From NCBI GenBank assembly GCA_947503525.1, contig CANNEA010000002.1, positions 1,240,001-1,304,000 on the forward strand: a stretch of DNA of 64,000 nucleotides. Reading direction: 5' to 3'. Each line of letters begins with the position of its first letter. Position 1 is the stretch's first letter. The notes below the pieces were generated by a model, which was not told where the DNA came from, ran no database searches, and was given only the letters and a program-made list of their open reading frames with translations. Below, one piece after another: positions 1 to 64,000 of the stretch. The translations under genes and the position numbers were made by a program. Source of the stretch: an uncultured Carboxylicivirga sp. (GTDB lineage: Bacteria > Bacteroidota > Bacteroidia > Bacteroidales > Marinilabiliaceae).

Positions 1-1
1 T

Positions 2-196
2 CCAGCCCGTAAGATGTCCATCAGCATGAAGAACTTGATTTTATTCGCTCGTAAACGTAGTGGAAAATCAATGGCAGAGAAGTTGTCTGCTGAAATTGTT
101 GCTGCATATAATTTAGAAGGCGCTGCCTTTAAAAAGAAAGAAGACATGCATAAGATGGCGGAAGCTAACCGTGCATTTGCTCACTTCAGATTTTAA
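2..196 (+). CDS. rpsG: Small ribosomal subunit protein uS7, C-terminal part (5' end outside window)
   Basis: The reading frame is open from the window edge and ends at a TAA at 194-196. The visible 64 residues match the conserved C-terminal half of uS7, including the stretch MSISMKNLI and the ending [12 protein letters not shown]. uS7 binds the 3' major domain of 16S rRNA and nucleates assembly of the 30S head. The N-terminal part is missing only because the window starts inside the gene; the first ATG in view is an internal methionine, not the start. It is followed 29 bases later by fusA, the classic str operon order. Confidence 0.96.
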
Positions 197-225
197 TCAA
201 CTATAACTTTAAGGATTTTATTGTC

Positions 226-2337
226 ATGGGAAAGGCAGATCTTAAAAAGACCAGAAACATTGGGATTATGGCCCATATCGATGCTGGTAAAACAACGACT
301 ACAGAGCGTATCTTGTTTTATACCGGTATTACTCACAAAATTGGTGAGGTACACGATGGTGCCGCTACAATGGACTGGATGGAACAGGAGCAAGAGCGTG
401 GTATTACCATTACCTCTGCAGCTGTAACAACAAACTGGATTTATGAAGGTGTTGAGAATAAAATCAACATTATTGATACACCAGGACACGTTGACTTTAC
501 TGTTGAGGTAGAGCGTTCGTTACGTGTGTTAGATGGAGCGGTTGCTTTATTTTGTGCTGTAGGTGGTGTAGAGCCACAATCTGAAACTGTTTGGCGTCAA
601 GCTAATAAATACAATGTTCCACGTATCGGATTCGTTAATAAAATGGACCGTTCGGGAGCTAACTTTTTCGAAGTAGTTCGTCAGGTGCGCGAGATGTTGG
701 GTGCAAATCCAATTCCGTTGCAGATTCCTATCGGAGCTGAAGAAAACTTTGAAGGTGTTATCGATTTGATCGAGAACAAAGCGGTGGTTTGGTTCGACGA
801 TGAGCAAATGGGTTCTCGTTACGAACTACAGGAGATTCCTGAAAACTTGAAAGCAGAAGCAGAAGAGTGGAGAGGAAAATTAGTTGAAGCCGTTGCTGAG
901 CACGATGATGAATTGATGGAGCGTTATTTCGAAGATCCTGATTCAATTACACGTGATCAAATGATAGAAGTAATTCGTAAAGCAACAATTGCTCAAACAA
1001 TTACTCCTATGATGTGTGGTTCAGCCTTTAAAAACAAGGGTGTTCAACGTCTGTTAGATGCCGTTATTCAGTATTTACCTAGTCCTGCGGACATTGGTAA
1101 AATTGAGGGTTTGAATCCAAAAACTGAAGAAGAGGTTGCTTATGAAATGGATGAAGATGAGCCATTGTCAGCATTAGCATTTAAAATTGCTACCGACCCA
1201 TTTGTTGGTCGTTTGGCATTTATGCGTGTTTACTCTGGTAAAATCGATGCCGGTTCATATGTGTTAAATACACGTACTAATAAAAAAGAGCGTATTTCAC
1301 GTTTATATCAAATGAAATCTAACAAGCAGTTACCTCGCGAGGTAATTGGAGCTGGTGATATTTGTGCTGGTGTTGGTTTCAAAGATATCCGTACTGGTGA
1401 TACGCTTTGTAATGAAAAACACCCTATCATTCTTGAATCAATGGATTTCCCAGAGCCAGTAATTGGTGTTGCGGTTGAGCCATTGTCTCAAAAAGATATG
1501 GATAAGATGGGTGTTGCTCTTGGTAAATTATCTGAAGAGGATCCAACATTCCGCGTTCAAACTAATGATGAAACAGGACAAACTGTAATTAGTGGTATGG
1601 GTGAGCTTCACCTTGAAGTACTAATCGACCGTTTAAAGCGTGAATTCAAAGTTGAATGTAACCAGGGAATGCCTCAGGTAACTTACAAAGAAACCATTAC
1701 TCAGGAAGTAGAGCTTCGCGAAGTATTCAAGAAGCAGTCTGGTGGTCGTGGTAAATTTGCCGATATTCAATTCCGTATGGGACCTGCTGATGAAGGAAAA
1801 TCTGGTCTTCAGTTTGAAAGCATCATTAAAGGTGGTAACATACCGAAAGAATATATTCCTTCAATTGAAAAAGGATTTAAGGAAGCCATGTTAAATGGTG
1901 TACTTGCTGGTAATGAAGTTGAAAACTTGAAAGTAACAGTTTTTGATGGTTCTTTCCACGCAGTCGATTCTGATCAATTGTCATTTGAGATTTGTGCTCG
2001 TCAAGGTTTTAAAACGGGTTCTGCCCAAGCTAAACCTCAATTGTTAGAGCCTATCATGCGTGTTGAAGTTGTTACTCCTGAGGAGTACATGGGTGATATC
2101 ATCGGTGATTTCAACAAGCGTCGTGGACAAGTAGAAGGAATGGAATCTAAAGCTGGAGCACGTGTTGTAAAAGCTAAGGTGCCATTGGCAGAGATGTTCG
2201 GATATGTAACAGCATTACGTACTATCTCATCTGGTCGTGCTACTTCATCAATGGAATTCCTGGAGTACGCAGGCGTACCTAAGGCTATTGCCGTAGAAGT
2301 AGTAAAAGAAGCAAAAGGAAAAGTAGAATTATTATAA
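226..2337 (+). CDS. fusA: Elongation factor G
   Basis: The 703-residue product is a translational GTPase that drives ribosome translocation and, with ribosome recycling factor, subunit splitting. All GTP-binding motifs are visible: the P-loop AHIDAGKT at residues 16-23, the switch I segment [17 protein letters not shown], and NKMD. Domains II to V follow, with the domain IV/V segments typical of bacterial EF-G and a normal length. It sits between rpsG and rpsJ, so the str and S10 operons are joined here, as is common in Bacteroidota. Whether a second EF-G paralogue exists elsewhere cannot be judged from this window. Confidence 0.98.
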
Positions 2338-2352
2338 GTTAGTGATTTCACT

Positions 2353-2658
2353 ATGAGTCAGAAAATTAGAATAAAACTTAAATCTTACGATCACAACTTG
2401 GTTGACAAGTCAGCTGAGAAGATCGTAAAGACAGTAAAGAGCACTGGTGCAGTGGTAAGCGGTCCTATTCCGCTTCCTACTCACAAGCGTATTTTTACTG
2501 TGTTACGCTCCACATTTGTGAATAAGAAATCACGTGAGCAATTTCAACTATCATCTTATAAGCGTTTAATTGATATCTATAGCTCAACAGCTAAAACTAT
2601 CGATGCTTTGATGAAGCTAGAATTGCCAAGTGGTGTAGAAGTAGAAATTAAAGTGTGA
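2353..2658 (+). CDS. rpsJ: Small ribosomal subunit protein uS10
   Basis: The 101-residue product has the conserved uS10 core ([11 protein letters not shown] near the start, [14 protein letters not shown] in the middle loop). uS10 is part of the 30S head; the same protein in enterobacteria also acts as NusE in antitermination, but nothing here tests that role. The gene starts 15 bases after fusA stops and opens the S10-type portion of the operon (rpsJ-rplC-rplD-rplW-rplB). Confidence 0.97.
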
Positions 2659-2678
2659 TAATCTTAAATGTTTAAACA

Positions 2679-3296
2679 ATGCCAGGACTAATTGGAAAGA
2701 AAATCGGAATGACATCCGTTTTCAGTGCCGATGGAAAGAATGTTCCATGCACTGTTATCGAAGCAGGCCCTTGCACAGTAACACAGGTTAAAACTGTTGA
2801 TACTGATGGTTATGAGGCTGTACAGTTGGCGTTTGACGACAAAAAAGAAAAAAGCACCAATCAGCCGGAAGCTGGTCATTTTAAAAAGGCCGGTTCCACT
2901 CCAAAGCGTAAAGTGATCGAATTCCAGGAATTCGAGCAGGAATACAAATTGGGTGATACGGTAGGTGTAGATCTTTTTGAAGAGAACTCTTTTGTAGACG
3001 TTACCGGAATTTCAAAAGGTAAAGGTTTCCAAGGGGTAGTTAAACGATACAACTTTAGAGGTGTGGGTGATGCAACCCATGGTCAGCACAATCGCTTACG
3101 CGCTCCTGGATCTATTGGTGCAGCATCCTACCCGGCAAGGGTATTTAAAGGTATGCGCATGGCAGGTCGTACAGGTGGCGATAGGGTGATGGTTGAAAAC
3201 CTTAAAGTAATTAAAGTAATTCCTGAGAACAACCTTATTTTGGTTAAAGGTTCAGTTCCAGGAGCAAAAGGCTCTTATCTAATAATTCAAAAGTAA
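2679..3296 (+). CDS. rplC: Large ribosomal subunit protein uL3
   Basis: The 205-residue product begins [12 protein letters not shown], the uL3 signature, and contains the segment [15 protein letters not shown] and a central [11 protein letters not shown]. uL3 is an early assembly protein whose loop reaches towards the peptidyl transferase centre. Its stop codon shares one base with the start codon of rplD (TAATG at 3294-3298), so the two are translationally coupled. Confidence 0.97.
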
Positions 3297-3925
3297 TGGA
3301 ACTGAACGTAGTAACAATTGAAGGAAAAGATACGGGACGTAAGGTAGCCTTACCAGAATCCGTATTCGGAATTGAGCCCAGCGATCACGCCATTTACCTA
3401 GACGTAAAACAATTCTTGGCAAATAATCGTCAAGGGACTCATAAGTCGAAAGAACGTGCTGAAATAACAGGTAGTACCCGTAAGATCAAGAAGCAAAAAG
3501 GTACAGGTACTGCTCGTGCAGGTAGCATTAAGTCTCCTATCTTCGTTGGTGGAGGTCGTGTATTCGGTCCTCGTCCACGTAACTATAGCTTTAAGTTAAA
3601 TAAAAAACTAAAGCAGTTGGCCCGTAAGTCTGCATTGGCTTATAAAGCTCAACAACAATCGATCACTGTATTGGAAGATTTCAATTTTGAAGCTCCAAAA
3701 ACTAAAGACTTTGCTGCCTTAGTTAGCAATTTAAGTCTTAATGGACAGCGTTCGTTAGTTGTTTTGAAAGAAGCTAATGACAATATCTACCGCTCTGCTC
3801 GCAATATTCAGCGTGCTGAAGTAGCTGTGTTAGCTGATCTTAATACCTATGATATCATGAAAGCTAAAAACTTGGTATTGGTAGAGAGTTCAGTAGAAGA
3901 ATTCGGTAAACTGTTTAATGCATAA
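3296..3925 (+). CDS. rplD: Large ribosomal subunit protein uL4
   Basis: The 209-residue product has the conserved uL4 internal loop ([17 protein letters not shown]) and [11 protein letters not shown], which line the nascent peptide exit tunnel. The C-terminal half has the globular fold segment ending [11 protein letters not shown]. It overlaps rplC by one base and precedes rplW by 11 bases. In Escherichia coli uL4 represses the S10 operon; no such leader can be shown here because this operon continues upstream into fusA. Confidence 0.97.
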
Positions 3926-3936
3926 GGAGACTAATC

Positions 3937-4227
3937 ATGAAAGTTATTATTAAACCGATTGTAACCGAAAAGATGACAGAAGTAAGCGAAAAGTTGAACC
4001 GCTACGGATTTGTTGTTGATAAAGGAGCAAACAAGCTTCAGATCAAAGACGCCGTTGAGGAATTATACAACGTTTCGGTAACAGCTGTTAATACTATGGT
4101 ATATGCCGGTAAAGAAAAATCGCGCTATACTAAAAGTGGAGTTATTGTTGGTAGAACAAATTCCTTCAAAAAAGCCATTGTAACATTGGCCGAAGGAGAT
4201 CAGATTGATTTTTATAGCAATATCTAA
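3937..4227 (+). CDS. rplW: Large ribosomal subunit protein uL23
   Basis: The 96-residue product matches uL23 ([10 protein letters not shown] at the start, [17 protein letters not shown] in the middle). uL23 lies at the exit of the nascent peptide tunnel and is the docking site for trigger factor and SRP. The gene is preceded by AAGGAG close to the ATG (around 3925-3929), one of the few plausible Shine-Dalgarno sequences in this operon. rplB follows after 5 bases. Confidence 0.96.
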
Positions 4228-4232
4228 TAAAA

Positions 4233-5057
4233 ATGGCAGTAAGAAAACTAAAGCCCACAACACCGGGGCAGAGACACAAAATTATTGGTGCGTTTGATTC
4301 GATTACCTCAAGCACACCAGAAAAGTCCTTGTTGAGGCCGTTAAAAAAGTCTGGTGGTAGAAATAACACCGGAAAAATGACCATTAGAAATATTGGTGGC
4401 GGTCACAAGAGGAGGTACAGGGTAATCGATTTTAAACGTTGTAAAGACGGTGTTAATGCAACAGTTGAGTCAATTCAGTACGATCCAAATAGAAGTGCTC
4501 GTATTGCATTGCTAGCTTATGCTGATGGAGAAAAAAGGTACATTCTTGCACCTAATGGGTTGCAGGTAGGTCAGGCTATTGCGTCAGGATCAGGGGTTGC
4601 TCCTGAAATCGGAAATAGTTTGCCTTTAAGCGAGATTCCACTTGGCTCCATTATACACAACATCGAGTTGCGTCCGGGTCAAGGAGGTATTATGGCACGT
4701 AGTGCTGGTACTTTCGCACAGCTAGCTGCTCGTGAAGGAAAATATGCCGTTGTAAAATTACCTTCGGGAGAAACAAGAATGGTACTGGTTACATGTCGCG
4801 CTACTGTTGGTGCTGTTGGTAACTCTGATCATGCATTAGAGCGTTCAGGTAAAGCTGGTCGCAGTCGCTGGTTAGGTCGCCGTCCGCGCGTTCGTGGTGT
4901 AGCTATGAACCCAGTTGATCACCCAATGGGTGGTGGTGAAGGTCGTTCGTCTGGTGGACATCCAAGATCTCGTACAGGGGTATTGGCTAAAGGTTTCAAA
5001 ACCCGCCATAAGAAGAAGGCTTCTAATCAATACATTCTTGAAAGAAGGAAAAAATAA
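4233..5057 (+). CDS. rplB: Large ribosomal subunit protein uL2
   Basis: The 274-residue product is full-length uL2, with GGGHKRRYR in the N-terminal RNA-binding part and the C-terminal [21 protein letters not shown] segment that contains the conserved histidine near the peptidyl transferase centre. uL2 is needed for subunit joining and peptide transfer. It lies in standard order between rplW and rpsS. Confidence 0.98.
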
Positions 5058-5077
5058 CCGGTTAATTTAAACGAATT

Positions 5078-5347
5078 ATGAGCAGATCATTAAAAAAAGG
5101 CCCATTTATCGACTTTAAACTGGAAAAGAAGGTTCTTACACAGAACGAGTCAGGTAAGAAATCAGTAATTAAAACTTGGGCCCGTGCTTCTATGATTTCT
5201 CCGGAATTTGTAGGACACACTATTGCCGTTCACAACGGTAATAAGTTTATCCCGGTTTATGTTACTGAGAATATGGTAGGTCACAAATTAGGCGAATTCG
5301 CCCCAACCCGTACATATCGCGGTCATGGTGGTAACAAGAAAAGGTAA
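5078..5347 (+). CDS. rpsS: Small ribosomal subunit protein uS19
   Basis: The 89-residue product begins [11 protein letters not shown] and contains [23 protein letters not shown], both uS19 signatures. uS19 forms part of the 30S head with uS13 and contacts the A-site finger region. A 37-base gap separates it from rplV, without a visible hairpin. Confidence 0.97.
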
Positions 5348-5384
5348 TTGGCCTGCCAATATTAAATTCTTTAAACAGTAAAAA

Positions 5385-5804
5385 ATGGGTGCAAGAAAAA
5401 GAATAAGAGCTGAAAAAAATAAGGAAGCGAGGAAGACAGATTACTTCGCAAAGCTTCGTAATGTGCCGACTTCACCAAGGAAAATGCGTCTTGTTGCCGA
5501 CATGATCCGAGGTAAAGAGGTAAACCTTGCTCTAGACATGCTGAAGTTTTCATCAAAGGAAGCCTCTGCTAGAGTTGAGAAACTGTTACTTTCTGCTATC
5601 GCTAATTGGAAAGAAAAGAACGAAGGTGTTCGCATCGAGGACGCCAACTTATATGTAAGTGAGATTGCTGTCGACTCAGGTCGTATTTTGAAACGTTTAC
5701 GTCCGGCCCCACAAGGTCGTGCACACCGTATCAGAAAGCGTTCGAACCATGTAACGTTGCGCGTTGCAAGCAAAGTAGTATCTAATGAAAATCAAGAAAA
5801 CTAA
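5385..5804 (+). CDS. rplV: Large ribosomal subunit protein uL22
   Basis: The 139-residue product has the uL22 core: [20 protein letters not shown] near the start and the beta-hairpin [19 protein letters not shown] that narrows the nascent peptide tunnel. There is a short basic N-terminal extension ([13 protein letters not shown]), commonly seen in this phylum. The hairpin loop is where macrolide-resistance mutations arise in other bacteria; nothing unusual is visible there. Confidence 0.97.
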
Positions 5805-5809
5805 GCTAG

Positions 5810-6529
5810 ATGGGACAAAAAGTTAATCCAATTAGTAACAGGTTAGGTATCATCAAAGGGTGGGACTCTAACTGGTATGGAGGAAAAAACTACGGCGATA
5901 AGCTGTTGGAAGACTCCAAGATTAGGAAGTACCTCAATGCACGTTTAGCTAAAGCAAGTATCTCTCGTATCATTATTGAAAGGACTTTGAAATTGGTAAC
6001 TATTACCGTTTTCACTGCACGTCCTGGTATCATTATTGGTAAGGGAGGTCAAGAAGTTGACAAGCTTAAAGAGGAGCTTAAGAAAATTACTGACAAAGAG
6101 GTTCAAATTAACATCTTTGAGGTAAAAAGACCAGAATTGGATGCGATTATCGTAGCCAATAACATCGCTCGTCAGGTGGAAGGACGTATTGCTTATCGTC
6201 GTGCCATTAAAATGTCCATAGCTTCAACCATGCGTATGGGAGCTGAAGGAATAAAAGTACAAATCTCAGGACGTTTGAACGGAGCCGAAATGGCCCGTAG
6301 TGAAATGTACAAAGAAGGCCGTACGCCTTTGCATACATTACGCTCTGATATAGACTATGCTCAGGCTGAAGCCTTGACTAAAATGGGTCTTATCGGTATC
6401 AAAGTTTGGATCTGTAAAGGAGAAATTTATGGTAAGCCAGATTTATCTCCATCCTTCAACACCAAAGAAAAAGGTGGTGGCAACCGTGGAGGCGGAAGAG
6501 GTCCGAGAAGAAGAAATAATAAGAAGTAA
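5810..6529 (+). CDS. rpsC: Small ribosomal subunit protein uS3
   Basis: The 239-residue product contains a type II KH domain with the loop [14 protein letters not shown] (GKGG motif) and the C-terminal uS3 domain with [18 protein letters not shown]. It sits at the mRNA entry tunnel of the 30S subunit and contributes helicase activity. The C-terminus is a Gly/Arg-rich basic tail. It starts 5 bases after rplV. Confidence 0.97.
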
Positions 6530-6559
6530 TCATCCTTTCACTTTAATTGACAAGTAACG

Positions 6560-6991
6560 ATGTTACAACCAAAAAAAGTAAAATTCAGAAGAAGGCAGAA
6601 AGGCCGTATGAAAGGGAATGCCCAACGTGGGCAGGAACTTGCTTTCGGATCTTTCGGAATTAAGTCCTTACAAAGTAAATGGATTACAGGTCGTCAGATT
6701 GAAGCAGCAAGGGTAGCGGTAACACGCTATATGCAGCGTCAAGGACAGATCTGGATCAGAATATTCCCCGACAAACCAATTACTAAGAAGCCAGCCGAAG
6801 TAAGGATGGGTAAAGGTAAGGGTAGTCCAGAGGGATTTGTGGCCCCTGTTACTCCAGGACGTATTATTTTAGAATGCGAGGGAGTACCATATGAAGTAGC
6901 TAAAGAGGCATTGCGCTTAGCGGCACAAAAATTGCCAGTAACTACTAAATTTGTTGTTAGAAGGGATTTTGTTGAATCTACAAATGCTTAA
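6560..6991 (+). CDS. rplP: Large ribosomal subunit protein uL16
   Basis: The 143-residue product begins [16 protein letters not shown] and contains [16 protein letters not shown], the conserved loop that reaches the A-site tRNA and peptidyl transferase centre and in some bacteria carries a hydroxylated arginine. Length and order (rpsC-rplP-rpmC) are standard. Confidence 0.97.
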
Positions 6992-6995
6992 TGAA

Positions 6996-7193
6996 ATGAA
7001 AGTAGAAGAAATCAAAGAATTAAGTGTTAGTGAGATTAAGGAACGAATTGAAACTGAAGCTGCGGCTTTACAACAATTAGAGCTTAATCATACTACTTCT
7101 CCATTGGATAATCCAATGAAGATTAGACATTCCCGTAGAAATATTGCGCGCTTGAAGACCGTTTTAAGTCAAAAGCAACTAACTGAAAAATAA
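6996..7193 (+). CDS. rpmC: Large ribosomal subunit protein uL29
   Basis: The frame is open from 6951, but that would overlap rplP by 41 bases. The ATG at 6996 gives a 65-residue protein beginning MKVEEIKELS, the normal uL29 start, four bases after the rplP stop. uL29 is a two-helix protein at the tunnel exit next to uL23. The segment NPMKIRHSRRNIARLKTVL is the conserved C-terminal helix. Confidence 0.95.
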   Translation: MKVEEIKELSVSEIKERIETEAAALQQLELNHTTSPLDNPMKIRHSRRNIARLKTVLSQKQLTEK

Positions 7194-7199
7194 TTAGAG

Positions 7200-7457
7200 A
7201 TGGAAAGCAGAAATCTTAGAAAAGAGCGTATTGGCTTAGTAGCCTCTAATGCTATGGATAAGTCCATCGTTGTGTCTGTGGAAATTCGCGAGAAGCACCC
7301 CATCTATGGTAAGTTTGTGAAAAAGACGAAAAAGTTTCACGCGCACGATGAAGACAACACTTGTAACAACGGGGATACCGTTCGCATTATGGAAACGCGT
7401 CCCTTGAGTAAGACAAAACGTTGGAGATTAGTTGAAATTCTAGAAAGAGCTAAGTAA
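7200..7457 (+). CDS. rpsQ: Small ribosomal subunit protein uS17
   Basis: The 85-residue OB-fold protein has the uS17 signatures [19 protein letters not shown] and [23 protein letters not shown]. It binds the 5' domain of 16S rRNA and is a primary assembly protein. The gene is packed between rpmC and rplN with 6- and 2-base gaps. Confidence 0.97.
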
Positions 7458-7459
7458 TC

Positions 7460-7825
7460 ATGATACAACAAGAATCTAGACTTTTAGTTGCCGATAACAG
7501 TGGAGCCAAACAAGTATTATGTATTCGTGTTCTAGGTGGAACAGGAAGACGTTATGCCGGAGTAGGTGACCGTATCGTAGTAACTGTAAAAAGCGCCATG
7601 CCAGGTGGAGAACTTAAAAAAGGTTCCGTTACCAAGGCCGTTGTAGTGCGCACAAAAAAAGAAGTTAGACGTCAGGATGGCTCCTATATCCGCTTTGATG
7701 AAAACGCTTGCGTTTTACTGAATGCGACCGGAGAAATGAGAGGAACACGTATTTTCGGCCCTGTAGCTCGTGAGCTTAGGGAAGGTTATATGAAGATTGT
7801 ATCCTTGGCGCCTGAAGTACTTTAA
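7460..7825 (+). CDS. rplN: Large ribosomal subunit protein uL14
   Basis: The 121-residue product begins [17 protein letters not shown], the uL14 signature, and ends with the conserved region [18 protein letters not shown]. uL14 is at the subunit interface and forms bridges B5 and B8; it is also the binding surface for the silencing factor RsfS. Length is typical. Confidence 0.98.
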
Positions 7826-7845
7826 TCATCAAAGAGATTAGAACA

Positions 7846-8166
7846 ATGGGTAAATTGCATATTAAAAAAGGCGACATCGTAATTGTTAATACGGGTGTCA
7901 GCAAAGGTCAGGAAGGGAAAGTCCTTGAGGTTTTTCCAGATAAAAACAGGGCCATTGTTGAAGGTATTAACATGGTGAGCAAACATACAAAGCCTAATGC
8001 TGAGAGTCCGCAAGGTGGTATAGTTAAGAAAGAGGCTCCAATCCATATTTCAAATTTGAATGTGAAAGATCCTTCAACCGGAAAACCAGCACGTGTTGGT
8101 CGCAAGTTGAATGATGACGGGAAACTGGTTCGCTATTCTAAAAAATCTGGGGAGGAAATCAAGTAA
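7846..8166 (+). CDS. rplX: Large ribosomal subunit protein uL24
   Basis: The 106-residue product has an N-terminal KOW motif ([22 protein letters not shown]) and the following uL24 segment [13 protein letters not shown]. It is one of the two initiator proteins of 50S assembly. Its stop shares a base with the rplE start (TAATG at 8164-8168). Confidence 0.97.
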
Positions 8167-8723
8167 TGAGTTATACATCTAGTTTAAGCAAACAGTATTC
8201 GGAGCAGATTGTACCGAATTTGATGAAAGAATTCGGTTTCACATCAATCATGCAGGTTCCAAAATTGGAAAAAATCGTAATTAACCAAGGTATTGGTTCT
8301 GCTACTGCAGACAAGAAAATGGTTGAGAATTCGATTAAGGAGATATCTACGATAACAGGTCAGAAAGCTGTACCGTGTCTTTCAAAGAAAGATGTATCGA
8401 ACTTTAAGCTTCGTAAGAAAATGCCTATTGGTGTGAGAGTTACGTTGCGTCGTGAGAACATGTACGAATTTTTGGAGCGTTTGATTCGCGTGGCTTTGCC
8501 TCGTATTCGCGACTTCAAAGGTATCAACAGTAAACTCGACGGACGTGGTAATTATACCTTAGGAATTGAGGAGCAAATTATTTTTCCTGAAATAAATATC
8601 GACAATGTGTCGAAAATAATGGGTATGAATATTACCTTTGTCACCTCGGGAAAAACCGATGAAGAAGCTTTTGCTCTTTTAAAGGAGTTTGGCTTACCAT
8701 TTAAAAACGTAAAAAAGAACTAG
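8166..8723 (+). CDS. rplE: Large ribosomal subunit protein uL5
   Basis: The 185-residue product has the uL5 hallmarks: KIVINQGIG near residue 37, [18 protein letters not shown] in the centre, and EQIIFPEI near the end. It binds 5S rRNA and contacts uS13 in bridge B1b. Coupled to rplX by a one-base overlap; rpsN follows after four bases. Confidence 0.97.
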
Positions 8724-8727
8724 TTAT

Positions 8728-8997
8728 ATGGCAAAAGAATCAATGAAAGCCCGTGAAGTAAAAAGGGCTAAACTGGTTGCCAAATATGCTGAAAAGCGTG
8801 CTAGGTTGAAAGAAGAAGGTGATTATGTAGCTTTGCAAAAGTTACCTAAGAATGCTTCTCCTGTTCGTATGCATAACCGTTGTAAAATAACGGGTCGTCC
8901 AAAAGGATACATGCGACAGTTTGGTCTTTCAAGGATTCAATTCCGCGAAATGGCTTCAGCTGGTTTAATACCTGGTATAAAAAAAGCAAGTTGGTAA
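8728..8997 (+). CDS. rpsN: Small ribosomal subunit protein uS14, zinc-independent form
   Basis: The 89-residue product is the long uS14 form without a zinc ribbon: only one cysteine is present (in [13 protein letters not shown]) where zinc-binding forms have two CxxC pairs. The C-terminal half [23 protein letters not shown] is the universal uS14 signature. It is part of the 30S head near uS3 and uS10. A 53-base gap with a small hairpin separates it from rpsH. Confidence 0.97.
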
Positions 8998-9011
8998 GAG
9001 TGTTAAATATT

Positions 9012-9031
9012 GTCCCGGTTTAGGCCGGGAT
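9012..9031 (+). other. Hairpin between rpsN and rpsH
   Basis: TCCCGG at 9013-9018 pairs perfectly with CCGGGA at 9025-9030 around a six-base loop, extended by a G-T pair. No T-tract follows, so this is not an intrinsic terminator. It could be an RNA processing or regulatory site inside the operon; its function is unknown. Confidence 0.5.
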
Positions 9032-9050
9032 CAATTTAATCTTTATATAA

Positions 9051-9446
9051 ATGACAGATCCAATAGCAGATTTCCTGACAAGAATCAGGAATGCCATTAT
9101 GGCTGGTCACAGGGTTGTTGAGGTTCCGGCCTCCAATCTAAAAAGAGAGATGACCAAAATTCTATTTGAAAAGGGTTACATCTTGAATTACAAATTCATG
9201 GATGATGACAAGCAAGGTGTCGTGAAGATCGCGTTGAAATACGATCCTCAAACCAAGACTCCGGCAATCAAATCACTTAAGAGGGTTAGTACACCTGGTT
9301 TACGTTCGTATACCGGTTACCGTGGTATTCCACGCGTTCTTAATGGATTGGGTATTGCTATATTGTCAACTTCTCGAGGAGTAATGACAGATAAAGAGGC
9401 CCGAGTTCAAAAAATCGGTGGTGAAGTATTGTGTTACGTTTATTAA
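9051..9446 (+). CDS. rpsH: Small ribosomal subunit protein uS8
   Basis: The 131-residue product begins MTDPIADFLTRIRNA and ends with STSRGVMTDKEARVQKIGGEVLCYVY, the two ends of the uS8 fold. It binds the central domain of 16S rRNA early in assembly and is the spc operon repressor in Escherichia coli. The hairpin just upstream is a conceivable regulatory site, but it has no resemblance that I can verify to the known uS8 target. Confidence 0.97.
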   Translation: MTDPIADFLTRIRNAIMAGHRVVEVPASNLKREMTKILFEKGYILNYKFMDDDKQGVVKIALKYDPQTKTPAIKSLKRVSTPGLRSYTGYRGIPRVLNGLGIAILSTSRGVMTDKEARVQKIGGEVLCYVY

Positions 9447-9458
9447 AAAGGAGGAATT
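9446..9458 (+). promoter_or_regulatory. Strong Shine-Dalgarno sequence before rplF
   Basis: AAAAGGAGG directly after the rpsH stop ends four bases before the rplF ATG (9459). A near-consensus AGGAGG is uncommon in this phylum, where most genes in this window start behind A/T-rich leaders without one. Confidence 0.6.
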
Positions 9459-10010
9459 ATGTCAAGAATTGGAAAAGCGCCAATAAGCATACCTTCAGGA
9501 GTGAACGTAACTGTTAAAGACAATACAGTAACTGTGAAAGGCCCTAAAGGGGAATTAACACAGGAGATTCACGCTGAAATGGAAGTAAAAGTTGAAGACG
9601 GTACTTTAGAAGTAGTTCGTCCCAACGAAGAGAAAGAAACACGTTCGATGCATGGTTTATACCGTTCGTTGATTAGCAACATGGTTGTTGGTGTTTCAGA
9701 AGGATACAAAAAGCAACTAGAATTAGTAGGTGTAGGTTACCGTGCTACCAACCAAGGTCAATTGTTGGAGTTAGCATTAGGTTTTTCTCACCCTATTCAA
9801 TTATTGTTGCCTGCTGAGATTAAAGTGGAAGCGGTTACTGATAGAAAGAGCAATCCAATTATTACGCTCGAATCTGCAGATAAGCAATTACTTGGTCAAG
9901 TATGTGCTAAGATTAGGTCTTTACGTAAGCCAGAGCCTTATAAAGGTAAAGGTGTACGTTTCAAAGGTGAAGAAATTCGTCGTAAGGCTGGTAAATCTGC
10001 AAAAGTTTAA
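9459..10010 (+). CDS. rplF: Large ribosomal subunit protein uL6
   Basis: The 183-residue product begins [15 protein letters not shown] and has the two repeated uL6 domains, with the C-terminal signature [22 protein letters not shown]. uL6 lies near the L7/L12 stalk base and the sarcin-ricin loop. It is one of the few genes here with an evident AGGAGG ribosome binding site. Confidence 0.97.
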
Positions 10011-10029
10011 CGTAATAAATTTAGGAATT

Positions 10030-10386
10030 ATGGCTTTTTCGAAAATAGAGAGAAGACGAAAAATCAAAAGGCGTGTTCGTAAAAGTATTAGCGGAACCGC
10101 GGCTTGTCCACGAATGACAGTATTCAGAAGCAATAAGCAAATTTCAGTACAATTGATCGACGATATAGCTGGTAAAACACTAGCTGCTTCTTCATCACTT
10201 GTAAAAGAAATTGCTGAGCAAAAGAGTAATAAAGCAGAAACTGCAGCATTAGTAGGTAAGAAAATTGCCGAAGTAGCACAGCAGGCTGGTATTACAACTG
10301 TTGTATTCGATAGGAACGGATACTTATATCATGGTAGAGTTAAACAATTAGCTGATGCGGCTCGCGAAGCCGGGCTTAAATTCTAA
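10030..10386 (+). CDS. rplR: Large ribosomal subunit protein uL18
   Basis: The frame is open from 9892, but the upstream part overlaps rplF and is not uL18-like; the ATG at 10030 gives a 118-residue protein starting [20 protein letters not shown]. uL18 binds 5S rRNA together with uL5. The C-terminal [26 protein letters not shown] is the conserved signature. Confidence 0.96.
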
Positions 10387-10390
10387 CACT

Positions 10391-10909
10391 ATGGCTGGAA
10401 ATAATAAAAGAATCAGAAACAATAACGATCTGGAGTTAAAAGATCGTTTGGTTGCTATCAACAGGGTAACTAAAGTAACCAAAGGTGGTAGAACCTTTAG
10501 TTTTTCTGCCATAGTAGTGGTTGGAAATGAGAATGGTGTTGTAGGTTGGGGGCTTGGAAAAGCCGGCGAGGTTACAACAGCGATCGCTAAAGGCGTTGAA
10601 GCTGCCAAAAAGAATCTAGTGAAAGTACCTGTTATCAATGGTACTATTCCTCATGAGCAATTAGCACGCTTTGGCGGAGCAAGTGTTTTTATGAAACCTG
10701 CTTCACATGGTACCGGGGTAAAAGCTGGTGGTGCGATGCGCGCAGTGTTGGAGAGTGTTGGAGTAACTGATGTATTGGCGAAATCAAAAGGTTCGTCAAA
10801 TTCACATAACTTGGTTAAAGCAACGATTACTGCCTTAACAGAATTACGTGATGCTGCTGAAGTAGCTCAAACAAGAGGTGTTTCATTGGATAAAGTATTT
10901 AACGGATAA
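10391..10909 (+). CDS. rpsE: Small ribosomal subunit protein uS5
   Basis: The open frame extends upstream to 10355 inside rplR, but the ATG at 10391, four bases after the rplR stop, gives the normal 172-residue uS5 beginning [11 protein letters not shown]. The double-stranded RNA-binding segment [19 protein letters not shown] and the C-terminal domain with [15 protein letters not shown] are present. uS5 works with uS4 in decoding accuracy and the mRNA entry site. Confidence 0.96.
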
Positions 10910-10919
10910 AAAGGTAAAA

Positions 10920-11096
10920 ATGGCTAAGATAAAAGTAACTCAAGTTAAGAGTAAGATCGGGGCCACAACCAGACAAAAAAACACTCTGGCTGCCCTTGGG
11001 CTGAAGAAACTTCAGCAAACCGTTGAACATGAAGCCACACCTCAGATTGAAGGAATGGTTCAAAAAGTACTGCACTTAGTGACAGTAGAAAGATAA
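10920..11096 (+). CDS. rpmD: Large ribosomal subunit protein uL30
   Basis: The 58-residue product starts at the ATG at 10920, giving [15 protein letters not shown]; the longer open frame reaches back into rpsE. It matches bacterial uL30 in length and in [33 protein letters not shown] small, peripheral 50S protein. Confidence 0.95.
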
Positions 11097-11125
11097 TTTG
11101 GTCAAACGAATTAGAGGAAATTAAT

Positions 11126-11572
11126 ATGAACTTAAATAACTTAAGACCTGCAAAAGGCTCAACAAAAGCTTCAAAGCGTATCGGTCGTGGACAAGGTTCA
11201 GGACGCGGTGGAACTTCCACACGTGGACACAAAGGAGCTAAATCACGATCAGGTTACTCACGTAAGTTTGGTTTTGAAGGTGGTCAGATGCCATTGCAGA
11301 GAAGGGTTCCTAAATTCGGATTCAAGAACATTAATCGTGTTGAATACAAAGCTGTTAATATAGAGTTGTTGCAAACACTAGCTGAGAAGAAAAGCGTTAA
11401 TGTAATTGATCCTGAGTCATTGAGGGAAGCTGGTCTGATAAGCAAGAACGATTTAGTTAAGATTTTAGGAAATGGTGAGTTGAAAGCCAAATTAGAGGTG
11501 AAAGCTCATGCATTCTCAAAGTCAGCTGTCGAAGCTATCGAAGCTGCTCAAGGAACCGTAGTAAAATTGTAA
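11126..11572 (+). CDS. rplO: Large ribosomal subunit protein uL15
   Basis: The 148-residue product begins [22 protein letters not shown] followed by the glycine- and arginine-rich extended segment [22 protein letters not shown], and a globular C-terminal domain. uL15 reaches into the centre of the 50S subunit and joins late in assembly. It directly precedes secY, the usual order. Confidence 0.97.
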
Positions 11573-11576
11573 TTGA

Positions 11577-12920
11577 ATGAAACTATTCGAAACCATCCGC
11601 AACATCTGGAAAATTGAGGATTTAAGATCCCGAATTATTACAACATTTGGATACCTTTTGATTTATCGTCTGGGTTCTTTTGTTGTATTACCAGGGATTG
11701 ATCCAAATCAACTTACCGCCTTAAAATCGCAAACCAGAGATGGTGTGCTTGGACTTCTTGACATGTTTTCAGGAGGTGCATTCTCTAATGCTTCTATTTT
11801 TGCATTGGGTATCATGCCATATATCTCAGCATCTATTGTAATTCAGTTGATGGGTATAGCTGTACCTTATTTTCAACGTTTACAGCGTGAAGGAGAAAGT
11901 GGTCGTCGTAAGATTAATCAAATCACCCGTTATCTAACGGTTTTGATTTTGGTTGTTCAGGCACCAGGTTATTTGGCGAACCTTGCTGCACAGTCAGGAG
12001 GAGCCATTGTTGAGGCTGGATGGGGATTCAACATTACTAGTACAATTATTCTAACTGCAGGAACAATGTTCGTAATGTGGTTAGGTGAGCGTATCACTGA
12101 TAAAGGAATTGGTAACGGTATTTCACTGATCATTATGATTGGTATTATCGCACGCCTTCCTCAAAACATGTTCGCTGAATTTGTATCTAGAATGGAATCT
12201 GCCAGCGGAAGCGGTGGTTTGGTGATGTTGCTAATAGAATTTGTTGTATTGTTTTTTGTTTTTGCCGGTACTATTCTTTTGGTACAAGGTACTCGCCGTA
12301 TTCCGGTGCAGTATGCTAAAAGAATTGTTGGTAATAAGCAGTACGGTGGAGTTCGTCAGTATATTCCGTTAAAAGTAAATGCTGCAGGTGTGATGCCGAT
12401 CATTTTTGCTCAGGCTATCATGTTTATTCCTGTTACGTTTGCTGGTTTTGTAGATAACGAAACTGCTACTGGTTTCGCATCTATCTTTGCCAACTTTACG
12501 GGATTCTGGTATAACTTTATTTTCGCAGTAATGATCATTGCCTTTACATATTTTTATACGGCAATAACCATTAATCCGACTCAAATGGCGGAAGACATGA
12601 AACGAAATGGTGGATTTATCCCAGGTGTTAAGCCGGGTAAAAAAACAGTTGAGTTTCTGGATTCAGTAATGTCGAAGATAACCCTTCCGGGGTCTGTTTT
12701 CTTGGCGTTAGTTGCCATTATGCCTGCTTTCGCTATGATGGCAGGAGTTGATCAGGGATTTGCACAATTTTTCGGAGGTACATCTCTACTAATTTTAGTA
12801 GGTGTAATCTTGGATACCTTGCAGCAAATCGAAAGTCATTTGTTGATGAGACATTATGATGGATTGACTAAGTCAGGTCGAATTATGGGTAGATCAGGAG
12901 GCGGTGCTGCCGCATTTTAA
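11577..12920 (+). CDS. secY: Protein translocase subunit SecY
   Basis: The 447-residue integral membrane protein forms the channel of the Sec translocon with SecE and SecG. Ten hydrophobic segments can be placed; conserved features include the plug and TM2 region GLLDMFSGGAFSNASIFALGIMPYISASIVIQLM, and ADDMKRNGGFIPGVKPGK-like text in the cytoplasmic C5 loop (here AEDMKRNGGFIPGVKPGK). The gene starts 4 bases after rplO and is co-transcribed with ribosomal genes, as in most bacteria. Confidence 0.97.
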   Translation: MKLFETIRNIWKIEDLRSRIITTFGYLLIYRLGSFVVLPGIDPNQLTALKSQTRDGVLGLLDMFSGGAFSNASIFALGIMPYISASIVIQLMGIAVPYFQRLQREGESGRRKINQITRYLTVLILVVQAPGYLANLAAQSGGAIVEAGWGFNITSTIILTAGTMFVMWLGERITDKGIGNGISLIIMIGIIARLPQNMFAEFVSRMESASGSGGLVMLLIEFVVLFFVFAGTILLVQGTRRIPVQYAKRIVGNKQYGGVRQYIPLKVNAAGVMPIIFAQAIMFIPVTFAGFVDNETATGFASIFANFTGFWYNFIFAVMIIAFTYFYTAITINPTQMAEDMKRNGGFIPGVKPGKKTVEFLDSVMSKITLPGSVFLALVAIMPAFAMMAGVDQGFAQFFGGTSLLILVGVILDTLQQIESHLLMRHYDGLTKSGRIMGRSGGGAAAF

Positions 12921-12941
12921 TGCAGAAATACGATCATTAAC

Positions 12942-13727
12942 ATGATTTATTTAAAGACTGACGAAGAAATAGAATTGATGAGGGAAAGCAACCAGATCGT
13001 TGCCAGAGCCCTCGGAGAGGTTGCCAAGCTGATTAAGCCTGGAGTTTCTACGTTAGAACTGGATAAAATAGCAGAGTCCTTCATTAGAGATAATGGAGGT
13101 ACTCCTGCCTTTTTAAATTACCAAGGCTTTCCAAATACCTTATGTACATCGGTAAACGAGCATGTGGTACACGGAATTCCTAACGACAAAGCCCTTAAAG
13201 AAGGGGATGTTGTTTCTGTTGATTGTGGGGTGTTGAAAAATGGTTTTTTTGGGGATTCAGCCTATACTTTTATGATAGGAGAGGTTGATCCGGAAGTTAA
13301 AGCATTGCTTGAGGCTACCAAAGAATCATTGTATAAAGGGATTGAACAGGCGGTTGAGAACAATCGTTTGGGAGATGTAGGTCATGCTATTCAAAAGTAC
13401 ACCGAGGAAAAGGGCTATTCTGTAGTTCGTGAAATGGTGGGACACGGAATAGGTAAAAACCTGCACGAAAGCCCTGAAGTACCTAACTACGGCAGAAAAG
13501 GTAATGGTACCAGATTAAAAACTGGAATGGTAATTGCGATTGAGCCAATGATCAATTTAGGCAAGCGTCAGATTGTTCAGGAAAACGATGGCTGGACCAT
13601 TAGAACCGGTGATAAAAAGGTATCTGCTCATTATGAACATACTGTAGCAATAAGAAAAGGTGAAGCTGATATACTTTCTAGTTTTAAATTTGTAGAAGAA
13701 GTATTAACTTTGCAGTCGGAAAAATAA
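12942..13727 (+). CDS. map: Type I methionine aminopeptidase
   Basis: The 261-residue enzyme removes the initiator methionine from nascent proteins. The dinuclear metal site is visible: two aspartates in [20 protein letters not shown], the histidine in [10 protein letters not shown], and glutamates in AIEPMI and YEHTVAI. The substrate-binding histidine lies in [11 protein letters not shown]. Length is typical of the short type Ia form. It follows secY directly; adk, which lies between these two in many other phyla, is absent. Confidence 0.97.
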
Positions 13728-13741
13728 AAAGTTATACCATT

Positions 13742-13960
13742 ATGGCGAAACAAGCGTCGATAGAACAAGACGGTACAATAATTGAAGCCTTATCCAATGC
13801 CATGTTTAGAGTGGAGTTGGAAAACGGTCACATCATTACAGCACATATCTCAGGTAAAATGCGCATGCATTACATTAAGATCTTACCAGGTGATAGAGTA
13901 AAAGTTGAGATGTCTCCGTATGATTTGACAAAAGGGAGAATATCCTATAGATATAAATAG
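13742..13960 (+). CDS. infA: Translation initiation factor IF-1
   Basis: The 72-residue single S1/OB-fold protein contains the conserved [20 protein letters not shown] and [25 protein letters not shown]-1 occupies the A site of the 30S subunit during initiation. It starts 14 bases after map and precedes rpmJ, the usual map-infA-rpmJ order. Confidence 0.98.
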
Positions 13961-13974
13961 TAAAGTGACTGATC

Positions 13975-14091
13975 ATGAAGGTTAGAGCATCTGTAAAAAA
14001 GAGAAGTGCCGATTGCAAAATCGTAAAACGCAAAGGGCGCTTATATGTGATTAATAAGAAGAATCCAAAGTTTAAACAACGTCAAGGATAA
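13975..14091 (+). CDS. rpmJ: Large ribosomal subunit protein bL36, zinc-independent form
   Basis: A short 38-codon gene starts at ATG 13975 and ends at TAA 14089-14091. The product begins [10 protein letters not shown] and ends [10 protein letters not shown], a clear bL36. Zinc-ribbon forms have CxxC plus a further cysteine and a histidine; here only one cysteine remains, and an asparagine and a lysine stand where the other ligands would be, so it should not bind zinc. It sits between infA and rpsM, the expected place. Confidence 0.96.
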
Positions 14092-14103
14092 ATATTAAGA
14101 ATT

Positions 14104-14481
14104 ATGGCAAGAATTGCTGGAGTAGATATACCCTCGAATAAAAGAGGAGAAATTGCTTTGACATATATCTTCGGTATAGGGCAAAGTAGAGCACAAGAGA
14201 TTCTTAAAAGCGTTGGTGTTGACAGTAATACTAAAGTGTCAGAATGGACTGATGAGCAGACTAAAGCTGTTCGTGAGCACATCTCTGATAGTTATAAGAT
14301 CGAAGGTGAATTGCGCTCTGAAGTGCAGTTAAACATCAAGCGTTTGATGGACATCGGTTGTTATAGAGGTATTCGTCACCGTATTGGTTTACCACTTCGT
14401 GGTCAATCAACTAAAAACAACGCTCGTACCCGTAAAGGTAAAAAGAAGACTGTTGCAAATAAAAAGAAAGCCACTAAATAA
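14104..14481 (+). CDS. rpsM: Small ribosomal subunit protein uS13
   Basis: The 125-residue product begins [26 protein letters not shown] and has the basic C-terminal tail with [22 protein letters not shown]. uS13 forms bridges B1a and B1b between subunit heads and contacts P-site tRNA with its tail. It opens the alpha-operon portion rpsM-rpsK-rpsD-rpoA-rplQ. Confidence 0.97.
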
Positions 14482-14491
14482 TAAGTAAGAC

Positions 14492-14881
14492 ATGGCAAAG
14501 AAGTCAGGATCTCAGAAAAAGAGAGTCGTAAAAGTGGAAGCGCAGGGACAGGCTCATGTTCATTCATCTTTCAACAACATTATTGTTTCGTTGACCAATT
14601 TAAATGGTCAGGTAATTTCTTGGTCGAGTGCCGGTAAAATGGGATTTAGAGGTTCTAAAAAGAACACGCCATATGCTGCACAAATGGCTGCTACTGATTG
14701 TTCAAAAGTAGCTTATGACTTGGGATTAAGAAAAGTAAAAGTGTATGTGAAAGGTCCGGGTAACGGTCGTGAATCTGCAATGCGTTCAATTCATGCTGCT
14801 GGTATCGAAGTAACTGAAATTATTGATGTTACTCCATTGCCACATAATGGTTGTCGTCCACCGAAACGTAGAAGAGTTTAA
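14492..14881 (+). CDS. rpsK: Small ribosomal subunit protein uS11
   Basis: The 129-residue product has the uS11 features [39 protein letters not shown] and the ending [12 protein letters not shown]. uS11 lies on the 30S platform near the mRNA exit. It is followed by an unusual 146-base gap before rpsD. Confidence 0.97.
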
Positions 14882-14906
14882 TTACTCAACTAGTTATTAA
14901 CCATAG

Positions 14907-15005
14907 ATTTTTGATGGCGAATTTTGAATACGAGAATTGGTTATATGATTATTACTCCTCTCTATAATCTAGCGGCTGCCATATTCAATATTTAAAATCA
15001 AAAAT
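14907..15005 (+). other. Inverted repeat in the rpsK-rpsD gap
   Basis: ATTTTTGAT at 14907-14915 is complementary to ATCAAAAAT at 14997-15005, and TTGAATA at 14924-14930 to TATTCAA at 14982-14988, so the two pairs nest around a loop of about 50 bases that contains GCGGCTGCC. In an operon where gaps are otherwise a few dozen bases at most, this is the one candidate structured leader. It could be an rpsD regulatory site or the trace of an insertion; I cannot decide. Confidence 0.45.
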
Positions 15006-15021
15006 TTAAAATCAAAAATTT
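14991..15021 (+). repeat. Two perfect 14-bp tandem repeats before rpsD
   Basis: TTTAAAATCAAAAA occurs at 14991-15004 and again at 15005-15018, followed by TTT. The repeat ends six bases before the rpsD start codon. Only A/T-rich low-complexity sequence, but the copies are exact. Confidence 0.75.
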
Positions 15022-15027
15022 AGAAGA

Positions 15028-15633
15028 ATGGCTAGATATATTGGTCCAAAAACAAGAATCGCCCGTAAATTCGGAGAAGCGATTTATGGTCCGGATAAGA
15101 ATTTCGAAAGAAGAAATTTTCCTCCTGGGCAACATGGTGCAAACCGTCGTAGAAAGACAAGTGAATATGGTTTGCAGTTAAAAGAAAAACAAAAAGCTAA
15201 GTATACTTACGGTGTTTTGGAAAACCAATTCCGTAATTTATTTAAGAAAGCTTCACGTAGTAAGGGTATTACTGGTGAGTTGTTACTTGGTTTTCTAGAA
15301 TCTCGCTTGGATAATGTTGTATTCCGTATGGGAATTGCACCAACAAGAGCCGCTGCGAGACAACTAGTGTCTCACCGTCATATTATTGTCGATGGTGGTC
15401 TCGTTAATATTCCTTCTTATCAGGTTAAAGCTAACCAGATTGTTGGTATTCGCGAAAAGTCGAAGTCATTGGAAGTTATTTCTGAGTCTTTAGCTAATTC
15501 TGGAGCACATAAGTTCTCTTGGATTGAGTGGGATCAGGACTCTTTGACAGGTAAGTTTTTAACCATGCCTGAAAGAAGTGACATTCCAGAAAATATCAAA
15601 GAACAGTTGATAGTTGAATTGTATTCTAAATAA
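15028..15633 (+). CDS. rpsD: Small ribosomal subunit protein uS4
   Basis: The 201-residue product begins [19 protein letters not shown] and carries the S4 RNA-binding domain ([30 protein letters not shown]). It contains no cysteine, so it is the zinc-free form. uS4 is a primary 16S-binding protein and, with uS5, a fidelity determinant; in many bacteria it represses its own operon, which makes the structured gap just upstream noteworthy. Confidence 0.97.
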
Positions 15634-15642
15634 TTAATTCTT

Positions 15643-16635
15643 ATGGCAATATTAGCATTCCAAAAACCAGATAAAGTAATCATGCTGGAAGCCGACGATA
15701 AATTCGGCAAATTTGAATTTCGTCCGCTCGAGCCAGGATATGGTATTACCGTTGGAAACGCCTTAAGAAGAATTTTGTTGTCCTCTTTAGAGGGGTATGC
15801 AGTGACTACTGTCAAGATCGAAGGTGTAGATCATGAATTCTCTAGTATTCCTGGAGTAATTAATGATGTTACCGAAATTGTTCTTAACCTTAAACAGGTA
15901 CGTTTCAAATGCCTAGTGGAAGAAGCTGATCAGGAAACTGTGAGCGTTTCGATTTCAGGTAAAGAAGAGTTTACTGCTGGTGATTTAAATCAGTTTATGA
16001 CAGGTTTCGAGGTGTTAAACCCTGAACATGTTATAGCTAAGATGAATCCTGAAGTAAATCTACAGATGACCTTAACCATTAATAAAGGTAGAGGTTATGT
16101 TCCTTCTGAAGAGAATAAACCAGTTGAGGCTGAATTTGGCGTAATTGCTGTAGATTCTATATTTACTCCAATTCGTAACGTTAAATATGCGATTGAAAAC
16201 TATCGTGTAGAGCAAAAGACGGATTACGAAAAATTGGTGATTGAAATAGAATCAGATGGTTCAATTCATCCTAAGGATGCTTTGAAAGAAGCGGCAAAAA
16301 TTCTTATTTATCACTTCATGCTGTTTTCAGATGAGAAAATCACATTGGACTCAGATGAGAAGTTTGGTAATGAGGAGTTTGATGAAGAAGTATTACATAT
16401 GCGTCAACTTCTGAAAACAAAATTAGTGGATATGGATCTTTCAGTAAGAGCTTTAAATTGCTTGAAAGCTGCTGATGTAGAAACATTAGGTGAGTTGGTT
16501 ACATTTAACCGTAACGATCTGCTTAAGTTCCGTAATTTTGGTAAGAAGTCTTTAACTGAGTTGGATGATCTCCTTCTTAATATGGGACTAACTTTCGGAA
16601 TGGATACCGCAAAGTATAAATTAGACAAGGAATAA
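15643..16635 (+). CDS. rpoA: DNA-directed RNA polymerase subunit alpha
   Basis: The 330-residue product has the N-terminal assembly domain ([22 protein letters not shown], about residues 29-50) and the C-terminal domain with two helix-hairpin-helix-like segments ([21 protein letters not shown] and [19 protein letters not shown]) that contact UP elements and activators. Two copies form the platform for beta and beta' assembly. It lies between rpsD and rplQ as in most bacteria. Confidence 0.98.
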
Positions 16636-16640
16636 TCGCG

Positions 16641-17174
16641 ATGAGACATAGAAAGAAATTTAATCATTTAGGGCGTAAGAGCGCACATCGTAAGGCAATG
16701 TTAGCCAATATGGCATCGTCTTTAATTCTTCACAAGAGAATTAAAACAACAGTTGCAAAGGCAAAAGCTTTACGTATGTATGTAGAGCCTCTTATTTCTA
16801 AAACAAAAAACCTGAGTACGGTTGAAGAAAGTACTCACGCTCAGAGAACTGTATTTTCAAACCTTAAAGATAAATATGCCGTTAAGGAATTATTTACTGA
16901 GGTTGCAGGTAAAGTTGCTGATCGTCCAGGAGGATATACTCGTATTTTGAAATTAGGTAATCGTTTGGGTGATAACGCAGAGATGTGTTACATTGAATTG
17001 GTTGACTATAACGAAAATATGTTGGAAGCTAAGAAGTCCACTGGAGCTGCTAAGAGAACAAGACGCGGACGTAAAAAAGCTACTACTGAAACAGTAGTTG
17101 CCGAAGCTCCGGCTCAGGAAGAAAAAGCTCCTGAAGAAGCTTCAGAAAATACTGATGCTGAATCAAAAGAATAA
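16641..17174 (+). CDS. rplQ: Large ribosomal subunit protein bL17 with acidic C-terminal tail
   Basis: Residues 1 to about 117 match bL17 ([29 protein letters not shown]). The product is 177 residues, longer than the roughly 120-130 of enterobacterial bL17; the extra part is a basic patch followed by an Ala/Glu-rich acidic tail (from about residue 130). Such tails are common in this phylum, and their role is not known to me. It is the last gene of the ribosomal operon. Confidence 0.96.
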
Positions 17175-17185
17175 CATTATTTAAG

Positions 17186-17220
17186 AAAGGAAAGACGTTT
17201 AGTTTTTCCTTTTTTTCTTT
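17186..17220 (+). terminator. Intrinsic terminator after rplQ (first of two)
   Basis: AAAGGAAA at 17186-17193 pairs with TTTCCTTT at 17205-17212, with further pairing towards the loop, and runs into a T-rich tract. It is the first stop signal for the ribosomal operon, 11 bases after the rplQ stop codon. Confidence 0.75.
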
Positions 17221-17238
17221 TATTGATGTAAATTTGGG

Positions 17239-17274
17239 GGATAATTGTCAAAACGGACATTATCCTTTTTTTTT
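17239..17274 (+). terminator. Intrinsic terminator after rplQ (second of two)
   Basis: GGATAAT-T-GTC at 17239-17249 pairs with GACATTATCC at 17256-17265 (one bulged T) around a six-base loop, followed by nine T residues. A strong second terminator that isolates eno from the ribosomal operon. Confidence 0.88.
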
Positions 17275-17296
17275 GAATTATTCTATCAATACATAA

Positions 17297-18610
<1,314 letters not shown>

Positions 18611-18630
18611 TCTTTCTTTATGATATTAGA

Positions 18631-18659
18631 AAGGCTGACCGTTTGGTCAGCCTTTTTTT
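18631..18659 (+). terminator. Intrinsic terminator after eno
   Basis: AAGGCTGACC at 18631-18640 and GGTCAGCCTT form a perfect ten-base stem with a GTTT loop, followed by a T-run. It ends the eno transcript 20 bases after the stop codon. Confidence 0.93.
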
Positions 18660-18843
18660 ATGCCTTATTTTTCAAACTTTTATGCTATCTTAGTATGTAA
18701 ATAGTGATATATATGTAATAGTAGAGTTGTGGAATATTTGCAATTTAGATCTAAAACAATTGTCTTTATTAAATGTTAAAATAAAACCTTTCGTCATCAC
18801 GCACAGCGAAAGTTTCATTAATTAATAACTCAGTTTACTACAA

Positions 18844-20157
18844 ATGGATTATATTAAGGAACGATTAATTGAAATTGGACGCCCCAAGGCAGAAACTGTT
18901 AAAAACCTCACCAAGAATTATGGTGATAAAATTATTCAGGAAGTATCGCTTGGGCAAGTGTTAACAGGAATGAAGGGAATGGTTTCTCTTTTAACCTGTA
19001 CTTCTAAATTAGATGCGGACGAAGGAATACGTTTTAGAGGCTATACAATACCTCAATTACAGGAGTTACTACCTAAAATCCATGATGGCGGAGAGCCTCT
19101 GCCTGAAGGTTTGTTTTATTTAATGCTAACCGGGGAACTGCCCACAAAGGAAGATGTCAATTTTGTAAGTAATCAATGGGCTCAGAGAGCGCAAGGCATT
19201 CCTCCGCATGTGTATGATGTTATTAATGCATTACCAAAAGATGCTCACCCAATGATTCAATTCAACACGGCCATATTGGCCATGTCTACTGAATCGCAAT
19301 TCAGAAAGGCCTACTTGTCGGGAATGGAGAAGAAAGATTATTGGGGACCAACTTATGAGGGAGTAATGGATTTAATTTCCCGTCTACCGGTAATTGCAGC
19401 TTATATCTATCGAAGAGTATTCCATAACGAAAAATACATAGATATTGATCCAAGCCTGGATTGGGCTGGTAATTTGGCTCATATGATGGGTCATGATGGT
19501 GAAGAAGTGAAGCGATTAATGCGATTATACATGAATATCCATGCTGACCATGAAGGCGGAAATGTTTCGGCTCATGCTACCCATCTGGTAGGTTCGGCAT
19601 TATCAAATCCATATTATAGTTTTTCTGCTGGTATGAATGGCTTAGCGGGTCCATTGCATGGAATGGCTAATCAAAATGTAATGCATTGGTTACATAAAAT
19701 GGTGCGTGAAATTGGTGTTGAAAACCCAAGTGAAGCTCAGATTAAAGAGTACGCAGAGATGACCCTCAAAAAAGGTCAGGTGATTCCTGGATATGGTCAT
19801 GCTGTGCTTAGAAAGACGGATCCACGATTTACTGTTCAATTGGAATTTGGTAAAAAATATGCGCCTGATGCTCCTATGATTCAATTGGCTGAAAAGGTGT
19901 ATAATGTAGTGCCTGATATTCTGGCTTCCACTGGGAAAGTTAAGAACCCATGGCCAAACGTTGACGCCATAAGTGGGTCATTGTTATCATCATTTGGTAT
20001 TACCGAATATCCAATCTATACGGTGTTGTTTGGAGTTTCTCGCTCATTAGGAGTGCTTACTCAATTAATTTGGGACCGATTATATGGACTTCCGATTGAA
20101 AGGCCTAAATCTCAAAATTTAGCATGGTATATGGATAAGGTTGGTTATAAAGAGTAA
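18844..20157 (+). CDS. gltA: Citrate synthase, mitochondrial (type I) form
   Basis: The 437-residue enzyme condenses oxaloacetate and acetyl-CoA to citrate. Catalytic residues can be placed: His272 in LAGPLHGMANQN, His319 in GYGHAVLRKTDPR and Asp374 in NVDAISGSLL. The text, length and spacing follow the eukaryotic/mitochondrial enzyme much more closely than the hexameric NADH-inhibited enterobacterial GltA. This type is known in parts of Bacteroidota. The gene is flanked by terminators and has no other TCA cycle gene beside it. About 230 bases upstream hold the eno terminator and AT-rich sequence with a possible TATCTTAG promoter element at 18686. Confidence 0.95.
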   Translation: MDYIKERLIEIGRPKAETVKNLTKNYGDKIIQEVSLGQVLTGMKGMVSLLTCTSKLDADEGIRFRGYTIPQLQELLPKIHDGGEPLPEGLFYLMLTGELPTKEDVNFVSNQWAQRAQGIPPHVYDVINALPKDAHPMIQFNTAILAMSTESQFRKAYLSGMEKKDYWGPTYEGVMDLISRLPVIAAYIYRRVFHNEKYIDIDPSLDWAGNLAHMMGHDGEEVKRLMRLYMNIHADHEGGNVSAHATHLVGSALSNPYYSFSAGMNGLAGPLHGMANQNVMHWLHKMVREIGVENPSEAQIKEYAEMTLKKGQVIPGYGHAVLRKTDPRFTVQLEFGKKYAPDAPMIQLAEKVYNVVPDILASTGKVKNPWPNVDAISGSLLSSFGITEYPIYTVLFGVSRSLGVLTQLIWDRLYGLPIERPKSQNLAWYMDKVGYKE

Positions 20158-20177
20158 ATAATATACATAAATAGAAT

Positions 20178-20210
20178 AAAGAGGTGAAATAGTCACCTCT
20201 TTTTTTTTGA
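20178..20210 (+). terminator. Intrinsic terminator after citrate synthase
   Basis: AGAGGTGA at 20180-20187 and TCACCTCT at 20193-20200 form a perfect stem with an AATAG loop, followed by eight T residues. Confidence 0.92.
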
Positions 20211-20345
20211 ATGTGCCTAATAATTACAATATTTATGTACGTAGAATTAAGGCAATTAAAAATGAGGTGAATCTGATTTGTGACTTTTTTTAAGAACACT
20301 CTTAAGATCCTTCGTTTTTTACTATTTTTATCCGTTATAAGGGAA

Positions 20346-23300
20346 ATGGGAAGACAAATATTATTTATGTCAAGGATTTGGAAAAGGTTGGCCTTTGTGT
20401 GGATAACTATGCTGTTTTTGTGTAGTAATGGAATGAATGATGTTGTTGCTCAAGTTAAAAATGTTGAGCAATTCTCCATAAGTGAAGGTTTATCAAATAG
20501 TAACGTAACTTCAATTTTTCAGGATAGCCGAGGGTTTATTTGGATTGGTACTTTAGATGGCTTAAATCGCTATGATGGTTATGGATTTAGTCTGTATCGA
20601 CACAACCCTGTTGATTCAACTTCTATCGTTGGTAATTCTATTCAGTCAATTGTTGAAAGTCCTAACGGCGATATCTGGATTGGTACAGAGAATAGCGGAA
20701 TAGCCATTTGGAAAAGAGAATCAGGGCAGTTTCATAATATAAATATCAACATAGAGCCATTTAATTCTCTTAAAGAATGTGGTGTTTTTGGGATGCGTGC
20801 TGTTGGTGATGAGATTTGGGTTAAAACAAGAAATTATATTGTTAGTATCGATCAAAACCTTAAGGACTTTGCCTATTATGGACATTATTCCTCAGTGTTT
20901 AAAACGGGATCCGGTAATTGTTACCCAATTATTCCTAATCAGAACAATCTGTGGGTAGGATCTAAAGATGGTTTACATCAATTTGATCTCAATCAAAAAA
21001 CATTTAATCGAATTGCTTTTCGCTCCGAGGATTTAAAGAATGAAATAACGGATTTAATACCGCTTAATGATACAAGCCTTGTATTGTCAACATTGTCGGA
21101 GATTTCAATATTCGATATAAAAAGTGATGTTATTGAGAGTGTTTATCCTAATTCAATATGGGACGAAGGCACCAATATTAATTGTCTGCTGAAAAACAAT
21201 GATCAGATTTGGGTTGGGACTTCCGATGGGCTTTTAAGGTCTGAGTATCCTTATACCTCCTTTGATAAATATGAGGTTAATTTAGTTGGCGATAAAGAAC
21301 TTAAGAATATCACATCTATCCTTATCGATCACAGCGAGATAATGTGGATAGGTACAAAACAAGATGGCTTATTTAAAATTGACCGTAAACCACCGAAGTT
21401 CTCATCAATTACAAAAAGTGGTGGTGAATTCCCATTCAATAGTTACGATTTTGAATCGGTATATGTTGATGACGAAAACTTAATGTGGTTAGGTACAGCT
21501 GATAGAGGTATTTACTGTATTAATAATGAACGAAACGATTTTAAGCACTATCCCATATATCCGATTTACAGTAAGGATGCTGACCCTACGGTATACGCCA
21601 TTGTAAAGGATAAAAACCAAACCATTTGGTTTGGCACCAGCAATGGAATATTTGTTAAAAAGGCTAATGATAATCGGGTAATTGAATTCGATTATGCTGA
21701 TAGCCCTGAATTTAAGACCTTACTGAAGTCTAATAAAGTTAATGATATTCTACAAGACCAACTTGGTAATATATGGTTTGCTACACAATTCGGTTTATAT
21801 CGATACAATGGACGCAGTTTAGCTAGTTTTTTTGCTGATGATGACAACGAAGCCAGCTTGTGTGATGATAATATAAATACCCTGTTTGAGGACAATGAGG
21901 GTTGGATTTGGATCGGTACCAACAATGGTGTAAATATATTTAATGTAGCCGAGGAAAATTTCAGTAGAATAAGAAATGATGAGAATGCTGAAATGAAAAT
22001 AAGTCACAACATCATTCTCTCTTTTGCACAGGATTTGGATAGTCGTATTGTTATAGGAACACAATCCGGATTGTCCTTTTATGACAAGAAAAATAGAGTG
22101 CCTGGCTTTTATGCTGGCAATACTGAATTGACAACAAGTAAAATATACTCGGTATTGATCGATGGATACAATCGTATCTGGATGAGCTCCGGGAAAGGCA
22201 TTTCTTTTTTAATTAAGGATGAAACTCTTTTTAGGTTTAATGAAAAAGATGGAGTTCCTGATTTCAACTTTAATAATGATGCATCATTCAATAATGACAA
22301 GGAGTTATATTTTGCAGGAGATAAGGGATTAACTATCATTCGTCCTGATTCGATACAACAAAATCTAAATAAACCGGAGGTTGTTATTACAAGTGTTAGT
22401 GTAAAGCAAAAGGGTAAGCTGATTGCCAGTCATCATGGGGATATTGAAGAAGTTGAGATTAGGTATCGAAGAAACTCTTCTGTGCGAGTTGAATTTGCAG
22501 CTATGGAGTTTACTAATCCTCTGTATAACTCATATAAAGTTTTTCTTGAAGGATACGATGATAATTGGCGTCCGGTAACTAATGCGAATTACGTTGATTT
22601 CTCTAATTTATCGGCAGGCACTTATAATCTGAAGATTACGGGGGCCAATAGTGATTTTGTTTGGAATAATGAAGCAACTGAGTTATCCATAATTATAGAT
22701 CCACCACTCTGGATGTCGAACTATGCCTATGCATTCTATGTTATCTTCGGTATATTTTTGATTCAAACACTAATTAATTATCGAATCCGCAATTACCGAA
22801 ATGCATATAAAGCCCTGCAAGAAAAGGCCGATGATAAAAAGAAGATCGAAGTTCAGAAAGAAACTCTATCAAATATCAATCAGAGCTTAACCGATAGTAT
22901 TAGTTACGCGAAGCGGATTCAGGAAGCAATGATTCCTTCGGAACAAATGGTGAAAGCTATTTTCAACGAGGCCTTTGTATATTTTCGTCCAAAGGATATT
23001 GTAAGTGGAGATTTTTACTGGACTTACAGAAATAAAGATAAAGTATTTGTGGCGGCAGTGGATTGCACGGGGCATGGAGTGCCGGGTGCTTTCATGTCGA
23101 TAATAGGATTTGATTTACTAAAAAACATTGTTGAACTGCAAGGTATCGAATGTCCGGCTAAGGTCTTAAATGCGCTTAATGCAGAAGTGGTTTCAACCTT
23201 TAGCAATAATGGCGAGGCAACCGATAATAAACGCAATGTGAATGACGGAATGGACTTGGCCATTATTTCCTATGATAAGCTTAATGGAAAGATTGAGTTT

Positions 23301-23654
23301 GCTGGGGCGATGAATCCGATCTATATTATTCGTGACAACGAAATTATTGTTCATAAAGGTGATCGTTTCCCAATTGGATTTAAGGGACGAGGTGAGGAAG
23401 TGAAGTTTACTAAAAAAGAAATTCCGGTATTTGCGAATGATATAGTTTATTTATTCTCCGATGGATATGCTGACCAGTTTGGTGGACCTGAAGGTAAGAA
23501 GTTTAAATACCGTAGATTTAGGCATCTGTTGTTGAATATCCACAAACTTCCGATAGAAGATCAAAAGTCTATTCTCCATCAAAAGATGGAAGAATGGATG
23601 GGTAGTGAACATGAGCAAATTGATGATATCCTTTTAATGGGGTTAAAGATTTAA
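20346..23654 (+). CDS. Periplasmic propeller sensor with SpoIIE-type phosphatase output
   Basis: The product (1102 residues from ATG 20346) begins with a signal-type segment, then about 650 residues of beta-propeller repeats of the two-component regulator propeller type (recurrent WIGT..GL, for example SRGFIWIGTLDGLNRYDGYGF). A Y_Y_Y domain follows (about 715-782), then one membrane helix (about 791-812), a short coiled coil, and a PP2C/SpoIIE domain (about 865-1100) with metal-binding aspartates in SGDFYW, AAVDCTGHGVPGAFMS and LFSDGYADQFGG. It probably senses an extracytoplasmic ligand and dephosphorylates a cytoplasmic serine/threonine target such as an anti-sigma antagonist; the partner is not in the window. 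The frame is open further up to a GTG at 20280; ATG 20367 is another possible start. Confidence 0.9.
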   Translation: MGRQILFMSRIWKRLAFVWITMLFLCSNGMNDVVAQVKNVEQFSISEGLSNSNVTSIFQDSRGFIWIGTLDGLNRYDGYGFSLYRHNPVDSTSIVGNSIQSIVESPNGDIWIGTENSGIAIWKRESGQFHNININIEPFNSLKECGVFGMRAVGDEIWVKTRNYIVSIDQNLKDFAYYGHYSSVFKTGSGNCYPIIPNQNNLWVGSKDGLHQFDLNQKTFNRIAFRSEDLKNEITDLIPLNDTSLVLSTLSEISIFDIKSDVIESVYPNSIWDEGTNINCLLKNNDQIWVGTSDGLLRSEYPYTSFDKYEVNLVGDKELKNITSILIDHSEIMWIGTKQDGLFKIDRKPPKFSSITKSGGEFPFNSYDFESVYVDDENLMWLGTADRGIYCINNERNDFKHYPIYPIYSKDADPTVYAIVKDKNQTIWFGTSNGIFVKKANDNRVIEFDYADSPEFKTLLKSNKVNDILQDQLGNIWFATQFGLYRYNGRSLASFFADDDNEASLCDDNINTLFEDNEGWIWIGTNNGVNIFNVAEENFSRIRNDENAEMKISHNIILSFAQDLDSRIVIGTQSGLSFYDKKNRVPGFYAGNTELTTSKIYSVLIDGYNRIWMSSGKGISFLIKDETLFRFNEKDGVPDFNFNNDASFNNDKELYFAGDKGLTIIRPDSIQQNLNKPEVVITSVSVKQKGKLIASHHGDIEEVEIRYRRNSSVRVEFAAMEFTNPLYNSYKVFLEGYDDNWRPVTNANYVDFSNLSAGTYNLKITGANSDFVWNNEATELSIIIDPPLWMSNYAYAFYVIFGIFLIQTLINYRIRNYRNAYKALQEKADDKKKIEVQKETLSNINQSLTDSISYAKRIQEAMIPSEQMVKAIFNEAFVYFRPKDIVSGDFYWTYRNKDKVFVAAVDCTGHGVPGAFMSIIGFDLLKNIVELQGIECPAKVLNALNAEVVSTFSNNGEATDNKRNVNDGMDLAIISYDKLNGKIEFAGAMNPIYIIRDNEIIVHKGDRFPIGFKGRGEEVKFTKKEIPVFANDIVYLFSDGYADQFGGPEGKKFKYRRFRHLLLNIHKLPIEDQKSILHQKMEEWMGSEHEQIDDILLMGLKI

Positions 23655-23761
23655 GCTGCTATAATTATTATTGATGTCCATATGCTTATAGAAGTATTCT
23701 TGCTGGACAATTAATCAGATCAAATTCTACCATAACTAATAGTTATAAGTCGTAATTACAG

Positions 23762-23793
23762 CAATAAAAAAGGCTAATCGAATGATTAGCCTT
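23762..23793 (-). terminator. Intrinsic terminator of the hybrid histidine kinase gene
   Basis: AAGGCTAATC at 23770-23779 and GATTAGCCTT at 23784-23793 form a perfect stem with a GAAT loop. On the minus strand the stem is followed by TTTTTATT, so it terminates the leftward kinase gene; on the plus strand no T-run follows directly. Confidence 0.85.
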
Positions 23794-23813
23794 GATGTTT
23801 TGGCAGCATTATT

Positions 23814-25556
23814 TTATGAACTTAAGTGCTGTTTAATCTTTTTAATTAGATCTTCCGGCTGAAACGGTTTACTTATGTAATCGTCCATACCTACAGTTAG
23901 GCATTTTTCTTTATCCTCAGGAAATGCATTTGCCGTAACCGCAATAATAGGTGTATGCGTTCCAGAACTTTTCTCGATCTCTCTTATTTTTTGTGTGGCC
24001 TTGAAGCCATCCATAATTGGCATCTGAACGTCCATTAGAATTAGGTCGTATTTTGCCTTTCCAAACTTATCCAAAGCTTCCTTACCGTTAAAGGCAACTT
24101 CTATTTTTTGAACTTCATTTTTAATGTAGAGAATAATAATCTGCTGATTCGAGAAGTTATCTTCTACTAGTAAGATGTTTGCATCAGCAATGTCAACTTT
24201 TGGTTTGAAAAAATTGGCGCTCTGTTTGGTGTGTTCTTTAATGGATTCAATGGATGTGCTCTTCAGGTTTTCCTTGAAGGTTGCTGAGAATTCCAAAGCT
24301 GTATTAACTGATCCCGGGAATATTTCAAGGAAATTCCCATCCATTTCAATGATTTTCTGAGTAATGCCTAAATCAAGAAGGTTGATGTATTTTGACGTAT
24401 TTAATCGTATGATTTCTTGAGAATAAATGGCCTCTTCCTTTAATTCATCTTTGGGTAAAGGTACAATGGTATTACTAACGATTCTGAATTTAAGAACCAG
24501 TTTGTCGGGTAATGTTTCTTTTCTGGTAACCTCAATAGTAACATGTTTATCTTTAGCCTTATTGTATTTTAATATGCTGTTTAGCAAATTCATAAATATC
24601 TGCTTCACTTTAATGCTATTTCCTATAAGACTGGTTGGTATATCCGCCGAAAGCGATAAGCTAAATTTCTTCTTATCATTCTCATCCTGAAAAAGCTTAA
24701 TCGTATTATTTATGGTCGAATACAGATTAAAGCTGATTTCTTCATCGGGTATTTGACTAAAATTAGTTGTTGTAGCAGCTACCATGCTGTTAACAACGTT
24801 TACCAGATTATTTGAAGAAGCGTGAATGGTATTAATGTAATCACGCTGATCATCGGATAAATTGGTTTTTTCCAGAATGTCAATAATTCCGGTGATATTA
24901 CTTAATGGGGTACGTATCTGATGCGATAATTTGGAAATTAATTCTTCCTGTGTTTTGTTAAAATTCTGTGAATTCAACATGTGTAATTCCTTATTCAAAA
25001 TTACCTCAGAGAAAGAATGATATACCGCATAGGATACCACATTCATTGCTAAGTAGAAACCGGAAAAAATTATCTTTTCTATAAGGCTATACTTATGTGC
25101 TATTGGAATGTATGATGAGATTAAAAACAAGTATACGATTGTTGCAATAAAAAATATAATCGAAATAATTGATCCTTTTTTCTTACCTAACAAAGCAAAT
25201 GCAAAAATGGGAAATAAAACAGTCCAGATAATACTTAAGCCCGAAGTACCACCAATAACAATGAAGTAGATAAATGTTAATATGGCAAAAAAGGCGAATG
25301 AGTTTTTAACTGCAGGAGTTTGCGTTTTTCGTCCCAAATATAAAAAGTGAAATGCAAATATTAAACTCATTATAAGTTGTGGTAATGCATAGAAGGTTTG
25401 TTCGGTTAGAAGAGTGTAAATGCCCTCTGAGAAGACGATTAGGAATAAAACAAAGCTGATAAGGTTAATAATCATTACCGGAAACTGTTCTTCCATTTCC
25501 ACCTTTTCATCCTTGTCAAAATTGAATATAGAGAGTATTTTATTCAGAATCGTCAT
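23814..25556 (-). CDS. Membrane-bound hybrid histidine kinase with degenerate ATPase domain
   Basis: The 580-residue product has a hydrophobic N-terminal half with about six membrane helices (residues 25-200), a HisKA domain with the phospho-acceptor His212 in KLSHQIRTPLSN, a HATPase-like domain (about 290-430) and a C-terminal receiver with Asp509 in LILMDVQMPIMDG. The N-box is recognisable (QIFMNLLNSILKYN), but the G1 box DxGxG is missing and G2 is reduced to DLGITQKI, so ATP binding looks impaired. The receiver is intact, with the lysine in ISKPFQ. It may work as a phosphotransfer protein or sensor partner rather than as an autokinase. It is transcribed divergently from the 25865 gene, alone. 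Confidence 0.88.
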   Translation of the reverse strand: MTILNKILSIFNFDKDEKVEMEEQFPVMIINLISFVLFLIVFSEGIYTLLTEQTFYALPQLIMSLIFAFHFLYLGRKTQTPAVKNSFAFFAILTFIYFIVIGGTSGLSIIWTVLFPIFAFALLGKKKGSIISIIFFIATIVYLFLISSYIPIAHKYSLIEKIIFSGFYLAMNVVSYAVYHSFSEVILNKELHMLNSQNFNKTQEELISKLSHQIRTPLSNITGIIDILEKTNLSDDQRDYINTIHASSNNLVNVVNSMVAATTTNFSQIPDEEISFNLYSTINNTIKLFQDENDKKKFSLSLSADIPTSLIGNSIKVKQIFMNLLNSILKYNKAKDKHVTIEVTRKETLPDKLVLKFRIVSNTIVPLPKDELKEEAIYSQEIIRLNTSKYINLLDLGITQKIIEMDGNFLEIFPGSVNTALEFSATFKENLKSTSIESIKEHTKQSANFFKPKVDIADANILLVEDNFSNQQIIILYIKNEVQKIEVAFNGKEALDKFGKAKYDLILMDVQMPIMDGFKATQKIREIEKSSGTHTPIIAVTANAFPEDKEKCLTVGMDDYISKPFQPEDLIKKIKQHLSS

Positions 25557-25640
25557 CGAAGTTATTTATAAATTGTAATTTAAATATACGAAAAAGAGAT
25601 TTAGATTTTATAAAAGCACTAAATAATGTTTTTCTTATAT

Positions 25641-25673
25641 TTTATAGTTGCAAATAGCCTTTATACTCGCAAA
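25641..25673 (-). repeat. Direct repeat upstream of the hybrid kinase gene
   Basis: TTTATAGTTGCAAA (25641-25654) and TTTATACTCGCAAA (25660-25673) differ at two of 14 positions and start 19 bases apart, about two helical turns. They lie 85-117 bases upstream of the kinase start in the roughly 308-base divergent gap 25557-25864. The rest of the gap is AT-rich with no small ORF or RNA that I recognise. Confidence 0.5.
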
Positions 25674-25766
25674 CAGAGATAAATGTTGCACGAATACAAA
25701 GAAATAAAATAATAAAATCCACAGCTTGATTTAGACCACTTTTTATTGAAGACTACTTTTTTTGAA

Positions 25767-25774
25767 TAACTTTG
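25767..25774 (+). promoter_or_regulatory. Candidate -7 element TAACTTTG
   Basis: TAACTTTG fits the TAnnTTTG consensus of the Bacteroidota housekeeping sigma factor. It lies about 90 bases upstream of the 25865 gene; the -33 element is not clear (ATTG about 18 bases upstream). Confidence 0.35.
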
Positions 25775-25864
25775 TCGATAGCGATTTAATGTCGATAATT
25801 GAAACCGTGTAATCGCTAAATTCAATTAAATTGCACATTCTTTCACCAAAAAAACTATAAAGTG

Positions 25865-26716
25865 ATGAAGAGAACGATTTCTGTATTGATGGGGATGTTG
25901 TTGGGCTTAGTTGTAACAAATGCGAAAGAGCACTTGCCAACAGAGAAGGATTATCAAACCTTTTTGAAGAGCAAAACATTAGTAGTAATGGATAATAACC
26001 CGATGAGTGATTTTAATTTTAAGATCAAAGAGGTTATGAAAAATGTATGGACCTTAACTGAATATGATTTCATAACAGAGCAGGAGTTTGAGGATAAAAA
26101 AAGTGATTCGTCTTATTCGTTTCTTTTATCTACAACGGTAACTTTTTCCGTTGATAAAACTAAAGCCAGATATACGTTTTTAAGCCTTTTATTGGGCGAA
26201 TCAGAATCGGCAGTTCGTGATATGCCTGATCTTTGTTCTATTCCATTATCCTACCTTAGAGTAGAGGATGACAGCTATGCTTATAAAATGGATGCTTTTG
26301 TAAGATTTATACAAGATCATGTCAACTTGATGGTGGCTCAACCCAACTTAATAAAGTCGAATGTATTCAAGCATTACAATAAAAACATTCAAAGTCTAAA
26401 GAATAAGACTTTATTATTGGTAAAAGATGATTTATCCTCAGATGTGAATACTCAACAAAAAATTCAAAAGTCATACCCATACGATATCAAGATTGTTACT
26501 CAGGAGGAAGTAGAAACAGCCATCGAAGCTAAAGATCCTAATATTGTATTTCTACATAAGGTTGGACCTGAAGGAACGAAATATAAAGCCAGGTGTTATA
26601 AAATCCTAATTGGAGCTGCTGATTCACGTTTCTACTATTTCGATTATCACATGGTAAGTAAGAAAAAGCCTGATGGATTATTGGAGAGTGATCTCAAACG
26701 CATGAGTTCGAAATAA
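25865..26716 (+). CDS. Secreted protein of unknown function, upstream of ettA
   Basis: The 283-residue product starts at ATG 25865 (the frame continues one codon to a GTG). It has a signal peptide (MKRTISVLMGMLLGLVVTNA) and a soluble remainder with alternating charged and hydrophobic stretches, no further membrane helix and no lipobox. I do not recognise a catalytic motif. There are two related-looking segments beginning KTLVVMDNN and KTLLLVKDD, which suggest an internal duplication of an alpha/beta unit. It lies 15 bases upstream of ettA and is probably co-transcribed with it. Likely periplasmic; function unknown. Confidence 0.8.
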   Translation: MKRTISVLMGMLLGLVVTNAKEHLPTEKDYQTFLKSKTLVVMDNNPMSDFNFKIKEVMKNVWTLTEYDFITEQEFEDKKSDSSYSFLLSTTVTFSVDKTKARYTFLSLLLGESESAVRDMPDLCSIPLSYLRVEDDSYAYKMDAFVRFIQDHVNLMVAQPNLIKSNVFKHYNKNIQSLKNKTLLLVKDDLSSDVNTQQKIQKSYPYDIKIVTQEEVETAIEAKDPNIVFLHKVGPEGTKYKARCYKILIGAADSRFYYFDYHMVSKKKPDGLLESDLKRMSSK

Positions 26717-26731
26717 GTAAATTAATATATA

Positions 26732-28420
26732 ATGTCTGACGATAAGAAGATAATATTTAGTATGGTGGGGGTGAGTAAAACCTTTCCTCCACAAAAGAAG
26801 GTTTTGAATAATATTTACCTGTCCTTTTTCTATGGAGCAAAAATAGGAATTATTGGCTTGAATGGATCTGGTAAATCTACACTGCTAAAGATTATAGCCG
26901 GAGTTGAACAGAATTACGAAGGCGAGGTTGTGTTTTCTCAGGGATATTCGGTTGGTTATCTCGAACAAGAGCCAAAACTAGATGAATCTAAAACGGTTAA
27001 GCAAATAGTTGAAGAGGGTGTTCAGGAGGTTGTTGATGTATTGAAAGCCTATGAGCTCGTTAATGAACGATTTGGAGATCCCGAAGTACTGGAGGACCCG
27101 GATAAGATGCAAGCTTTAATGGATGAGCAAGCCGTTCTTCAAGAGAAAATAGATCAGCATGATGCCTGGAATTTGGATTCGAAGCTTGAGCGTGCTATGG
27201 ATGCCTTGCGCTGTCCACCGGAAGATCAAAATGTTGGCGTGTTATCAGGAGGTGAAAAAAGGCGAGTTGCGCTTTGCCGTCTATTGCTGCAAGAACCGGA
27301 TATTTTATTGTTAGATGAGCCTACCAACCATTTGGATGCAGAATCGGTGCAATGGCTTGAGCAGCATTTGCAGCAATATAAAGGAACCGTTATAGGTATT
27401 ACTCACGATAGGTACTTCCTGGATAATGTAGCTGGTTGGATCCTGGAGCTGGATAGAGGTGAAGGTATACCATGGCAAGGAAATTACTCATCATGGTTAG
27501 ACCAAAAGACCAAGCGTTTAGCTAATGAAGAGAAGCAAGCCTCTAAACGAAGAAAAACTTTAGAGCGTGAATTGGAGTGGGTAAGAATGGCACCTAAAGC
27601 CAGGCAGGCTAAGAGTAAGGCCCGATTAAGTGCCTATGATAGTTTGCTTAAAGAAGATGTGAAGGAAAAAGAGGAAAAACTGGAGATATTTATTCCCAAC
27701 GGACCTCGATTGGGTGATAAAGTGATTCAAGCTGAAGGCGTGGCAAAAGGCTATGACGATAAACTCTTGTTTGAAGATTTGAATTTCACCTTGCCTAAAA
27801 ATGGCATTGTGGGGGTTATTGGACCGAATGGGGCTGGTAAAACTACCTTGTTTCGTTTGATCATGAAACTGGAAGAGGCTAATGCCGGTAATTTTGACGT
27901 TGGAGAAACCGTTAAAGTTGGTTATGTCGATCAGAGTCATGATGATATTATTCCGGGAAAGACAGTATATGAGGTGATTTCACAAGGTGAAGAAACCATT
28001 AAAATGGGAGGTAAGGAATTAAATGCCCGTGCCTATTTATCACGTTTTAATTTTTCAGGAAGTGATCAGCAAAAGAAATGTGAAATCTTATCCGGTGGTG
28101 AACGAAATCGATTACATTTAGCCATGGCCTTGAAGGAAGAAGGCAATGTGTTATTGTTGGATGAACCTACAAATGATATTGATGTAAATACATTAAGAGC
28201 CTTAGAAGAAGGCTTGGAGTCATTTGCAGGATGTGCTGTTGTAATATCTCACGACCGTTGGTTTCTGGATAGAGTGGCCACTCATATTATGGCTTTCGAA
28301 GGAGATTCTAAGATTCACTATTTTGAAGGATCGTATTCTGATTATGAAGAAAACAAAAAGAGACGATTGGGTGATGATACACCACATCGTATCAGATATA
28401 AGAAACTGATCAAAGATTAA
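26732..28420 (+). CDS. ettA: Energy-dependent translational throttle protein EttA (ABC-F)
   Basis: The 562-residue soluble protein has two ABC ATPase domains: Walker A motifs GLNGSGKST and GPNGAGKTT, signatures LSGGEKRR and LSGGERNR, and Walker B LLLDEPTNHLD and LLLDEPTNDID. The linker between them (about 250-310) is the charged P-site tRNA interaction motif that defines ABC-F factors, and the text YLEQEPKLD matches the EttA subgroup. EttA binds the ribosomal E site and gates the first elongation step according to the ATP/ADP ratio. It has no membrane partner, as expected. Its stop codon overlaps that of the convergent cyclase gene. Confidence 0.95.
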   Translation: MSDDKKIIFSMVGVSKTFPPQKKVLNNIYLSFFYGAKIGIIGLNGSGKSTLLKIIAGVEQNYEGEVVFSQGYSVGYLEQEPKLDESKTVKQIVEEGVQEVVDVLKAYELVNERFGDPEVLEDPDKMQALMDEQAVLQEKIDQHDAWNLDSKLERAMDALRCPPEDQNVGVLSGGEKRRVALCRLLLQEPDILLLDEPTNHLDAESVQWLEQHLQQYKGTVIGITHDRYFLDNVAGWILELDRGEGIPWQGNYSSWLDQKTKRLANEEKQASKRRKTLERELEWVRMAPKARQAKSKARLSAYDSLLKEDVKEKEEKLEIFIPNGPRLGDKVIQAEGVAKGYDDKLLFEDLNFTLPKNGIVGVIGPNGAGKTTLFRLIMKLEEANAGNFDVGETVKVGYVDQSHDDIIPGKTVYEVISQGEETIKMGGKELNARAYLSRFNFSGSDQQKKCEILSGGERNRLHLAMALKEEGNVLLLDEPTNDIDVNTLRALEEGLESFAGCAVVISHDRWFLDRVATHIMAFEGDSKIHYFEGSYSDYEENKKRRLGDDTPHRIRYKKLIKD

Positions 28421-29535
28421 TTCATATTAAAAAGGGGTTTGCTTTTCGAAGTAGCCCCTTCTTTATTAATGGTCAGATCAGGTTTTATAGGCTTATGGAT
28501 ATAGAACATTGGAACTATTCCTTTCCCTTTTACCTTTCGCGGAGTACGATCAATGATAGTATATTTATCAACAACCTTATCTCTGATTTTTTCAGAAATA
28601 TTTATCTGCATAGGTTCGCAAGCATCCTGAAGTCGCGATGCCATATTTACTGTTTCTCCAAAAATGTCAAATGACAAATTGGTTGTACTTACCGAACTGC
28701 AAATTATATCACCACTATAAAGCCCAATTTTTATCTCCCACTTAATGCGATTAGTTTCATTTCGCTTTAAAATGGCTTCCCTTAATTTAACAGCTGCTGT
28801 TACTGCTTCCAGTTCAACGTTTTCAAGTTCATCAAACATGCCGCAAACTGCCATGTAGGCATCTCCGATAGTTTTTATACGCGTGCAATAATGATCTCCA
28901 ATGACTTTGTCAAATTCATTGAATGTATCTTGTAATTCTCTGAGTAATGTTCCTGGTGACATATTACCTGATTTCGAGGTAAAATCCACCATGTCAACAA
29001 ACATAACAACATTATTTCTATAGCGCTTGGGAGGCACTGATCCGTATTCTTTAATTTGCATTAAGATGGGCTCAGGTAGAATAGATCTTAATATTGAATC
29101 GTTCTTATGATTTGTCAAAATTAACTGATTCCTTTGATCTTTAAGGTTTCTAATGGTTGATGACAATGTCATGGCTGCATTAACACGAGCCATTAATTCC
29201 GTTTCTTCAATAGGTTTGTTTAAGTAGTCGATGGCACCAGTGTCAAGTGCCAGTTTTATGTTATCAGGAGAAGAAGAACCTGAAAGCATTATAATCGGAA
29301 TATCTTTTGTTAATTCGTTTCTTTTAAGATTAGTTACAGCTTGAATACCATTCATTTCAGGCATTTCCCAATCCATAAGAATAAGATCAGGTTTGTGACG
29401 TACCGCTTGTTTACAGGCCTCAATACCATTCCCTGCCGAAAGAATTTCAGCATCAGGCTCACTTCTGCTGATAAGCTCTCCTAGCAAAGCTATAAGAACA
29501 GGTGAATCGTCAACTATCAAGATTTTTTTAGCCAT
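28417..29535 (-). CDS. Response regulator fused to a class III adenylate cyclase
   Basis: The 372-residue product has a receiver domain (residues 3-122; phospho-acceptor Asp55 in LILMDWEMP, Lys107 in LNKPIEE), a short linker helix and a class III nucleotide cyclase domain (about 172-340). The metal-binding aspartates are Asp181 and Asp225, the adenine-specifying pair is Lys221 and Asp290, and Asn297 and Arg301 complete the active site, so it should be an active adenylate cyclase rather than a guanylate cyclase. A phosphorelay output making cAMP is implied; its kinase is unknown (the hybrid kinase at 23814-25556 is nearby but not adjacent). It is convergent with ettA and shares four bases with it at the stop codons. 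Confidence 0.93.
   Translation of the reverse strand: MAKKILIVDDSPVLIALLGELISRSEPDAEILSAGNGIEACKQAVRHKPDLILMDWEMPEMNGIQAVTNLKRNELTKDIPIIMLSGSSSPDNIKLALDTGAIDYLNKPIEETELMARVNAAMTLSSTIRNLKDQRNQLILTNHKNDSILRSILPEPILMQIKEYGSVPPKRYRNNVVMFVDMVDFTSKSGNMSPGTLLRELQDTFNEFDKVIGDHYCTRIKTIGDAYMAVCGMFDELENVELEAVTAAVKLREAILKRNETNRIKWEIKIGLYSGDIICSSVSTTNLSFDIFGETVNMASRLQDACEPMQINISEKIRDKVVDKYTIIDRTPRKVKGKGIVPMFYIHKPIKPDLTINKEGATSKSKPLFNMN
28431..28465. terminator. Bidirectional terminator at the ettA/cyclase junction
   Basis: AAGGGG at 28432-28437 pairs with CCCCTT at 28455-28460, two more pairs extend it, and T-rich tracts follow on both strands (CTTTATT rightward, TTTTT leftward). The stem lies inside the last codons of the cyclase gene. 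Confidence 0.55.
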
Positions 29536-29673
29536 TAATAGTACTCCTGGTGAAATTGGTTCAGATATGTTTACGTAAATAAAGATACATGTTTCAATAT
29601 TGTTAGCTAAATAGCTTATATTATTGACGAATGGATAAAAAAGATATATTAATAACGATTTTGTATTAAAGAC

Positions 29674-30141
29674 ATGTTAGTTGACGAGGAATTATTAATT
29701 GAGCTACAGAATAAATCAATGAGTTCAGAACGGCGAAGAACTAATTATAATTTTCATAAGCAGGCTTCTGATCCCATGCAACGAATGCTAAATGTATTGC
29801 AACCTGACAGTTATGTGCGGCCACATAAACATGAAAGTCCGGACAAAAGAGAGGCCTTTATCATTATTGAAGGTCGCCTCTTGATCGTATTGTTTGATAA
29901 CTTTGGCAAAGTTACTCAATCTGCTGTATTGGATAGAGAACAGGGAGTATATGTGTTGGAAATTGAACCGGCAAAGTATCACACTATTATTGCTTTAGAT
30001 GAAAATACTGTTGTATATGAAATAAAAGATGGTCCTTATAATCCTGAAGATGATAAGGATTTTGCACCCTGGGCTCCATCTGAATCTGAGCAAGAAGCAG
30101 CGCAATCATACATGTTTAAGTTAAAGCAATTGATCAGGTAG
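29674..30141 (+). CDS. WbuC-family cupin metalloprotein
   Basis: The 155-residue product is a single-domain cupin. The first motif is RPHKHESPDKREAFIIIEGRL, with two histidines and a glutamate as likely metal ligands, and the second is EIEPAKYHTIIAL with the third histidine. This arrangement and the length fit the WbuC family, often found near O-antigen genes, but no surface polysaccharide genes are nearby here. Its substrate is unknown. It stands alone, facing away from the cyclase gene across a 138-base gap. Confidence 0.8.
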   Translation: MLVDEELLIELQNKSMSSERRRTNYNFHKQASDPMQRMLNVLQPDSYVRPHKHESPDKREAFIIIEGRLLIVLFDNFGKVTQSAVLDREQGVYVLEIEPAKYHTIIALDENTVVYEIKDGPYNPEDDKDFAPWAPSESEQEAAQSYMFKLKQLIR

Positions 30142-30157
30142 TCAGTATAACATATTG

Positions 30158-30189
30158 TTTGCCATTGTATGCTGTAACCTTTATCTTTG
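30158..30189 (+). promoter_or_regulatory. Bacteroidota-type promoter
   Basis: TTTG at 30158-30161 and TATCTTTG at 30182-30189, separated by 20 bases, match the -33/-7 consensus TTTG-N19/20-TAnnTTTG. It lies 31 bases upstream of the 30220 gene. Confidence 0.7.
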
Positions 30190-30219
30190 ACGTATTAATT
30201 AACCTAACTTTTTACTGAT

Positions 30220-30630
30220 ATGAAAGCAAGTTTATTGTTATTTGGCTTTATGTTTATGGCCTTATGTTCGTCTGCTCAAATGAGTGTTAGCGCAAACCTA
30301 TTGCATGAGTTTTCCATTGATTACAAGTTTCAGGATCGATTTAGAGTTGAATTGGGTTTATGGCCTGGAAAATTTGATGCCTCAAAACTAAAACCAATGT
30401 TTAAGGCTGAACTGCTTAAGAAAGATCAGTTTGATGGCTACGTTGGATTTGGACTATTAGGGCTTGATCCAGTTGATTTGATTCACATACCTGTTGGTAT
30501 GGATTTTTATCCTCTTCAGAAAAAGAACTTTAGTATAGTGTTAGAGCTAATTAATGAATTTGGAAGTGATTATAATATAGCAGGGAATATAGGTGTTCGT
30601 TACCGATTTGCAGATTTTAAGAAGAATTGA
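30220..30630 (+). CDS. Small secreted protein of unknown function, possible beta-barrel
   Basis: The 136-residue product has a signal peptide (MKASLLLFGFMFMALCSSAQ) and a mature part of alternating strands ending NIAGNIGVRYRFADF, which resembles a small outer membrane barrel or a conserved secreted family of the phylum. I do not recognise a named family. It has its own good promoter and is followed by an intrinsic terminator, so it is monocistronic. Confidence 0.75.
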   Translation: MKASLLLFGFMFMALCSSAQMSVSANLLHEFSIDYKFQDRFRVELGLWPGKFDASKLKPMFKAELLKKDQFDGYVGFGLLGLDPVDLIHIPVGMDFYPLQKKNFSIVLELINEFGSDYNIAGNIGVRYRFADFKKN

Positions 30631-30659
30631 GAAAATAGAAACAGAACAGTATTCTTGAG

Positions 30660-30691
30660 AGCATCATCTATGGATGGTGCTTTTCTTTTTG
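30660..30691 (+). terminator. Intrinsic terminator after the 30220 gene
   Basis: AGCATCATC at 30660-30668 pairs with GATGGTGCT at 30673-30681 (one G-T pair) around TATG, followed by TTTTCTTTTT. Confidence 0.88.
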
Positions 30692-30743
30692 TAAAATGTA
30701 AAATACACACATTCAATTTATCACACTGTTTTCCACTTTTTAG

Positions 30744-30751
30744 TATCTTTG
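30744..30751 (+). promoter_or_regulatory. -7 promoter element of hisS
   Basis: TATCTTTG matches TAnnTTTG and lies 40 bases upstream of the hisS start. The -33 element is not clear. Confidence 0.5.
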
Positions 30752-30791
30752 CGCTTCAAATTTTTAGCATACGTAAATAATACACATAGAT

Positions 30792-32156
30792 ATGGCTCAG
30801 AAACCAAGTATACCAAAAGGAACAAGGGATTTTTCTCCTGCTGAGATGGTAAAGCGCAATTATATTTTTGATACCGTAAAATCGGTTTTTCAAAAATATG
30901 GTTATCTGCCTATTGAAACTCCTGCCATGGAAAACCTTTCAACCTTACTTGGGAAATACGGGGAAGAAGGTGATAAACTTTTGTTTAAAATATTGAATTC
31001 GGGTGATTATCTAAAAAAGGCAGATTCGGCTCTATTGGCAGAAAAGGCTTCGAATAAGGTAATTACACAATTAAGTGAAAAAGGATTGCGTTATGACCTA
31101 ACCGTGCCTTTTGCCCGTTTTGTAGTTCAACATCAAAATGAAATTTCATTCCCATTTAAACGCTATCAAATACAGCCGGTATGGCGTGCAGATCGACCTC
31201 AGAAAGGCCGTTATCGTGAGTTTTTTCAATGCGATGTAGATGTGGTTGGTAGCAATGCTTTATTGAATGAGGTTGAGCTGATTCAGATTGTGGATGATGT
31301 CTATCGACTTCTGGATATTAACGTTGTTCTTAAACTTAACAACCGTAAAGTTCTTTCAGGAATTGCGGAAATAATAGGAGCAGCTGATCAAATTGTAGAC
31401 ATCACTGTTGCAATTGATAAACTGGATAAGATTGGTTTAGATAAGGTCAATGAGGAATTGGCTTCGAAAGGACTTTCTCAGGAAGCAATTGATACGATTC
31501 AGCCTATCATCATGTTGAGTGGTACAAATGCTGAGAAAATTGTTAAGCTTAAAGAAGTTTTGAGTAAATCAGAAATAGGTCTTAAAGGTGTTTCTGAATT
31601 AGAATCGGTTTTGAATTATCTGGATGTCCTGAAACTGGATCTGGAAGTAGAGTTAGATTTAACCTTGGCAAGAGGATTAAACTATTATACAGGTGCAATT
31701 TTCGAGGTGAAGGCAAAAGACGTTGAAATTGGAAGCATAACCGGTGGTGGACGTTATGATGATTTAACGGGAATCTTTGGTTTGAAAGATGTTTCAGGAG
31801 TAGGTATTTCATTCGGGGCCGATCGCATTTATGATGTAATGAACCAATTGGAATTATTCCCAAAGGCAGATGGAGCTAAAACCAGGGCTCTGTTTGTTAA
31901 TTTTGGTGGCGAAGATGAATTATATGCAATGAAAACTTTAGCTGATGTGCGTAAAGCCGGAGTTAATGCAGAGTTATTTCCGGATGCTGCAAAAATGAAA
32001 AAACAGATGACTTATGCCAACCGAAAGGAAATACCATTTGTGGTTTTGACAGGTGAGGTTGAGCGTAAATCAGGAAATGTAACACTAAAGAATATGGAGA
32101 CTGGTGAGCAGAGTCAATTGAACCTTGATGAATTGATAAAAGTCATCAGCATCTAA
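30792..32156 (+). CDS. hisS: Histidyl-tRNA synthetase
   Basis: The 454-residue class II synthetase charges tRNA-His. Visible are motif 1 (about residue 50), motif 2 [22 protein letters not shown], the histidine-specific motif [14 protein letters not shown], motif 3 [14 protein letters not shown] and a C-terminal anticodon-binding domain (about 360-454). It is flanked by its own promoter and terminator. The histidine lyase gene hutH follows but is separated by a terminator, so the two are not co-transcribed. Confidence 0.97.
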
Positions 32157-32176
32157 AAAAGAAATTACATACATTT

Positions 32177-32212
32177 GCGGATAAGGTAAACCATTGCCTT
32201 ATCCGCTTTTTT
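32177..32212 (+). terminator. Intrinsic terminator after hisS
   Basis: GCGGATAAGG at 32177-32186 pairs perfectly with CCTTATCCGC at 32197-32206, followed by six T residues. Confidence 0.93.
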
Positions 32213-32384
32213 ATGGGTAGAATTTTAAAAAATAGAGATCTGGTTTTTGTTTCTTTTGGAGGAGATATCCGCTGTCCATGAAATTTGTAATGCATTAAGT
32301 ATTATAAGATCATCCCAAAAATCTAGTTAAGAAATCTCGAGGTAAATTATTAATCGAGTAATACGTATTTTTTAAAAAGAAATC

Positions 32385-33890
32385 ATGAAGAATATATATC
32401 CAATATCTCCAAGTCCATTATCATTCGAGATAATTGAAACCATTCTATCAGAAGGTTACCAGCTTGAATTATCAGATGAATCGGTTGAATTAATAGAGAA
32501 GTGCAAGAAATACCTTGATAATAAGGTAGCTAATCAAAATGGTCCTGTCTACGGGGTAAATACCGGTTTTGGAGCTCTTCACAGTATCTCTATTTCTAAG
32601 GATGATCTGAGTAAACTACAGGAAAACTTAGTTAAAAGTCATGCTTGTGGAATTGGGCGTGAAGTACCACGTGATGTGGTCAAGCTAATGTTAATGTTGA
32701 AAATTCATGCATTAAGCTTAGGTAAGTCAGGTGTACAATTGGCTACCGTAAAACGATTGATCGACTTCTTTAATAATGGAATTTATCCAATTGTATTTGA
32801 ACAAGGATCATTAGGTGCATCAGGTGATTTGGCACCACTGGCACATTTGTTTTTGCCACTTATAGGAGATGGTGATGTACACTACAAAGGTGAGAAACGC
32901 CTGGCCATTGATGTATTAAATGAGAATGGTTGGGAACCAATTAAATTGGAAGCCAAAGAAGGTCTGGCTTTGCTTAATGGTACTCAATTCATGAGTTCTC
33001 ATGCTGTTTATACCCTATTGAAGGCTTTCCGTCTTTCGAAATATGCCGATATCATTGCAGCGACTTCATTGGATGCTTTCGATGGTCGAATTGAGCCATT
33101 CTATCCTCAACTGCATACCATTAGACCGCACAAAGGTCAGATGGAAACTGCCCGAAACATAATGGCTATTTTAGATGGAAGTGAGTTAATCACCCGTTCG
33201 AAAAAGCATGTTCAGGATCCATATTCATTCCGTTGTGTACCTCAGGTACATGGGGCAATTAAGGATGCCATCAACTATGTAGCCGGAGTTGTGCTTACTG
33301 AAATCAATTCAGTTACCGATAATCCGATTGTTTTTCCTGAAGATGATATGATTGTTTCAGGTGGTAACTTTCATGGAGAGCCTCTGGCTTTAGCCATGGA
33401 TTTCTTATCAATTGCCATGAGTGAGATTGGTAGTATATCTGAACGTCGCACATACCGATTAATTTCTGGAGAACGTGGGTTGCCCGAATTTCTTGTGGCT
33501 AATCCGGGATTAAACAGTGGGTTTATGATTCCTCAATATTCTGCGGCATCTATTGTGAGCTTGAACAAACAAATGGCCACTCCTTCTTCAGTTGACAGTA
33601 TACCTTCATCAAACGAACAGGAAGATCATGTGAGTATGGGAGGTAATGCTGCGACCAAAGCATTGAAGATTGCAGACAATGTAGAGCGTGTATTAGCAAT
33701 AGAGTTGTTTAATGCATCACAGGCAATGGATTTCCGTCGTCCGGCTAAAACTTCAGAATTTCTTGAAGGATTTCTGTCTCAGTACAGAAAGTTTGTTGAC
33801 TTTGTTGAGGAAGACAAAATCATGTACAAGGAAATTGAAAAGAGTATTGAGTTTCTTCAGACTGGAGAGTTTGATGAATTTGCAAGTTAA
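32385..33890 (+). CDS. hutH: Histidine ammonia-lyase
   Basis: The 501-residue enzyme deaminates histidine to urocanate, the first step of histidine degradation. The Ala145-Ser146-Gly147 triad in GSLGASGDLAPLAH forms the MIO electrophile, and YGVNTGFGAL near the start provides the catalytic tyrosine. The remaining hut genes (hutU, hutI, ftcD) are not in the window. Because related lyases differ at few positions, phenylalanine or tyrosine lyase activity is not strictly excluded, but overall text favours HutH. Confidence 0.93.
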   Translation: MKNIYPISPSPLSFEIIETILSEGYQLELSDESVELIEKCKKYLDNKVANQNGPVYGVNTGFGALHSISISKDDLSKLQENLVKSHACGIGREVPRDVVKLMLMLKIHALSLGKSGVQLATVKRLIDFFNNGIYPIVFEQGSLGASGDLAPLAHLFLPLIGDGDVHYKGEKRLAIDVLNENGWEPIKLEAKEGLALLNGTQFMSSHAVYTLLKAFRLSKYADIIAATSLDAFDGRIEPFYPQLHTIRPHKGQMETARNIMAILDGSELITRSKKHVQDPYSFRCVPQVHGAIKDAINYVAGVVLTEINSVTDNPIVFPEDDMIVSGGNFHGEPLALAMDFLSIAMSEIGSISERRTYRLISGERGLPEFLVANPGLNSGFMIPQYSAASIVSLNKQMATPSSVDSIPSSNEQEDHVSMGGNAATKALKIADNVERVLAIELFNASQAMDFRRPAKTSEFLEGFLSQYRKFVDFVEEDKIMYKEIEKSIEFLQTGEFDEFAS

Positions 33891-33922
33891 AAGATACCAG
33901 ACATTTCATTATATAATAGTCC

Positions 33923-33953
33923 AACGGTTCCTTTTTTAGGAGCCGTTTTTTTT
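33923..33953 (+). terminator. Intrinsic terminator after hutH
   Basis: AACGGTTCCT at 33923-33932 pairs with AGGAGCCGTT (one G-T pair), followed by a long T-run. Confidence 0.9.
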
Positions 33954-33992
33954 ACATCAATTGACAATTCTGAATTAATAAGCTCAAACAAG

Positions 33993-34024
33993 TTTTCACA
34001 CTTTTGAAAAATGCAGTACTTTTG
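33993..34024 (+). promoter_or_regulatory. Promoter of ychF
   Basis: TTTT at 33993-33996 and TACTTTTG at 34017-34024, spaced by 20 bases, fit the -33/-7 pattern of the phylum, 40 bases upstream of the ychF start. Confidence 0.55.
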
Positions 34025-34063
34025 CGGCTGAATTTTAGATGAGTAAATAAAAAAATATCATAT

Positions 34064-35164
34064 ATGGGATTACAGTGTGGAATAGTTGGTTTACCAAATG
34101 TTGGAAAATCAACCTTGTTTAATTGTTTGTCGAATGCAAAGGCGCAATCGGCTAATTTTCCTTTCTGTACTATTGAGCCTAACGTAGGGGTAATTACTGT
34201 GCCTGATGATCGCTTGGTGAAGTTGGAAGAATTGGTTAATCCACAGCGTGTTGTGCCGACAACGGTTGAGATTGTCGATATAGCTGGATTAGTTAAGGGA
34301 GCAAGTAAAGGCGAAGGATTAGGTAACAAGTTTTTGGCCAATATCCGCGAGACGGATGCGATTATTCACGTATTGCGTTGTTTTGACGATGATAACGTAA
34401 CTCATGTTGATGGTTCGATTGACCCTGTTCGTGATAAGGAAATCATAGATCTTGAATTGCAATTCAAAGATTTGGAAACCGTTGAAGCACGTCTTCAGAA
34501 ATCGGAAAAAGCTGCAAAATCATCTAAAGATGTTGAAGCTAAGAAATTAGTGGAAGTGCTTTATAAATATAAAGCCGCATTAGAAGATAGCAAATCAGCA
34601 AGAACAGTTGAGCTGACCGAACAAGAGGAGAGTGTGAGTAAAGATTTATATTTACTTACCAATAAGCCAGTGCTATATGTGTGTAATGTAGATGAGGCAT
34701 CGGTTGTTGATGGTAATGCTCATGTTGAAGCCCTTAAAGAGAAGGTTAAAGATGAGAATGCCGAAATTTTGATAATTGCTGCAAAAACGGAATCCGAGAT
34801 TGCCGAGCTGGAAACTTTTGAGGAACGTCAAGAGTTTTTGGAAGATATGGGACTTAAAGAATCCGGTGTTGCGAAGCTTATCCGTTCAGCATATAATTTA
34901 CTTCAGCTACAGACTTATTTTACAGCAGGCGAAAAAGAAGTTAGAGCCTGGACTTTTCACAAAGGCTATGTTGCACCTCAGGCAGCAGGTGTAATTCACA
35001 CTGATTTTGAGAAGGGATTTATACGAGCAGAAGTTATTAAATACGACGATTTTGTTAATCTTAAGTCGGAATTGGCTTGTAAAGAGGCCGGTAAAATGAA
35101 TGTAGAAGGAAAAGAATATGTGGTGCAGGATGGAGACATCATGCATTTTAGATTTAATGTGTAA
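34064..35164 (+). CDS. ychF: Redox-regulated ATPase YchF (Obg family)
   Basis: The 366-residue P-loop protein begins MGLQCGIVGLPNVGKSTLFN (Walker A) and has VDIAGLVKGASKGEGLGNKFL (switch II). Instead of the NKxD GTP-specificity motif it has CNVDE, consistent with the ATP preference known for YchF. A helical insertion (about 125-200) and the C-terminal TGS domain (about 280-366, ending DIMHFRFNV) complete the family architecture. YchF associates with ribosomes and is linked to stress responses. Monocistronic with a clear promoter and terminator. Confidence 0.96.
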   Translation: MGLQCGIVGLPNVGKSTLFNCLSNAKAQSANFPFCTIEPNVGVITVPDDRLVKLEELVNPQRVVPTTVEIVDIAGLVKGASKGEGLGNKFLANIRETDAIIHVLRCFDDDNVTHVDGSIDPVRDKEIIDLELQFKDLETVEARLQKSEKAAKSSKDVEAKKLVEVLYKYKAALEDSKSARTVELTEQEESVSKDLYLLTNKPVLYVCNVDEASVVDGNAHVEALKEKVKDENAEILIIAAKTESEIAELETFEERQEFLEDMGLKESGVAKLIRSAYNLLQLQTYFTAGEKEVRAWTFHKGYVAPQAAGVIHTDFEKGFIRAEVIKYDDFVNLKSELACKEAGKMNVEGKEYVVQDGDIMHFRFNV

Positions 35165-35186
35165 GTAAATTAAGTTGCAGATACAC

Positions 35187-35216
35187 AGGGCTCTACAGGT
35201 GTGGAGCCCTTTTTTG
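35187..35216 (+). terminator. Intrinsic terminator after ychF
   Basis: AGGGCTC at 35187-35193 pairs with GAGCCCT, with further pairing inside, followed by a T-run. Confidence 0.88.
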
Positions 35217-35337
35217 TTGGGTGTTAATGGAATAAATGGATTATCACTATTGTTGGTTAAAAAATGTCAATCTGACGTTAATTACTGTTAAAGCACATGC
35301 ATTTTTAAAAAATGCCAAGTATGTTTGTAAGTGATTT

Positions 35338-35490
35338 ATGACCAAAAAAAATAAAAAAGAAGTGAAGAAAGAGAGTGATTTGACATTAAAACTGAAGCGG
35401 AAAATCTTCATTTATTCTATAATTGAAGTTGTTTTGATAGCTGCGTTGTTGGCCTTCGTTATGTTTCTCATAATGGTATTGATGAACTAA
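35338..35490 (+). CDS. Small single-pass membrane protein (50 residues)
   Basis: ATG 35338 opens a 50-codon frame ending at TAA 35488-35490. The product has a lysine-rich N-terminus (TKKNKKEVKKE) and one hydrophobic helix of about 25 residues, consistent with a small inner-membrane protein with its N-terminus inside. No family is recognised. The reading frame fits the position between the ychF terminator and a hairpin that starts at the stop codon, which supports it being a real gene; no homology test is possible here. Confidence 0.5.
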   Translation: MTKKNKKEVKKESDLTLKLKRKIFIYSIIEVVLIAALLAFVMFLIMVLMN

Positions 35491-35515
35491 TCCAGATAAA
35501 GGATTAGTTTTTTAT
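35485..35515. terminator. Bidirectional terminator shared by convergent genes
   Basis: AACTAATCC at 35485-35493 pairs with GGATTAGTT at 35501-35509, followed by TTTTTAT on the plus strand. It overlaps the stop codon of the small membrane protein and lies inside the last codons of the leftward DUF3859-like gene. Confidence 0.75.
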
Positions 35516-35876
35516 ACGCAATTAATTCCCCGTCCAGCCAAGTTGAGAGTATCCAATCTCCAGCTTTATCTTGGTATGGCTGCCAGACAGTATCTCCCAA
35601 AAAGAATTCGTAATCATTTGAGTTTATAAAATATTCACCTTTAAACGCAGGTTCTATTTGGCCGTGCTCATTTTTGAATGGAGGGTGTTCAATTTTATAT
35701 TCAAGTTTTTTGCCTTTAGCCCCTTTTATTTTAAGGACATAGCCGAATTCAATATCGTCTTGAATTTTAATGTTGTTTGTTATTTCCAATAGTTTTGGTA
35801 AGGCCTTTGACTGGCGTTCCCAATGGCTATAGATTCCATAACTGTATAATTCATGCGTGATTTTCTTCTTAGCCAT
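35487..35876 (-). CDS. DUF3859-like protein
   Basis: The 129-residue product has no signal peptide or membrane segment. The beginning ELYSYGIYSHWER and the middle HPPFKNEHG, followed by GDTVWQPYQDKAGDWILSTWLDG near the end, resemble the DUF3859 family, a small beta-rich cytoplasmic protein of unknown role; the assignment is from memory and moderate. It is the last gene of the leftward tamA-tamB-TPR operon, starting two bases after the TPR gene ends. Confidence 0.6.
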   Translation of the reverse strand: MAKKKITHELYSYGIYSHWERQSKALPKLLEITNNIKIQDDIEFGYVLKIKGAKGKKLEYKIEHPPFKNEHGQIEPAFKGEYFINSNDYEFFLGDTVWQPYQDKAGDWILSTWLDGELIAYKKLILYLD

Positions 35877-35878
35877 AT

Positions 35879-38086
35879 TTAATCTTCCAACGAATAACGA
35901 ATTTGATCCAACATCAAAGGAATGTCTTGTTTTTCAATGCCGTGTTCCAGTAGGTGAGGTTTATCTTCCGCGAAAGTTTCCAGAAATTCTTCGAATGAAT
36001 GGTTGGGTTGTCTTATACTTTTCTGATAACTGGCTAATGCTTCTTTACGCAGCTTTTTACACCATAAAGTATGGCCAAGGTTTATTAGGTCGTGTTTGTT
36101 TGATTCTGCTACTAACAGTTTGTGGTAGTATTTTTCAGCCTGATCAAATTTACCCAATACGAATGAACACCATGCTATTGGTCGGCCGACCTTGCTATTG
36201 CCTGGATCAAGGTATTCTACTTTAAAATAATATTTCAGGGCCTCTTCGAATTGTTCAAGCTCCAGATAGCAATGACCTATTGATGCCTGGTTGCTGAGAT
36301 TATCCGGTGCTATTACTTCTGCTTCTTTATAATATTGCAAAGCTTTTTCCGGATTACGAAGATGACGATAACAAAGTGCAATTTTTTTCTTGTTCCAAAC
36401 ACTTTCTGCACCTATTAAATCGGCTTTTAAATACATTTTAAGTGCCAAATCATGTTGCTTTAGTTTCTGATAACAGAAAGCTATTTTCTGAATGATATCC
36501 GTGGCGTTTGAATCCTTTTCACTAATGATACTAAAGATTTCAAGTGCATCATCGAAATAATCCTTTTTGAAATAATATTCTGCTAATTCTCGTAAGGATG
36601 AATTATCTGAGAGAACCTGTTTATAGAACCATTTATTATGAAAATCCATTTTCTGACTAAAAATATCATCAAACTGATGACGCTGGGGATGTACCTTTAT
36701 TAGTCGGTAAAGATCTTGTATATACTGATTAGAGGCCACCAATTTTCCCTGATTCGCTTTGAGCGCTTCTTCATCTTTTGCAATCTCTGCCATTTGTTCC
36801 ATTTCAGCCGAAAACATTTGTCCCATCAAATCCTTCTGCATCGATGGCATATGAGGAATGCTGAGGATCAATGAATATTTATCGGAATTGCATAAGAACC
36901 TTGATTCAGCCAGATTATCTAATAAGGTGGTGTTTTTAAAAGCTTCAGTTTCATTGGCCAATGCTTTCTTAATCTCAGGATGAGAAGCATAAAAAGGCAA
37001 TAACCAATTTGATATGGAATTGAAAAATGAAAAGTGTTTCAAATGTTTAAAGGTTGAGAGAAATACATCGGCACCTTCCATTTGCCATTGCGTTAACTCT
37101 TCCATCTTAGAAATTAAATTTGGAGAGTCTTTAAATATTTCTTCCCATTCCGGATTCTTATCCTCCATCATGCTTTCGTTAAGCATGTTCTCAAGGTCTA
37201 ACTTATCCTTTAGTTTGGGTTGCATCTTTACCACTTCAGGTAAAATCTCATCATGAAGTTTTTGGGATATGCGTTGAGTTTCTTTGGTGCGTATCAATTG
37301 GATAATAATACTTTGTACCAGTGTTTCTGCACCCTTTTTTTCCATAAATAAAGTAAAACGTGCATATAAGTCGGGATGAAGGGGTAGTCTTGCATCGTAT
37401 TTCGAAAAGCTAACCAATAAGCTTGTTAAAGCGCGAGCACTAATCTGGTCATCTTCATGCTCCATTAAATCTAATAAAAGCCTTATGTATTCTGCTGAAA
37501 AAGAATTCATCAGAGCTAAATTAAGTGCTGAAATGGTTAAAGCCTTAATGTGCCAAGGATATGCTTTTGTATCGAAAAATTGCTGCAAAAGCTTTAAGTC
37601 GTCAGAGCTTTTTAAGGGAGTACTCCATAGGTAATTAAATAACTGCAAACACAGGTTTTGAAGTTCAGCATTGTTTTCAGCATCAGAGTCAACCATCTTT
37701 TTCAGTTCAATACTCGCCCAGATAGTGCTTAATTGATCAAGTATTGAGCTTAACTTAGTGTTAGTGTGTTCACGTTTTATTTCATAAACCAAATCAGATG
37801 AATACTTCATCAACAGTTGCTCGTATCCTTTATCGGCAAGTTGATATACATCTTTAATTAAATGATTATAGATCTTTTGTCTTTCAGGATCGGATATGCC
37901 TTCAACCGTATATCGCAGCATATTTTTGTAGGTAAACTCTAAATTGTAATGAGCATCAATTAAATCACCATCCTGAGCTTCCTTCACCAATTCCTCGATT
38001 AAGTCAAGACTGTCTTTGATTCTTTTTTTAGCAAGCCTATTGCAAATTGCCTGATGCTTCGACTTTAATTCCTTTAAGTTTATCAT
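35879..38086 (-). CDS. Tetratricopeptide repeat protein
   Basis: The 735-residue product has no signal peptide. The first two-thirds are alpha-helical without a recognisable family; from about residue 500 there are five to six TPR units (for example NKKKIALCYRHLRNPEKALQYYKEAEVIAPDN and ASIGHCYLELEQFEEALKYYFKVEYLDPGN), which usually mediate protein contacts. It starts three bases after tamB ends and precedes the DUF3859-like gene by two bases, so it belongs to that operon. It is probably cytoplasmic; the role is unknown. Confidence 0.85.
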   Translation of the reverse strand: MINLKELKSKHQAICNRLAKKRIKDSLDLIEELVKEAQDGDLIDAHYNLEFTYKNMLRYTVEGISDPERQKIYNHLIKDVYQLADKGYEQLLMKYSSDLVYEIKREHTNTKLSSILDQLSTIWASIELKKMVDSDAENNAELQNLCLQLFNYLWSTPLKSSDDLKLLQQFFDTKAYPWHIKALTISALNLALMNSFSAEYIRLLLDLMEHEDDQISARALTSLLVSFSKYDARLPLHPDLYARFTLFMEKKGAETLVQSIIIQLIRTKETQRISQKLHDEILPEVVKMQPKLKDKLDLENMLNESMMEDKNPEWEEIFKDSPNLISKMEELTQWQMEGADVFLSTFKHLKHFSFFNSISNWLLPFYASHPEIKKALANETEAFKNTTLLDNLAESRFLCNSDKYSLILSIPHMPSMQKDLMGQMFSAEMEQMAEIAKDEEALKANQGKLVASNQYIQDLYRLIKVHPQRHQFDDIFSQKMDFHNKWFYKQVLSDNSSLRELAEYYFKKDYFDDALEIFSIISEKDSNATDIIQKIAFCYQKLKQHDLALKMYLKADLIGAESVWNKKKIALCYRHLRNPEKALQYYKEAEVIAPDNLSNQASIGHCYLELEQFEEALKYYFKVEYLDPGNSKVGRPIAWCSFVLGKFDQAEKYYHKLLVAESNKHDLINLGHTLWCKKLRKEALASYQKSIRQPNHSFEEFLETFAEDKPHLLEHGIEKQDIPLMLDQIRYSLED

Positions 38087-38089
38087 GAC

Positions 38090-41000
38090 CTAATCTTTCT
38101 TTGATTCAAACTTTAAAATGACATCAACACCTGAATCTTTAGAACTACCACTTTGTAATCTAAAGAATAATATTCGATTTAATTCGTACTCCAAAGTTAT
38201 GGTTTCTGGAGTAATTTCATCGCCATCAGCCTCACCAAAACCACGTTGATATATCACAAATAAATCATTCGTTATATATTTACCAACAACAAAAGCCGCA
38301 CTTTGCCAATTTTCAGTGGCATTAATTTCGATCATATCCAGATTTAAACGGTTTCCAATTGTTTTATTTAATTGAGAGGAAACCATTTGAGCTACCATAT
38401 TTGTGCTAACAGAGCCGACTATCCCATTTTGACCGGCATATGAAAGTTCATCCATTGTTTTTCCAAATAACAAAATACTTACTGCATCAGACTCTGGTAT
38501 GGCAGTTCCATCAAGGGTGAAACTAATTGTTGGTTCCGAGAGTCTATCCTTAACAAATAATTCCAGTTCGCGTTTGGTTTTATCAACACTTCGGTAGGTA
38601 TACTTGGCTTTAAAATCAAGAATAGGATCAATTTCCTCACCACCCTGAAAACTAATATTGCCTTCTTCGATGTTAAGTTTTTTACCATATAGAATATAAT
38701 GGCCTCGATTGATACCAACTTCGCCAAAGAGTTCGAAAAAAGTGCCACTCTTTACGATTTCAAGATCACCCCAGATTTCGATTTTCATTTCCTCACTTTT
38801 GAGCCAGGTGTTTCGGGGTATCTCTAAATTTAACCTGCCTGATAAGGATTCTGTAAAATCGATCTTTTCCTTTTTGGCCACTGTAGAACCGTTTGTAGCC
38901 TGCGTGTTAATGAGTGATGAATCAAGGGCTGTTCTGGTAGCTTCAACCAAAATCGGCACATCTTTATAAACATCTTCCTTATCAGATTTAACAATGGCAG
39001 GGATGTAAAAATCTGAACGCAGTACAGTAATTTTCCCACCAAATTCCTGTTTGTCTTCGAGTGATTTTATAAATGTTTTGGCATCAATTAATATTTCGTA
39101 ATTTTTATGTCGGGTTAGAAAAAACTCTTCAGCATCCGCTTCAAGTGAGGAGCTTATGATTTTTCCCGTAATCATACTGGAGTCAAAGACGGCATCACCT
39201 TTAATGGCTAAATAACCCTTTTCACGTTTAACCATAAAAGTATCAATTGACACCTTATTGCTATCAAATGCCAAAGAGATGTTTGCATCCTGAACATCAA
39301 CTCCGTAATCTTCATCCTTGAACTTTCCATTGTTAATTTTCAGAGATCCATAGAATGAAGGCTTCTCAAAAGTGCCTTGTGCAATTAAATTTGCTGAAAG
39401 CTTACCCGATGCAGAAATATTCTGATAATGTCTTCCAAGAGGTTCAGCAATGTTAAGTGTGTCAATGTCAACAATGGCTTTAAAGGTTTCAGGAACAGAA
39501 TAATTAAATCCAAGCGAATCAAACATGGCTGTGAACGGAGCAGTGAAACTTAACTTAGCCTGATTCTTAAGGTTAGGAATCGTCACTTCACTTTTTATGC
39601 TCTTATTACCGTAGTTAAATTTGCCGTTTAATTCAGGAACCGGAGTTTCACCATAGTACCCCGAGGAAATGTTAAATGAAGAATTAAGAATTGGAGCAGC
39701 CGGTTGTCCGCTTAATTCAAGATTCATGGAGAATGAACCGGTCCACTCCTCAGGAATAAGTTTGAGACGATTAAGAGCATTAAGGTCAAAATTTCGAATA
39801 CTTAAGTTAAAATCTTCCGATTGAGTATTACTTATTCGGCCATCTGCTTTAATTTCAAATTCCGGTAGCTTTCTGTTCTTTATGTTCAAGTCCTTAATGG
39901 TAAGTTCTTTCTCATATAAATGAATGCTGTTTGTGGTGTCAGCAACGTAGTAATTGCCATGCGGAGTATTTATTTCAAACTTAAATATCTGAAACGTTAA
40001 GGTGTCATTTAATGCCAGAGAACTATGTAATTCGCTTGAAATACTATCCACAGAAGCTTCAATTCTTGTTTTTAAGTTTCTATCTGAGAATGATAGTTCA
40101 CTCTGAAGTGTATCGAAACGAATAGAGCCGCTTCTGATTTGAGTGGCAAATAAATTAGCATTCGTTTTAAATTGGTCCTTTTGAAGGATTGCACTAACAT
40201 CGGATTGAATAGTTTCAGATGTAATTGAAAATCCCTGAAAGTTATTAATGTAAATTACTCCGCTTGATACCAGAGAGTCCAACTGCCCTTGAACGTGCAT
40301 TGTGCCTGATGTATTTTTGAAGCTTAAATCTGGTAAATCATAGTTGCTAAGGAATTCTAAAGAGTCGATTGAAAAGTCAGTACTTGCAATGGTTGAATTA
40401 TTATCGAGATCATAATTGCCTTCCATATTTAGTTTTGCTCCGGGAAGTTTAAACTTGCTATTGTTCAGTTGAATTGTGTTGTTACTAAGGCTGGCGTATA
40501 GTTCAGCGCTGTCAATAGGAATGTTATAAGCCTCACTGTTGTATAACTTTATTAAGCCGCCGATCATCAGGCTATCTGTATTAAAACTATGTCCTTGTAA
40601 ATCAATGTTGCAATTGATGATAACTGGTTCCATCTTGGGAATAATCTCTGACAATATCAGGCTATCAAGGTTTAAATTAGCGGCATAGTATGGGTCGTCA
40701 TAAAGGTCTTTAATGCTCACGAGGCCTTTTACCTGTCCTACTTTTGAAGATACATTCAGTTTTGCTGTAATACTGTCTAGAAATTGATTGGCATCAATTT
40801 TAAGGGTGTTAAATAAATGTGATTTATATCGGGTATTTGACAAATTCGCATTTACAGAAAGTTGTTTCTTGAAATCAAACAGATGATCTCCCTTAATCTC
40901 AGCGGTTCCATTAATGATGATGTCAGTCGTATTTATTTCCCACCAGTTTTCAGGTTTAACATTACGGAATTTAACCATGGCCTCATATGGCATGGTAGTG

Positions 41001-41947
41001 CTTGTCTTTTTAGTGTAGTTCTCAAGCTCATGTACTAATGCTGAAATAGATATTTTTTCATTCCGTATTGCGAGGTCCAATTCAATTAATGAGCTATCGT
41101 TTAATGTTTTGTAATCCAAATTTATTTTGGGAGAATTGGGCAACTTAATGCTTGGAATAAATAGCTTCACTTCGTCTATATCGATTGGGTTTAATGCCAA
41201 TTTTGTCGAGCTGTTTATAATTCCGGTGTATAAGGCATTACCTTGTATTTGCGACTTCGAAGTATGGAGGCTGAGGCTGTCTAGACTTAATCTTTTCTTT
41301 TGCTTTTTAAATGTGGTGGAGATATGCTTAATATTGATGTTTGGCACACTTGAATTAAAAGATAAATGTCGTAAATCGGTTTGAAGTAAAGTGGAATCCA
41401 AATAGAAAGAGGCATCAATATTTAAGTCGCTAATGGATTCAGAGATTGACTTAACCTTTGTTTTGGCAGTAGCCGAAAGATTATTAATGTATATCTGGTC
41501 CGCATTTATGATTAATGAAAAAGGTTTGCTAATTTCTTTGCGTTTCTTTTTTCGTATTTGAAATGCCTTTCGAAGGTTCCACTTTTTATCATCATAACGT
41601 TCGAAATGTGCATTCAGGTCATTGATCCATAAAGTATCCACTTGAATTTTATTGTCCAACAGCGCTATTAAATCATATTTAAGTTCAAGGCTTGAGAAGT
41701 CAAGCAATGGTGAACTGTCGGTGGCGAGTACTGCTTTAAGATTAACCAATTTGATGGAGTTGTAGAAATTACCTTCAATGTCCTCCAACTCAATATGTAA
41801 ATTGAATGTTTTATGTGCAAAGGCGATGGCTTTATCTTTAACAATGCTTCGGAACAATCCCGTTTGAGTAAAAAGCACTATGGCAGTGAGCAGAATAATA
41901 ATTGTGCTCAAACCATATAGTGGATATTTAATGCTTTTTCTCATCAT
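38090..41947 (-). CDS. tamB: TamB-family translocation and assembly protein
   Basis: The 1285-residue product has an N-terminal membrane anchor (YPLYGLSTIIILLTAIVLF, about 8-26) and a very long beta-rich body of the AsmA-like/TamB type. The C-terminal DUF490 domain is clear, with FELFGEVGINRGHYILYGKKLNIEEGNISFQGG and ILDFKAKYTYR. TamB proteins span the periplasm as a hydrophobic groove and serve in phospholipid transport and barrel assembly together with TamA. The gene starts four bases after the TamA-like gene, as in the standard tamA-tamB pair. Length is typical of the family. Confidence 0.92.
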   Translation of the reverse strand: MMRKSIKYPLYGLSTIIILLTAIVLFTQTGLFRSIVKDKAIAFAHKTFNLHIELEDIEGNFYNSIKLVNLKAVLATDSSPLLDFSSLELKYDLIALLDNKIQVDTLWINDLNAHFERYDDKKWNLRKAFQIRKKKRKEISKPFSLIINADQIYINNLSATAKTKVKSISESISDLNIDASFYLDSTLLQTDLRHLSFNSSVPNINIKHISTTFKKQKKRLSLDSLSLHTSKSQIQGNALYTGIINSSTKLALNPIDIDEVKLFIPSIKLPNSPKINLDYKTLNDSSLIELDLAIRNEKISISALVHELENYTKKTSTTMPYEAMVKFRNVKPENWWEINTTDIIINGTAEIKGDHLFDFKKQLSVNANLSNTRYKSHLFNTLKIDANQFLDSITAKLNVSSKVGQVKGLVSIKDLYDDPYYAANLNLDSLILSEIIPKMEPVIINCNIDLQGHSFNTDSLMIGGLIKLYNSEAYNIPIDSAELYASLSNNTIQLNNSKFKLPGAKLNMEGNYDLDNNSTIASTDFSIDSLEFLSNYDLPDLSFKNTSGTMHVQGQLDSLVSSGVIYINNFQGFSITSETIQSDVSAILQKDQFKTNANLFATQIRSGSIRFDTLQSELSFSDRNLKTRIEASVDSISSELHSSLALNDTLTFQIFKFEINTPHGNYYVADTTNSIHLYEKELTIKDLNIKNRKLPEFEIKADGRISNTQSEDFNLSIRNFDLNALNRLKLIPEEWTGSFSMNLELSGQPAAPILNSSFNISSGYYGETPVPELNGKFNYGNKSIKSEVTIPNLKNQAKLSFTAPFTAMFDSLGFNYSVPETFKAIVDIDTLNIAEPLGRHYQNISASGKLSANLIAQGTFEKPSFYGSLKINNGKFKDEDYGVDVQDANISLAFDSNKVSIDTFMVKREKGYLAIKGDAVFDSSMITGKIISSSLEADAEEFFLTRHKNYEILIDAKTFIKSLEDKQEFGGKITVLRSDFYIPAIVKSDKEDVYKDVPILVEATRTALDSSLINTQATNGSTVAKKEKIDFTESLSGRLNLEIPRNTWLKSEEMKIEIWGDLEIVKSGTFFELFGEVGINRGHYILYGKKLNIEEGNISFQGGEEIDPILDFKAKYTYRSVDKTKRELELFVKDRLSEPTISFTLDGTAIPESDAVSILLFGKTMDELSYAGQNGIVGSVSTNMVAQMVSSQLNKTIGNRLNLDMIEINATENWQSAAFVVGKYITNDLFVIYQRGFGEADGDEITPETITLEYELNRILFFRLQSGSSKDSGVDVILKFESKKD

Positions 41948-41951
41948 TACT

Positions 41952-43772
41952 TTAGAATGGGTGTCCTATATTAATATGAATTTGCCATGATTTTTTCTCA
42001 TTAAATATTGGTTTTGCCACATCAATTCCAGCCGGCCCAATTGGCGTACTATAGCGTAAGCCAACTCCGGCAGAATATCCTAAATCGTTCAGATGGTAAT
42101 CGAATGATTCAGTCCAGACGTTACCGGCATCAAGAAATATGGCGAATATCAGTTTTTGAGTAAGCTTAGCTCTTACTTCTGCACTTCCTTCAAGTAAACT
42201 TTTACCTCCTAGCGGTTTACCATAGCTGTCTTTGGGCCCAAGGTCTGATCTTGACCATCCTCTTACCGAGTGGCCTCCACCAGCATAAAATCGTTCTTCA
42301 GGTGGAAGGTAACCTGAGCCATCAGTGGCTTGCGCTAATCCAATTTTACCTTTGAATGCAAACGTGAGACCATAACTAAGGCCCCAATACTTTTTAAATT
42401 CCAGTAAACTTCTATGAAAGGGCATTTCTCGGGTCATGTATAAGCCATTGGTTTTAATGTTAAAGGCTAAGGAAAAACCGCGAATTGGATCCAGTTTAGG
42501 TTCTCCGTTCAGCAAAGAAAAACCAAATGAAATACCTGATTTTGAATATAGACTTTCAGGTAAATCTTCTTCAACAAGTGCATCAACATTAGTCGTATCC
42601 TGCTGTATGTCTTCATAAAACAGTGTGACATTAGAATTAAAATTGTCAGAGAAGTTTTGAAAAAAGGTAAAGTTTAATCCTGTATTTTCTAAAGTATAAC
42701 CCGGTTCATTTTGTTTCTGTACAAAAGGGTGAATAATTAATGAGTTGATTGGAAAAAATACAGCAGGCTGAGTAAATCGTAAAAAGAAATTGTAGGGTTC
42801 AAGGGCAGAGTGTTTGGCATATAAATTAACACGACCTGTTTTGCTTATAAAACCTAATTTTTGCAGTTCCCCAAATATCCTGAATTTATCATCCCGACCA
42901 TAACCAACACCAAAACGGGTTGTCCATCTTGGAGCTTCTTTAATGTTAATCTGAATGGGCAAAGTATCTCTTCGTTCTTCGCCTATAATTGTTCTTAAAG
43001 AGCTGACCCTGAACATCCCAAGGTTGTAAATCCTTTTTTGAGTCAAATCTATGTCTTTCTTCGACCAAACATCACCAGCTTCATAAGTCAGTTGTTTACG
43101 TATTTTTTTTTCAGGAACCTTATCATGGCCGGTTACAAAAGTTTCACCAAAATGAGCCAGTTTACCTCTGTTAATGTTCCATTCAACAACAGCCTCAGAT
43201 GTGATTGTGTCCACGTTTATACTGTATGTTGAATGGGCATAAGCGTAACCAATATTGCTAAATTGTTCGTTAAGTAATTGTTGATCTTCTATACACCATT
43301 GATCACGGAAAGTATTATTAGCTCTAAGTTTAGATCTTAACCGGATTATTCGTTGTTCGGCCTTTGGTAGACTTTCTGAGATGCTTAAGACAGAATCAAC
43401 AGTATAGTTAATTGAGGCAACTTCAATTGGTTCTCCTTCGACGACATGAAAGATCAACTTTATCTTTTTATTTTTTATGATCTCTATTTCCGGTTCCAGG
43501 CATTTAAAGTTAAGGTAACCCTCTTTTTGATAAAATTGAGTTAATCGCTTGACGTCATCCAGGTATAATGACTTTGTATAATTGACCGGATCTTTTTTGA
43601 ATATCTTCTCTTTGATGTAAGAAGAAGGTTGAAGAGTAAGGTGTTCTTTTAATTTTAAATCGTTAAACGCACTATTACCTTTAAACTTAATTTTTTTCAC
43701 CTTAAAATTCTCCTGCGAATAGGACACTCTTCCGAGAATCAGAATTAGTATGATAAGTATTGATTTGTTCAA
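41952..43772 (-). CDS. tamA: TamA/BamA-family outer membrane protein
   Basis: The 606-residue product has a signal peptide (MNKSILIILILILGRVSYSQ), about three POTRA domains (from VKKIKFKGNSAFNDLKLKEHL to about residue 270) and an Omp85 barrel (about 280-606) with VRGWSRSDLGP, the L6-loop motif equivalent, and the terminal phenylalanine GHPF. Length and number of POTRAs fit TamA rather than BamA. It is the first gene of a four-gene leftward operon with tamB. A TATATTTG element on the minus strand lies just upstream. Confidence 0.9.
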   Translation of the reverse strand: MNKSILIILILILGRVSYSQENFKVKKIKFKGNSAFNDLKLKEHLTLQPSSYIKEKIFKKDPVNYTKSLYLDDVKRLTQFYQKEGYLNFKCLEPEIEIIKNKKIKLIFHVVEGEPIEVASINYTVDSVLSISESLPKAEQRIIRLRSKLRANNTFRDQWCIEDQQLLNEQFSNIGYAYAHSTYSINVDTITSEAVVEWNINRGKLAHFGETFVTGHDKVPEKKIRKQLTYEAGDVWSKKDIDLTQKRIYNLGMFRVSSLRTIIGEERRDTLPIQINIKEAPRWTTRFGVGYGRDDKFRIFGELQKLGFISKTGRVNLYAKHSALEPYNFFLRFTQPAVFFPINSLIIHPFVQKQNEPGYTLENTGLNFTFFQNFSDNFNSNVTLFYEDIQQDTTNVDALVEEDLPESLYSKSGISFGFSLLNGEPKLDPIRGFSLAFNIKTNGLYMTREMPFHRSLLEFKKYWGLSYGLTFAFKGKIGLAQATDGSGYLPPEERFYAGGGHSVRGWSRSDLGPKDSYGKPLGGKSLLEGSAEVRAKLTQKLIFAIFLDAGNVWTESFDYHLNDLGYSAGVGLRYSTPIGPAGIDVAKPIFNEKKSWQIHINIGHPF

Positions 43773-43795
43773 GGCGATGATTTAGTTAGGATAGC

Positions 43796-43803
43796 CAAAT
43801 ATA
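43796..43803 (-). promoter_or_regulatory. -7 promoter element of the tamA operon
   Basis: On the minus strand TATATTTG matches TAnnTTTG and lies 23 bases upstream of the tamA start codon. A matching -33 TTTG is not evident. Confidence 0.45.
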
Positions 43804-43859
43804 AGGAATCTCAGCTTAGTTGTGAGTCTAAGGATTAAATCTTAGAATGGTTTAAAACA

Positions 43860-43867
43860 TATTTTTG
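43860..43867 (+). promoter_or_regulatory. Candidate -7 element of the sigma-54 activator gene
   Basis: TATTTTTG matches TAnnTTTG, followed immediately by TATCTTCG, a second partial match, about 46 bases upstream of the activator start. No GG-N10-GC motif was found in this gap, so the activator seems to be made from an ordinary promoter. Confidence 0.35.
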
Positions 43868-43913
43868 TATCTTCGATAAAGCAAAACACTATTAACCATA
43901 AACTCAATTCACG

Positions 43914-46007
43914 TTGGAGGTATCCGCAACAATTCAATTTATTAACGCCTTATTGGCTGGAATTGCCATTGTATTTGGTATTTTAAGCCTGGTTTTGGCC
44001 ACATCCGGCCGACTTAAATCAACTTTCTTTTATTTTGGTTTAATTGCCATATTTGCGGGGTTTTACTATTTATTAATTGGCATGTATACTGGCGCTTATT
44101 ACATTCTTGATAGTGTTGGCAAGGATTATGGAAGCACCTTATTATTTATTGCCCTTTGCTCCTACATTGCTTCCTTTAGTTTATTTCCATTTTTTATATG
44201 TAGTTATTCCGGTTTTTGCAAACCAGTTTTAAAATGGTCGATTACCTCATTAATGGCAATAAGCGTTTTAATGTTATTGGTGTGGGGATTTAATGATGGT
44301 GTGCAATATTGGAATATTGTGGCTCATGTTTCAACTATAGGCATTATAGTATATGGTCTTCTTGCCTCAAGGTATTTAATGCTTAAGGGGCAAAAACGTT
44401 CGGGTAAAATAGTGTTTGCTTTGTTCGCACTATTTGGTCTATTGATTTTTGAGGATATTGTACATGTTCATCTAACAGAGTATTATCCCTTTGATTTACC
44501 AAATGGTATAATGCCACTGGATTATTACCTCTTGTTTTTTATTGCTTTTATGGGAAGTGAAATCTATTTGGTATTTAAACGATCGATGGATGTAGAACAT
44601 CAGCTTAATATGCACTCCAAACGTTATGCTGAAGTAATAGGCAATATTACCCTCTTAACAATTGAGGTTAATTCCAATGGTCAGCTTATTAAAGTCAATC
44701 CTTATTTTGCGGAAATAACAGGTTATAAAAGTGAAGATTTACAATGTGAGGATTGGGTTAAACTTATTGTTCCTGAGAACGAAATTGAAGAACGTAAAAA
44801 AATCTATCAATCAATAAGTCCCGAATCCAGAAACCTAAGCTATTATGGTAGCCTACTGACAAAAAGTGGGGAGTTAAAAAAAATGAGTTGGACCGTAGTT
44901 GCACGCTTCTCAGAAACAAATGAATATAAGGGTATTATTGGATTTGGTCTGGACATAACGGAAAGGGAAAATGCTTACGTTAAAATTCAGGAACTAAAAG
45001 ATAAGCTGGAATTAGAGAACCGATCTTTAAAGAGTCAGATTTCTGACTCGATATCGAACTGTTCAATTATATGTGAAAGTTCGGCAAGTGTTTATGCTTA
45101 TGAAAAAGCGATTGAAGTAGCTAAAACAGATTCCATTGTATTATTGGAAGGTGAGACAGGTGTTGGCAAAGAGGTGTTTGCAAAATTAATTCATCAGGAA
45201 AGCCTGCGAAGTGACAAAGAAATGATTACCATTAATTGCTCGGCTATTCCAAAAGATTTGATAGAGAGTGAGTTGTTTGGGCATGAAAAAGGGGCTTTTA
45301 CCGGAGCATCAAAACTACGTAAAGGAAAATTTGAATTAGCTTCTGGAGGTACCTTGTTTCTTGATGAGATAGGCGAACTTCCATTAGAAGTGCAGCCAAA
45401 ACTTTTGAGAGTCTTACAAGATGGAATGCTCGAGAGAGTTGGTGGAGAGAAAAGTATAGATACAGATGTTCGAATAATTGTTGCTACCAACCGAGTTTTA
45501 AAACAAGAGGTAAAGTTAGGTAATTTTCGTAAGGATCTGTATTATCGATTAAATGTATATCCGATTACTATACCTCCTTTGCGTAAACGTAAAGAAGATA
45601 TACCTGTTTTAACAGAGTATTTTACTAATCTATATAGTGAGAAATATAATAAGGGTATTTCTGCGATATCAGAGAATACGCATGAGTCATTTCTTAAATA
45701 TTCCTGGCCTGGAAATATTCGGGAATTGAAGAATGTTATTGAAAGAGCAGTTATTAATAACAAATCTGAAGTGCTGAAAACGTATGGCTTATTAGAAGAG
45801 GTCAAGGCAAATCAAGTTGAAGAAAAGCTTAGTGATTTAGACTCGCTGGAGGAAGTGGAACGTAAACATATTAGTGAGGTACTGGAGAGCGTTAATTGGA
45901 AAATTCATGGTGCAAATGGAGCTGCTGAAATATTGAAAATGAATCCAAGTACCCTACGTTCTCGCATGAAGAAGCTAAATATTGTAAAAGTTCCTATTCT
46001 GAATTAA
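43914..46007 (+). CDS. Membrane-anchored sigma-54-dependent transcriptional activator
   Basis: The 697-residue product has seven predicted membrane helices (to about residue 215), a PAS domain (about 240-350), a coiled-coil linker, a sigma-54 AAA+ domain (about 385-620) and a Fis-type helix-turn-helix at the C-terminus (about 650-690). Walker A is GETGVGKE (413-420), and the sigma-54-contacting loop GAFTGA is intact at 460-465. It therefore should activate sigma-54 promoters directly from the membrane. The start codon is a TTG at 43914: an in-frame stop lies 15 bases upstream and no ATG precedes the first helix. It lies 1.2 kb upstream of a gene block with a sigma-54 motif. Confidence 0.93.
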   Translation: MEVSATIQFINALLAGIAIVFGILSLVLATSGRLKSTFFYFGLIAIFAGFYYLLIGMYTGAYYILDSVGKDYGSTLLFIALCSYIASFSLFPFFICSYSGFCKPVLKWSITSLMAISVLMLLVWGFNDGVQYWNIVAHVSTIGIIVYGLLASRYLMLKGQKRSGKIVFALFALFGLLIFEDIVHVHLTEYYPFDLPNGIMPLDYYLLFFIAFMGSEIYLVFKRSMDVEHQLNMHSKRYAEVIGNITLLTIEVNSNGQLIKVNPYFAEITGYKSEDLQCEDWVKLIVPENEIEERKKIYQSISPESRNLSYYGSLLTKSGELKKMSWTVVARFSETNEYKGIIGFGLDITERENAYVKIQELKDKLELENRSLKSQISDSISNCSIICESSASVYAYEKAIEVAKTDSIVLLEGETGVGKEVFAKLIHQESLRSDKEMITINCSAIPKDLIESELFGHEKGAFTGASKLRKGKFELASGGTLFLDEIGELPLEVQPKLLRVLQDGMLERVGGEKSIDTDVRIIVATNRVLKQEVKLGNFRKDLYYRLNVYPITIPPLRKRKEDIPVLTEYFTNLYSEKYNKGISAISENTHESFLKYSWPGNIRELKNVIERAVINNKSEVLKTYGLLEEVKANQVEEKLSDLDSLEEVERKHISEVLESVNWKIHGANGAAEILKMNPSTLRSRMKKLNIVKVPILN

Positions 46008-46011
46008 CTTA

Positions 46012-46983
46012 TTAGAAACGTTTTCCGATGAAAAAACGGTACTGCTCTGTCGCTGAATCTAAAGAATAGGCTTTGTGGTTAATGCTTCGTATAAGTGAAT
46101 AAGCCGTGAATCCAGCAAAAAAGTATTTTCCTTCGTAGCCTAATTCGCCACGTAGTTGAACTTGCCCATGGAGGTGCCTTTCAAGTTCGCTTAACCCATT
46201 GTTTTCGTTAACTCTTACATGTTTATACCCACCACCCGGTGTGGCACTGATGTTAACAAAGAAATGTTTGCTAATTACCCAATTGTAGGCATAACCAATG
46301 GATAAGCCTGTGGCGAAATATCGGAAGCCATTAATTTCAAAATCTTCACCTATTTCGTTGGGTAACTCTTTTGGAAAGAAGCCGTCTGGTGATAATGCCT
46401 CGTCATAATTAACAAATAAGCCAAGGAGTAAACTACCAGCACTTTTTACTTGAATTTGTGTGCGTGCAACTGAAGCTTTGTTTGAGTAGCGTTTGTGGTT
46501 GACCACATAATTGATGATAGCACCGGTGCTAATGGTATGCATGTCCGGCAATTGGGGAGATTGGCTGTGCGGCCATTCCATAAAATCTGAGGGGTTTTTT
46601 AAGTAGTAGCCCTTGTAAATTTGAAAATGACTATCAAAACTAAGGTTTTTCATGAAGACATTAAATTGCAAATCGAAGCGCGTGGTTTTGCCATAATTTG
46701 TTTTCTGCGAATCAGTTTGAGGCAGACCAAATCCAAGGGAGACTCCTATGAACTTGTAGTTAATGCCCAGTCCCAGTGCATTGGGACTATTTGGTAATAG
46801 ATTTAAACGATCACTCTCTTTTTGTATGCTTAGTGCATTATGCTTATAACTATTATAAATGCGTAAGGTCAAGCGGTCGGTGTGGTCGATAAAGAATGTG
46901 GAATCGGTAAGGTTTATTTTCTGAGCATAGCCGGAGCTGGAGATTGCAATAAGTAAAACGATAAGAGAAAATATTTTCTTCAT
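46012..46983 (-). CDS. DUF4421-family outer membrane protein
   Basis: From ATG 46983 (MKKIFSLIVLLIAISSSGYAQ, a signal peptide) the product is 323 residues; the frame is open eight codons further. The mature part is beta-rich and the segments TDSTFFIDHTDRLTLRIYNSYK, LGLGINYKFIGVSLGFGLP and the strand-like C-terminus fit the DUF4421 family found in this phylum. Probably an outer membrane barrel; its function is unknown. It is convergent with the sigma-54 activator (4-base gap) and divergent from the sulfatase block. Confidence 0.78.
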   Translation of the reverse strand: MKKIFSLIVLLIAISSSGYAQKINLTDSTFFIDHTDRLTLRIYNSYKHNALSIQKESDRLNLLPNSPNALGLGINYKFIGVSLGFGLPQTDSQKTNYGKTTRFDLQFNVFMKNLSFDSHFQIYKGYYLKNPSDFMEWPHSQSPQLPDMHTISTGAIINYVVNHKRYSNKASVARTQIQVKSAGSLLLGLFVNYDEALSPDGFFPKELPNEIGEDFEINGFRYFATGLSIGYAYNWVISKHFFVNISATPGGGYKHVRVNENNGLSELERHLHGQVQLRGELGYEGKYFFAGFTAYSLIRSINHKAYSLDSATEQYRFFIGKRF

Positions 46984-47070
46984 TTGTTTGAGCTCAGTTA
47001 TTATCAAAAGTAACTAATATAATCCATTTCGGAAACACCTAACTTTTGGATGAGGTTGGTGTAAAAAATT

Positions 47071-47100
47071 GCGAAATATCGCGATTTAATGACATTTCGC
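47071..47100 (+). promoter_or_regulatory. Inverted repeat, candidate enhancer site for the sigma-54 activator
   Basis: GCGAAAT at 47071-47077 and ATTTCGC at 47094-47100 are perfect complements 16 bases apart, and between them lies the palindrome ATCGCGAT (47078-47085). The centre is about 110 bases upstream of the start expected from the GG-N10-GC motif, a usual distance for an enhancer-binding protein. It is also upstream of the divergent DUF4421 gene. Confidence 0.55.
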
Positions 47101-47168
47101 ATGTTTTGCACCTTGTTATTTAGATTCATTCTATCTATAACTTGCAACATAGTATTGTCTTGCATCTT

Positions 47169-47186
47169 TTGGAATATAGCTTGCTT
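47169..47186 (+). promoter_or_regulatory. Candidate sigma-54 promoter of the sulfatase block
   Basis: The 18-base motif TTGGAATATAGCTTGCTT has GG at 47171-47172 and GC at 47183-47184 with exactly ten bases between, and TTGCTT at the -12 side. The -24 side is TTGGAA rather than TTGGCA. It lies 28 bases upstream of the first gene of the block. Confidence 0.65.
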
Positions 47187-47213
47187 ATATTATAAAGTAT
47201 TAAACCCAAAGTT

Positions 47214-47480
47214 ATGCCAAAGATCGAAGTCAGTGTTACAATTGACTCCAATAAAATGGAGGAATTTGTTAATACACGGAAAACACTTATCGAACGATTA
47301 AATCGCATTGAAGGACTAAAAGTTCTTGAGTCCAATCAAATTGATAATGCCTATCAGCTCAATTTAAATTTCAATGATTCCGAATCGGTTACAGACATCA
47401 CTCACAGTAAGTGGTTTGTTTTTCTATCTGGGGCTGTAAAAGTACTGGGAGATAATGCAAAAATCGTAATAACAAGTTAG
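47214..47480 (+). CDS. Small cytoplasmic protein of unknown function
   Basis: The 88-residue product (MPKIEVSVTIDSNKMEEFVNTRKTL) has no signal peptide. The strand-helix-strand pattern and the stretch VLGDNAKIVITS suggest a ferredoxin-like fold as in small monooxygenase-like proteins, but no family is recognised. It is the first gene behind the sigma-54 motif, and the only non-exported product of the block. Confidence 0.7.
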   Translation: MPKIEVSVTIDSNKMEEFVNTRKTLIERLNRIEGLKVLESNQIDNAYQLNLNFNDSESVTDITHSKWFVFLSGAVKVLGDNAKIVITS

Positions 47481-47507
47481 TAATCATTTAAACTAATAAA
47501 TATAGCA

Positions 47508-47978
47508 ATGAAAAAAATAATCTATTTAGCGTGCTTTTTAATTGCCACAGGTACAAGTTCAATTTTTGCACAAAGTGAAGCAGATGTGATAGAGATGACT
47601 CGTTCACTTCTTAAGTTGGAGAAAAAAGCTGCAGTAGCAGAAGCAATGGTATTAAGCACAGAAGAAGCAAACGTTTTTTGGCCTCTTTATGAAGAATACA
47701 ATGGGAAGTTGTATGAGGTACAGAGCAAGCGGGTAAACATTATGAATGATTTTGGAGAGCAATATGAAACCTTGAGCGATGAGCAAGCTGACGTGATTAT
47801 GACCCAGTATTTTGCGTATCAAAGTGAATTGATGAAGCTTAAGAAACAGTATTATAAAAAGTTTAAAAAAATACTGCCCTTGGGTAAAGCTGCGCGCTAT
47901 ATGCAAATAGAGAATAAAGTAGAAACTTTAATCGACGCTCAATTGGCAGTGGAGTTGCCACTAATAGAAACTAAATAA
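47508..47978 (+). CDS. Small secreted helical protein, Spy/CpxP-like in build
   Basis: The 156-residue product has a signal peptide (MKKIIYLACFLIATGTSSIFA) and a mature part that is almost entirely helical, with the motif EEANVFWPLYEEYNGKLYEV and a C-terminal basic helix pair. It resembles periplasmic Spy/CpxP-type or LTxxQ chaperone-like proteins in build; I cannot confirm membership. It follows the first gene by 27 bases and precedes the next by five. Confidence 0.7.
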   Translation: MKKIIYLACFLIATGTSSIFAQSEADVIEMTRSLLKLEKKAAVAEAMVLSTEEANVFWPLYEEYNGKLYEVQSKRVNIMNDFGEQYETLSDEQADVIMTQYFAYQSELMKLKKQYYKKFKKILPLGKAARYMQIENKVETLIDAQLAVELPLIETK

Positions 47979-47983
47979 GTTAC

Positions 47984-48904
47984 ATGACTAAAAAAGTGGG
48001 CATAGCTTATATACACCTTGTAGTGGTCATTACCTTGTTGATTTTAACTACTGAGTTTGTAAGGGCTCAGGAATTAGAGCCGCGCAGTTTGGCCAATGTA
48101 CCTGTTGGAACCAGTTTTGGACTGGTAAGCTATGGTTTTACAACGGGTAATATTCTCTATGATCCGGCTTTGAACCTGGACAATCTGCATGCTAGTGTGC
48201 ATTCGGCGACAGGCCTTTATGTAAGAGCTTTCGATTTTTTTGGTATGAGTGCCAAGTATAACATTATACTTCCTCTTGTAAATGGGCATTGGGATGGTAC
48301 TTTTGAAGGAGGAGATACTGAGACGAGTCGGTCAGGACTGGCTGATGCACGTGTAAGCTTTTCCTTTAATTTTATTGGATCTCCAGCTTATAAAAAAGAG
48401 GAGTTTGCCAATTATCACCAGGAAACAATATCCGGCATGAGTTTTCAGTTGATAGCACCTACGGGTCAATACCATAAGGATAGATTAATAAATATTGGAT
48501 CTAACCGTTGGGCCTTTAAAACCCAATATGGTATTTCGCATCATATCAATAATTGGTTTATAGAAGCGGCTGCCAACGTTTGGGTGTTTAGTAAAAACAA
48601 ACAGTTCTTAAATGATAATACCGTACAGCAGAAACCTCTTGGTGTAGTAAAACTGCATTTTATTCGCTCATTTGAAAATAAAATGTGGGCGGCATTAGGC
48701 TTGGCTTATGCCTTTGGAGGCACTTCTTACTTAAATAACAATAGAAAAGATACCTACCTGTCGACCATGAGGCTCGGCTTGGTTGTTTCGGTACCTGTAA
48801 ATGCTACTCACAGTTTTAAAGTAGTAGCCTTAACAGCACGCCGTTTTGAACAGGGTGCAGATTTTGATTCACTGAGTTTAGCTTATCAATTTGCTTGGAA
48901 TTAA
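47984..48904 (+). CDS. PF13557-like outer membrane transporter
   Basis: The 306-residue product has a signal peptide (about 1-29, ending VRAQ) and a barrel-like mature part. The sequence RSLANVPVGTSFGLVSYGFTTGNILYDPALNLDNLHA is typical of the MetA-pathway/phenol-degradation transporter family (PF13557), which is linked to uptake of hydrophobic or aromatic compounds; the C-terminus YQFAWN is barrel-like. Its place just upstream of a sulfatase suggests import of substrate or desulfated product. Confidence 0.8.
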   Translation: MTKKVGIAYIHLVVVITLLILTTEFVRAQELEPRSLANVPVGTSFGLVSYGFTTGNILYDPALNLDNLHASVHSATGLYVRAFDFFGMSAKYNIILPLVNGHWDGTFEGGDTETSRSGLADARVSFSFNFIGSPAYKKEEFANYHQETISGMSFQLIAPTGQYHKDRLINIGSNRWAFKTQYGISHHINNWFIEAAANVWVFSKNKQFLNDNTVQQKPLGVVKLHFIRSFENKMWAALGLAYAFGGTSYLNNNRKDTYLSTMRLGLVVSVPVNATHSFKVVALTARRFEQGADFDSLSLAYQFAWN

Positions 48905-48922
48905 CACTTAAACTTAAACGAT

Positions 48923-51229
48923 ATGAAACAACAATTTTCGTTTTTCACAGCATTAATAATGCTATTAGGCATTATTCAAATTAATGCCCAAGAAAACAAA
49001 GAATTTAAAGGAAAGATCGGGAATACCTTGCCCGAATCAGAAGAATATTGGCCTACGCCGGTAGCTCCGGCAAAGGATGCGCCAAACGTATTGGTTTGGT
49101 TGATTGACGATATGGGATATGGACACAGTAGTGCCTTTGGTGGATTAACGCCAATGCCTACCATTGATAAGTTGGCTGAAAATGGCTTGCGTTACAATAA
49201 TTTCCATACAACAGCCTTGTGTTCACCATCGCGTGCATCAATTGCAGCGGGGCGTAATCACCACAACCTGGGTATGGGTTCGCACTCTTTAACAGCTATG
49301 GGTTTCCCTGGTTATAATGCCCATCCGCCTGCATCGGCCAAAGGGTTTGCCGACATCTTGAAAAAAGAAGGTTGGAGTACCATGTTCCTTGGAAAATGGG
49401 ATCATACACCACAGTGGGAAGGTACCTTTGCCGGACCATTTGACCGTTGGCCTTCAGGTGATGGTTGGGAACACTTTTACGGGTTTATGTCGGGCGATAT
49501 GAACAACTTCAACCCAATTATGTGGGTAGATCACACGCCTGTTCAGCCTAACTACGATGCGCCGGGTTACCATGTTAATAAAGACATGTCGACCAAAGCC
49601 ATTGAATGGATATCTATGTTAAAGGCCTCTAATCACAAAAAGCCTTTCTGTATGTTTTGGGCCACCGGAGCCGTTCATGCCCCTCACCATGCCCCAAAAA
49701 ACTGGATTAAAAAGTTTGAAGGTAAATTTGATATGGGATACGACAAGGCTCGTGAATTAATTTTAGCCAATCAAATTGAAATGGGTATTGTGCCAAAGGG
49801 TACAAAACTGTCAGCTCGCGATGAGGAAATTCCTGCCTGGGAAACTTTAAACGATAAAGAAAAAGCATTGTATGCCCGCCAGATGGAAGCCTTTGCAGGG
49901 CAATTGGCTTATACCGATTATGAGTTTGGTAAAATATTAGATTACCTTGATAAGATTGGTGAGTTAGATAATACCATCGTTATTTTCACCTCTGATAACG
50001 GCGGATCAGCCGAAGGTGCATTGCATGGTACATTTAACGAAAATGGTTTCTTTAACGGAATGCCAAATATTCCTTACGAAACCAATGCGCAGTATATTAA
50101 TGAGTGGGGTAATAAAGTGGGTGTTTGGCACGTTACTGCCGGATGGACGCAAGCGGGTAATACCCCTTTCCAGTTTTATAAGCAAAGTGCCCACCGTGGA
50201 GGAAATGCGGATGCTTTGGTAGTTTCATGGCCTAAGGGAATTGATCCTGAAAACAACGGACAGATACGTGAGCAATACCATCATATCATAGATATTTGCC
50301 CTACCATTTTAGAGGCCTGTGGTGTTGAAGCGCCTAAGGTGATTGATGGAGTTGAGCAAATACCTTTTGATGGTACGCCAATGAACTATTCATTTAATAA
50401 ACCTAAAGCTAAAGATACGCGTACGGTTCAGTATTACGAATTATTTGGTAACCGTGCTATATATGCTGATGGATGGACAGCCGTTACTCTGCATCGCGAT
50501 AAGCGACCTTGGATATTAAATGCTGAAGGTACTTTAGCCGATGACAAATGGGAACTGTACAACCTGAAAGAGGACTTTGCTCAAAGCAACGACTTAGCTG
50601 CGAAGTATCCGGAAAAACTGGAAGAGCTAAAAGCCTTGTTTGAAGTGGAAGCTAAAAAGAACAATGTATATCCATTGGATGGAGATATTGGCCCTCGCTT
50701 TGCCAAAATGCAAGCACAGGCTGCACCTAAAGAAAAAGAATTGGTGTACTGGCCGCCTGCAGCTATTCGTGTACACGAGTCGGTTTCGCCACCTCTAAAG
50801 GGCAAATCGCATGAGTTAATCGCAGACGTTGATATTCCATCTAATGGCGATGGTGACGGCATGTTAGTAACAGCCGGTGGACGAACTTCGGGTTATGCCT
50901 TTATGGTTTTAGATCAACAACTGGTGTACATCTACAATTTTGTTGGCAATCGCACGGTACTCATGTCTTCTGAAAATGTACCTACGGGCAAATCGCAATT
51001 GAAAATGGTGTTTACCAATACGGATAAATATGAAGGTGATGCTGAACTATTTATCAACAACAAAAGTGTAGGTAAAGTGCACATTCCTAAAACCATACCA
51101 ATTACTTACTCCATTGAAGAAACTTTTGATGTGGGACAAGATACCGGTTCGCCAATTATTGAAGATACCTATGCTGTGCCTTTTAAAAATACGGCTCTGC
51201 AGAAGTTGACGGTACGGATTGGAGAATAA
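48923..51229 (+). CDS. Type I sulfatase, long arylsulfatase form
   Basis: The 768-residue product has a signal peptide (about 1-22, ending NAQ) and an alkaline-phosphatase-fold sulfatase domain. Metal ligands are Asp62-Asp63 in WLIDDMGYGH, and Cys100 in LCSPSRASIAAGR is the formylglycine precursor (C-x-P-S-R). VIFTSDNGGSAEG gives the other metal ligands. Beyond the catalytic part, residues about 620-768 form a beta-rich domain, as in the long mycobacterial-type arylsulfatases. It should be periplasmic. Maturation needs a formylglycine enzyme that is not in the window. A strong stem-loop follows the gene. The 54306 product is its close paralogue. Confidence 0.93.
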   Translation: MKQQFSFFTALIMLLGIIQINAQENKEFKGKIGNTLPESEEYWPTPVAPAKDAPNVLVWLIDDMGYGHSSAFGGLTPMPTIDKLAENGLRYNNFHTTALCSPSRASIAAGRNHHNLGMGSHSLTAMGFPGYNAHPPASAKGFADILKKEGWSTMFLGKWDHTPQWEGTFAGPFDRWPSGDGWEHFYGFMSGDMNNFNPIMWVDHTPVQPNYDAPGYHVNKDMSTKAIEWISMLKASNHKKPFCMFWATGAVHAPHHAPKNWIKKFEGKFDMGYDKARELILANQIEMGIVPKGTKLSARDEEIPAWETLNDKEKALYARQMEAFAGQLAYTDYEFGKILDYLDKIGELDNTIVIFTSDNGGSAEGALHGTFNENGFFNGMPNIPYETNAQYINEWGNKVGVWHVTAGWTQAGNTPFQFYKQSAHRGGNADALVVSWPKGIDPENNGQIREQYHHIIDICPTILEACGVEAPKVIDGVEQIPFDGTPMNYSFNKPKAKDTRTVQYYELFGNRAIYADGWTAVTLHRDKRPWILNAEGTLADDKWELYNLKEDFAQSNDLAAKYPEKLEELKALFEVEAKKNNVYPLDGDIGPRFAKMQAQAAPKEKELVYWPPAAIRVHESVSPPLKGKSHELIADVDIPSNGDGDGMLVTAGGRTSGYAFMVLDQQLVYIYNFVGNRTVLMSSENVPTGKSQLKMVFTNTDKYEGDAELFINNKSVGKVHIPKTIPITYSIEETFDVGQDTGSPIIEDTYAVPFKNTALQKLTVRIGE

Positions 51230-51240
51230 TTTTAAAATAA

Positions 51241-51267
51241 ACATAGAGGGATACTATCCCTCTATGT
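51241..51267 (+). other. Intercistronic stem-loop after the first sulfatase
   Basis: ACATAGAGGGA at 51241-51251 and TCCCTCTATGT at 51257-51267 form a perfect 11-base stem with a five-base loop. No T-tract follows (ATTGCCT), so it is not a regular terminator; it may protect the upstream transcript or cause partial termination. Confidence 0.8.
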
Positions 51268-51288
51268 ATTGCCTAAAAAACCAAACAA

Positions 51289-52770
51289 ATGAAAATTATA
51301 AGCTATTACTTGGTTTTACTATTGTTTGTTAGCCTTTCGGCTTGTACCAACAGCGTTGACCAGAAAACGGACAAAGATGGAGAACCATCAATGGAATTTG
51401 AGAGAGGTTTTCCAGCAAATGAACAAACGATTAAACAGGCGCAACATGCAACTAAGTTAAGAAGAGCAATAGAAGCTTATAAATTCTTTTATCCAACAGT
51501 TGCTACCGAAGCGGTTATTCAACAGTTTGTGCCACATGGTGCTATTTTTAATGAGGTAGGTATTATTATGCCACAAGACCCTGAACAGCAGTTTTCAGTT
51601 GCAAATCAAGACACTCCATACATTATAGGTATTTTGGATCTAAAAAATGGTCCTATGGTGATTGATATACCAGCAGGGCCATACCTGGGCATTATGAACG
51701 ATCACCACATGGAATGGTTTGGAGATATGGGAGTAATAGGGCCGGGCAAGGGAGCTGGCGAAAAAGATCTTATTGTACCTCCCGGTTATACCGGCGAAAT
51801 TCCAAACGGGTATCATCCCTTTTATAGTAAAACCTATAAGGTTGTTATGCTTACAAGGGTAGTCGTTAAGTCTGGTTCTTATGATGAAGCAGTAACAATG
51901 GCTCAAAAAATAAAAGTTTACAAATTAAATGAAGATGCTAATTCTTCCAACTATAAAATTATTGATATAAAAGGCCAAAAGGCTCCTTTACCAATGTTGA
52001 GCTGGGAAAGAAACATGGACTATTGGAAGCAATTGCATGAAGTTGTTAATGATGAAACTGCCCAGGAAAAGCACAGAGTTATGCTTGGAATGTTAGCTGA
52101 TGTTGGCATTAAAAAAGGCGAATCATTTTCTCCTGATCCTGAACTAAGTACTATTTTAACTACTGCTGCAGAAACAGGTTTTCAAGAAATGAATGTGGCA
52201 TGTTTTGCCAATCCTCGTCCGGAAAGATTAATATGGGAAGATAGGCTATGGGAATCAATACCCTTGGCAGGGTCACTTGATCCTGAAACAAAAGAGTTTG
52301 GCAATGCTAATTACCGCGATTTACAAGCAAACGATCATTACTTTTTCTGTGCCTGGGGTACTTCAGCCGGAATAGGACGAAGACAAGTTGGTCAGGGCTC
52401 TCTCTATTTTGTTGGCCTTAAGGATGAAACAGGCGCCTACCTGAATGGAGGAAAGAATTACAAACTTACTATTCCCGGACCAGTTCCCGCTAAATTGTTT
52501 TGGTCTGTAACCGTTTATGATTCTGAGACACGAACAATTATTGATACTGATTTGGGAAGAGGTGCTGTACGAACTATGTTTGAAAATCCACAACCCAATG
52601 TTGATGGTTCTTTTGATATCTACTTTGGCCCTGATAAACCTGAGGGAAAAGAGAATCATTGGGTAAAAACTATTCCGGGAAAAGGGTGGTTCACATTTGT
52701 TCGGATGTATGGACCTGAAGAGCCAATTTTTAATGGGACATATAAATTACCAGATATTCAACTTCAATAA
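51289..52770 (+). CDS. DUF1254/DUF1214 lipoprotein
   Basis: The 493-residue product has a lipoprotein signal (LSACT, Cys19). The N-terminal half (about 50-230) matches DUF1254 (QDTPYIIGILDLKNGPMVIDIPAGPYLGIMND) and the C-terminal part (about 370-485) DUF1214 (LYFVGLKDETGAYLNGGKNYKLTIPG, KLFWSVTVYD). These proteins are secreted and their biochemical role is not established. It lies directly before a second, related DUF1254 gene and between two long sulfatases, which ties it to the same task. Confidence 0.88.
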   Translation: MKIISYYLVLLLFVSLSACTNSVDQKTDKDGEPSMEFERGFPANEQTIKQAQHATKLRRAIEAYKFFYPTVATEAVIQQFVPHGAIFNEVGIIMPQDPEQQFSVANQDTPYIIGILDLKNGPMVIDIPAGPYLGIMNDHHMEWFGDMGVIGPGKGAGEKDLIVPPGYTGEIPNGYHPFYSKTYKVVMLTRVVVKSGSYDEAVTMAQKIKVYKLNEDANSSNYKIIDIKGQKAPLPMLSWERNMDYWKQLHEVVNDETAQEKHRVMLGMLADVGIKKGESFSPDPELSTILTTAAETGFQEMNVACFANPRPERLIWEDRLWESIPLAGSLDPETKEFGNANYRDLQANDHYFFCAWGTSAGIGRRQVGQGSLYFVGLKDETGAYLNGGKNYKLTIPGPVPAKLFWSVTVYDSETRTIIDTDLGRGAVRTMFENPQPNVDGSFDIYFGPDKPEGKENHWVKTIPGKGWFTFVRMYGPEEPIFNGTYKLPDIQLQ

Positions 52771-52784
52771 AAATGCAATAAATC

Positions 52785-54293
52785 ATGGAAATGAAAAGTG
52801 CTAAAATTAAAACAGTACTGTGTAGCTTAATCATAATGCTATCGCTTATGGTTACTGCACAAGAGATGCCCATTACGGGTAAGGTAAAAACCCACGTTGG
52901 TGAATTGGAATTCGATCACGGAGTTCCAACTAAAGCTACTTCTGATAAATTGTATTACGAACTAGACTACCACCGTGCAGTACAAGCCTATTTATGGTCT
53001 TTACCAATAGTTGGACAAGCACAATGGCGTCAATCGTATTTAGATTTATATGATTTAAAACCGAATCAATCGGTATATGCAAAAGAATTTAACGATCGTT
53101 CCTTGATACTGACGGCAAACGAATCAACGCCCTACATGTTCACATGGATGAATGTGAAAGAAAAAGCAGTGATTCTTAAGGTACCACCAGGGCCAATTAT
53201 TGGTCTTTATGTAGATTTCTGGCAGCGAGGCTTGTCCGATGTTGGTGTTCTTGGTAAATATGGTGGACGAGGGGGTACCTACGTATTTTCAGGTCCTGAA
53301 ACGCCTGTGGATAATATACCATACATTGAAGGGGCAACTTATTTAGAATCGAGAACCAACAATATTTGGTCTGTGGTTCGTTTTTCGGGTCCTGTTGAAA
53401 ACAGAGAGGAACTAATGAATGGTATGCGAACCTACTATTTTGATGAGGAACCGAAAATGGATATCGTTCCTGCCAATAATAAACCTGGGCGAAATTACCA
53501 ACCAAGAGGCATGGCCTATTGGGAAACCCTCCATAAAATATTACAAGAAGAACCGGTAGAAGAACGTGATCGTTTTTTTATGTATTTTCTTAAGGATATG
53601 GGTATTGAAAAAGGCAAACCTTTTAACCCGGATGCCCGACAAAAAGAAATATTACTTGATGCCTTAATTGTGGGAGAAGCCATGGCTAAGAATATGGTAT
53701 TTCGTGAAAGACTTGACGGTGTGCTACGAGATGACGGATGGAGACATATTATTGGAAGGGTTGAAGGTTCTGAGCCTGGCGATGCATGGGAACATACGCA
53801 ACGCACAAAATATTATGACAGATTCGATCCCAGATCAAGGTACACTTATGAGGCTTGCACGGTTTCTGAACGTATGGCTTTCGCTAAAAGTGGTTTCGGA
53901 TTAGGTTATGGAGGAATGTTTCTTGATGTGAATGGTGAACCATTGAAAGGTGATCAGTCTTATGTTATGAGAATTGAGCCTAATCCACCAGTTGAACTAT
54001 TCTGGGCAATAACTGTCTATGACACCGATACCCGAGGTCTGATCAATACCGATCAGCAAAAAGCGGAGATTGGTTCGGCCCACGAAACAACTCAGGTGAA
54101 CGAAGATGGTTCCACCTACGTATTTGTTGGCCCTAAAGCGCCTAAAGGATGGGAAAGCAATTGGGTAAAATCGATTCCTAAGCGTGGTTGGTTTCCTTAT
54201 TTACGCCTCTATTTTCCAACTGAAGCATTTTTCGACCAAAGCTGGAAGATGCCTCAGATTAAACCAGTTGATTTTAAAGATTATGAGAAATAA
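52785..54293 (+). CDS. Secreted DUF1254/DUF1214 protein
   Basis: The 502-residue product has a signal peptide (about 1-26, with SLMVTAQ) but no lipobox, unlike its neighbour. DUF1254 features appear around residues 95-220 (NESTPYMFTWMNVKEKAVILKVPPGPIIGLYVDFW), and DUF1214 around 370-490 (KGDQSYVMRIEPNPPVELFWAITVYDTDTRGLINTD). It starts 14 bases after the preceding paralogue, and the 54306 sulfatase follows after 12 bases, so the three are co-translated units of one transcript. Confidence 0.88.
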   Translation: MEMKSAKIKTVLCSLIIMLSLMVTAQEMPITGKVKTHVGELEFDHGVPTKATSDKLYYELDYHRAVQAYLWSLPIVGQAQWRQSYLDLYDLKPNQSVYAKEFNDRSLILTANESTPYMFTWMNVKEKAVILKVPPGPIIGLYVDFWQRGLSDVGVLGKYGGRGGTYVFSGPETPVDNIPYIEGATYLESRTNNIWSVVRFSGPVENREELMNGMRTYYFDEEPKMDIVPANNKPGRNYQPRGMAYWETLHKILQEEPVEERDRFFMYFLKDMGIEKGKPFNPDARQKEILLDALIVGEAMAKNMVFRERLDGVLRDDGWRHIIGRVEGSEPGDAWEHTQRTKYYDRFDPRSRYTYEACTVSERMAFAKSGFGLGYGGMFLDVNGEPLKGDQSYVMRIEPNPPVELFWAITVYDTDTRGLINTDQQKAEIGSAHETTQVNEDGSTYVFVGPKAPKGWESNWVKSIPKRGWFPYLRLYFPTEAFFDQSWKMPQIKPVDFKDYEK

Positions 54294-54305
54294 ATTCTAA
54301 AAATT

Positions 54306-56618
54306 ATGAAAAACTATTTCATCTTATTGCTGAGCATATTTTTAGTATATGCTTGCCAGCCGAAGCAAGACGCTTCGCAGGAAGAAGATCCGAGAATGGC
54401 CGGATTTAAAGGAAAAATTGCCAAGACCTTTCAGGATTCGGAAGAAGACTGGCCTGTGGAGCCTAGCTTTACAGGTGAGGAACCCAATGTCCTTGTCATT
54501 CTTCTTGATGATGTGGGTTATGGGCACCTGGGACCTTATGGCGGTTTAACAGAAACGCCGAACATCGACAAACTGGCTAAGGATGGCTTGTTATATAACA
54601 ACTTCCATACAACCGCTCTTTGTTCACCATCGCGTGCAGCAATTCTTGCCGGCCGAAATTCGCACTCCATCGGAATGGGATCTCATGCACTATCAGCCAT
54701 GGGTTTCCCGGGTTATCGCGGGCGCGTACCATTTGAAGCCCAAGAGGTGACAAGAATTGCTCAGAAAGGCGGATGGACTACCTATGCCATTGGAAAATGG
54801 GATCATACCCCGGGTTTCCAGGTGCACCAGGTTGGACCATTTGACTACTGGCCTACCAGCGATGGTTTTGACCATACCTATACCTTTATGGCACCGGATG
54901 CCAATAACTTTACACCGGTTATGTTTGCAGGTCACGAACCTGTAGAGCCATCTCGTGGGAATCCTGACTATCACCTTTCAACAGATTTGTCTGACAAAGC
55001 AACGCATTATTTAACCGGGCAGGTGTCTATCGCACCGGACCGTCCTTTCTTTATGTTTTGGGCACCAGGTGGTATGCACGCTCCTCATCATGCGCCAAAG
55101 GAATACATCGATAAGTACAAGGGTAAGTTTGACATGGGTTGGGACAAGGCTCGTGAGCAAATCCATAAGAATCAGTTGGAGATGGGCGTTATCCCTGCCG
55201 GTTCAGCCCTAACTGAGCGCAATAAAGAAATTCCTGCCTGGGATTCATTGACTGAGGACGAGAAGCGCATGTATGCTCGCCAGATGGAGGCCTTTGCTGG
55301 CCAGCTCGACCACCTTGATATGGAGATTGGCCGCTTGATAGCTACACTGGAACGTATTGGTAAGTTAGATAATACACTAATCATTCTGACATCAGACAAT
55401 GGATCAAGTGGAGAAGGTGGACTTTCCGGATCGCATAACGAAATGCTGATTGTTAACAGCCAGCAAACACAGCTTGAGAATAACCTGGATCGCTACGATG
55501 CCTGGGGATCGGAAGCAACAAATAATCACTTCCATGCCGGTTGGGCATTAGCCGGAAACACACCATTCCAATATTTCAAACAAACGGTGCATAGTGGTGG
55601 AATTCAAGATCCAATGATCGTTCACTGGCCTGCCGGAATCAAGGGTAAAGGAGAAATCCGAGATCAATACCACCACATCATCGACATTGCACCAACAATC
55701 CTCGACGTGCTCGATCTTGAGTTTATGGAAGAGATTGATGGAATCAAGCAGATGCCGATAGACGGTATGAGTTTTGCCTATTCGTTCAATGATGCCAATG
55801 CTCCTGACCAACGTACCCGTCAGTATTACGAGATGTATGGTAACAGGGCCATTTACTTAGACGGCTGGAAAGCGGTGACCATTCATGGAAACCGTATGCC
55901 ATGGGATTTTGCAGGTACTTATAATTTCGATGATGACGTATGGGAGCTGTATCATGTTGACGAAGATTTTACAGAGTCTAATAACCTGGCCGATAAATAT
56001 CCTGAGAAGTTAGAAGAGCTGAAAGCAGCTTGGGAAGAGGAAGCCTGGAAGTATAACGTATTTCCGCTGTATGATGACCTGGGTGCCAGATTTTCTAATG
56101 TGGCCAAACTCTATGCCCCTCAACGTAAAGAATTCGTCTTTTATCCTCCGGGAGCTGTTCGAATCTCTGAGCCTTATTCTCCGCCGGTGAAAAACAAAAG
56201 CCATAGCCTAACGGCCTATGCTGATATCCCTAAGTCAGGTGCAAGTGGAGTGCTTGTGGCAGCAGGTGGTCTTTATGGTGGTTATTGCCTCTATGTTGAA
56301 AATGACCGACTGGTTTACGAATACAATGCCTATAATGAGGATAGATTTATCATTAAATCTAAGTCTAAACTTCCTAAGGGTGAAGTCGTGATGAAGGCGG
56401 TATACGATGTAAATGAGGATAAGACTGCTACAGTAACGCTATTTGTGAATGATAAGCAGGTTGGTCAAGGTGCGGTTAAGCGTACTCATCCTGGTCAGTT
56501 CTCCCTTTCTGAAACCTTTGATGTGGGAGAAGATACGGGTACATCAGTCTCAAAGAACTATACACGTGATAACAAGTTTACTGGTAATTTAGACAAGCTT
56601 GTTGTTAACTTGAAGTAG
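54306..56618 (+). CDS. Type I sulfatase, long arylsulfatase form, lipoprotein
   Basis: The 770-residue product has a lipoprotein signal (LVYACQ, Cys17), so it is membrane-anchored, unlike the first sulfatase. Metal ligands Asp68-Asp69 in ILLDDVGYGH and formylglycine site Cys106 in LCSPSRAAILAGR are intact, as is ILTSDNGSSGEG. A C-terminal beta-rich domain (about 620-770) matches that of the 48923 paralogue. The close similarity of the two suggests gene duplication with diverged localisation. A 14-base stem-loop follows. Confidence 0.93.
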   Translation: MKNYFILLLSIFLVYACQPKQDASQEEDPRMAGFKGKIAKTFQDSEEDWPVEPSFTGEEPNVLVILLDDVGYGHLGPYGGLTETPNIDKLAKDGLLYNNFHTTALCSPSRAAILAGRNSHSIGMGSHALSAMGFPGYRGRVPFEAQEVTRIAQKGGWTTYAIGKWDHTPGFQVHQVGPFDYWPTSDGFDHTYTFMAPDANNFTPVMFAGHEPVEPSRGNPDYHLSTDLSDKATHYLTGQVSIAPDRPFFMFWAPGGMHAPHHAPKEYIDKYKGKFDMGWDKAREQIHKNQLEMGVIPAGSALTERNKEIPAWDSLTEDEKRMYARQMEAFAGQLDHLDMEIGRLIATLERIGKLDNTLIILTSDNGSSGEGGLSGSHNEMLIVNSQQTQLENNLDRYDAWGSEATNNHFHAGWALAGNTPFQYFKQTVHSGGIQDPMIVHWPAGIKGKGEIRDQYHHIIDIAPTILDVLDLEFMEEIDGIKQMPIDGMSFAYSFNDANAPDQRTRQYYEMYGNRAIYLDGWKAVTIHGNRMPWDFAGTYNFDDDVWELYHVDEDFTESNNLADKYPEKLEELKAAWEEEAWKYNVFPLYDDLGARFSNVAKLYAPQRKEFVFYPPGAVRISEPYSPPVKNKSHSLTAYADIPKSGASGVLVAAGGLYGGYCLYVENDRLVYEYNAYNEDRFIIKSKSKLPKGEVVMKAVYDVNEDKTATVTLFVNDKQVGQGAVKRTHPGQFSLSETFDVGEDTGTSVSKNYTRDNKFTGNLDKLVVNLK

Positions 56619-56625
56619 CATAATA

Positions 56626-56660
56626 CAAATGCAGTTCGCTGAAAATGCGGGCTGCATTTG
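56626..56660 (+). other. Intercistronic stem-loop after the second sulfatase
   Basis: The arms 56626-56639 and 56647-56660 pair over 14 positions with two G-T pairs around a seven-base loop. No T-tract follows. The same type of element follows each of the three sulfatase genes. Confidence 0.8.
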
Positions 56661-56674
56661 AAAACCATTAAACT

Positions 56675-58306
56675 ATGAAAAACCTATCATTATTGATTTG
56701 TGCACTATTATTAATGGCATCGTGCACCAATACAGCTAAAAAGCAAGAGAGTGGTCAGGAAGCAACTAAAGAAGTGGCTTACCAGCTTCCGCCCTATAAT
56801 CCCTTTTTAATACAAAACAGTCACTACCCCTCGGTGCATTTTAATCCGGCACAAAGCGATGTAAGTGCTTTGCCTTCCTGGAATATGAGTGGTACCATTA
56901 AAGAAGAGAATGTGCAGTGGTTGCCATGGGTCACTTCAATCGGAACCGTGCACCGTCCGTATGCAAATGGTGAAGAGGCCTTATTTGTATCCGGAACCAA
57001 TAAGGTAGGTAAAATTAAAATTAGTAATGGTGCCTTTGAATGGGTCGATGAAGTTGTTGTTCCAGGCTTTGAATATGAGGTGCCTGGAGATGATGAAATC
57101 AAGGCTACAGTTGATGAAATGATTGCTGGCGGGACGGATGAAGCTGAATACTTACCTCCTTATGCCAAACATGTGAAAGCCATCAAACAAAGTTCGGCTA
57201 ACATTGGCAATGGTATTTACACCATGATGGACAATGAAGGAAACTATTTCTGTGGTTTTGGAACCTCTATTTATAAAGTTAGTGATAAAACACCTGGCGA
57301 TATTAATTCGGAAATTGAAATCACCAAGTCTTTTAATGTTAAAGATGGCGTAACACCTGAAGAAGCCAAGCAGATTAGCCGGATTTTTGCTTTGGGTATG
57401 ACTTACGATGGGCACATTGCAGTGGCCATGCCAGGTATTATAGCCGTATTAACCCGCGACCTAAGCGATATGCAATATGTAATGTTGGATGGTGAAGCGG
57501 TAGACAATGGCATTAGCATTGATGATAAGGGTGGCATTTATTGCGTTACCTCAAAGTACATGCGTAAAATTGTTTGGGATGGCACTAAGCTTTCCGACAA
57601 AGAAGAAGATGGTGCCTGGAAAGCGGCCTACGATCATGTGCCAAATCCGAAAGCTCTATCGCGTGGCTCAGGTAATACACCTGCATTAATGGGGTTTGGG
57701 CCTGACGAAGACCACTTGGTATTTGTGGCCGATGCTGGCGATGACATTAGCGCTGTAGCTTTCTGGCGCGATGAAATACCTGAAGATTTTAAACAAAAAG
57801 AAGGCACCCAATCACGACGCATTGCTGATCAGATTAAGCTAACGATTGATGTGCCGGCTACCATCGAATGGTCGCCACACATTTATGGTAATGGCGTTAT
57901 GATGATGGCCTCGGCCTGGGAAGATCCCGTATATGATGAAAATGGAAAACTGGCCATTTTCGAAACCGTATTAACTGCCGGGGTAACACGTAAGCCTCCA
58001 GCAGCCGTTGAAAAATGGAGCTGGGACAAAGCCAGTCGATCACTAAAAAGTGATTGGACTAAGCACCGTGGTTTGCAATGGGCCTTACATCCTGTGTCAT
58101 CAACAAGTAATACCGTTACTTTAACGCTAGCTGAAAACGGAATATACTCTTTGGTAAGCTATGACTGGACAACGGGCAAAGAAGTGTCTAATTTAGTCTT
58201 AGGAAATAATCCTATTTTTAATACAGCTGGTGGCTTATTTATACCTGTTGATGAGAACAGAATATACATCACAGGTGTTATGGGACCAGTAATGATTACT
58301 AAATAG
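56675..58306 (+). CDS. Propeller-like lipoprotein of unknown function
   Basis: The 543-residue product is a lipoprotein (LLMASCTN, Cys17). The mature part has repeated strand-turn units (ALFVSGTNKVGKIKISNGAFEWVDEV, GIYTMMDNEGNYFCGFGTSIYKVSD, NGISIDDKGGIYCVTSKYMRKIVWDG) that suggest a beta-propeller, but I recognise no named family and no catalytic motif. It lies between two sulfatases, 56 bases after the first of them. A binding or enzyme role on the sulfatase product is possible, not shown. Confidence 0.75.
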   Translation: MKNLSLLICALLLMASCTNTAKKQESGQEATKEVAYQLPPYNPFLIQNSHYPSVHFNPAQSDVSALPSWNMSGTIKEENVQWLPWVTSIGTVHRPYANGEEALFVSGTNKVGKIKISNGAFEWVDEVVVPGFEYEVPGDDEIKATVDEMIAGGTDEAEYLPPYAKHVKAIKQSSANIGNGIYTMMDNEGNYFCGFGTSIYKVSDKTPGDINSEIEITKSFNVKDGVTPEEAKQISRIFALGMTYDGHIAVAMPGIIAVLTRDLSDMQYVMLDGEAVDNGISIDDKGGIYCVTSKYMRKIVWDGTKLSDKEEDGAWKAAYDHVPNPKALSRGSGNTPALMGFGPDEDHLVFVADAGDDISAVAFWRDEIPEDFKQKEGTQSRRIADQIKLTIDVPATIEWSPHIYGNGVMMMASAWEDPVYDENGKLAIFETVLTAGVTRKPPAAVEKWSWDKASRSLKSDWTKHRGLQWALHPVSSTSNTVTLTLAENGIYSLVSYDWTTGKEVSNLVLGNNPIFNTAGGLFIPVDENRIYITGVMGPVMITK

Positions 58307-58331
58307 TACCAACTTTTAATAAGTTATTAAA

Positions 58332-59861
58332 ATGAAAAAAACACTTTTAACTATTGCAATGGCATTCCTGCTTGTGTTGGGAATGAGTGCACAGAAAAAC
58401 AAGAAACCCAATATTGTTGTGATATGGGGTGATGATGTAGGTTGGTTTAATGTAAGCGCCTACAATATGGGTATGATGGGTTATCGTACACCAAATATCG
58501 ACCGTATTGGTCAGGAAGGTATTGTATTTACCGATTGTTATGGAGAGAACTCCTGTACGGCAGGTAGAGCCGCTTTTATCACTGGTCAAAGTCCTTTCCG
58601 TACCGGATTGTTGAAAGTGGGATTACCAGGAGCAAAAGAAGGAATGAGCGAAAAGGATCCAACCTTGGCTGGCCTGCTTAAAGCGCATGGTTATACTACA
58701 GGCCAGTTTGGAAAAAACCACTTGGGTGATCGCGATGAGCATTTGCCAACCAATCATGGTTTTGATGAGTTCTTTGGGAATTTATATCACCTAAATGCTG
58801 AGGAGGAGCCTGAGAATGAGGATTACCCTAAGAATCCGGAATTTAAAGAAAAATTTGGCCCACGCGGTGTAATTCTATCTTCAGCTGATGGACCGATTAA
58901 AGATACTGGCCCGCTTACCCGTAAGCGCATGGAAACAGTAGATGAAGAATTCTTAGCCGGATCATTGGAATTTATGGAAAAAGCGCATAAAGAAGAAAAA
59001 CCGTTCTTTTTGTGGTTTAACTCATCTCGTATGCACATTTGGACGCACCTAAAGGAGGCTTCAAAAGGAGTGACAGGGCAAGGCGTATATGCCGATGGTA
59101 TGGCTGAGCATGATGGGCATGTTGGTCAGATTTTAGACAAATTGGCAGAACTAGGTATTGATGAAAATACCATTGTTATCTATTCAACCGATAATGGGGC
59201 TGAGACTTGTACGTGGCCTGATGGAGGTACCATTCCTTTTTATGGTGAAAAGAATACAACCTGGGAAGGTGGATTCAGAGTGCCGGCAGTTATGCGTTGG
59301 CCAGCTAAAATCAAGCCAGGTCAAATCAGTAATGAATTAATATCGCATCAGGATTGGTTACCAACTCTTATGGCTGCTGTAGGCGATGATAATATCAAAG
59401 AAGACCTTTTAAAAGGTAAAAAAGCCATTGGCCGTGATTACAAGGTACACCTTGACGGTTACAACTTCTTACCTTATATGTTGGGTGAAGAGACCAAAGG
59501 GCCGCGTAGAGAATTCTTCTATTTCACGGATGATGGTTCAATATCAGCGCTTCGTTATAACGATTGGAAAGTGATGTTTACGATGCAGGAAGCACACGGT
59601 CTTGAGGTGTGGAGTCAGCCATACACTCAGCTGCGTTTACCAATGATTACCAACTTAAAACGCGATCCATTTGAACGTGCCCATTACGAAGCTGAAGGTT
59701 TTGATCGTTGGGGTATAGATCGTCTGTTTGTATTGGTTCCTGCTCAAAGTGTTGTTAAAGACTTTTTAGTGACCTTCCAGCAGTATCCACCACGTCAGAA
59801 GCCGGGAAGTTTCTCATTGGATAGAGTATTGGAATCCTTACAGCAAAACAGTTCGCATTAA
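58332..59861 (+). CDS. Type I sulfatase with CTAGR active-site motif
   Basis: The 509-residue product has a signal peptide (about 1-20, MSAQ) and a compact sulfatase domain without the C-terminal extension of the other two. Metal ligands Asp34-Asp35 in IWGDDVGWFN and IYSTDNGAETCTW are present. The formylglycine site is Cys75 in SCTAGRAAF, so alanine replaces the proline of the usual C-x-P-x-R; C-x-A-x-R is an accepted variant. It is therefore a separate subfamily from the two long enzymes, perhaps acting on a different sulfate ester. A stem-loop follows. Confidence 0.92.
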   Translation: MKKTLLTIAMAFLLVLGMSAQKNKKPNIVVIWGDDVGWFNVSAYNMGMMGYRTPNIDRIGQEGIVFTDCYGENSCTAGRAAFITGQSPFRTGLLKVGLPGAKEGMSEKDPTLAGLLKAHGYTTGQFGKNHLGDRDEHLPTNHGFDEFFGNLYHLNAEEEPENEDYPKNPEFKEKFGPRGVILSSADGPIKDTGPLTRKRMETVDEEFLAGSLEFMEKAHKEEKPFFLWFNSSRMHIWTHLKEASKGVTGQGVYADGMAEHDGHVGQILDKLAELGIDENTIVIYSTDNGAETCTWPDGGTIPFYGEKNTTWEGGFRVPAVMRWPAKIKPGQISNELISHQDWLPTLMAAVGDDNIKEDLLKGKKAIGRDYKVHLDGYNFLPYMLGEETKGPRREFFYFTDDGSISALRYNDWKVMFTMQEAHGLEVWSQPYTQLRLPMITNLKRDPFERAHYEAEGFDRWGIDRLFVLVPAQSVVKDFLVTFQQYPPRQKPGSFSLDRVLESLQQNSSH

Positions 59862-59886
59862 GAATTTAGTTAAGCTTAATTAATAA

Positions 59887-59912
59887 AGCAGGCGGAGTTA
59901 CTTCCGCCTGCT
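59887..59912 (+). other. Intercistronic stem-loop after the third sulfatase
   Basis: AGCAGGCGGA at 59887-59896 and TCCGCCTGCT at 59903-59912 form a perfect ten-base GC-rich stem with a six-base loop. It is followed by ATTAAAACAAAA, not a T-tract, so it is not an intrinsic terminator by sequence. Confidence 0.8.
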
Positions 59913-59924
59913 ATTAAAACAAAA

Positions 59925-61118
59925 ATGAATATTAAAGCCAAATACATCGTGTTTCTGCTTACATGTTTTATGTGCACATGTAATGCCTTGGCGGCTATAA
60001 ATGCCAGCCAGGATGCTAAGGACTTGCCGTATGGAAACAAGGGTTTTATATTCCAACACGAGAGTGGTGATTACTTAATGCACATTGAATTCAGAGGTCA
60101 ATTCAGGTTGGCCTATCCTACCGATGTGGATCCTATCTTAAATACCGACTATCAAAAAGAATCCGTTCACTTGAACATTCGTCGGGCTCGCCTTAAAGTA
60201 GGGGGACACACTTACAAAACTTGGTTAAAGTATTATCTGGAATACGAGTTGCAATCCACCAGTTTGCTTGATTTTAGATTAATGTATGAAAAAAATAAGG
60301 CCCTTAAAATAAAAGTGGGGCAGTGGAAAGTACAATATAACCGTGAACGCATTATTTCATCGGGCAAGCAGCAAACCATGGAGCGTTCTATCTTAACCCG
60401 TGCCTTTACGGTTGACCGTCAACAAGGCTTGTCCATCTTTGGGCATTTAGAAGGGCAGGGAGCTGCTAATTTTAACTATTGGGCTTCTGTTTTTATGGGA
60501 ACCGGTCGTGGTGCCACAGAAAATGATGATGAGCATCTAATGTATATGGGGCGCTTACAGTGGAATCCTAATGGAAAAGTATTAGCCTTTTCAGGATCAG
60601 ATATTGAATATCACGAAACTCTGGTCATGTTGTTGGCTATTGGCGGAGTCACAAATCGAAGTCCGTATACCAGATTCTCGCAAGGTGGAGGAGGGCAGTT
60701 GGAAGGCTTCGAAGATGGTGTGTCGGGGCAGTACCGAATAAATCAAATGATGCAGGAGTCGGCCGGAAAGATCAAGGGTTTCAGCTGGCAACAAGAGTTG
60801 CACTATAAGCAAATAAATGATAAATTGAATAAGCACAGAACCGAGATGATGGGGCATTTATTTCAGGCCGGATACGCTTTTAAGTGTAAGGAAGCAAGTA
60901 AAGATAAATTGGAAGTATACGGACGCCAGGCTTTTTATTATCCGACAATTAAGGATAAATCCCAATATAGAAGTGAATGGTCCTTGGGCATGAATTATTT
61001 TATTGTTGGGCATCGACTGAAAACAACAGGTGAACTGTCCCATATAAATTCACAATTTGAATCGGACGAACTACTCAGTGGCTGGCGCTATCGCTTGCAA
61101 TTGGATATTTCGTTTTAA
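59925..61118 (+). CDS. OprO/OprP-type porin
   Basis: The 397-residue product has a signal peptide (about 1-25) and a mature beta-barrel. HLNIRRARLKVGGHTYKTWLKYYLEYEL followed by KIKVGQWKVQYNRERIISSGKQQTMERS is the signature of the phosphate-selective porin family (PF07396), and it ends in aromatic LDISF. Such porins prefer anions, which fits a role in the passage of sulfate or sulfated compounds. It is separated from the preceding sulfatase only by a stem-loop. Confidence 0.88.
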   Translation: MNIKAKYIVFLLTCFMCTCNALAAINASQDAKDLPYGNKGFIFQHESGDYLMHIEFRGQFRLAYPTDVDPILNTDYQKESVHLNIRRARLKVGGHTYKTWLKYYLEYELQSTSLLDFRLMYEKNKALKIKVGQWKVQYNRERIISSGKQQTMERSILTRAFTVDRQQGLSIFGHLEGQGAANFNYWASVFMGTGRGATENDDEHLMYMGRLQWNPNGKVLAFSGSDIEYHETLVMLLAIGGVTNRSPYTRFSQGGGGQLEGFEDGVSGQYRINQMMQESAGKIKGFSWQQELHYKQINDKLNKHRTEMMGHLFQAGYAFKCKEASKDKLEVYGRQAFYYPTIKDKSQYRSEWSLGMNYFIVGHRLKTTGELSHINSQFESDELLSGWRYRLQLDISF

Positions 61119-61129
61119 AACCTAATACT

Positions 61130-61678
61130 ATGAAACATCTAATTGCATTTATTTTGATAGGCTTAAGCTGTTCTTTGCTGTATGCTCAGGATAGTACTGC
61201 TGTGGTTGTTCCCAAACAACAAAAAAGCAGCAAAGACAAAATCTATTACGGGGGTAATATTGGCTTGTCTTTTGGCTCCTATACCATGATTGCCATCAGA
61301 CCATTGGTGGCTTACAAGTTTACACCCAAACTATCAGGTGGTGTAAAGCTGTCTTATGAATACATAAGCGATAAACGCTACTCGAGCACTTATAATTCTT
61401 CCAATTATGGAGGAAGTTTATTCGCGCGATATCGTGTTGTACAGCCGCTTTATTTGCATGCCGAATATGCAGCAATGAACTATGAATTGTATAATGCCTT
61501 GGGAGAATCGCAGCGTGAATGGGTGCCCTTCTTATTAGTAGGAGCGGGTTACAGTCAACGTGTAAGTGCCAACAGTTGGTTGAACGTGCAGATCCTTTTT
61601 GATGTATTGCAAAACGAAAGTTCACCCTATAAAAGTGGAGAGCCATTTTACAGTATAGGGGTTGGTGTTGGATTTTAA
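61130..61678 (+). CDS. Small outer membrane beta-barrel protein
   Basis: The 182-residue product has a signal peptide (MKHLIAFILIGLSCSLLYAQ) and about eight beta-strands (GGNIGLSFGSYTMIAIRPLVAYKF, LSGGVKLSYEYISD, GSLFARYRVVQPLYLHAEYAAM), ending GVGVGF. The family is not identified further. It starts 11 bases after the porin gene. Confidence 0.75.
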   Translation: MKHLIAFILIGLSCSLLYAQDSTAVVVPKQQKSSKDKIYYGGNIGLSFGSYTMIAIRPLVAYKFTPKLSGGVKLSYEYISDKRYSSTYNSSNYGGSLFARYRVVQPLYLHAEYAAMNYELYNALGESQREWVPFLLVGAGYSQRVSANSWLNVQILFDVLQNESSPYKSGEPFYSIGVGVGF

Positions 61679-61705
61679 TAAGAATAATATATAAACAGAA
61701 TTACT

Positions 61706-62542
61706 ATGAAAAAGATTTCTTTATTATTGACACTTTTTTTATGTGTAGGATTTGTTTTTGCACAGGAAGAAGAAAGCGCACAAGCGGCTCAGGATCGTGA
61801 GTCGATGGCTGTTGATGCCACGGCTACGCAATGGAGCTTTCAGTTTGCTTATCAAGCTATGCCTGACTATTATGGTGGAACTATAAGCGATGGTTCAGCA
61901 AGGCCCTTAGGTTTAGACGACTATGTTCAATTACGTATTGTTGCACCTATTCCTTTGAAAAAGTTTACCATTTTACCGCGTTTAACGCTTCGTCATTACG
62001 AAAATGCCAATACGGGTAAGAATGGAATGGGAAATACAGAGTTATTTGCCTTAATCGTACCCAAAGCCTGGGACTGGGGATCTGGTCGTGTTGGTTTAGG
62101 TCCATTGGTTACCTTGCCAGGTAATGAGCATGTGGCTAAAGATGAGTGGGGCTATGGATTAGCAGGAGCCTACGTGAATAACAAAGGCAAATTCTTTTAT
62201 GGCTTATTATTAACACAATCCTTCAGAGCCATTGATCCAAATACCTTACCGGCTGGAACATCAGATACAAACCCCCTTGGTATTGCGCCATTTGTCAATT
62301 ATCGAATTGATAAAGGTTGGTATGTGCAAACAGCTGATATAGTTGCCCTTTATTCATGGGATAAAAATCAAGTGTATGTACCAATGGGTGCTCGTATTGG
62401 TAAGGTTTGGGTAGGTGAAAAAAGCTCTTGGAACCTCTATGGTGAGTATCGTACCAGTATGGTTTATAAGGGATGGGATGGTTCTGCAGTGAAGAACTCT
62501 TATCGCATAAACTTATCTTACACGATGCCAATTGGCTTGTAA
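61706..62542 (+). CDS. Outer membrane protein, transporter-like
   Basis: The 278-residue product has a signal peptide (MKKISLLLTLFLCVGFVFAQ) and a mature barrel-like part with VQLRIVAPIPLKKFTILPRLTLRHYEN, ELFALIVPKAW and GVGPLVTLP-type text (here GLGPLVTLPG), ending YTMPIGL. It resembles neuromedin-U/PF13557-like outer membrane proteins. It follows the previous barrel gene after 27 bases. Confidence 0.72.
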   Translation: MKKISLLLTLFLCVGFVFAQEEESAQAAQDRESMAVDATATQWSFQFAYQAMPDYYGGTISDGSARPLGLDDYVQLRIVAPIPLKKFTILPRLTLRHYENANTGKNGMGNTELFALIVPKAWDWGSGRVGLGPLVTLPGNEHVAKDEWGYGLAGAYVNNKGKFFYGLLLTQSFRAIDPNTLPAGTSDTNPLGIAPFVNYRIDKGWYVQTADIVALYSWDKNQVYVPMGARIGKVWVGEKSSWNLYGEYRTSMVYKGWDGSAVKNSYRINLSYTMPIGL

Positions 62543-62552
62543 GCTTTACTAT

Positions 62553-63116
62553 ATGATTGTAAAGCCAAAAAAACTCCTAATTTTAGTATTGAGCATTGCG
62601 TTTTTCAGCGTAAATGCTCAAACTCATCATGCAGAAGGAGGTGGTCATGAACAGCTACATAAATTTAGCCTTATTACAGCTAATTCATTAATTCGAAATA
62701 GTTTATCGCTGGACGGAAATAACACCCTTATTGTTCCAACCTTTGGGTTTAATTACGATTATTATTTTAATGCAAAATGGGGAGCGGGTATTCATTCTGA
62801 CATTCTACTTCAGCAGTTTAAAGTAGAGACACATAAAACAGACAATATCTTAGTCAGAGATAATCCGGTTGCATTGTGTGGGATGTTGAATTATAAACCC
62901 AGTCATAACTTTGTCCTTATGGGTGGCTTTGGTTATGAGCTTGAGAAGCATGAAACTTTAAATATTTTTCGTTTTGGTGTAGGTTATGAAATTCCAATTC
63001 AAAACAATTGGGAAATTGGTTTTGACCTGGAGTATGATATTAAGATAAATGCATACGGCGCATTAATGTTTGGCGTTGTTTTTAGTAAAATTTATCCACG
63101 ATTGAAGAATCATTAG
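62553..63116 (+). CDS. Outer membrane beta-barrel protein of unknown function
   Basis: The frame is open from 62532, overlapping the previous gene, but ATG 62553 gives a better signal peptide (MIVKPKKLLILVLSIAFFSVNAQ). The mature part (about 165 residues) has paired strands with ISLNK-free, aromatic-rich text such as NPVALCGMLNYKPSHNFVLMGGFGYEL. The histidine-rich stretch THHAEGGGHEQLH follows the cleavage site and could bind metal. Ten bases after the previous gene. Confidence 0.7.
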   Translation: MIVKPKKLLILVLSIAFFSVNAQTHHAEGGGHEQLHKFSLITANSLIRNSLSLDGNNTLIVPTFGFNYDYYFNAKWGAGIHSDILLQQFKVETHKTDNILVRDNPVALCGMLNYKPSHNFVLMGGFGYELEKHETLNIFRFGVGYEIPIQNNWEIGFDLEYDIKINAYGALMFGVVFSKIYPRLKNH

Positions 63117-63152
63117 CAAAGTATTTGATTCTGGCTCTAACACAGCTTAGGC

Positions 63153-64000
63153 ATGATTGATGTAAAAAGGATAAAAAATATAGTAAAAGGTAATGGTTTG
63201 AAAAGCTTTAGGTTTTATACTTTATTCATAATAATTATTGCAGGCTTTCAATTGAATGCGCAAAAATTTAATGAGTATTTTGTAGATTCTACGGATAATA
63301 GTTTGGATGTAAGTGGTTTTTTGAATAGCCCAGCAGGGTTTATGCCTGTTCCTTTATTAATAACTGAACCAGCTGTTGGTATTGGAGGAGGTATGGCTGC
63401 AGTTTTTTTCCATAACAAGAAAAACTTCATTAATAGTGGAGGAAAAGGGCAGTTGCCACCAATTATGACTGTGGGAGCAGCCGCATATACATCAAATGAT
63501 ACCTGGTTTGCGCTTGCTGCACATCAGGGATCTTATAAAAACGATCGATTCAGATATACCGGAGCGGTGGGGTATGCGAGTGTCAATATGGGTTTTTATG
63601 GAGCAGGAATATTGGAAGGAGAATTCAGGTTCGATTTCAACCTTAAGAGCATATTTACCTTTCATGAGTTTTCGTTCAGGCCAATAAAAAATATCCCGTT
63701 ATTTACAGGCTTCAACTATTTATATATGGGAAGTGAGGTAAATTTTCTGACTGGAATTGATGTTCCGGAATTGGAGGTGCTAACCGAAAACACCAATTCA
63801 GCCGGAATGAATTTTATAGTAATGTGGGATAGTCGGGATAACAGCTTCACTCCTAGTTCAGGCATATTTACAGCTTTTGATTTAGGCAGGTATTCTAAGT
63901 TGTTTGGAGGAGAGGTGGAGTACTCTAACTTTGCTAATCGTACTTATTTATATATTCCTACTCTGGAGCAGAAACTAGTTGGAGGGTTCAGACTTTACGC
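63153..64000 (+). CDS. Omp85-type outer membrane barrel, truncated at window edge
   Basis: ATG 63153 opens a frame that is still open at the last base of the window. The visible 282 residues contain a membrane-type signal (about 20-36, IIIIAGFQLNAQ) and then barrel strands (ITEPAVGIGGGMAAVFF, WDSRDNSFTPSSGIFTAFDLG). The motif D-x-RDN-x-x-TPxxG is the hallmark of the Omp85/surface antigen D15 barrel (PF01103). No POTRA domain is visible between signal and barrel, so it appears to be a POTRA-less member. It follows the 62553 gene by 36 bases and probably belongs to the same block. Confidence 0.85.
   Translation, partial: MIDVKRIKNIVKGNGLKSFRFYTLFIIIIAGFQLNAQKFNEYFVDSTDNSLDVSGFLNSPAGFMPVPLLITEPAVGIGGGMAAVFFHNKKNFINSGGKGQLPPIMTVGAAAYTSNDTWFALAAHQGSYKNDRFRYTGAVGYASVNMGFYGAGILEGEFRFDFNLKSIFTFHEFSFRPIKNIPLFTGFNYLYMGSEVNFLTGIDVPELEVLTENTNSAGMNFIVMWDSRDNSFTPSSGIFTAFDLGRYSKLFGGEVEYSNFANRTYLYIPTLEQKLVGGFRLY

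Follow-up and report, generated by a model that had tools for sequence, protein, structure and literature searches.

Does the membrane-bound sigma-54 activator encoded beside a long sulfatase operon in this Carboxylicivirga genome control that operon? The window analysed here is a stretch of 64,000 nucleotides, and its coordinates are used throughout. An earlier note on this DNA had proposed a dedicated local regulatory circuit. Judged from the sequence, the protein encoded at 43914-46007 is likely a membrane-anchored sigma-54 enhancer-binding protein (EBP) that switches on the operon at 47214-66776. The activator adjoins a run of sulfatase genes headed by a good sigma-54 promoter, and for this reason the pair is very probably a local switch.

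The activator and its neighbouring operon

The activator gene (43914..46007, plus strand) encodes 697 amino acids with Pfam matches to Sigma54_activat (230.5 bits, cut-off 20.2), the AAA lid, PAS and a Fis-type helix-turn-helix (HTH_8, 31.2 bits, cut-off 22, at about residues 640-697). The Walker A (residues 413-420), GAFTGA (460-465) and Walker B (478-485) motifs are present, and a motif check found the arginine-finger region FRKDLYYRL (538-546) intact. Hydropathy places six hydrophobic helices in residues 12-184, and these N-terminal helices weakly resemble 7TMR-DISM (PF07695, 16.3 bits against a cut-off of 29, E 0.0098). Pfam, motifs and hydropathy agree with the description of an activator with an intact GAFTGA loop and a membrane sensor. 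By its predicted architecture of membrane helices, PAS, AAA+ with GAFTGA and HTH_8, the protein is a complete EBP. A structure model of the whole EBP was set aside for its mean pLDDT of 38.6. The circuit had been made conditional on an rpoN gene, and one is present in the genome as a single match to PF04552 (182.2 bits) in an open frame of 493 amino acids.

The best NCBIfam scores of the activator were those for PrdR (NF041552, 355 against a cut-off of 795) and NorR (NF003451, 338 against 476), and FhlA (NF011958) scored 336 against 830. As all scores lie far below the curated cut-offs, an assignment as an equivalog of PrdR, NorR or FhlA was rejected. The activator resembles EBPs of these types in its AAA+ domain with GAFTGA, its Fis-type HTH and the lack of a receiver domain, but differs in its N-terminus, which consists of membrane helices and PAS.

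A 14-gene block had been described downstream. The co-directional block exists, but its fourteenth gene is cut by the window end, and the full run comprises 17 plus-strand genes (g1 to g17) from 47214 to 66776 in window numbering, followed by a 601-bp gap. It contains three sulfatases, two DUF1254/DUF1214 proteins and many outer-membrane proteins. The first gene, g1 (47214..47480), encodes 88 amino acids that possibly adopt an ABM fold, as suggested by a moderate-confidence structure model (pLDDT 66.6) whose best Foldseek matches are LsrG (E 4.4e-4) and ABM-named proteins at TM 0.5-0.6. At the sequence level, g1 has no Pfam match, and an hhalign profile comparison gave a probability of 0.4%. 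It is followed by g2 (47508..47978; 156 amino acids, with a signal-peptide-like start by eye) and, assigned by Pfam, an outer-membrane-type protein of the Phenol_MetA_deg family (g3, 47984..48904), a sulfatase with a CSPSR motif (g4, 48923..51229), two proteins with DUF1254 and DUF1214 (g5, 51289..52770; g6, 52785..54293) and a second CSPSR sulfatase (g7, 54306..56618). The next gene, g8 (56675..58306), encodes 543 amino acids without a Pfam match, and a sample of 394 other genomes of the phylum yielded no relative at E 1e-60. A sulfatase with a CTAGR motif (g9, 58332..59861) and a Porin_O_P family protein (g10, 59925..61118) come next, both by Pfam. Two genes without Pfam match, g11 (61130..61678) and g12 (61706..62542), appear by eye to encode an outer-membrane-like protein and a protein with a signal-peptide-like start, respectively. 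The run continues with an OMP_b-brl protein by Pfam (g13, 62532..63116), a weakly Omp85-like protein below the cut-off (g14, 63153..64000, continuing to 64337) and three further genes (g15-g17) up to 66776.

Hairpins lie in three spacers of the operon: g4-g5 (51241..51267, perfect over 12 bp), g7-g8 (56626..56660) and g9-g10 (59887..59912, perfect over 10 bp). As terminators they were rejected because no T run follows them on the plus strand. In such bacteria, sets of sulfatase genes are mainly treated as components of polysaccharide loci under other regulators. Here, Pfam finds no SusC or SusD gene among g1-g17, and the reading as a SusC/SusD polysaccharide locus was therefore rejected. A TonB-plug/SusD pair begins 6.6 kb past the operon.

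The shared intergenic gap

Between the activator and the operon lies a DUF4421 protein gene (46012..47007, minus strand, by Pfam), which is divergent from the operon and shares with it a single 206-bp gap. This gap holds the -24/-12 promoter-like site TTGGAATATAGCTTGCTT (47169..47186, plus strand), identified by consensus scoring and shuffles. The GG-N10-GC motif at 47171-47184 announced for this position is exact, with GG at 47171-47172 and GC at 47183-47184 in TTGG and TTGC boxes. On the analyst's own consensus scale with a maximum of 25, the 18-mer scores 23, the top value within the window, and only 4 of 3000 dinucleotide-shuffled versions of the gap reached this score. Three sites of at least 23 occur in the approximately 298 kb of the genome that was scanned; the other two scored as coding, and 47169-47186 alone as intergenic just before a gene. 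With 27 bases separating it from the g1 start codon, transcription of g1 would be expected to start near 47196, 12 bases past the GC.

Promoters of the Bacteroidetes type have the consensus TTTG/TAnnTTTG. No match with at most two mismatches was found in the gap, where shuffles contain about 2.5 per strand, nor was a sigma-A-like pair. Across the region, 33 sigma-70-like matches were counted, fewer than the 45.7 in shuffles.

The gap also contains the inverted repeat GCGAAAT-N16-ATTTCGC (47071..47100) that had been pointed out upstream of the expected start. It is present at about -110 and, extended by a base on either side (47070-47101), has perfect 8-bp arms and a 16-bp spacer, but it does not exceed chance. 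Among 3000 shuffled gaps, 570 contained some perfect 8-bp inverted repeat with a spacer of up to 30, and when up to two mismatches were allowed, 23 copies per strand were counted in the genome versus 30 for a backward control. The exact form occurs at two places in the 6.56 Mb genome. The second copy (C3:608195) stands some 36 bases upstream of a 120-amino-acid open reading frame, and no GG-N10-GC was seen by eye between them. EBP enhancers usually lie near -110, and the repeat may be a candidate enhancer of the operon, with a probability somewhat short of even; since such repeats arise at chance level in shuffles, an enhancer role is a guess. It is moderately probable that the repeat instead serves the divergent DUF4421 gene, as an operator or within its promoter, or has no function at all, as suggested by its chance-level occurrence and by its location in the shared gap at 63 bases from the listed DUF4421 start; the position usual for an EBP enhancer speaks against this. 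An FhlA-like enhancer was rejected, since the sequence given in a passage of PMC4987338, CATTTCGTACGAAATG, has a best match of 11/16 in the gap.

Enhancer-binding proteins and similar cassettes elsewhere

The predictive value of an EBP neighbourhood was assessed in 80 EBP loci from a scan of species genomes, 57 of which extend at least 5.2 kb downstream. Among genes lying no more than 2.5 kb from the EBP, 22 of 246 are preceded by a strong -24/-12 site, compared with 1 of 500 genes beyond 4 kb. All five ABM or ABM-like genes beside EBPs (g1 and those of loci L062, L063, L064 and L259) have a site of at least 19.5 within the 150 bases upstream; the corresponding background, counted over 120 bases, amounts to 5 of 175 genes for this genome and 3 of 51 for those loci.

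In two of the 80 loci, L063 (Calditrichaceae MAG_33) and L064 (Deltaproteobacteria Zod_Metabat.1176), a sulfatase at least 55% identical to g9 starts within 5.2 kb downstream; the identities to g9 are 64, 59 and 56% (two sulfatases in L063, one in L064). Both loci share with the window an EBP, a -24/-12 site, an ABM gene (in the window, a possible one) in first place, a Phenol_MetA_deg protein and the g9-type sulfatase, and L063 additionally carries a DUF4136 gene and a relative of g2 (38% alike). However, the site before the ABM gene opening the row is weaker (19.5) and only 10 to 12 bases from the start codon. By Pfam, their EBPs lack membrane helices and PAS, with a GAF match below the cut-off in L063. 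Likeness to the window EBP (about 51%) is confined to the AAA+/HTH part, for which other EBPs reach up to 54%, and the N-termini differ. No DUF1254/1214 relative was found by tblastn in the stretches examined.

A scan of related genomes for co-conservation of activator and motif had been suggested. Similar cassettes with weaker sites recur in the two distant assemblies; neither an orthologous activator nor an orthologous gap was found in the relatives searched. At E 1e-100, the search of 39 other relatives gave one match, restricted to the AAA/HTH part, and none in the 13 same-genus genomes. The first 369 residues had three weak matches in 394 other genomes, all in the PAS region only.

It is rather doubtful, though conceivable, that a mobile sigma-54 sulfatase cassette of EBP, -24/-12 promoter, ABM-fold leader gene, outer-membrane protein and CTAGR sulfatase has moved between phyla. 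The EBP would then have swapped its sensor part, which is cytoplasmic and GAF-like in one form and made of membrane helices with PAS in the other, without a change of promoter logic, and DUF1254/1214 proteins and more sulfatases would have been gained here to give the 17-gene operon. Proteins related to g5 are widespread, with matches in 217 of 72,556 plasmid records at E 1e-5, and no ABM relatives were found on plasmids. One of six sulfatase regions, taken from 205 matching records, has an EBP match, which is response-regulator-like by its start. Four plasmid EBP regions (from 199 records) contain no match to the operon proteins at E 1e-5. Among Bacteroidales g9-centred regions, 3 of 20 have an EBP, each with a response-regulator-like start by eye.

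A probable local switch and its alternatives

The proposed dedicated circuit is favoured by the rpoN gene, the exceptional site, the near/far counts and the two recurring cassettes, from which we infer the link between regulator and target. Counted against it are the L063/L064 site scores of 19.5, a level reached by 5 of 175 genes here, the shared use of the gap by the divergent DUF4421 gene, the finding of an EBP in none of 18 DUF1254-centred regions and in 3 of 20 Bacteroidales g9-centred ones, the chance-level inverted repeat, the uncertain ABM fold of g1, the lack of strong intergenic sites around the other EBPs of this genome, and an AAA+/HTH likeness that is not specific to L063 and L064.

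An unlikely alternative is that the sigma-54 promoter is genuine and another EBP of the genome drives the operon, the neighbouring activator working elsewhere. The genome has 18 EBP matches, ten with strong scores, and no intergenic site of at least 23 was found in the stretches taken around the others; local control is therefore not visible for them, and some EBPs here are likely to act at a distance. The activator gene has 35% G+C versus 40-46% in the operon middle, so separate histories are possible. Against this stands the concentration of strong sites beside the EBP in the 80 loci. It is also unlikely that GG-N10-GC matches by coincidence and that an ordinary sigma-A promoter, perhaps farther upstream or internal, serves the operon: two coding sites score as high and the region does contain sigma-70-like matches, if fewer than its shuffles, but the rarity of such scores in gap shuffles, the missing sigma-A-like pair and the recurrence of the site before the ABM gene in related loci argue against it.

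If the activator and the adjacent operon form a local switch, a signal acting at the inner membrane or on the PAS domain would free the AAA+ ring, the HTH would bind within 47008-47168, and GAFTGA would remodel the sigma-54 polymerase held at 47169-47186. The operon would then supply exported sulfatases, DUF1254/1214 proteins and outer-membrane proteins, which probably serve in the uptake and desulfation of a sulfated compound.

Control of a neighbouring operon by a local EBP is a known type, and the gene set here is unusual. The Clostridiales sigma-54 regulons of PMC6615313 likewise combine EBPs, predicted target operons and sigma-54 promoters (consensus TTGGCATNNNNNTTGCT), but they belong to Firmicutes, and sulfatase operons are absent from the portions examined. 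Passages of an RpoN study (PMC5979394) list one sulfatase gene with a change of -1.6 and name no EBP-sulfatase operon, and the main text of a survey of sigma-54 regulons over 16 phyla (PMC12316311) contains 'sulfatase' 0 times. In literature coverage mostly outside subscription journals, no precedent for an EBP-sulfatase pairing was found, nor work linking DUF1254 to arylsulfatase or RpoN and sulfatase to sulfate-ester use or sulfur starvation.

The near/far counts provide a simple measure of how well targets can be predicted from an EBP neighbourhood. The sigma-54 switch, if true, would offer a handle on the signal and the substrate of the unexplained gene sets that combine DUF1254/DUF1214 proteins with sulfatases.

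The activator and the probable promoter site before the operon

The gene at 43914-46007 (+) had been described in the earlier note as a membrane-bound sigma-54 activator with an intact GAFTGA loop, a description that agrees with its product. This 697-aa protein is, judged by its domains, a full enhancer-binding protein (EBP), with PAS at residues 250-350, Sigma54_activat at 386-551, an AAA lid and HTH_8 at 644-688, and no receiver domain in its Pfam match list. The GAFTGA, Walker A and Walker B motifs are all intact, as is the arginine-finger region. Residues 12-184 form six hydrophobic helices, which are weakly 7TMR-DISM-like (Pfam E 0.0098, under the family cut-off). The gene content points to the phylum Bacteroidota. 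The genome, checked for the lack of rpoN, has one rpoN match, and ten strongly scoring EBPs were found among the 18 matches listed; the remaining eight, low-scoring matches are likely other AAA+ proteins.

The GG-N10-GC motif reported before the block is also present, as the -24/-12 site TTGGAATATAGCTTGCTT (47169-47186) in the 206-bp gap upstream of g1, the first gene of the operon (88 aa). It scores 23 of a maximum of 25, the best value in the whole 64-kb window, using a simple weighted consensus whose weights were our own and chosen after seeing the site. This score was reached by 4 of 3000 dinucleotide shuffles of the gap. When about 298 kb of this genome was scanned on both strands, three sites including TTGGAATATAGCTTGCTT scored at least 23; the remaining two were classed as coding, although one lies 131 bases upstream of a gene and one at a stretch edge. 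Genome-wide, TGGNANNNNNNTTGC occurs 304 times vs 157 for the backward control. A Bacteroidetes-type sigma-A pair with at most two mismatches was found on neither strand of the gap, where shuffles expect 2.45 per strand, but this test is weak because the strand of the divergent gene also lacks such a pair.

Candidate target sites near EBPs and related loci

The neighbourhoods of EBPs were compared in the best 80 of 267 EBP loci from a scan of species genomes, using ORFs of at least 100 aa and the 150 bases upstream of each. Genes were classed as near when their start was no more than 2.5 kb from the EBP match and as far when it was beyond 4 kb; genes at 2.5-4 kb, genes with a cut upstream stretch and ORFs that overlapped the EBP match were excluded. 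Sites of at least 23 precede 22 of 246 near genes vs 1 of 500 far genes (Fisher p 2e-10), and sites of at least 21 precede 36 vs 10 (p 1e-10). Taking the far rate as chance, about one in 45 strong near-EBP sites would be fortuitous, a rough figure given the single far event. The start of g1 is 1.2 kb from the window EBP. Around this genome's other EBPs, no site of at least 23 was scored as intergenic, which counts against the premise of local targets. The pairing of activator and operon would follow an already known mechanism and appears well supported for a computed case.

The arrangement of EBP, -24/-12 site and sulfatase recurs in L063 (Calditrichaceae MAG_33) and L064 (Deltaproteobacteria Zod_Metabat.1176). 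Sulfatases of the g9 (CTAGR) type lie downstream of the EBP in these 2 of 80 loci (L063, two, 64 % and 59 %; L064, 56 %); at least 5.2 kb downstream was covered in 57 of the 80, and further cases could be missed. Like the window operon (g16 and g2), L063 also carries a gene for a DUF4136 protein and a relative of g2. L090 and L126 were not counted as related cassettes due to weak similarity (29 %).

In both loci, an ABM-family gene and a gene for a Phenol_MetA_deg protein stand between EBP and sulfatase, and the ABM gene is preceded by ATGGCATATTTTTGGCGA or ATGGCATACTTTTAGCCA, each scoring 19.5. ABM genes also occur near the EBPs of L259 (a paralogous EBP of the L063 genome) and L062, 5 and 4.6 kb away, with sites scoring 21 and 21.5. 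The structure model of g1 (pLDDT 66.6) resembles ABM proteins, and a profile comparison of g1 with ABM was negative. Counting g1, all five ABM or ABM-like genes near such EBPs have a site of at least 19.5 within 150 bases, in loci that are not independent and of which L062 and L259 were added by an ABM search of loci already in hand; the background is 5 of 175 and 3 of 51 genes (ORFs of at least 150 aa, 120 bases upstream). The genomes of L062, L063 and L064 all contain rpoN.

The sites lie 10 to 12 bases from the ABM start codons in L063 (11419-11447), L064 (2752-2782, with the start read as 2782 instead of the listed 2770) and L259 (15646-15675), which would leave the transcripts with almost no leader. 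A second L259 site, TTGGCATTCCTCTGGCAT (5907-5924), is nearly the same as that before the 15646 ABM gene and precedes a 331-aa ORF without a Pfam match.

EBP matches were absent from all 18 DUF1254-centred regions of this and related genomes and present in 3 of the 20 Bacteroidales regions taken around relatives of g9, all three with a response-regulator-like start. This indicates that the EBP link is specific to this cassette and not general to these enzymes. No EBP precedent for this target set was found in paper searches on EBPs, sigma-54, sulfatases and DUF1254.

The inverted repeat

The inverted repeat GCGAAAT-N16-ATTTCGC (47071-47100; 8-bp arms over 47070-47101), proposed as part of the circuit, is present in the sequence but does not exceed chance. 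When the 206-bp gap was shuffled 3000 times, 570 of the shuffled sequences contained a perfect 8-bp inverted repeat with a spacer of up to 30. The exact repeat occurs twice in the 6.56 Mb genome, and near copies are not enriched genome-wide (23 vs 30 for the control, per strand). It is therefore probably not an enhancer of the block. Half-sites similar to its own occur in the FhlA enhancer (PMC4987338), although in the opposite arrangement, and the sequence of that enhancer, CATTTCGTACGAAATG, matches the gap at no more than 11 of 16 positions. As an enhancer, the repeat is a tentative candidate.

Operon content and possible origin

The block had been counted as 14 genes, of which 13 and part of the 14th lie in the window; the run of co-directional genes g1-g17 (47214-66776) continues beyond it with gaps of at most 67 bases up to a 601-bp gap, and we infer a single transcript. 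It encodes three sulfatases (motifs CSPSR, CSPSR and CTAGR), two DUF1254/DUF1214 proteins, a Porin_O_P protein, other outer-membrane-type proteins and a DUF4136 protein, and no SusC/SusD was found in it by Pfam. A TonB-plug (SusC-like)/SusD pair (73362-78028 in window numbering; L166 10363-15029) starts 6.6 kb past the operon, after a 905-aa ORF. The DUF4421 gene (46012-47007, -) between activator and operon has the promoter gap in common with the operon and might belong to the circuit.

Strong hairpins directly 3' of the three sulfatase genes (51241-51267, 56626-56660 and 59887-59912) lie inside the operon; the folding energies of their gaps are -18.0, -22.2 and -21.9 kcal/mol, and no T run follows on the + strand. 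In the stretches of this genome, 17 gaps between co-directional genes measure 40-80 bases, and five of them have a perfect stem of at least 9 (4 of the operon's 5 vs 1 of 12 elsewhere). The hairpins are perhaps RNA-end or stoichiometry elements.

The G+C content is 40-46 % at 48000-62000, 36-38 % at the run ends, 35-37 % in the left flank and about 35 % in the activator gene, whose difference from the operon middle possibly reflects different origins. All five same-genus regions examined (L243-L247, out of 13 same-genus genomes) retain the Omp85 gene that lies left of the activator. Activator and block are unmatched in the 14 to 18 kb covered beyond that gene, apart from AAA-part matches to some EBP in L243 and L245 (52 %). 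This points to a lineage-specific gene set, which may have been acquired.
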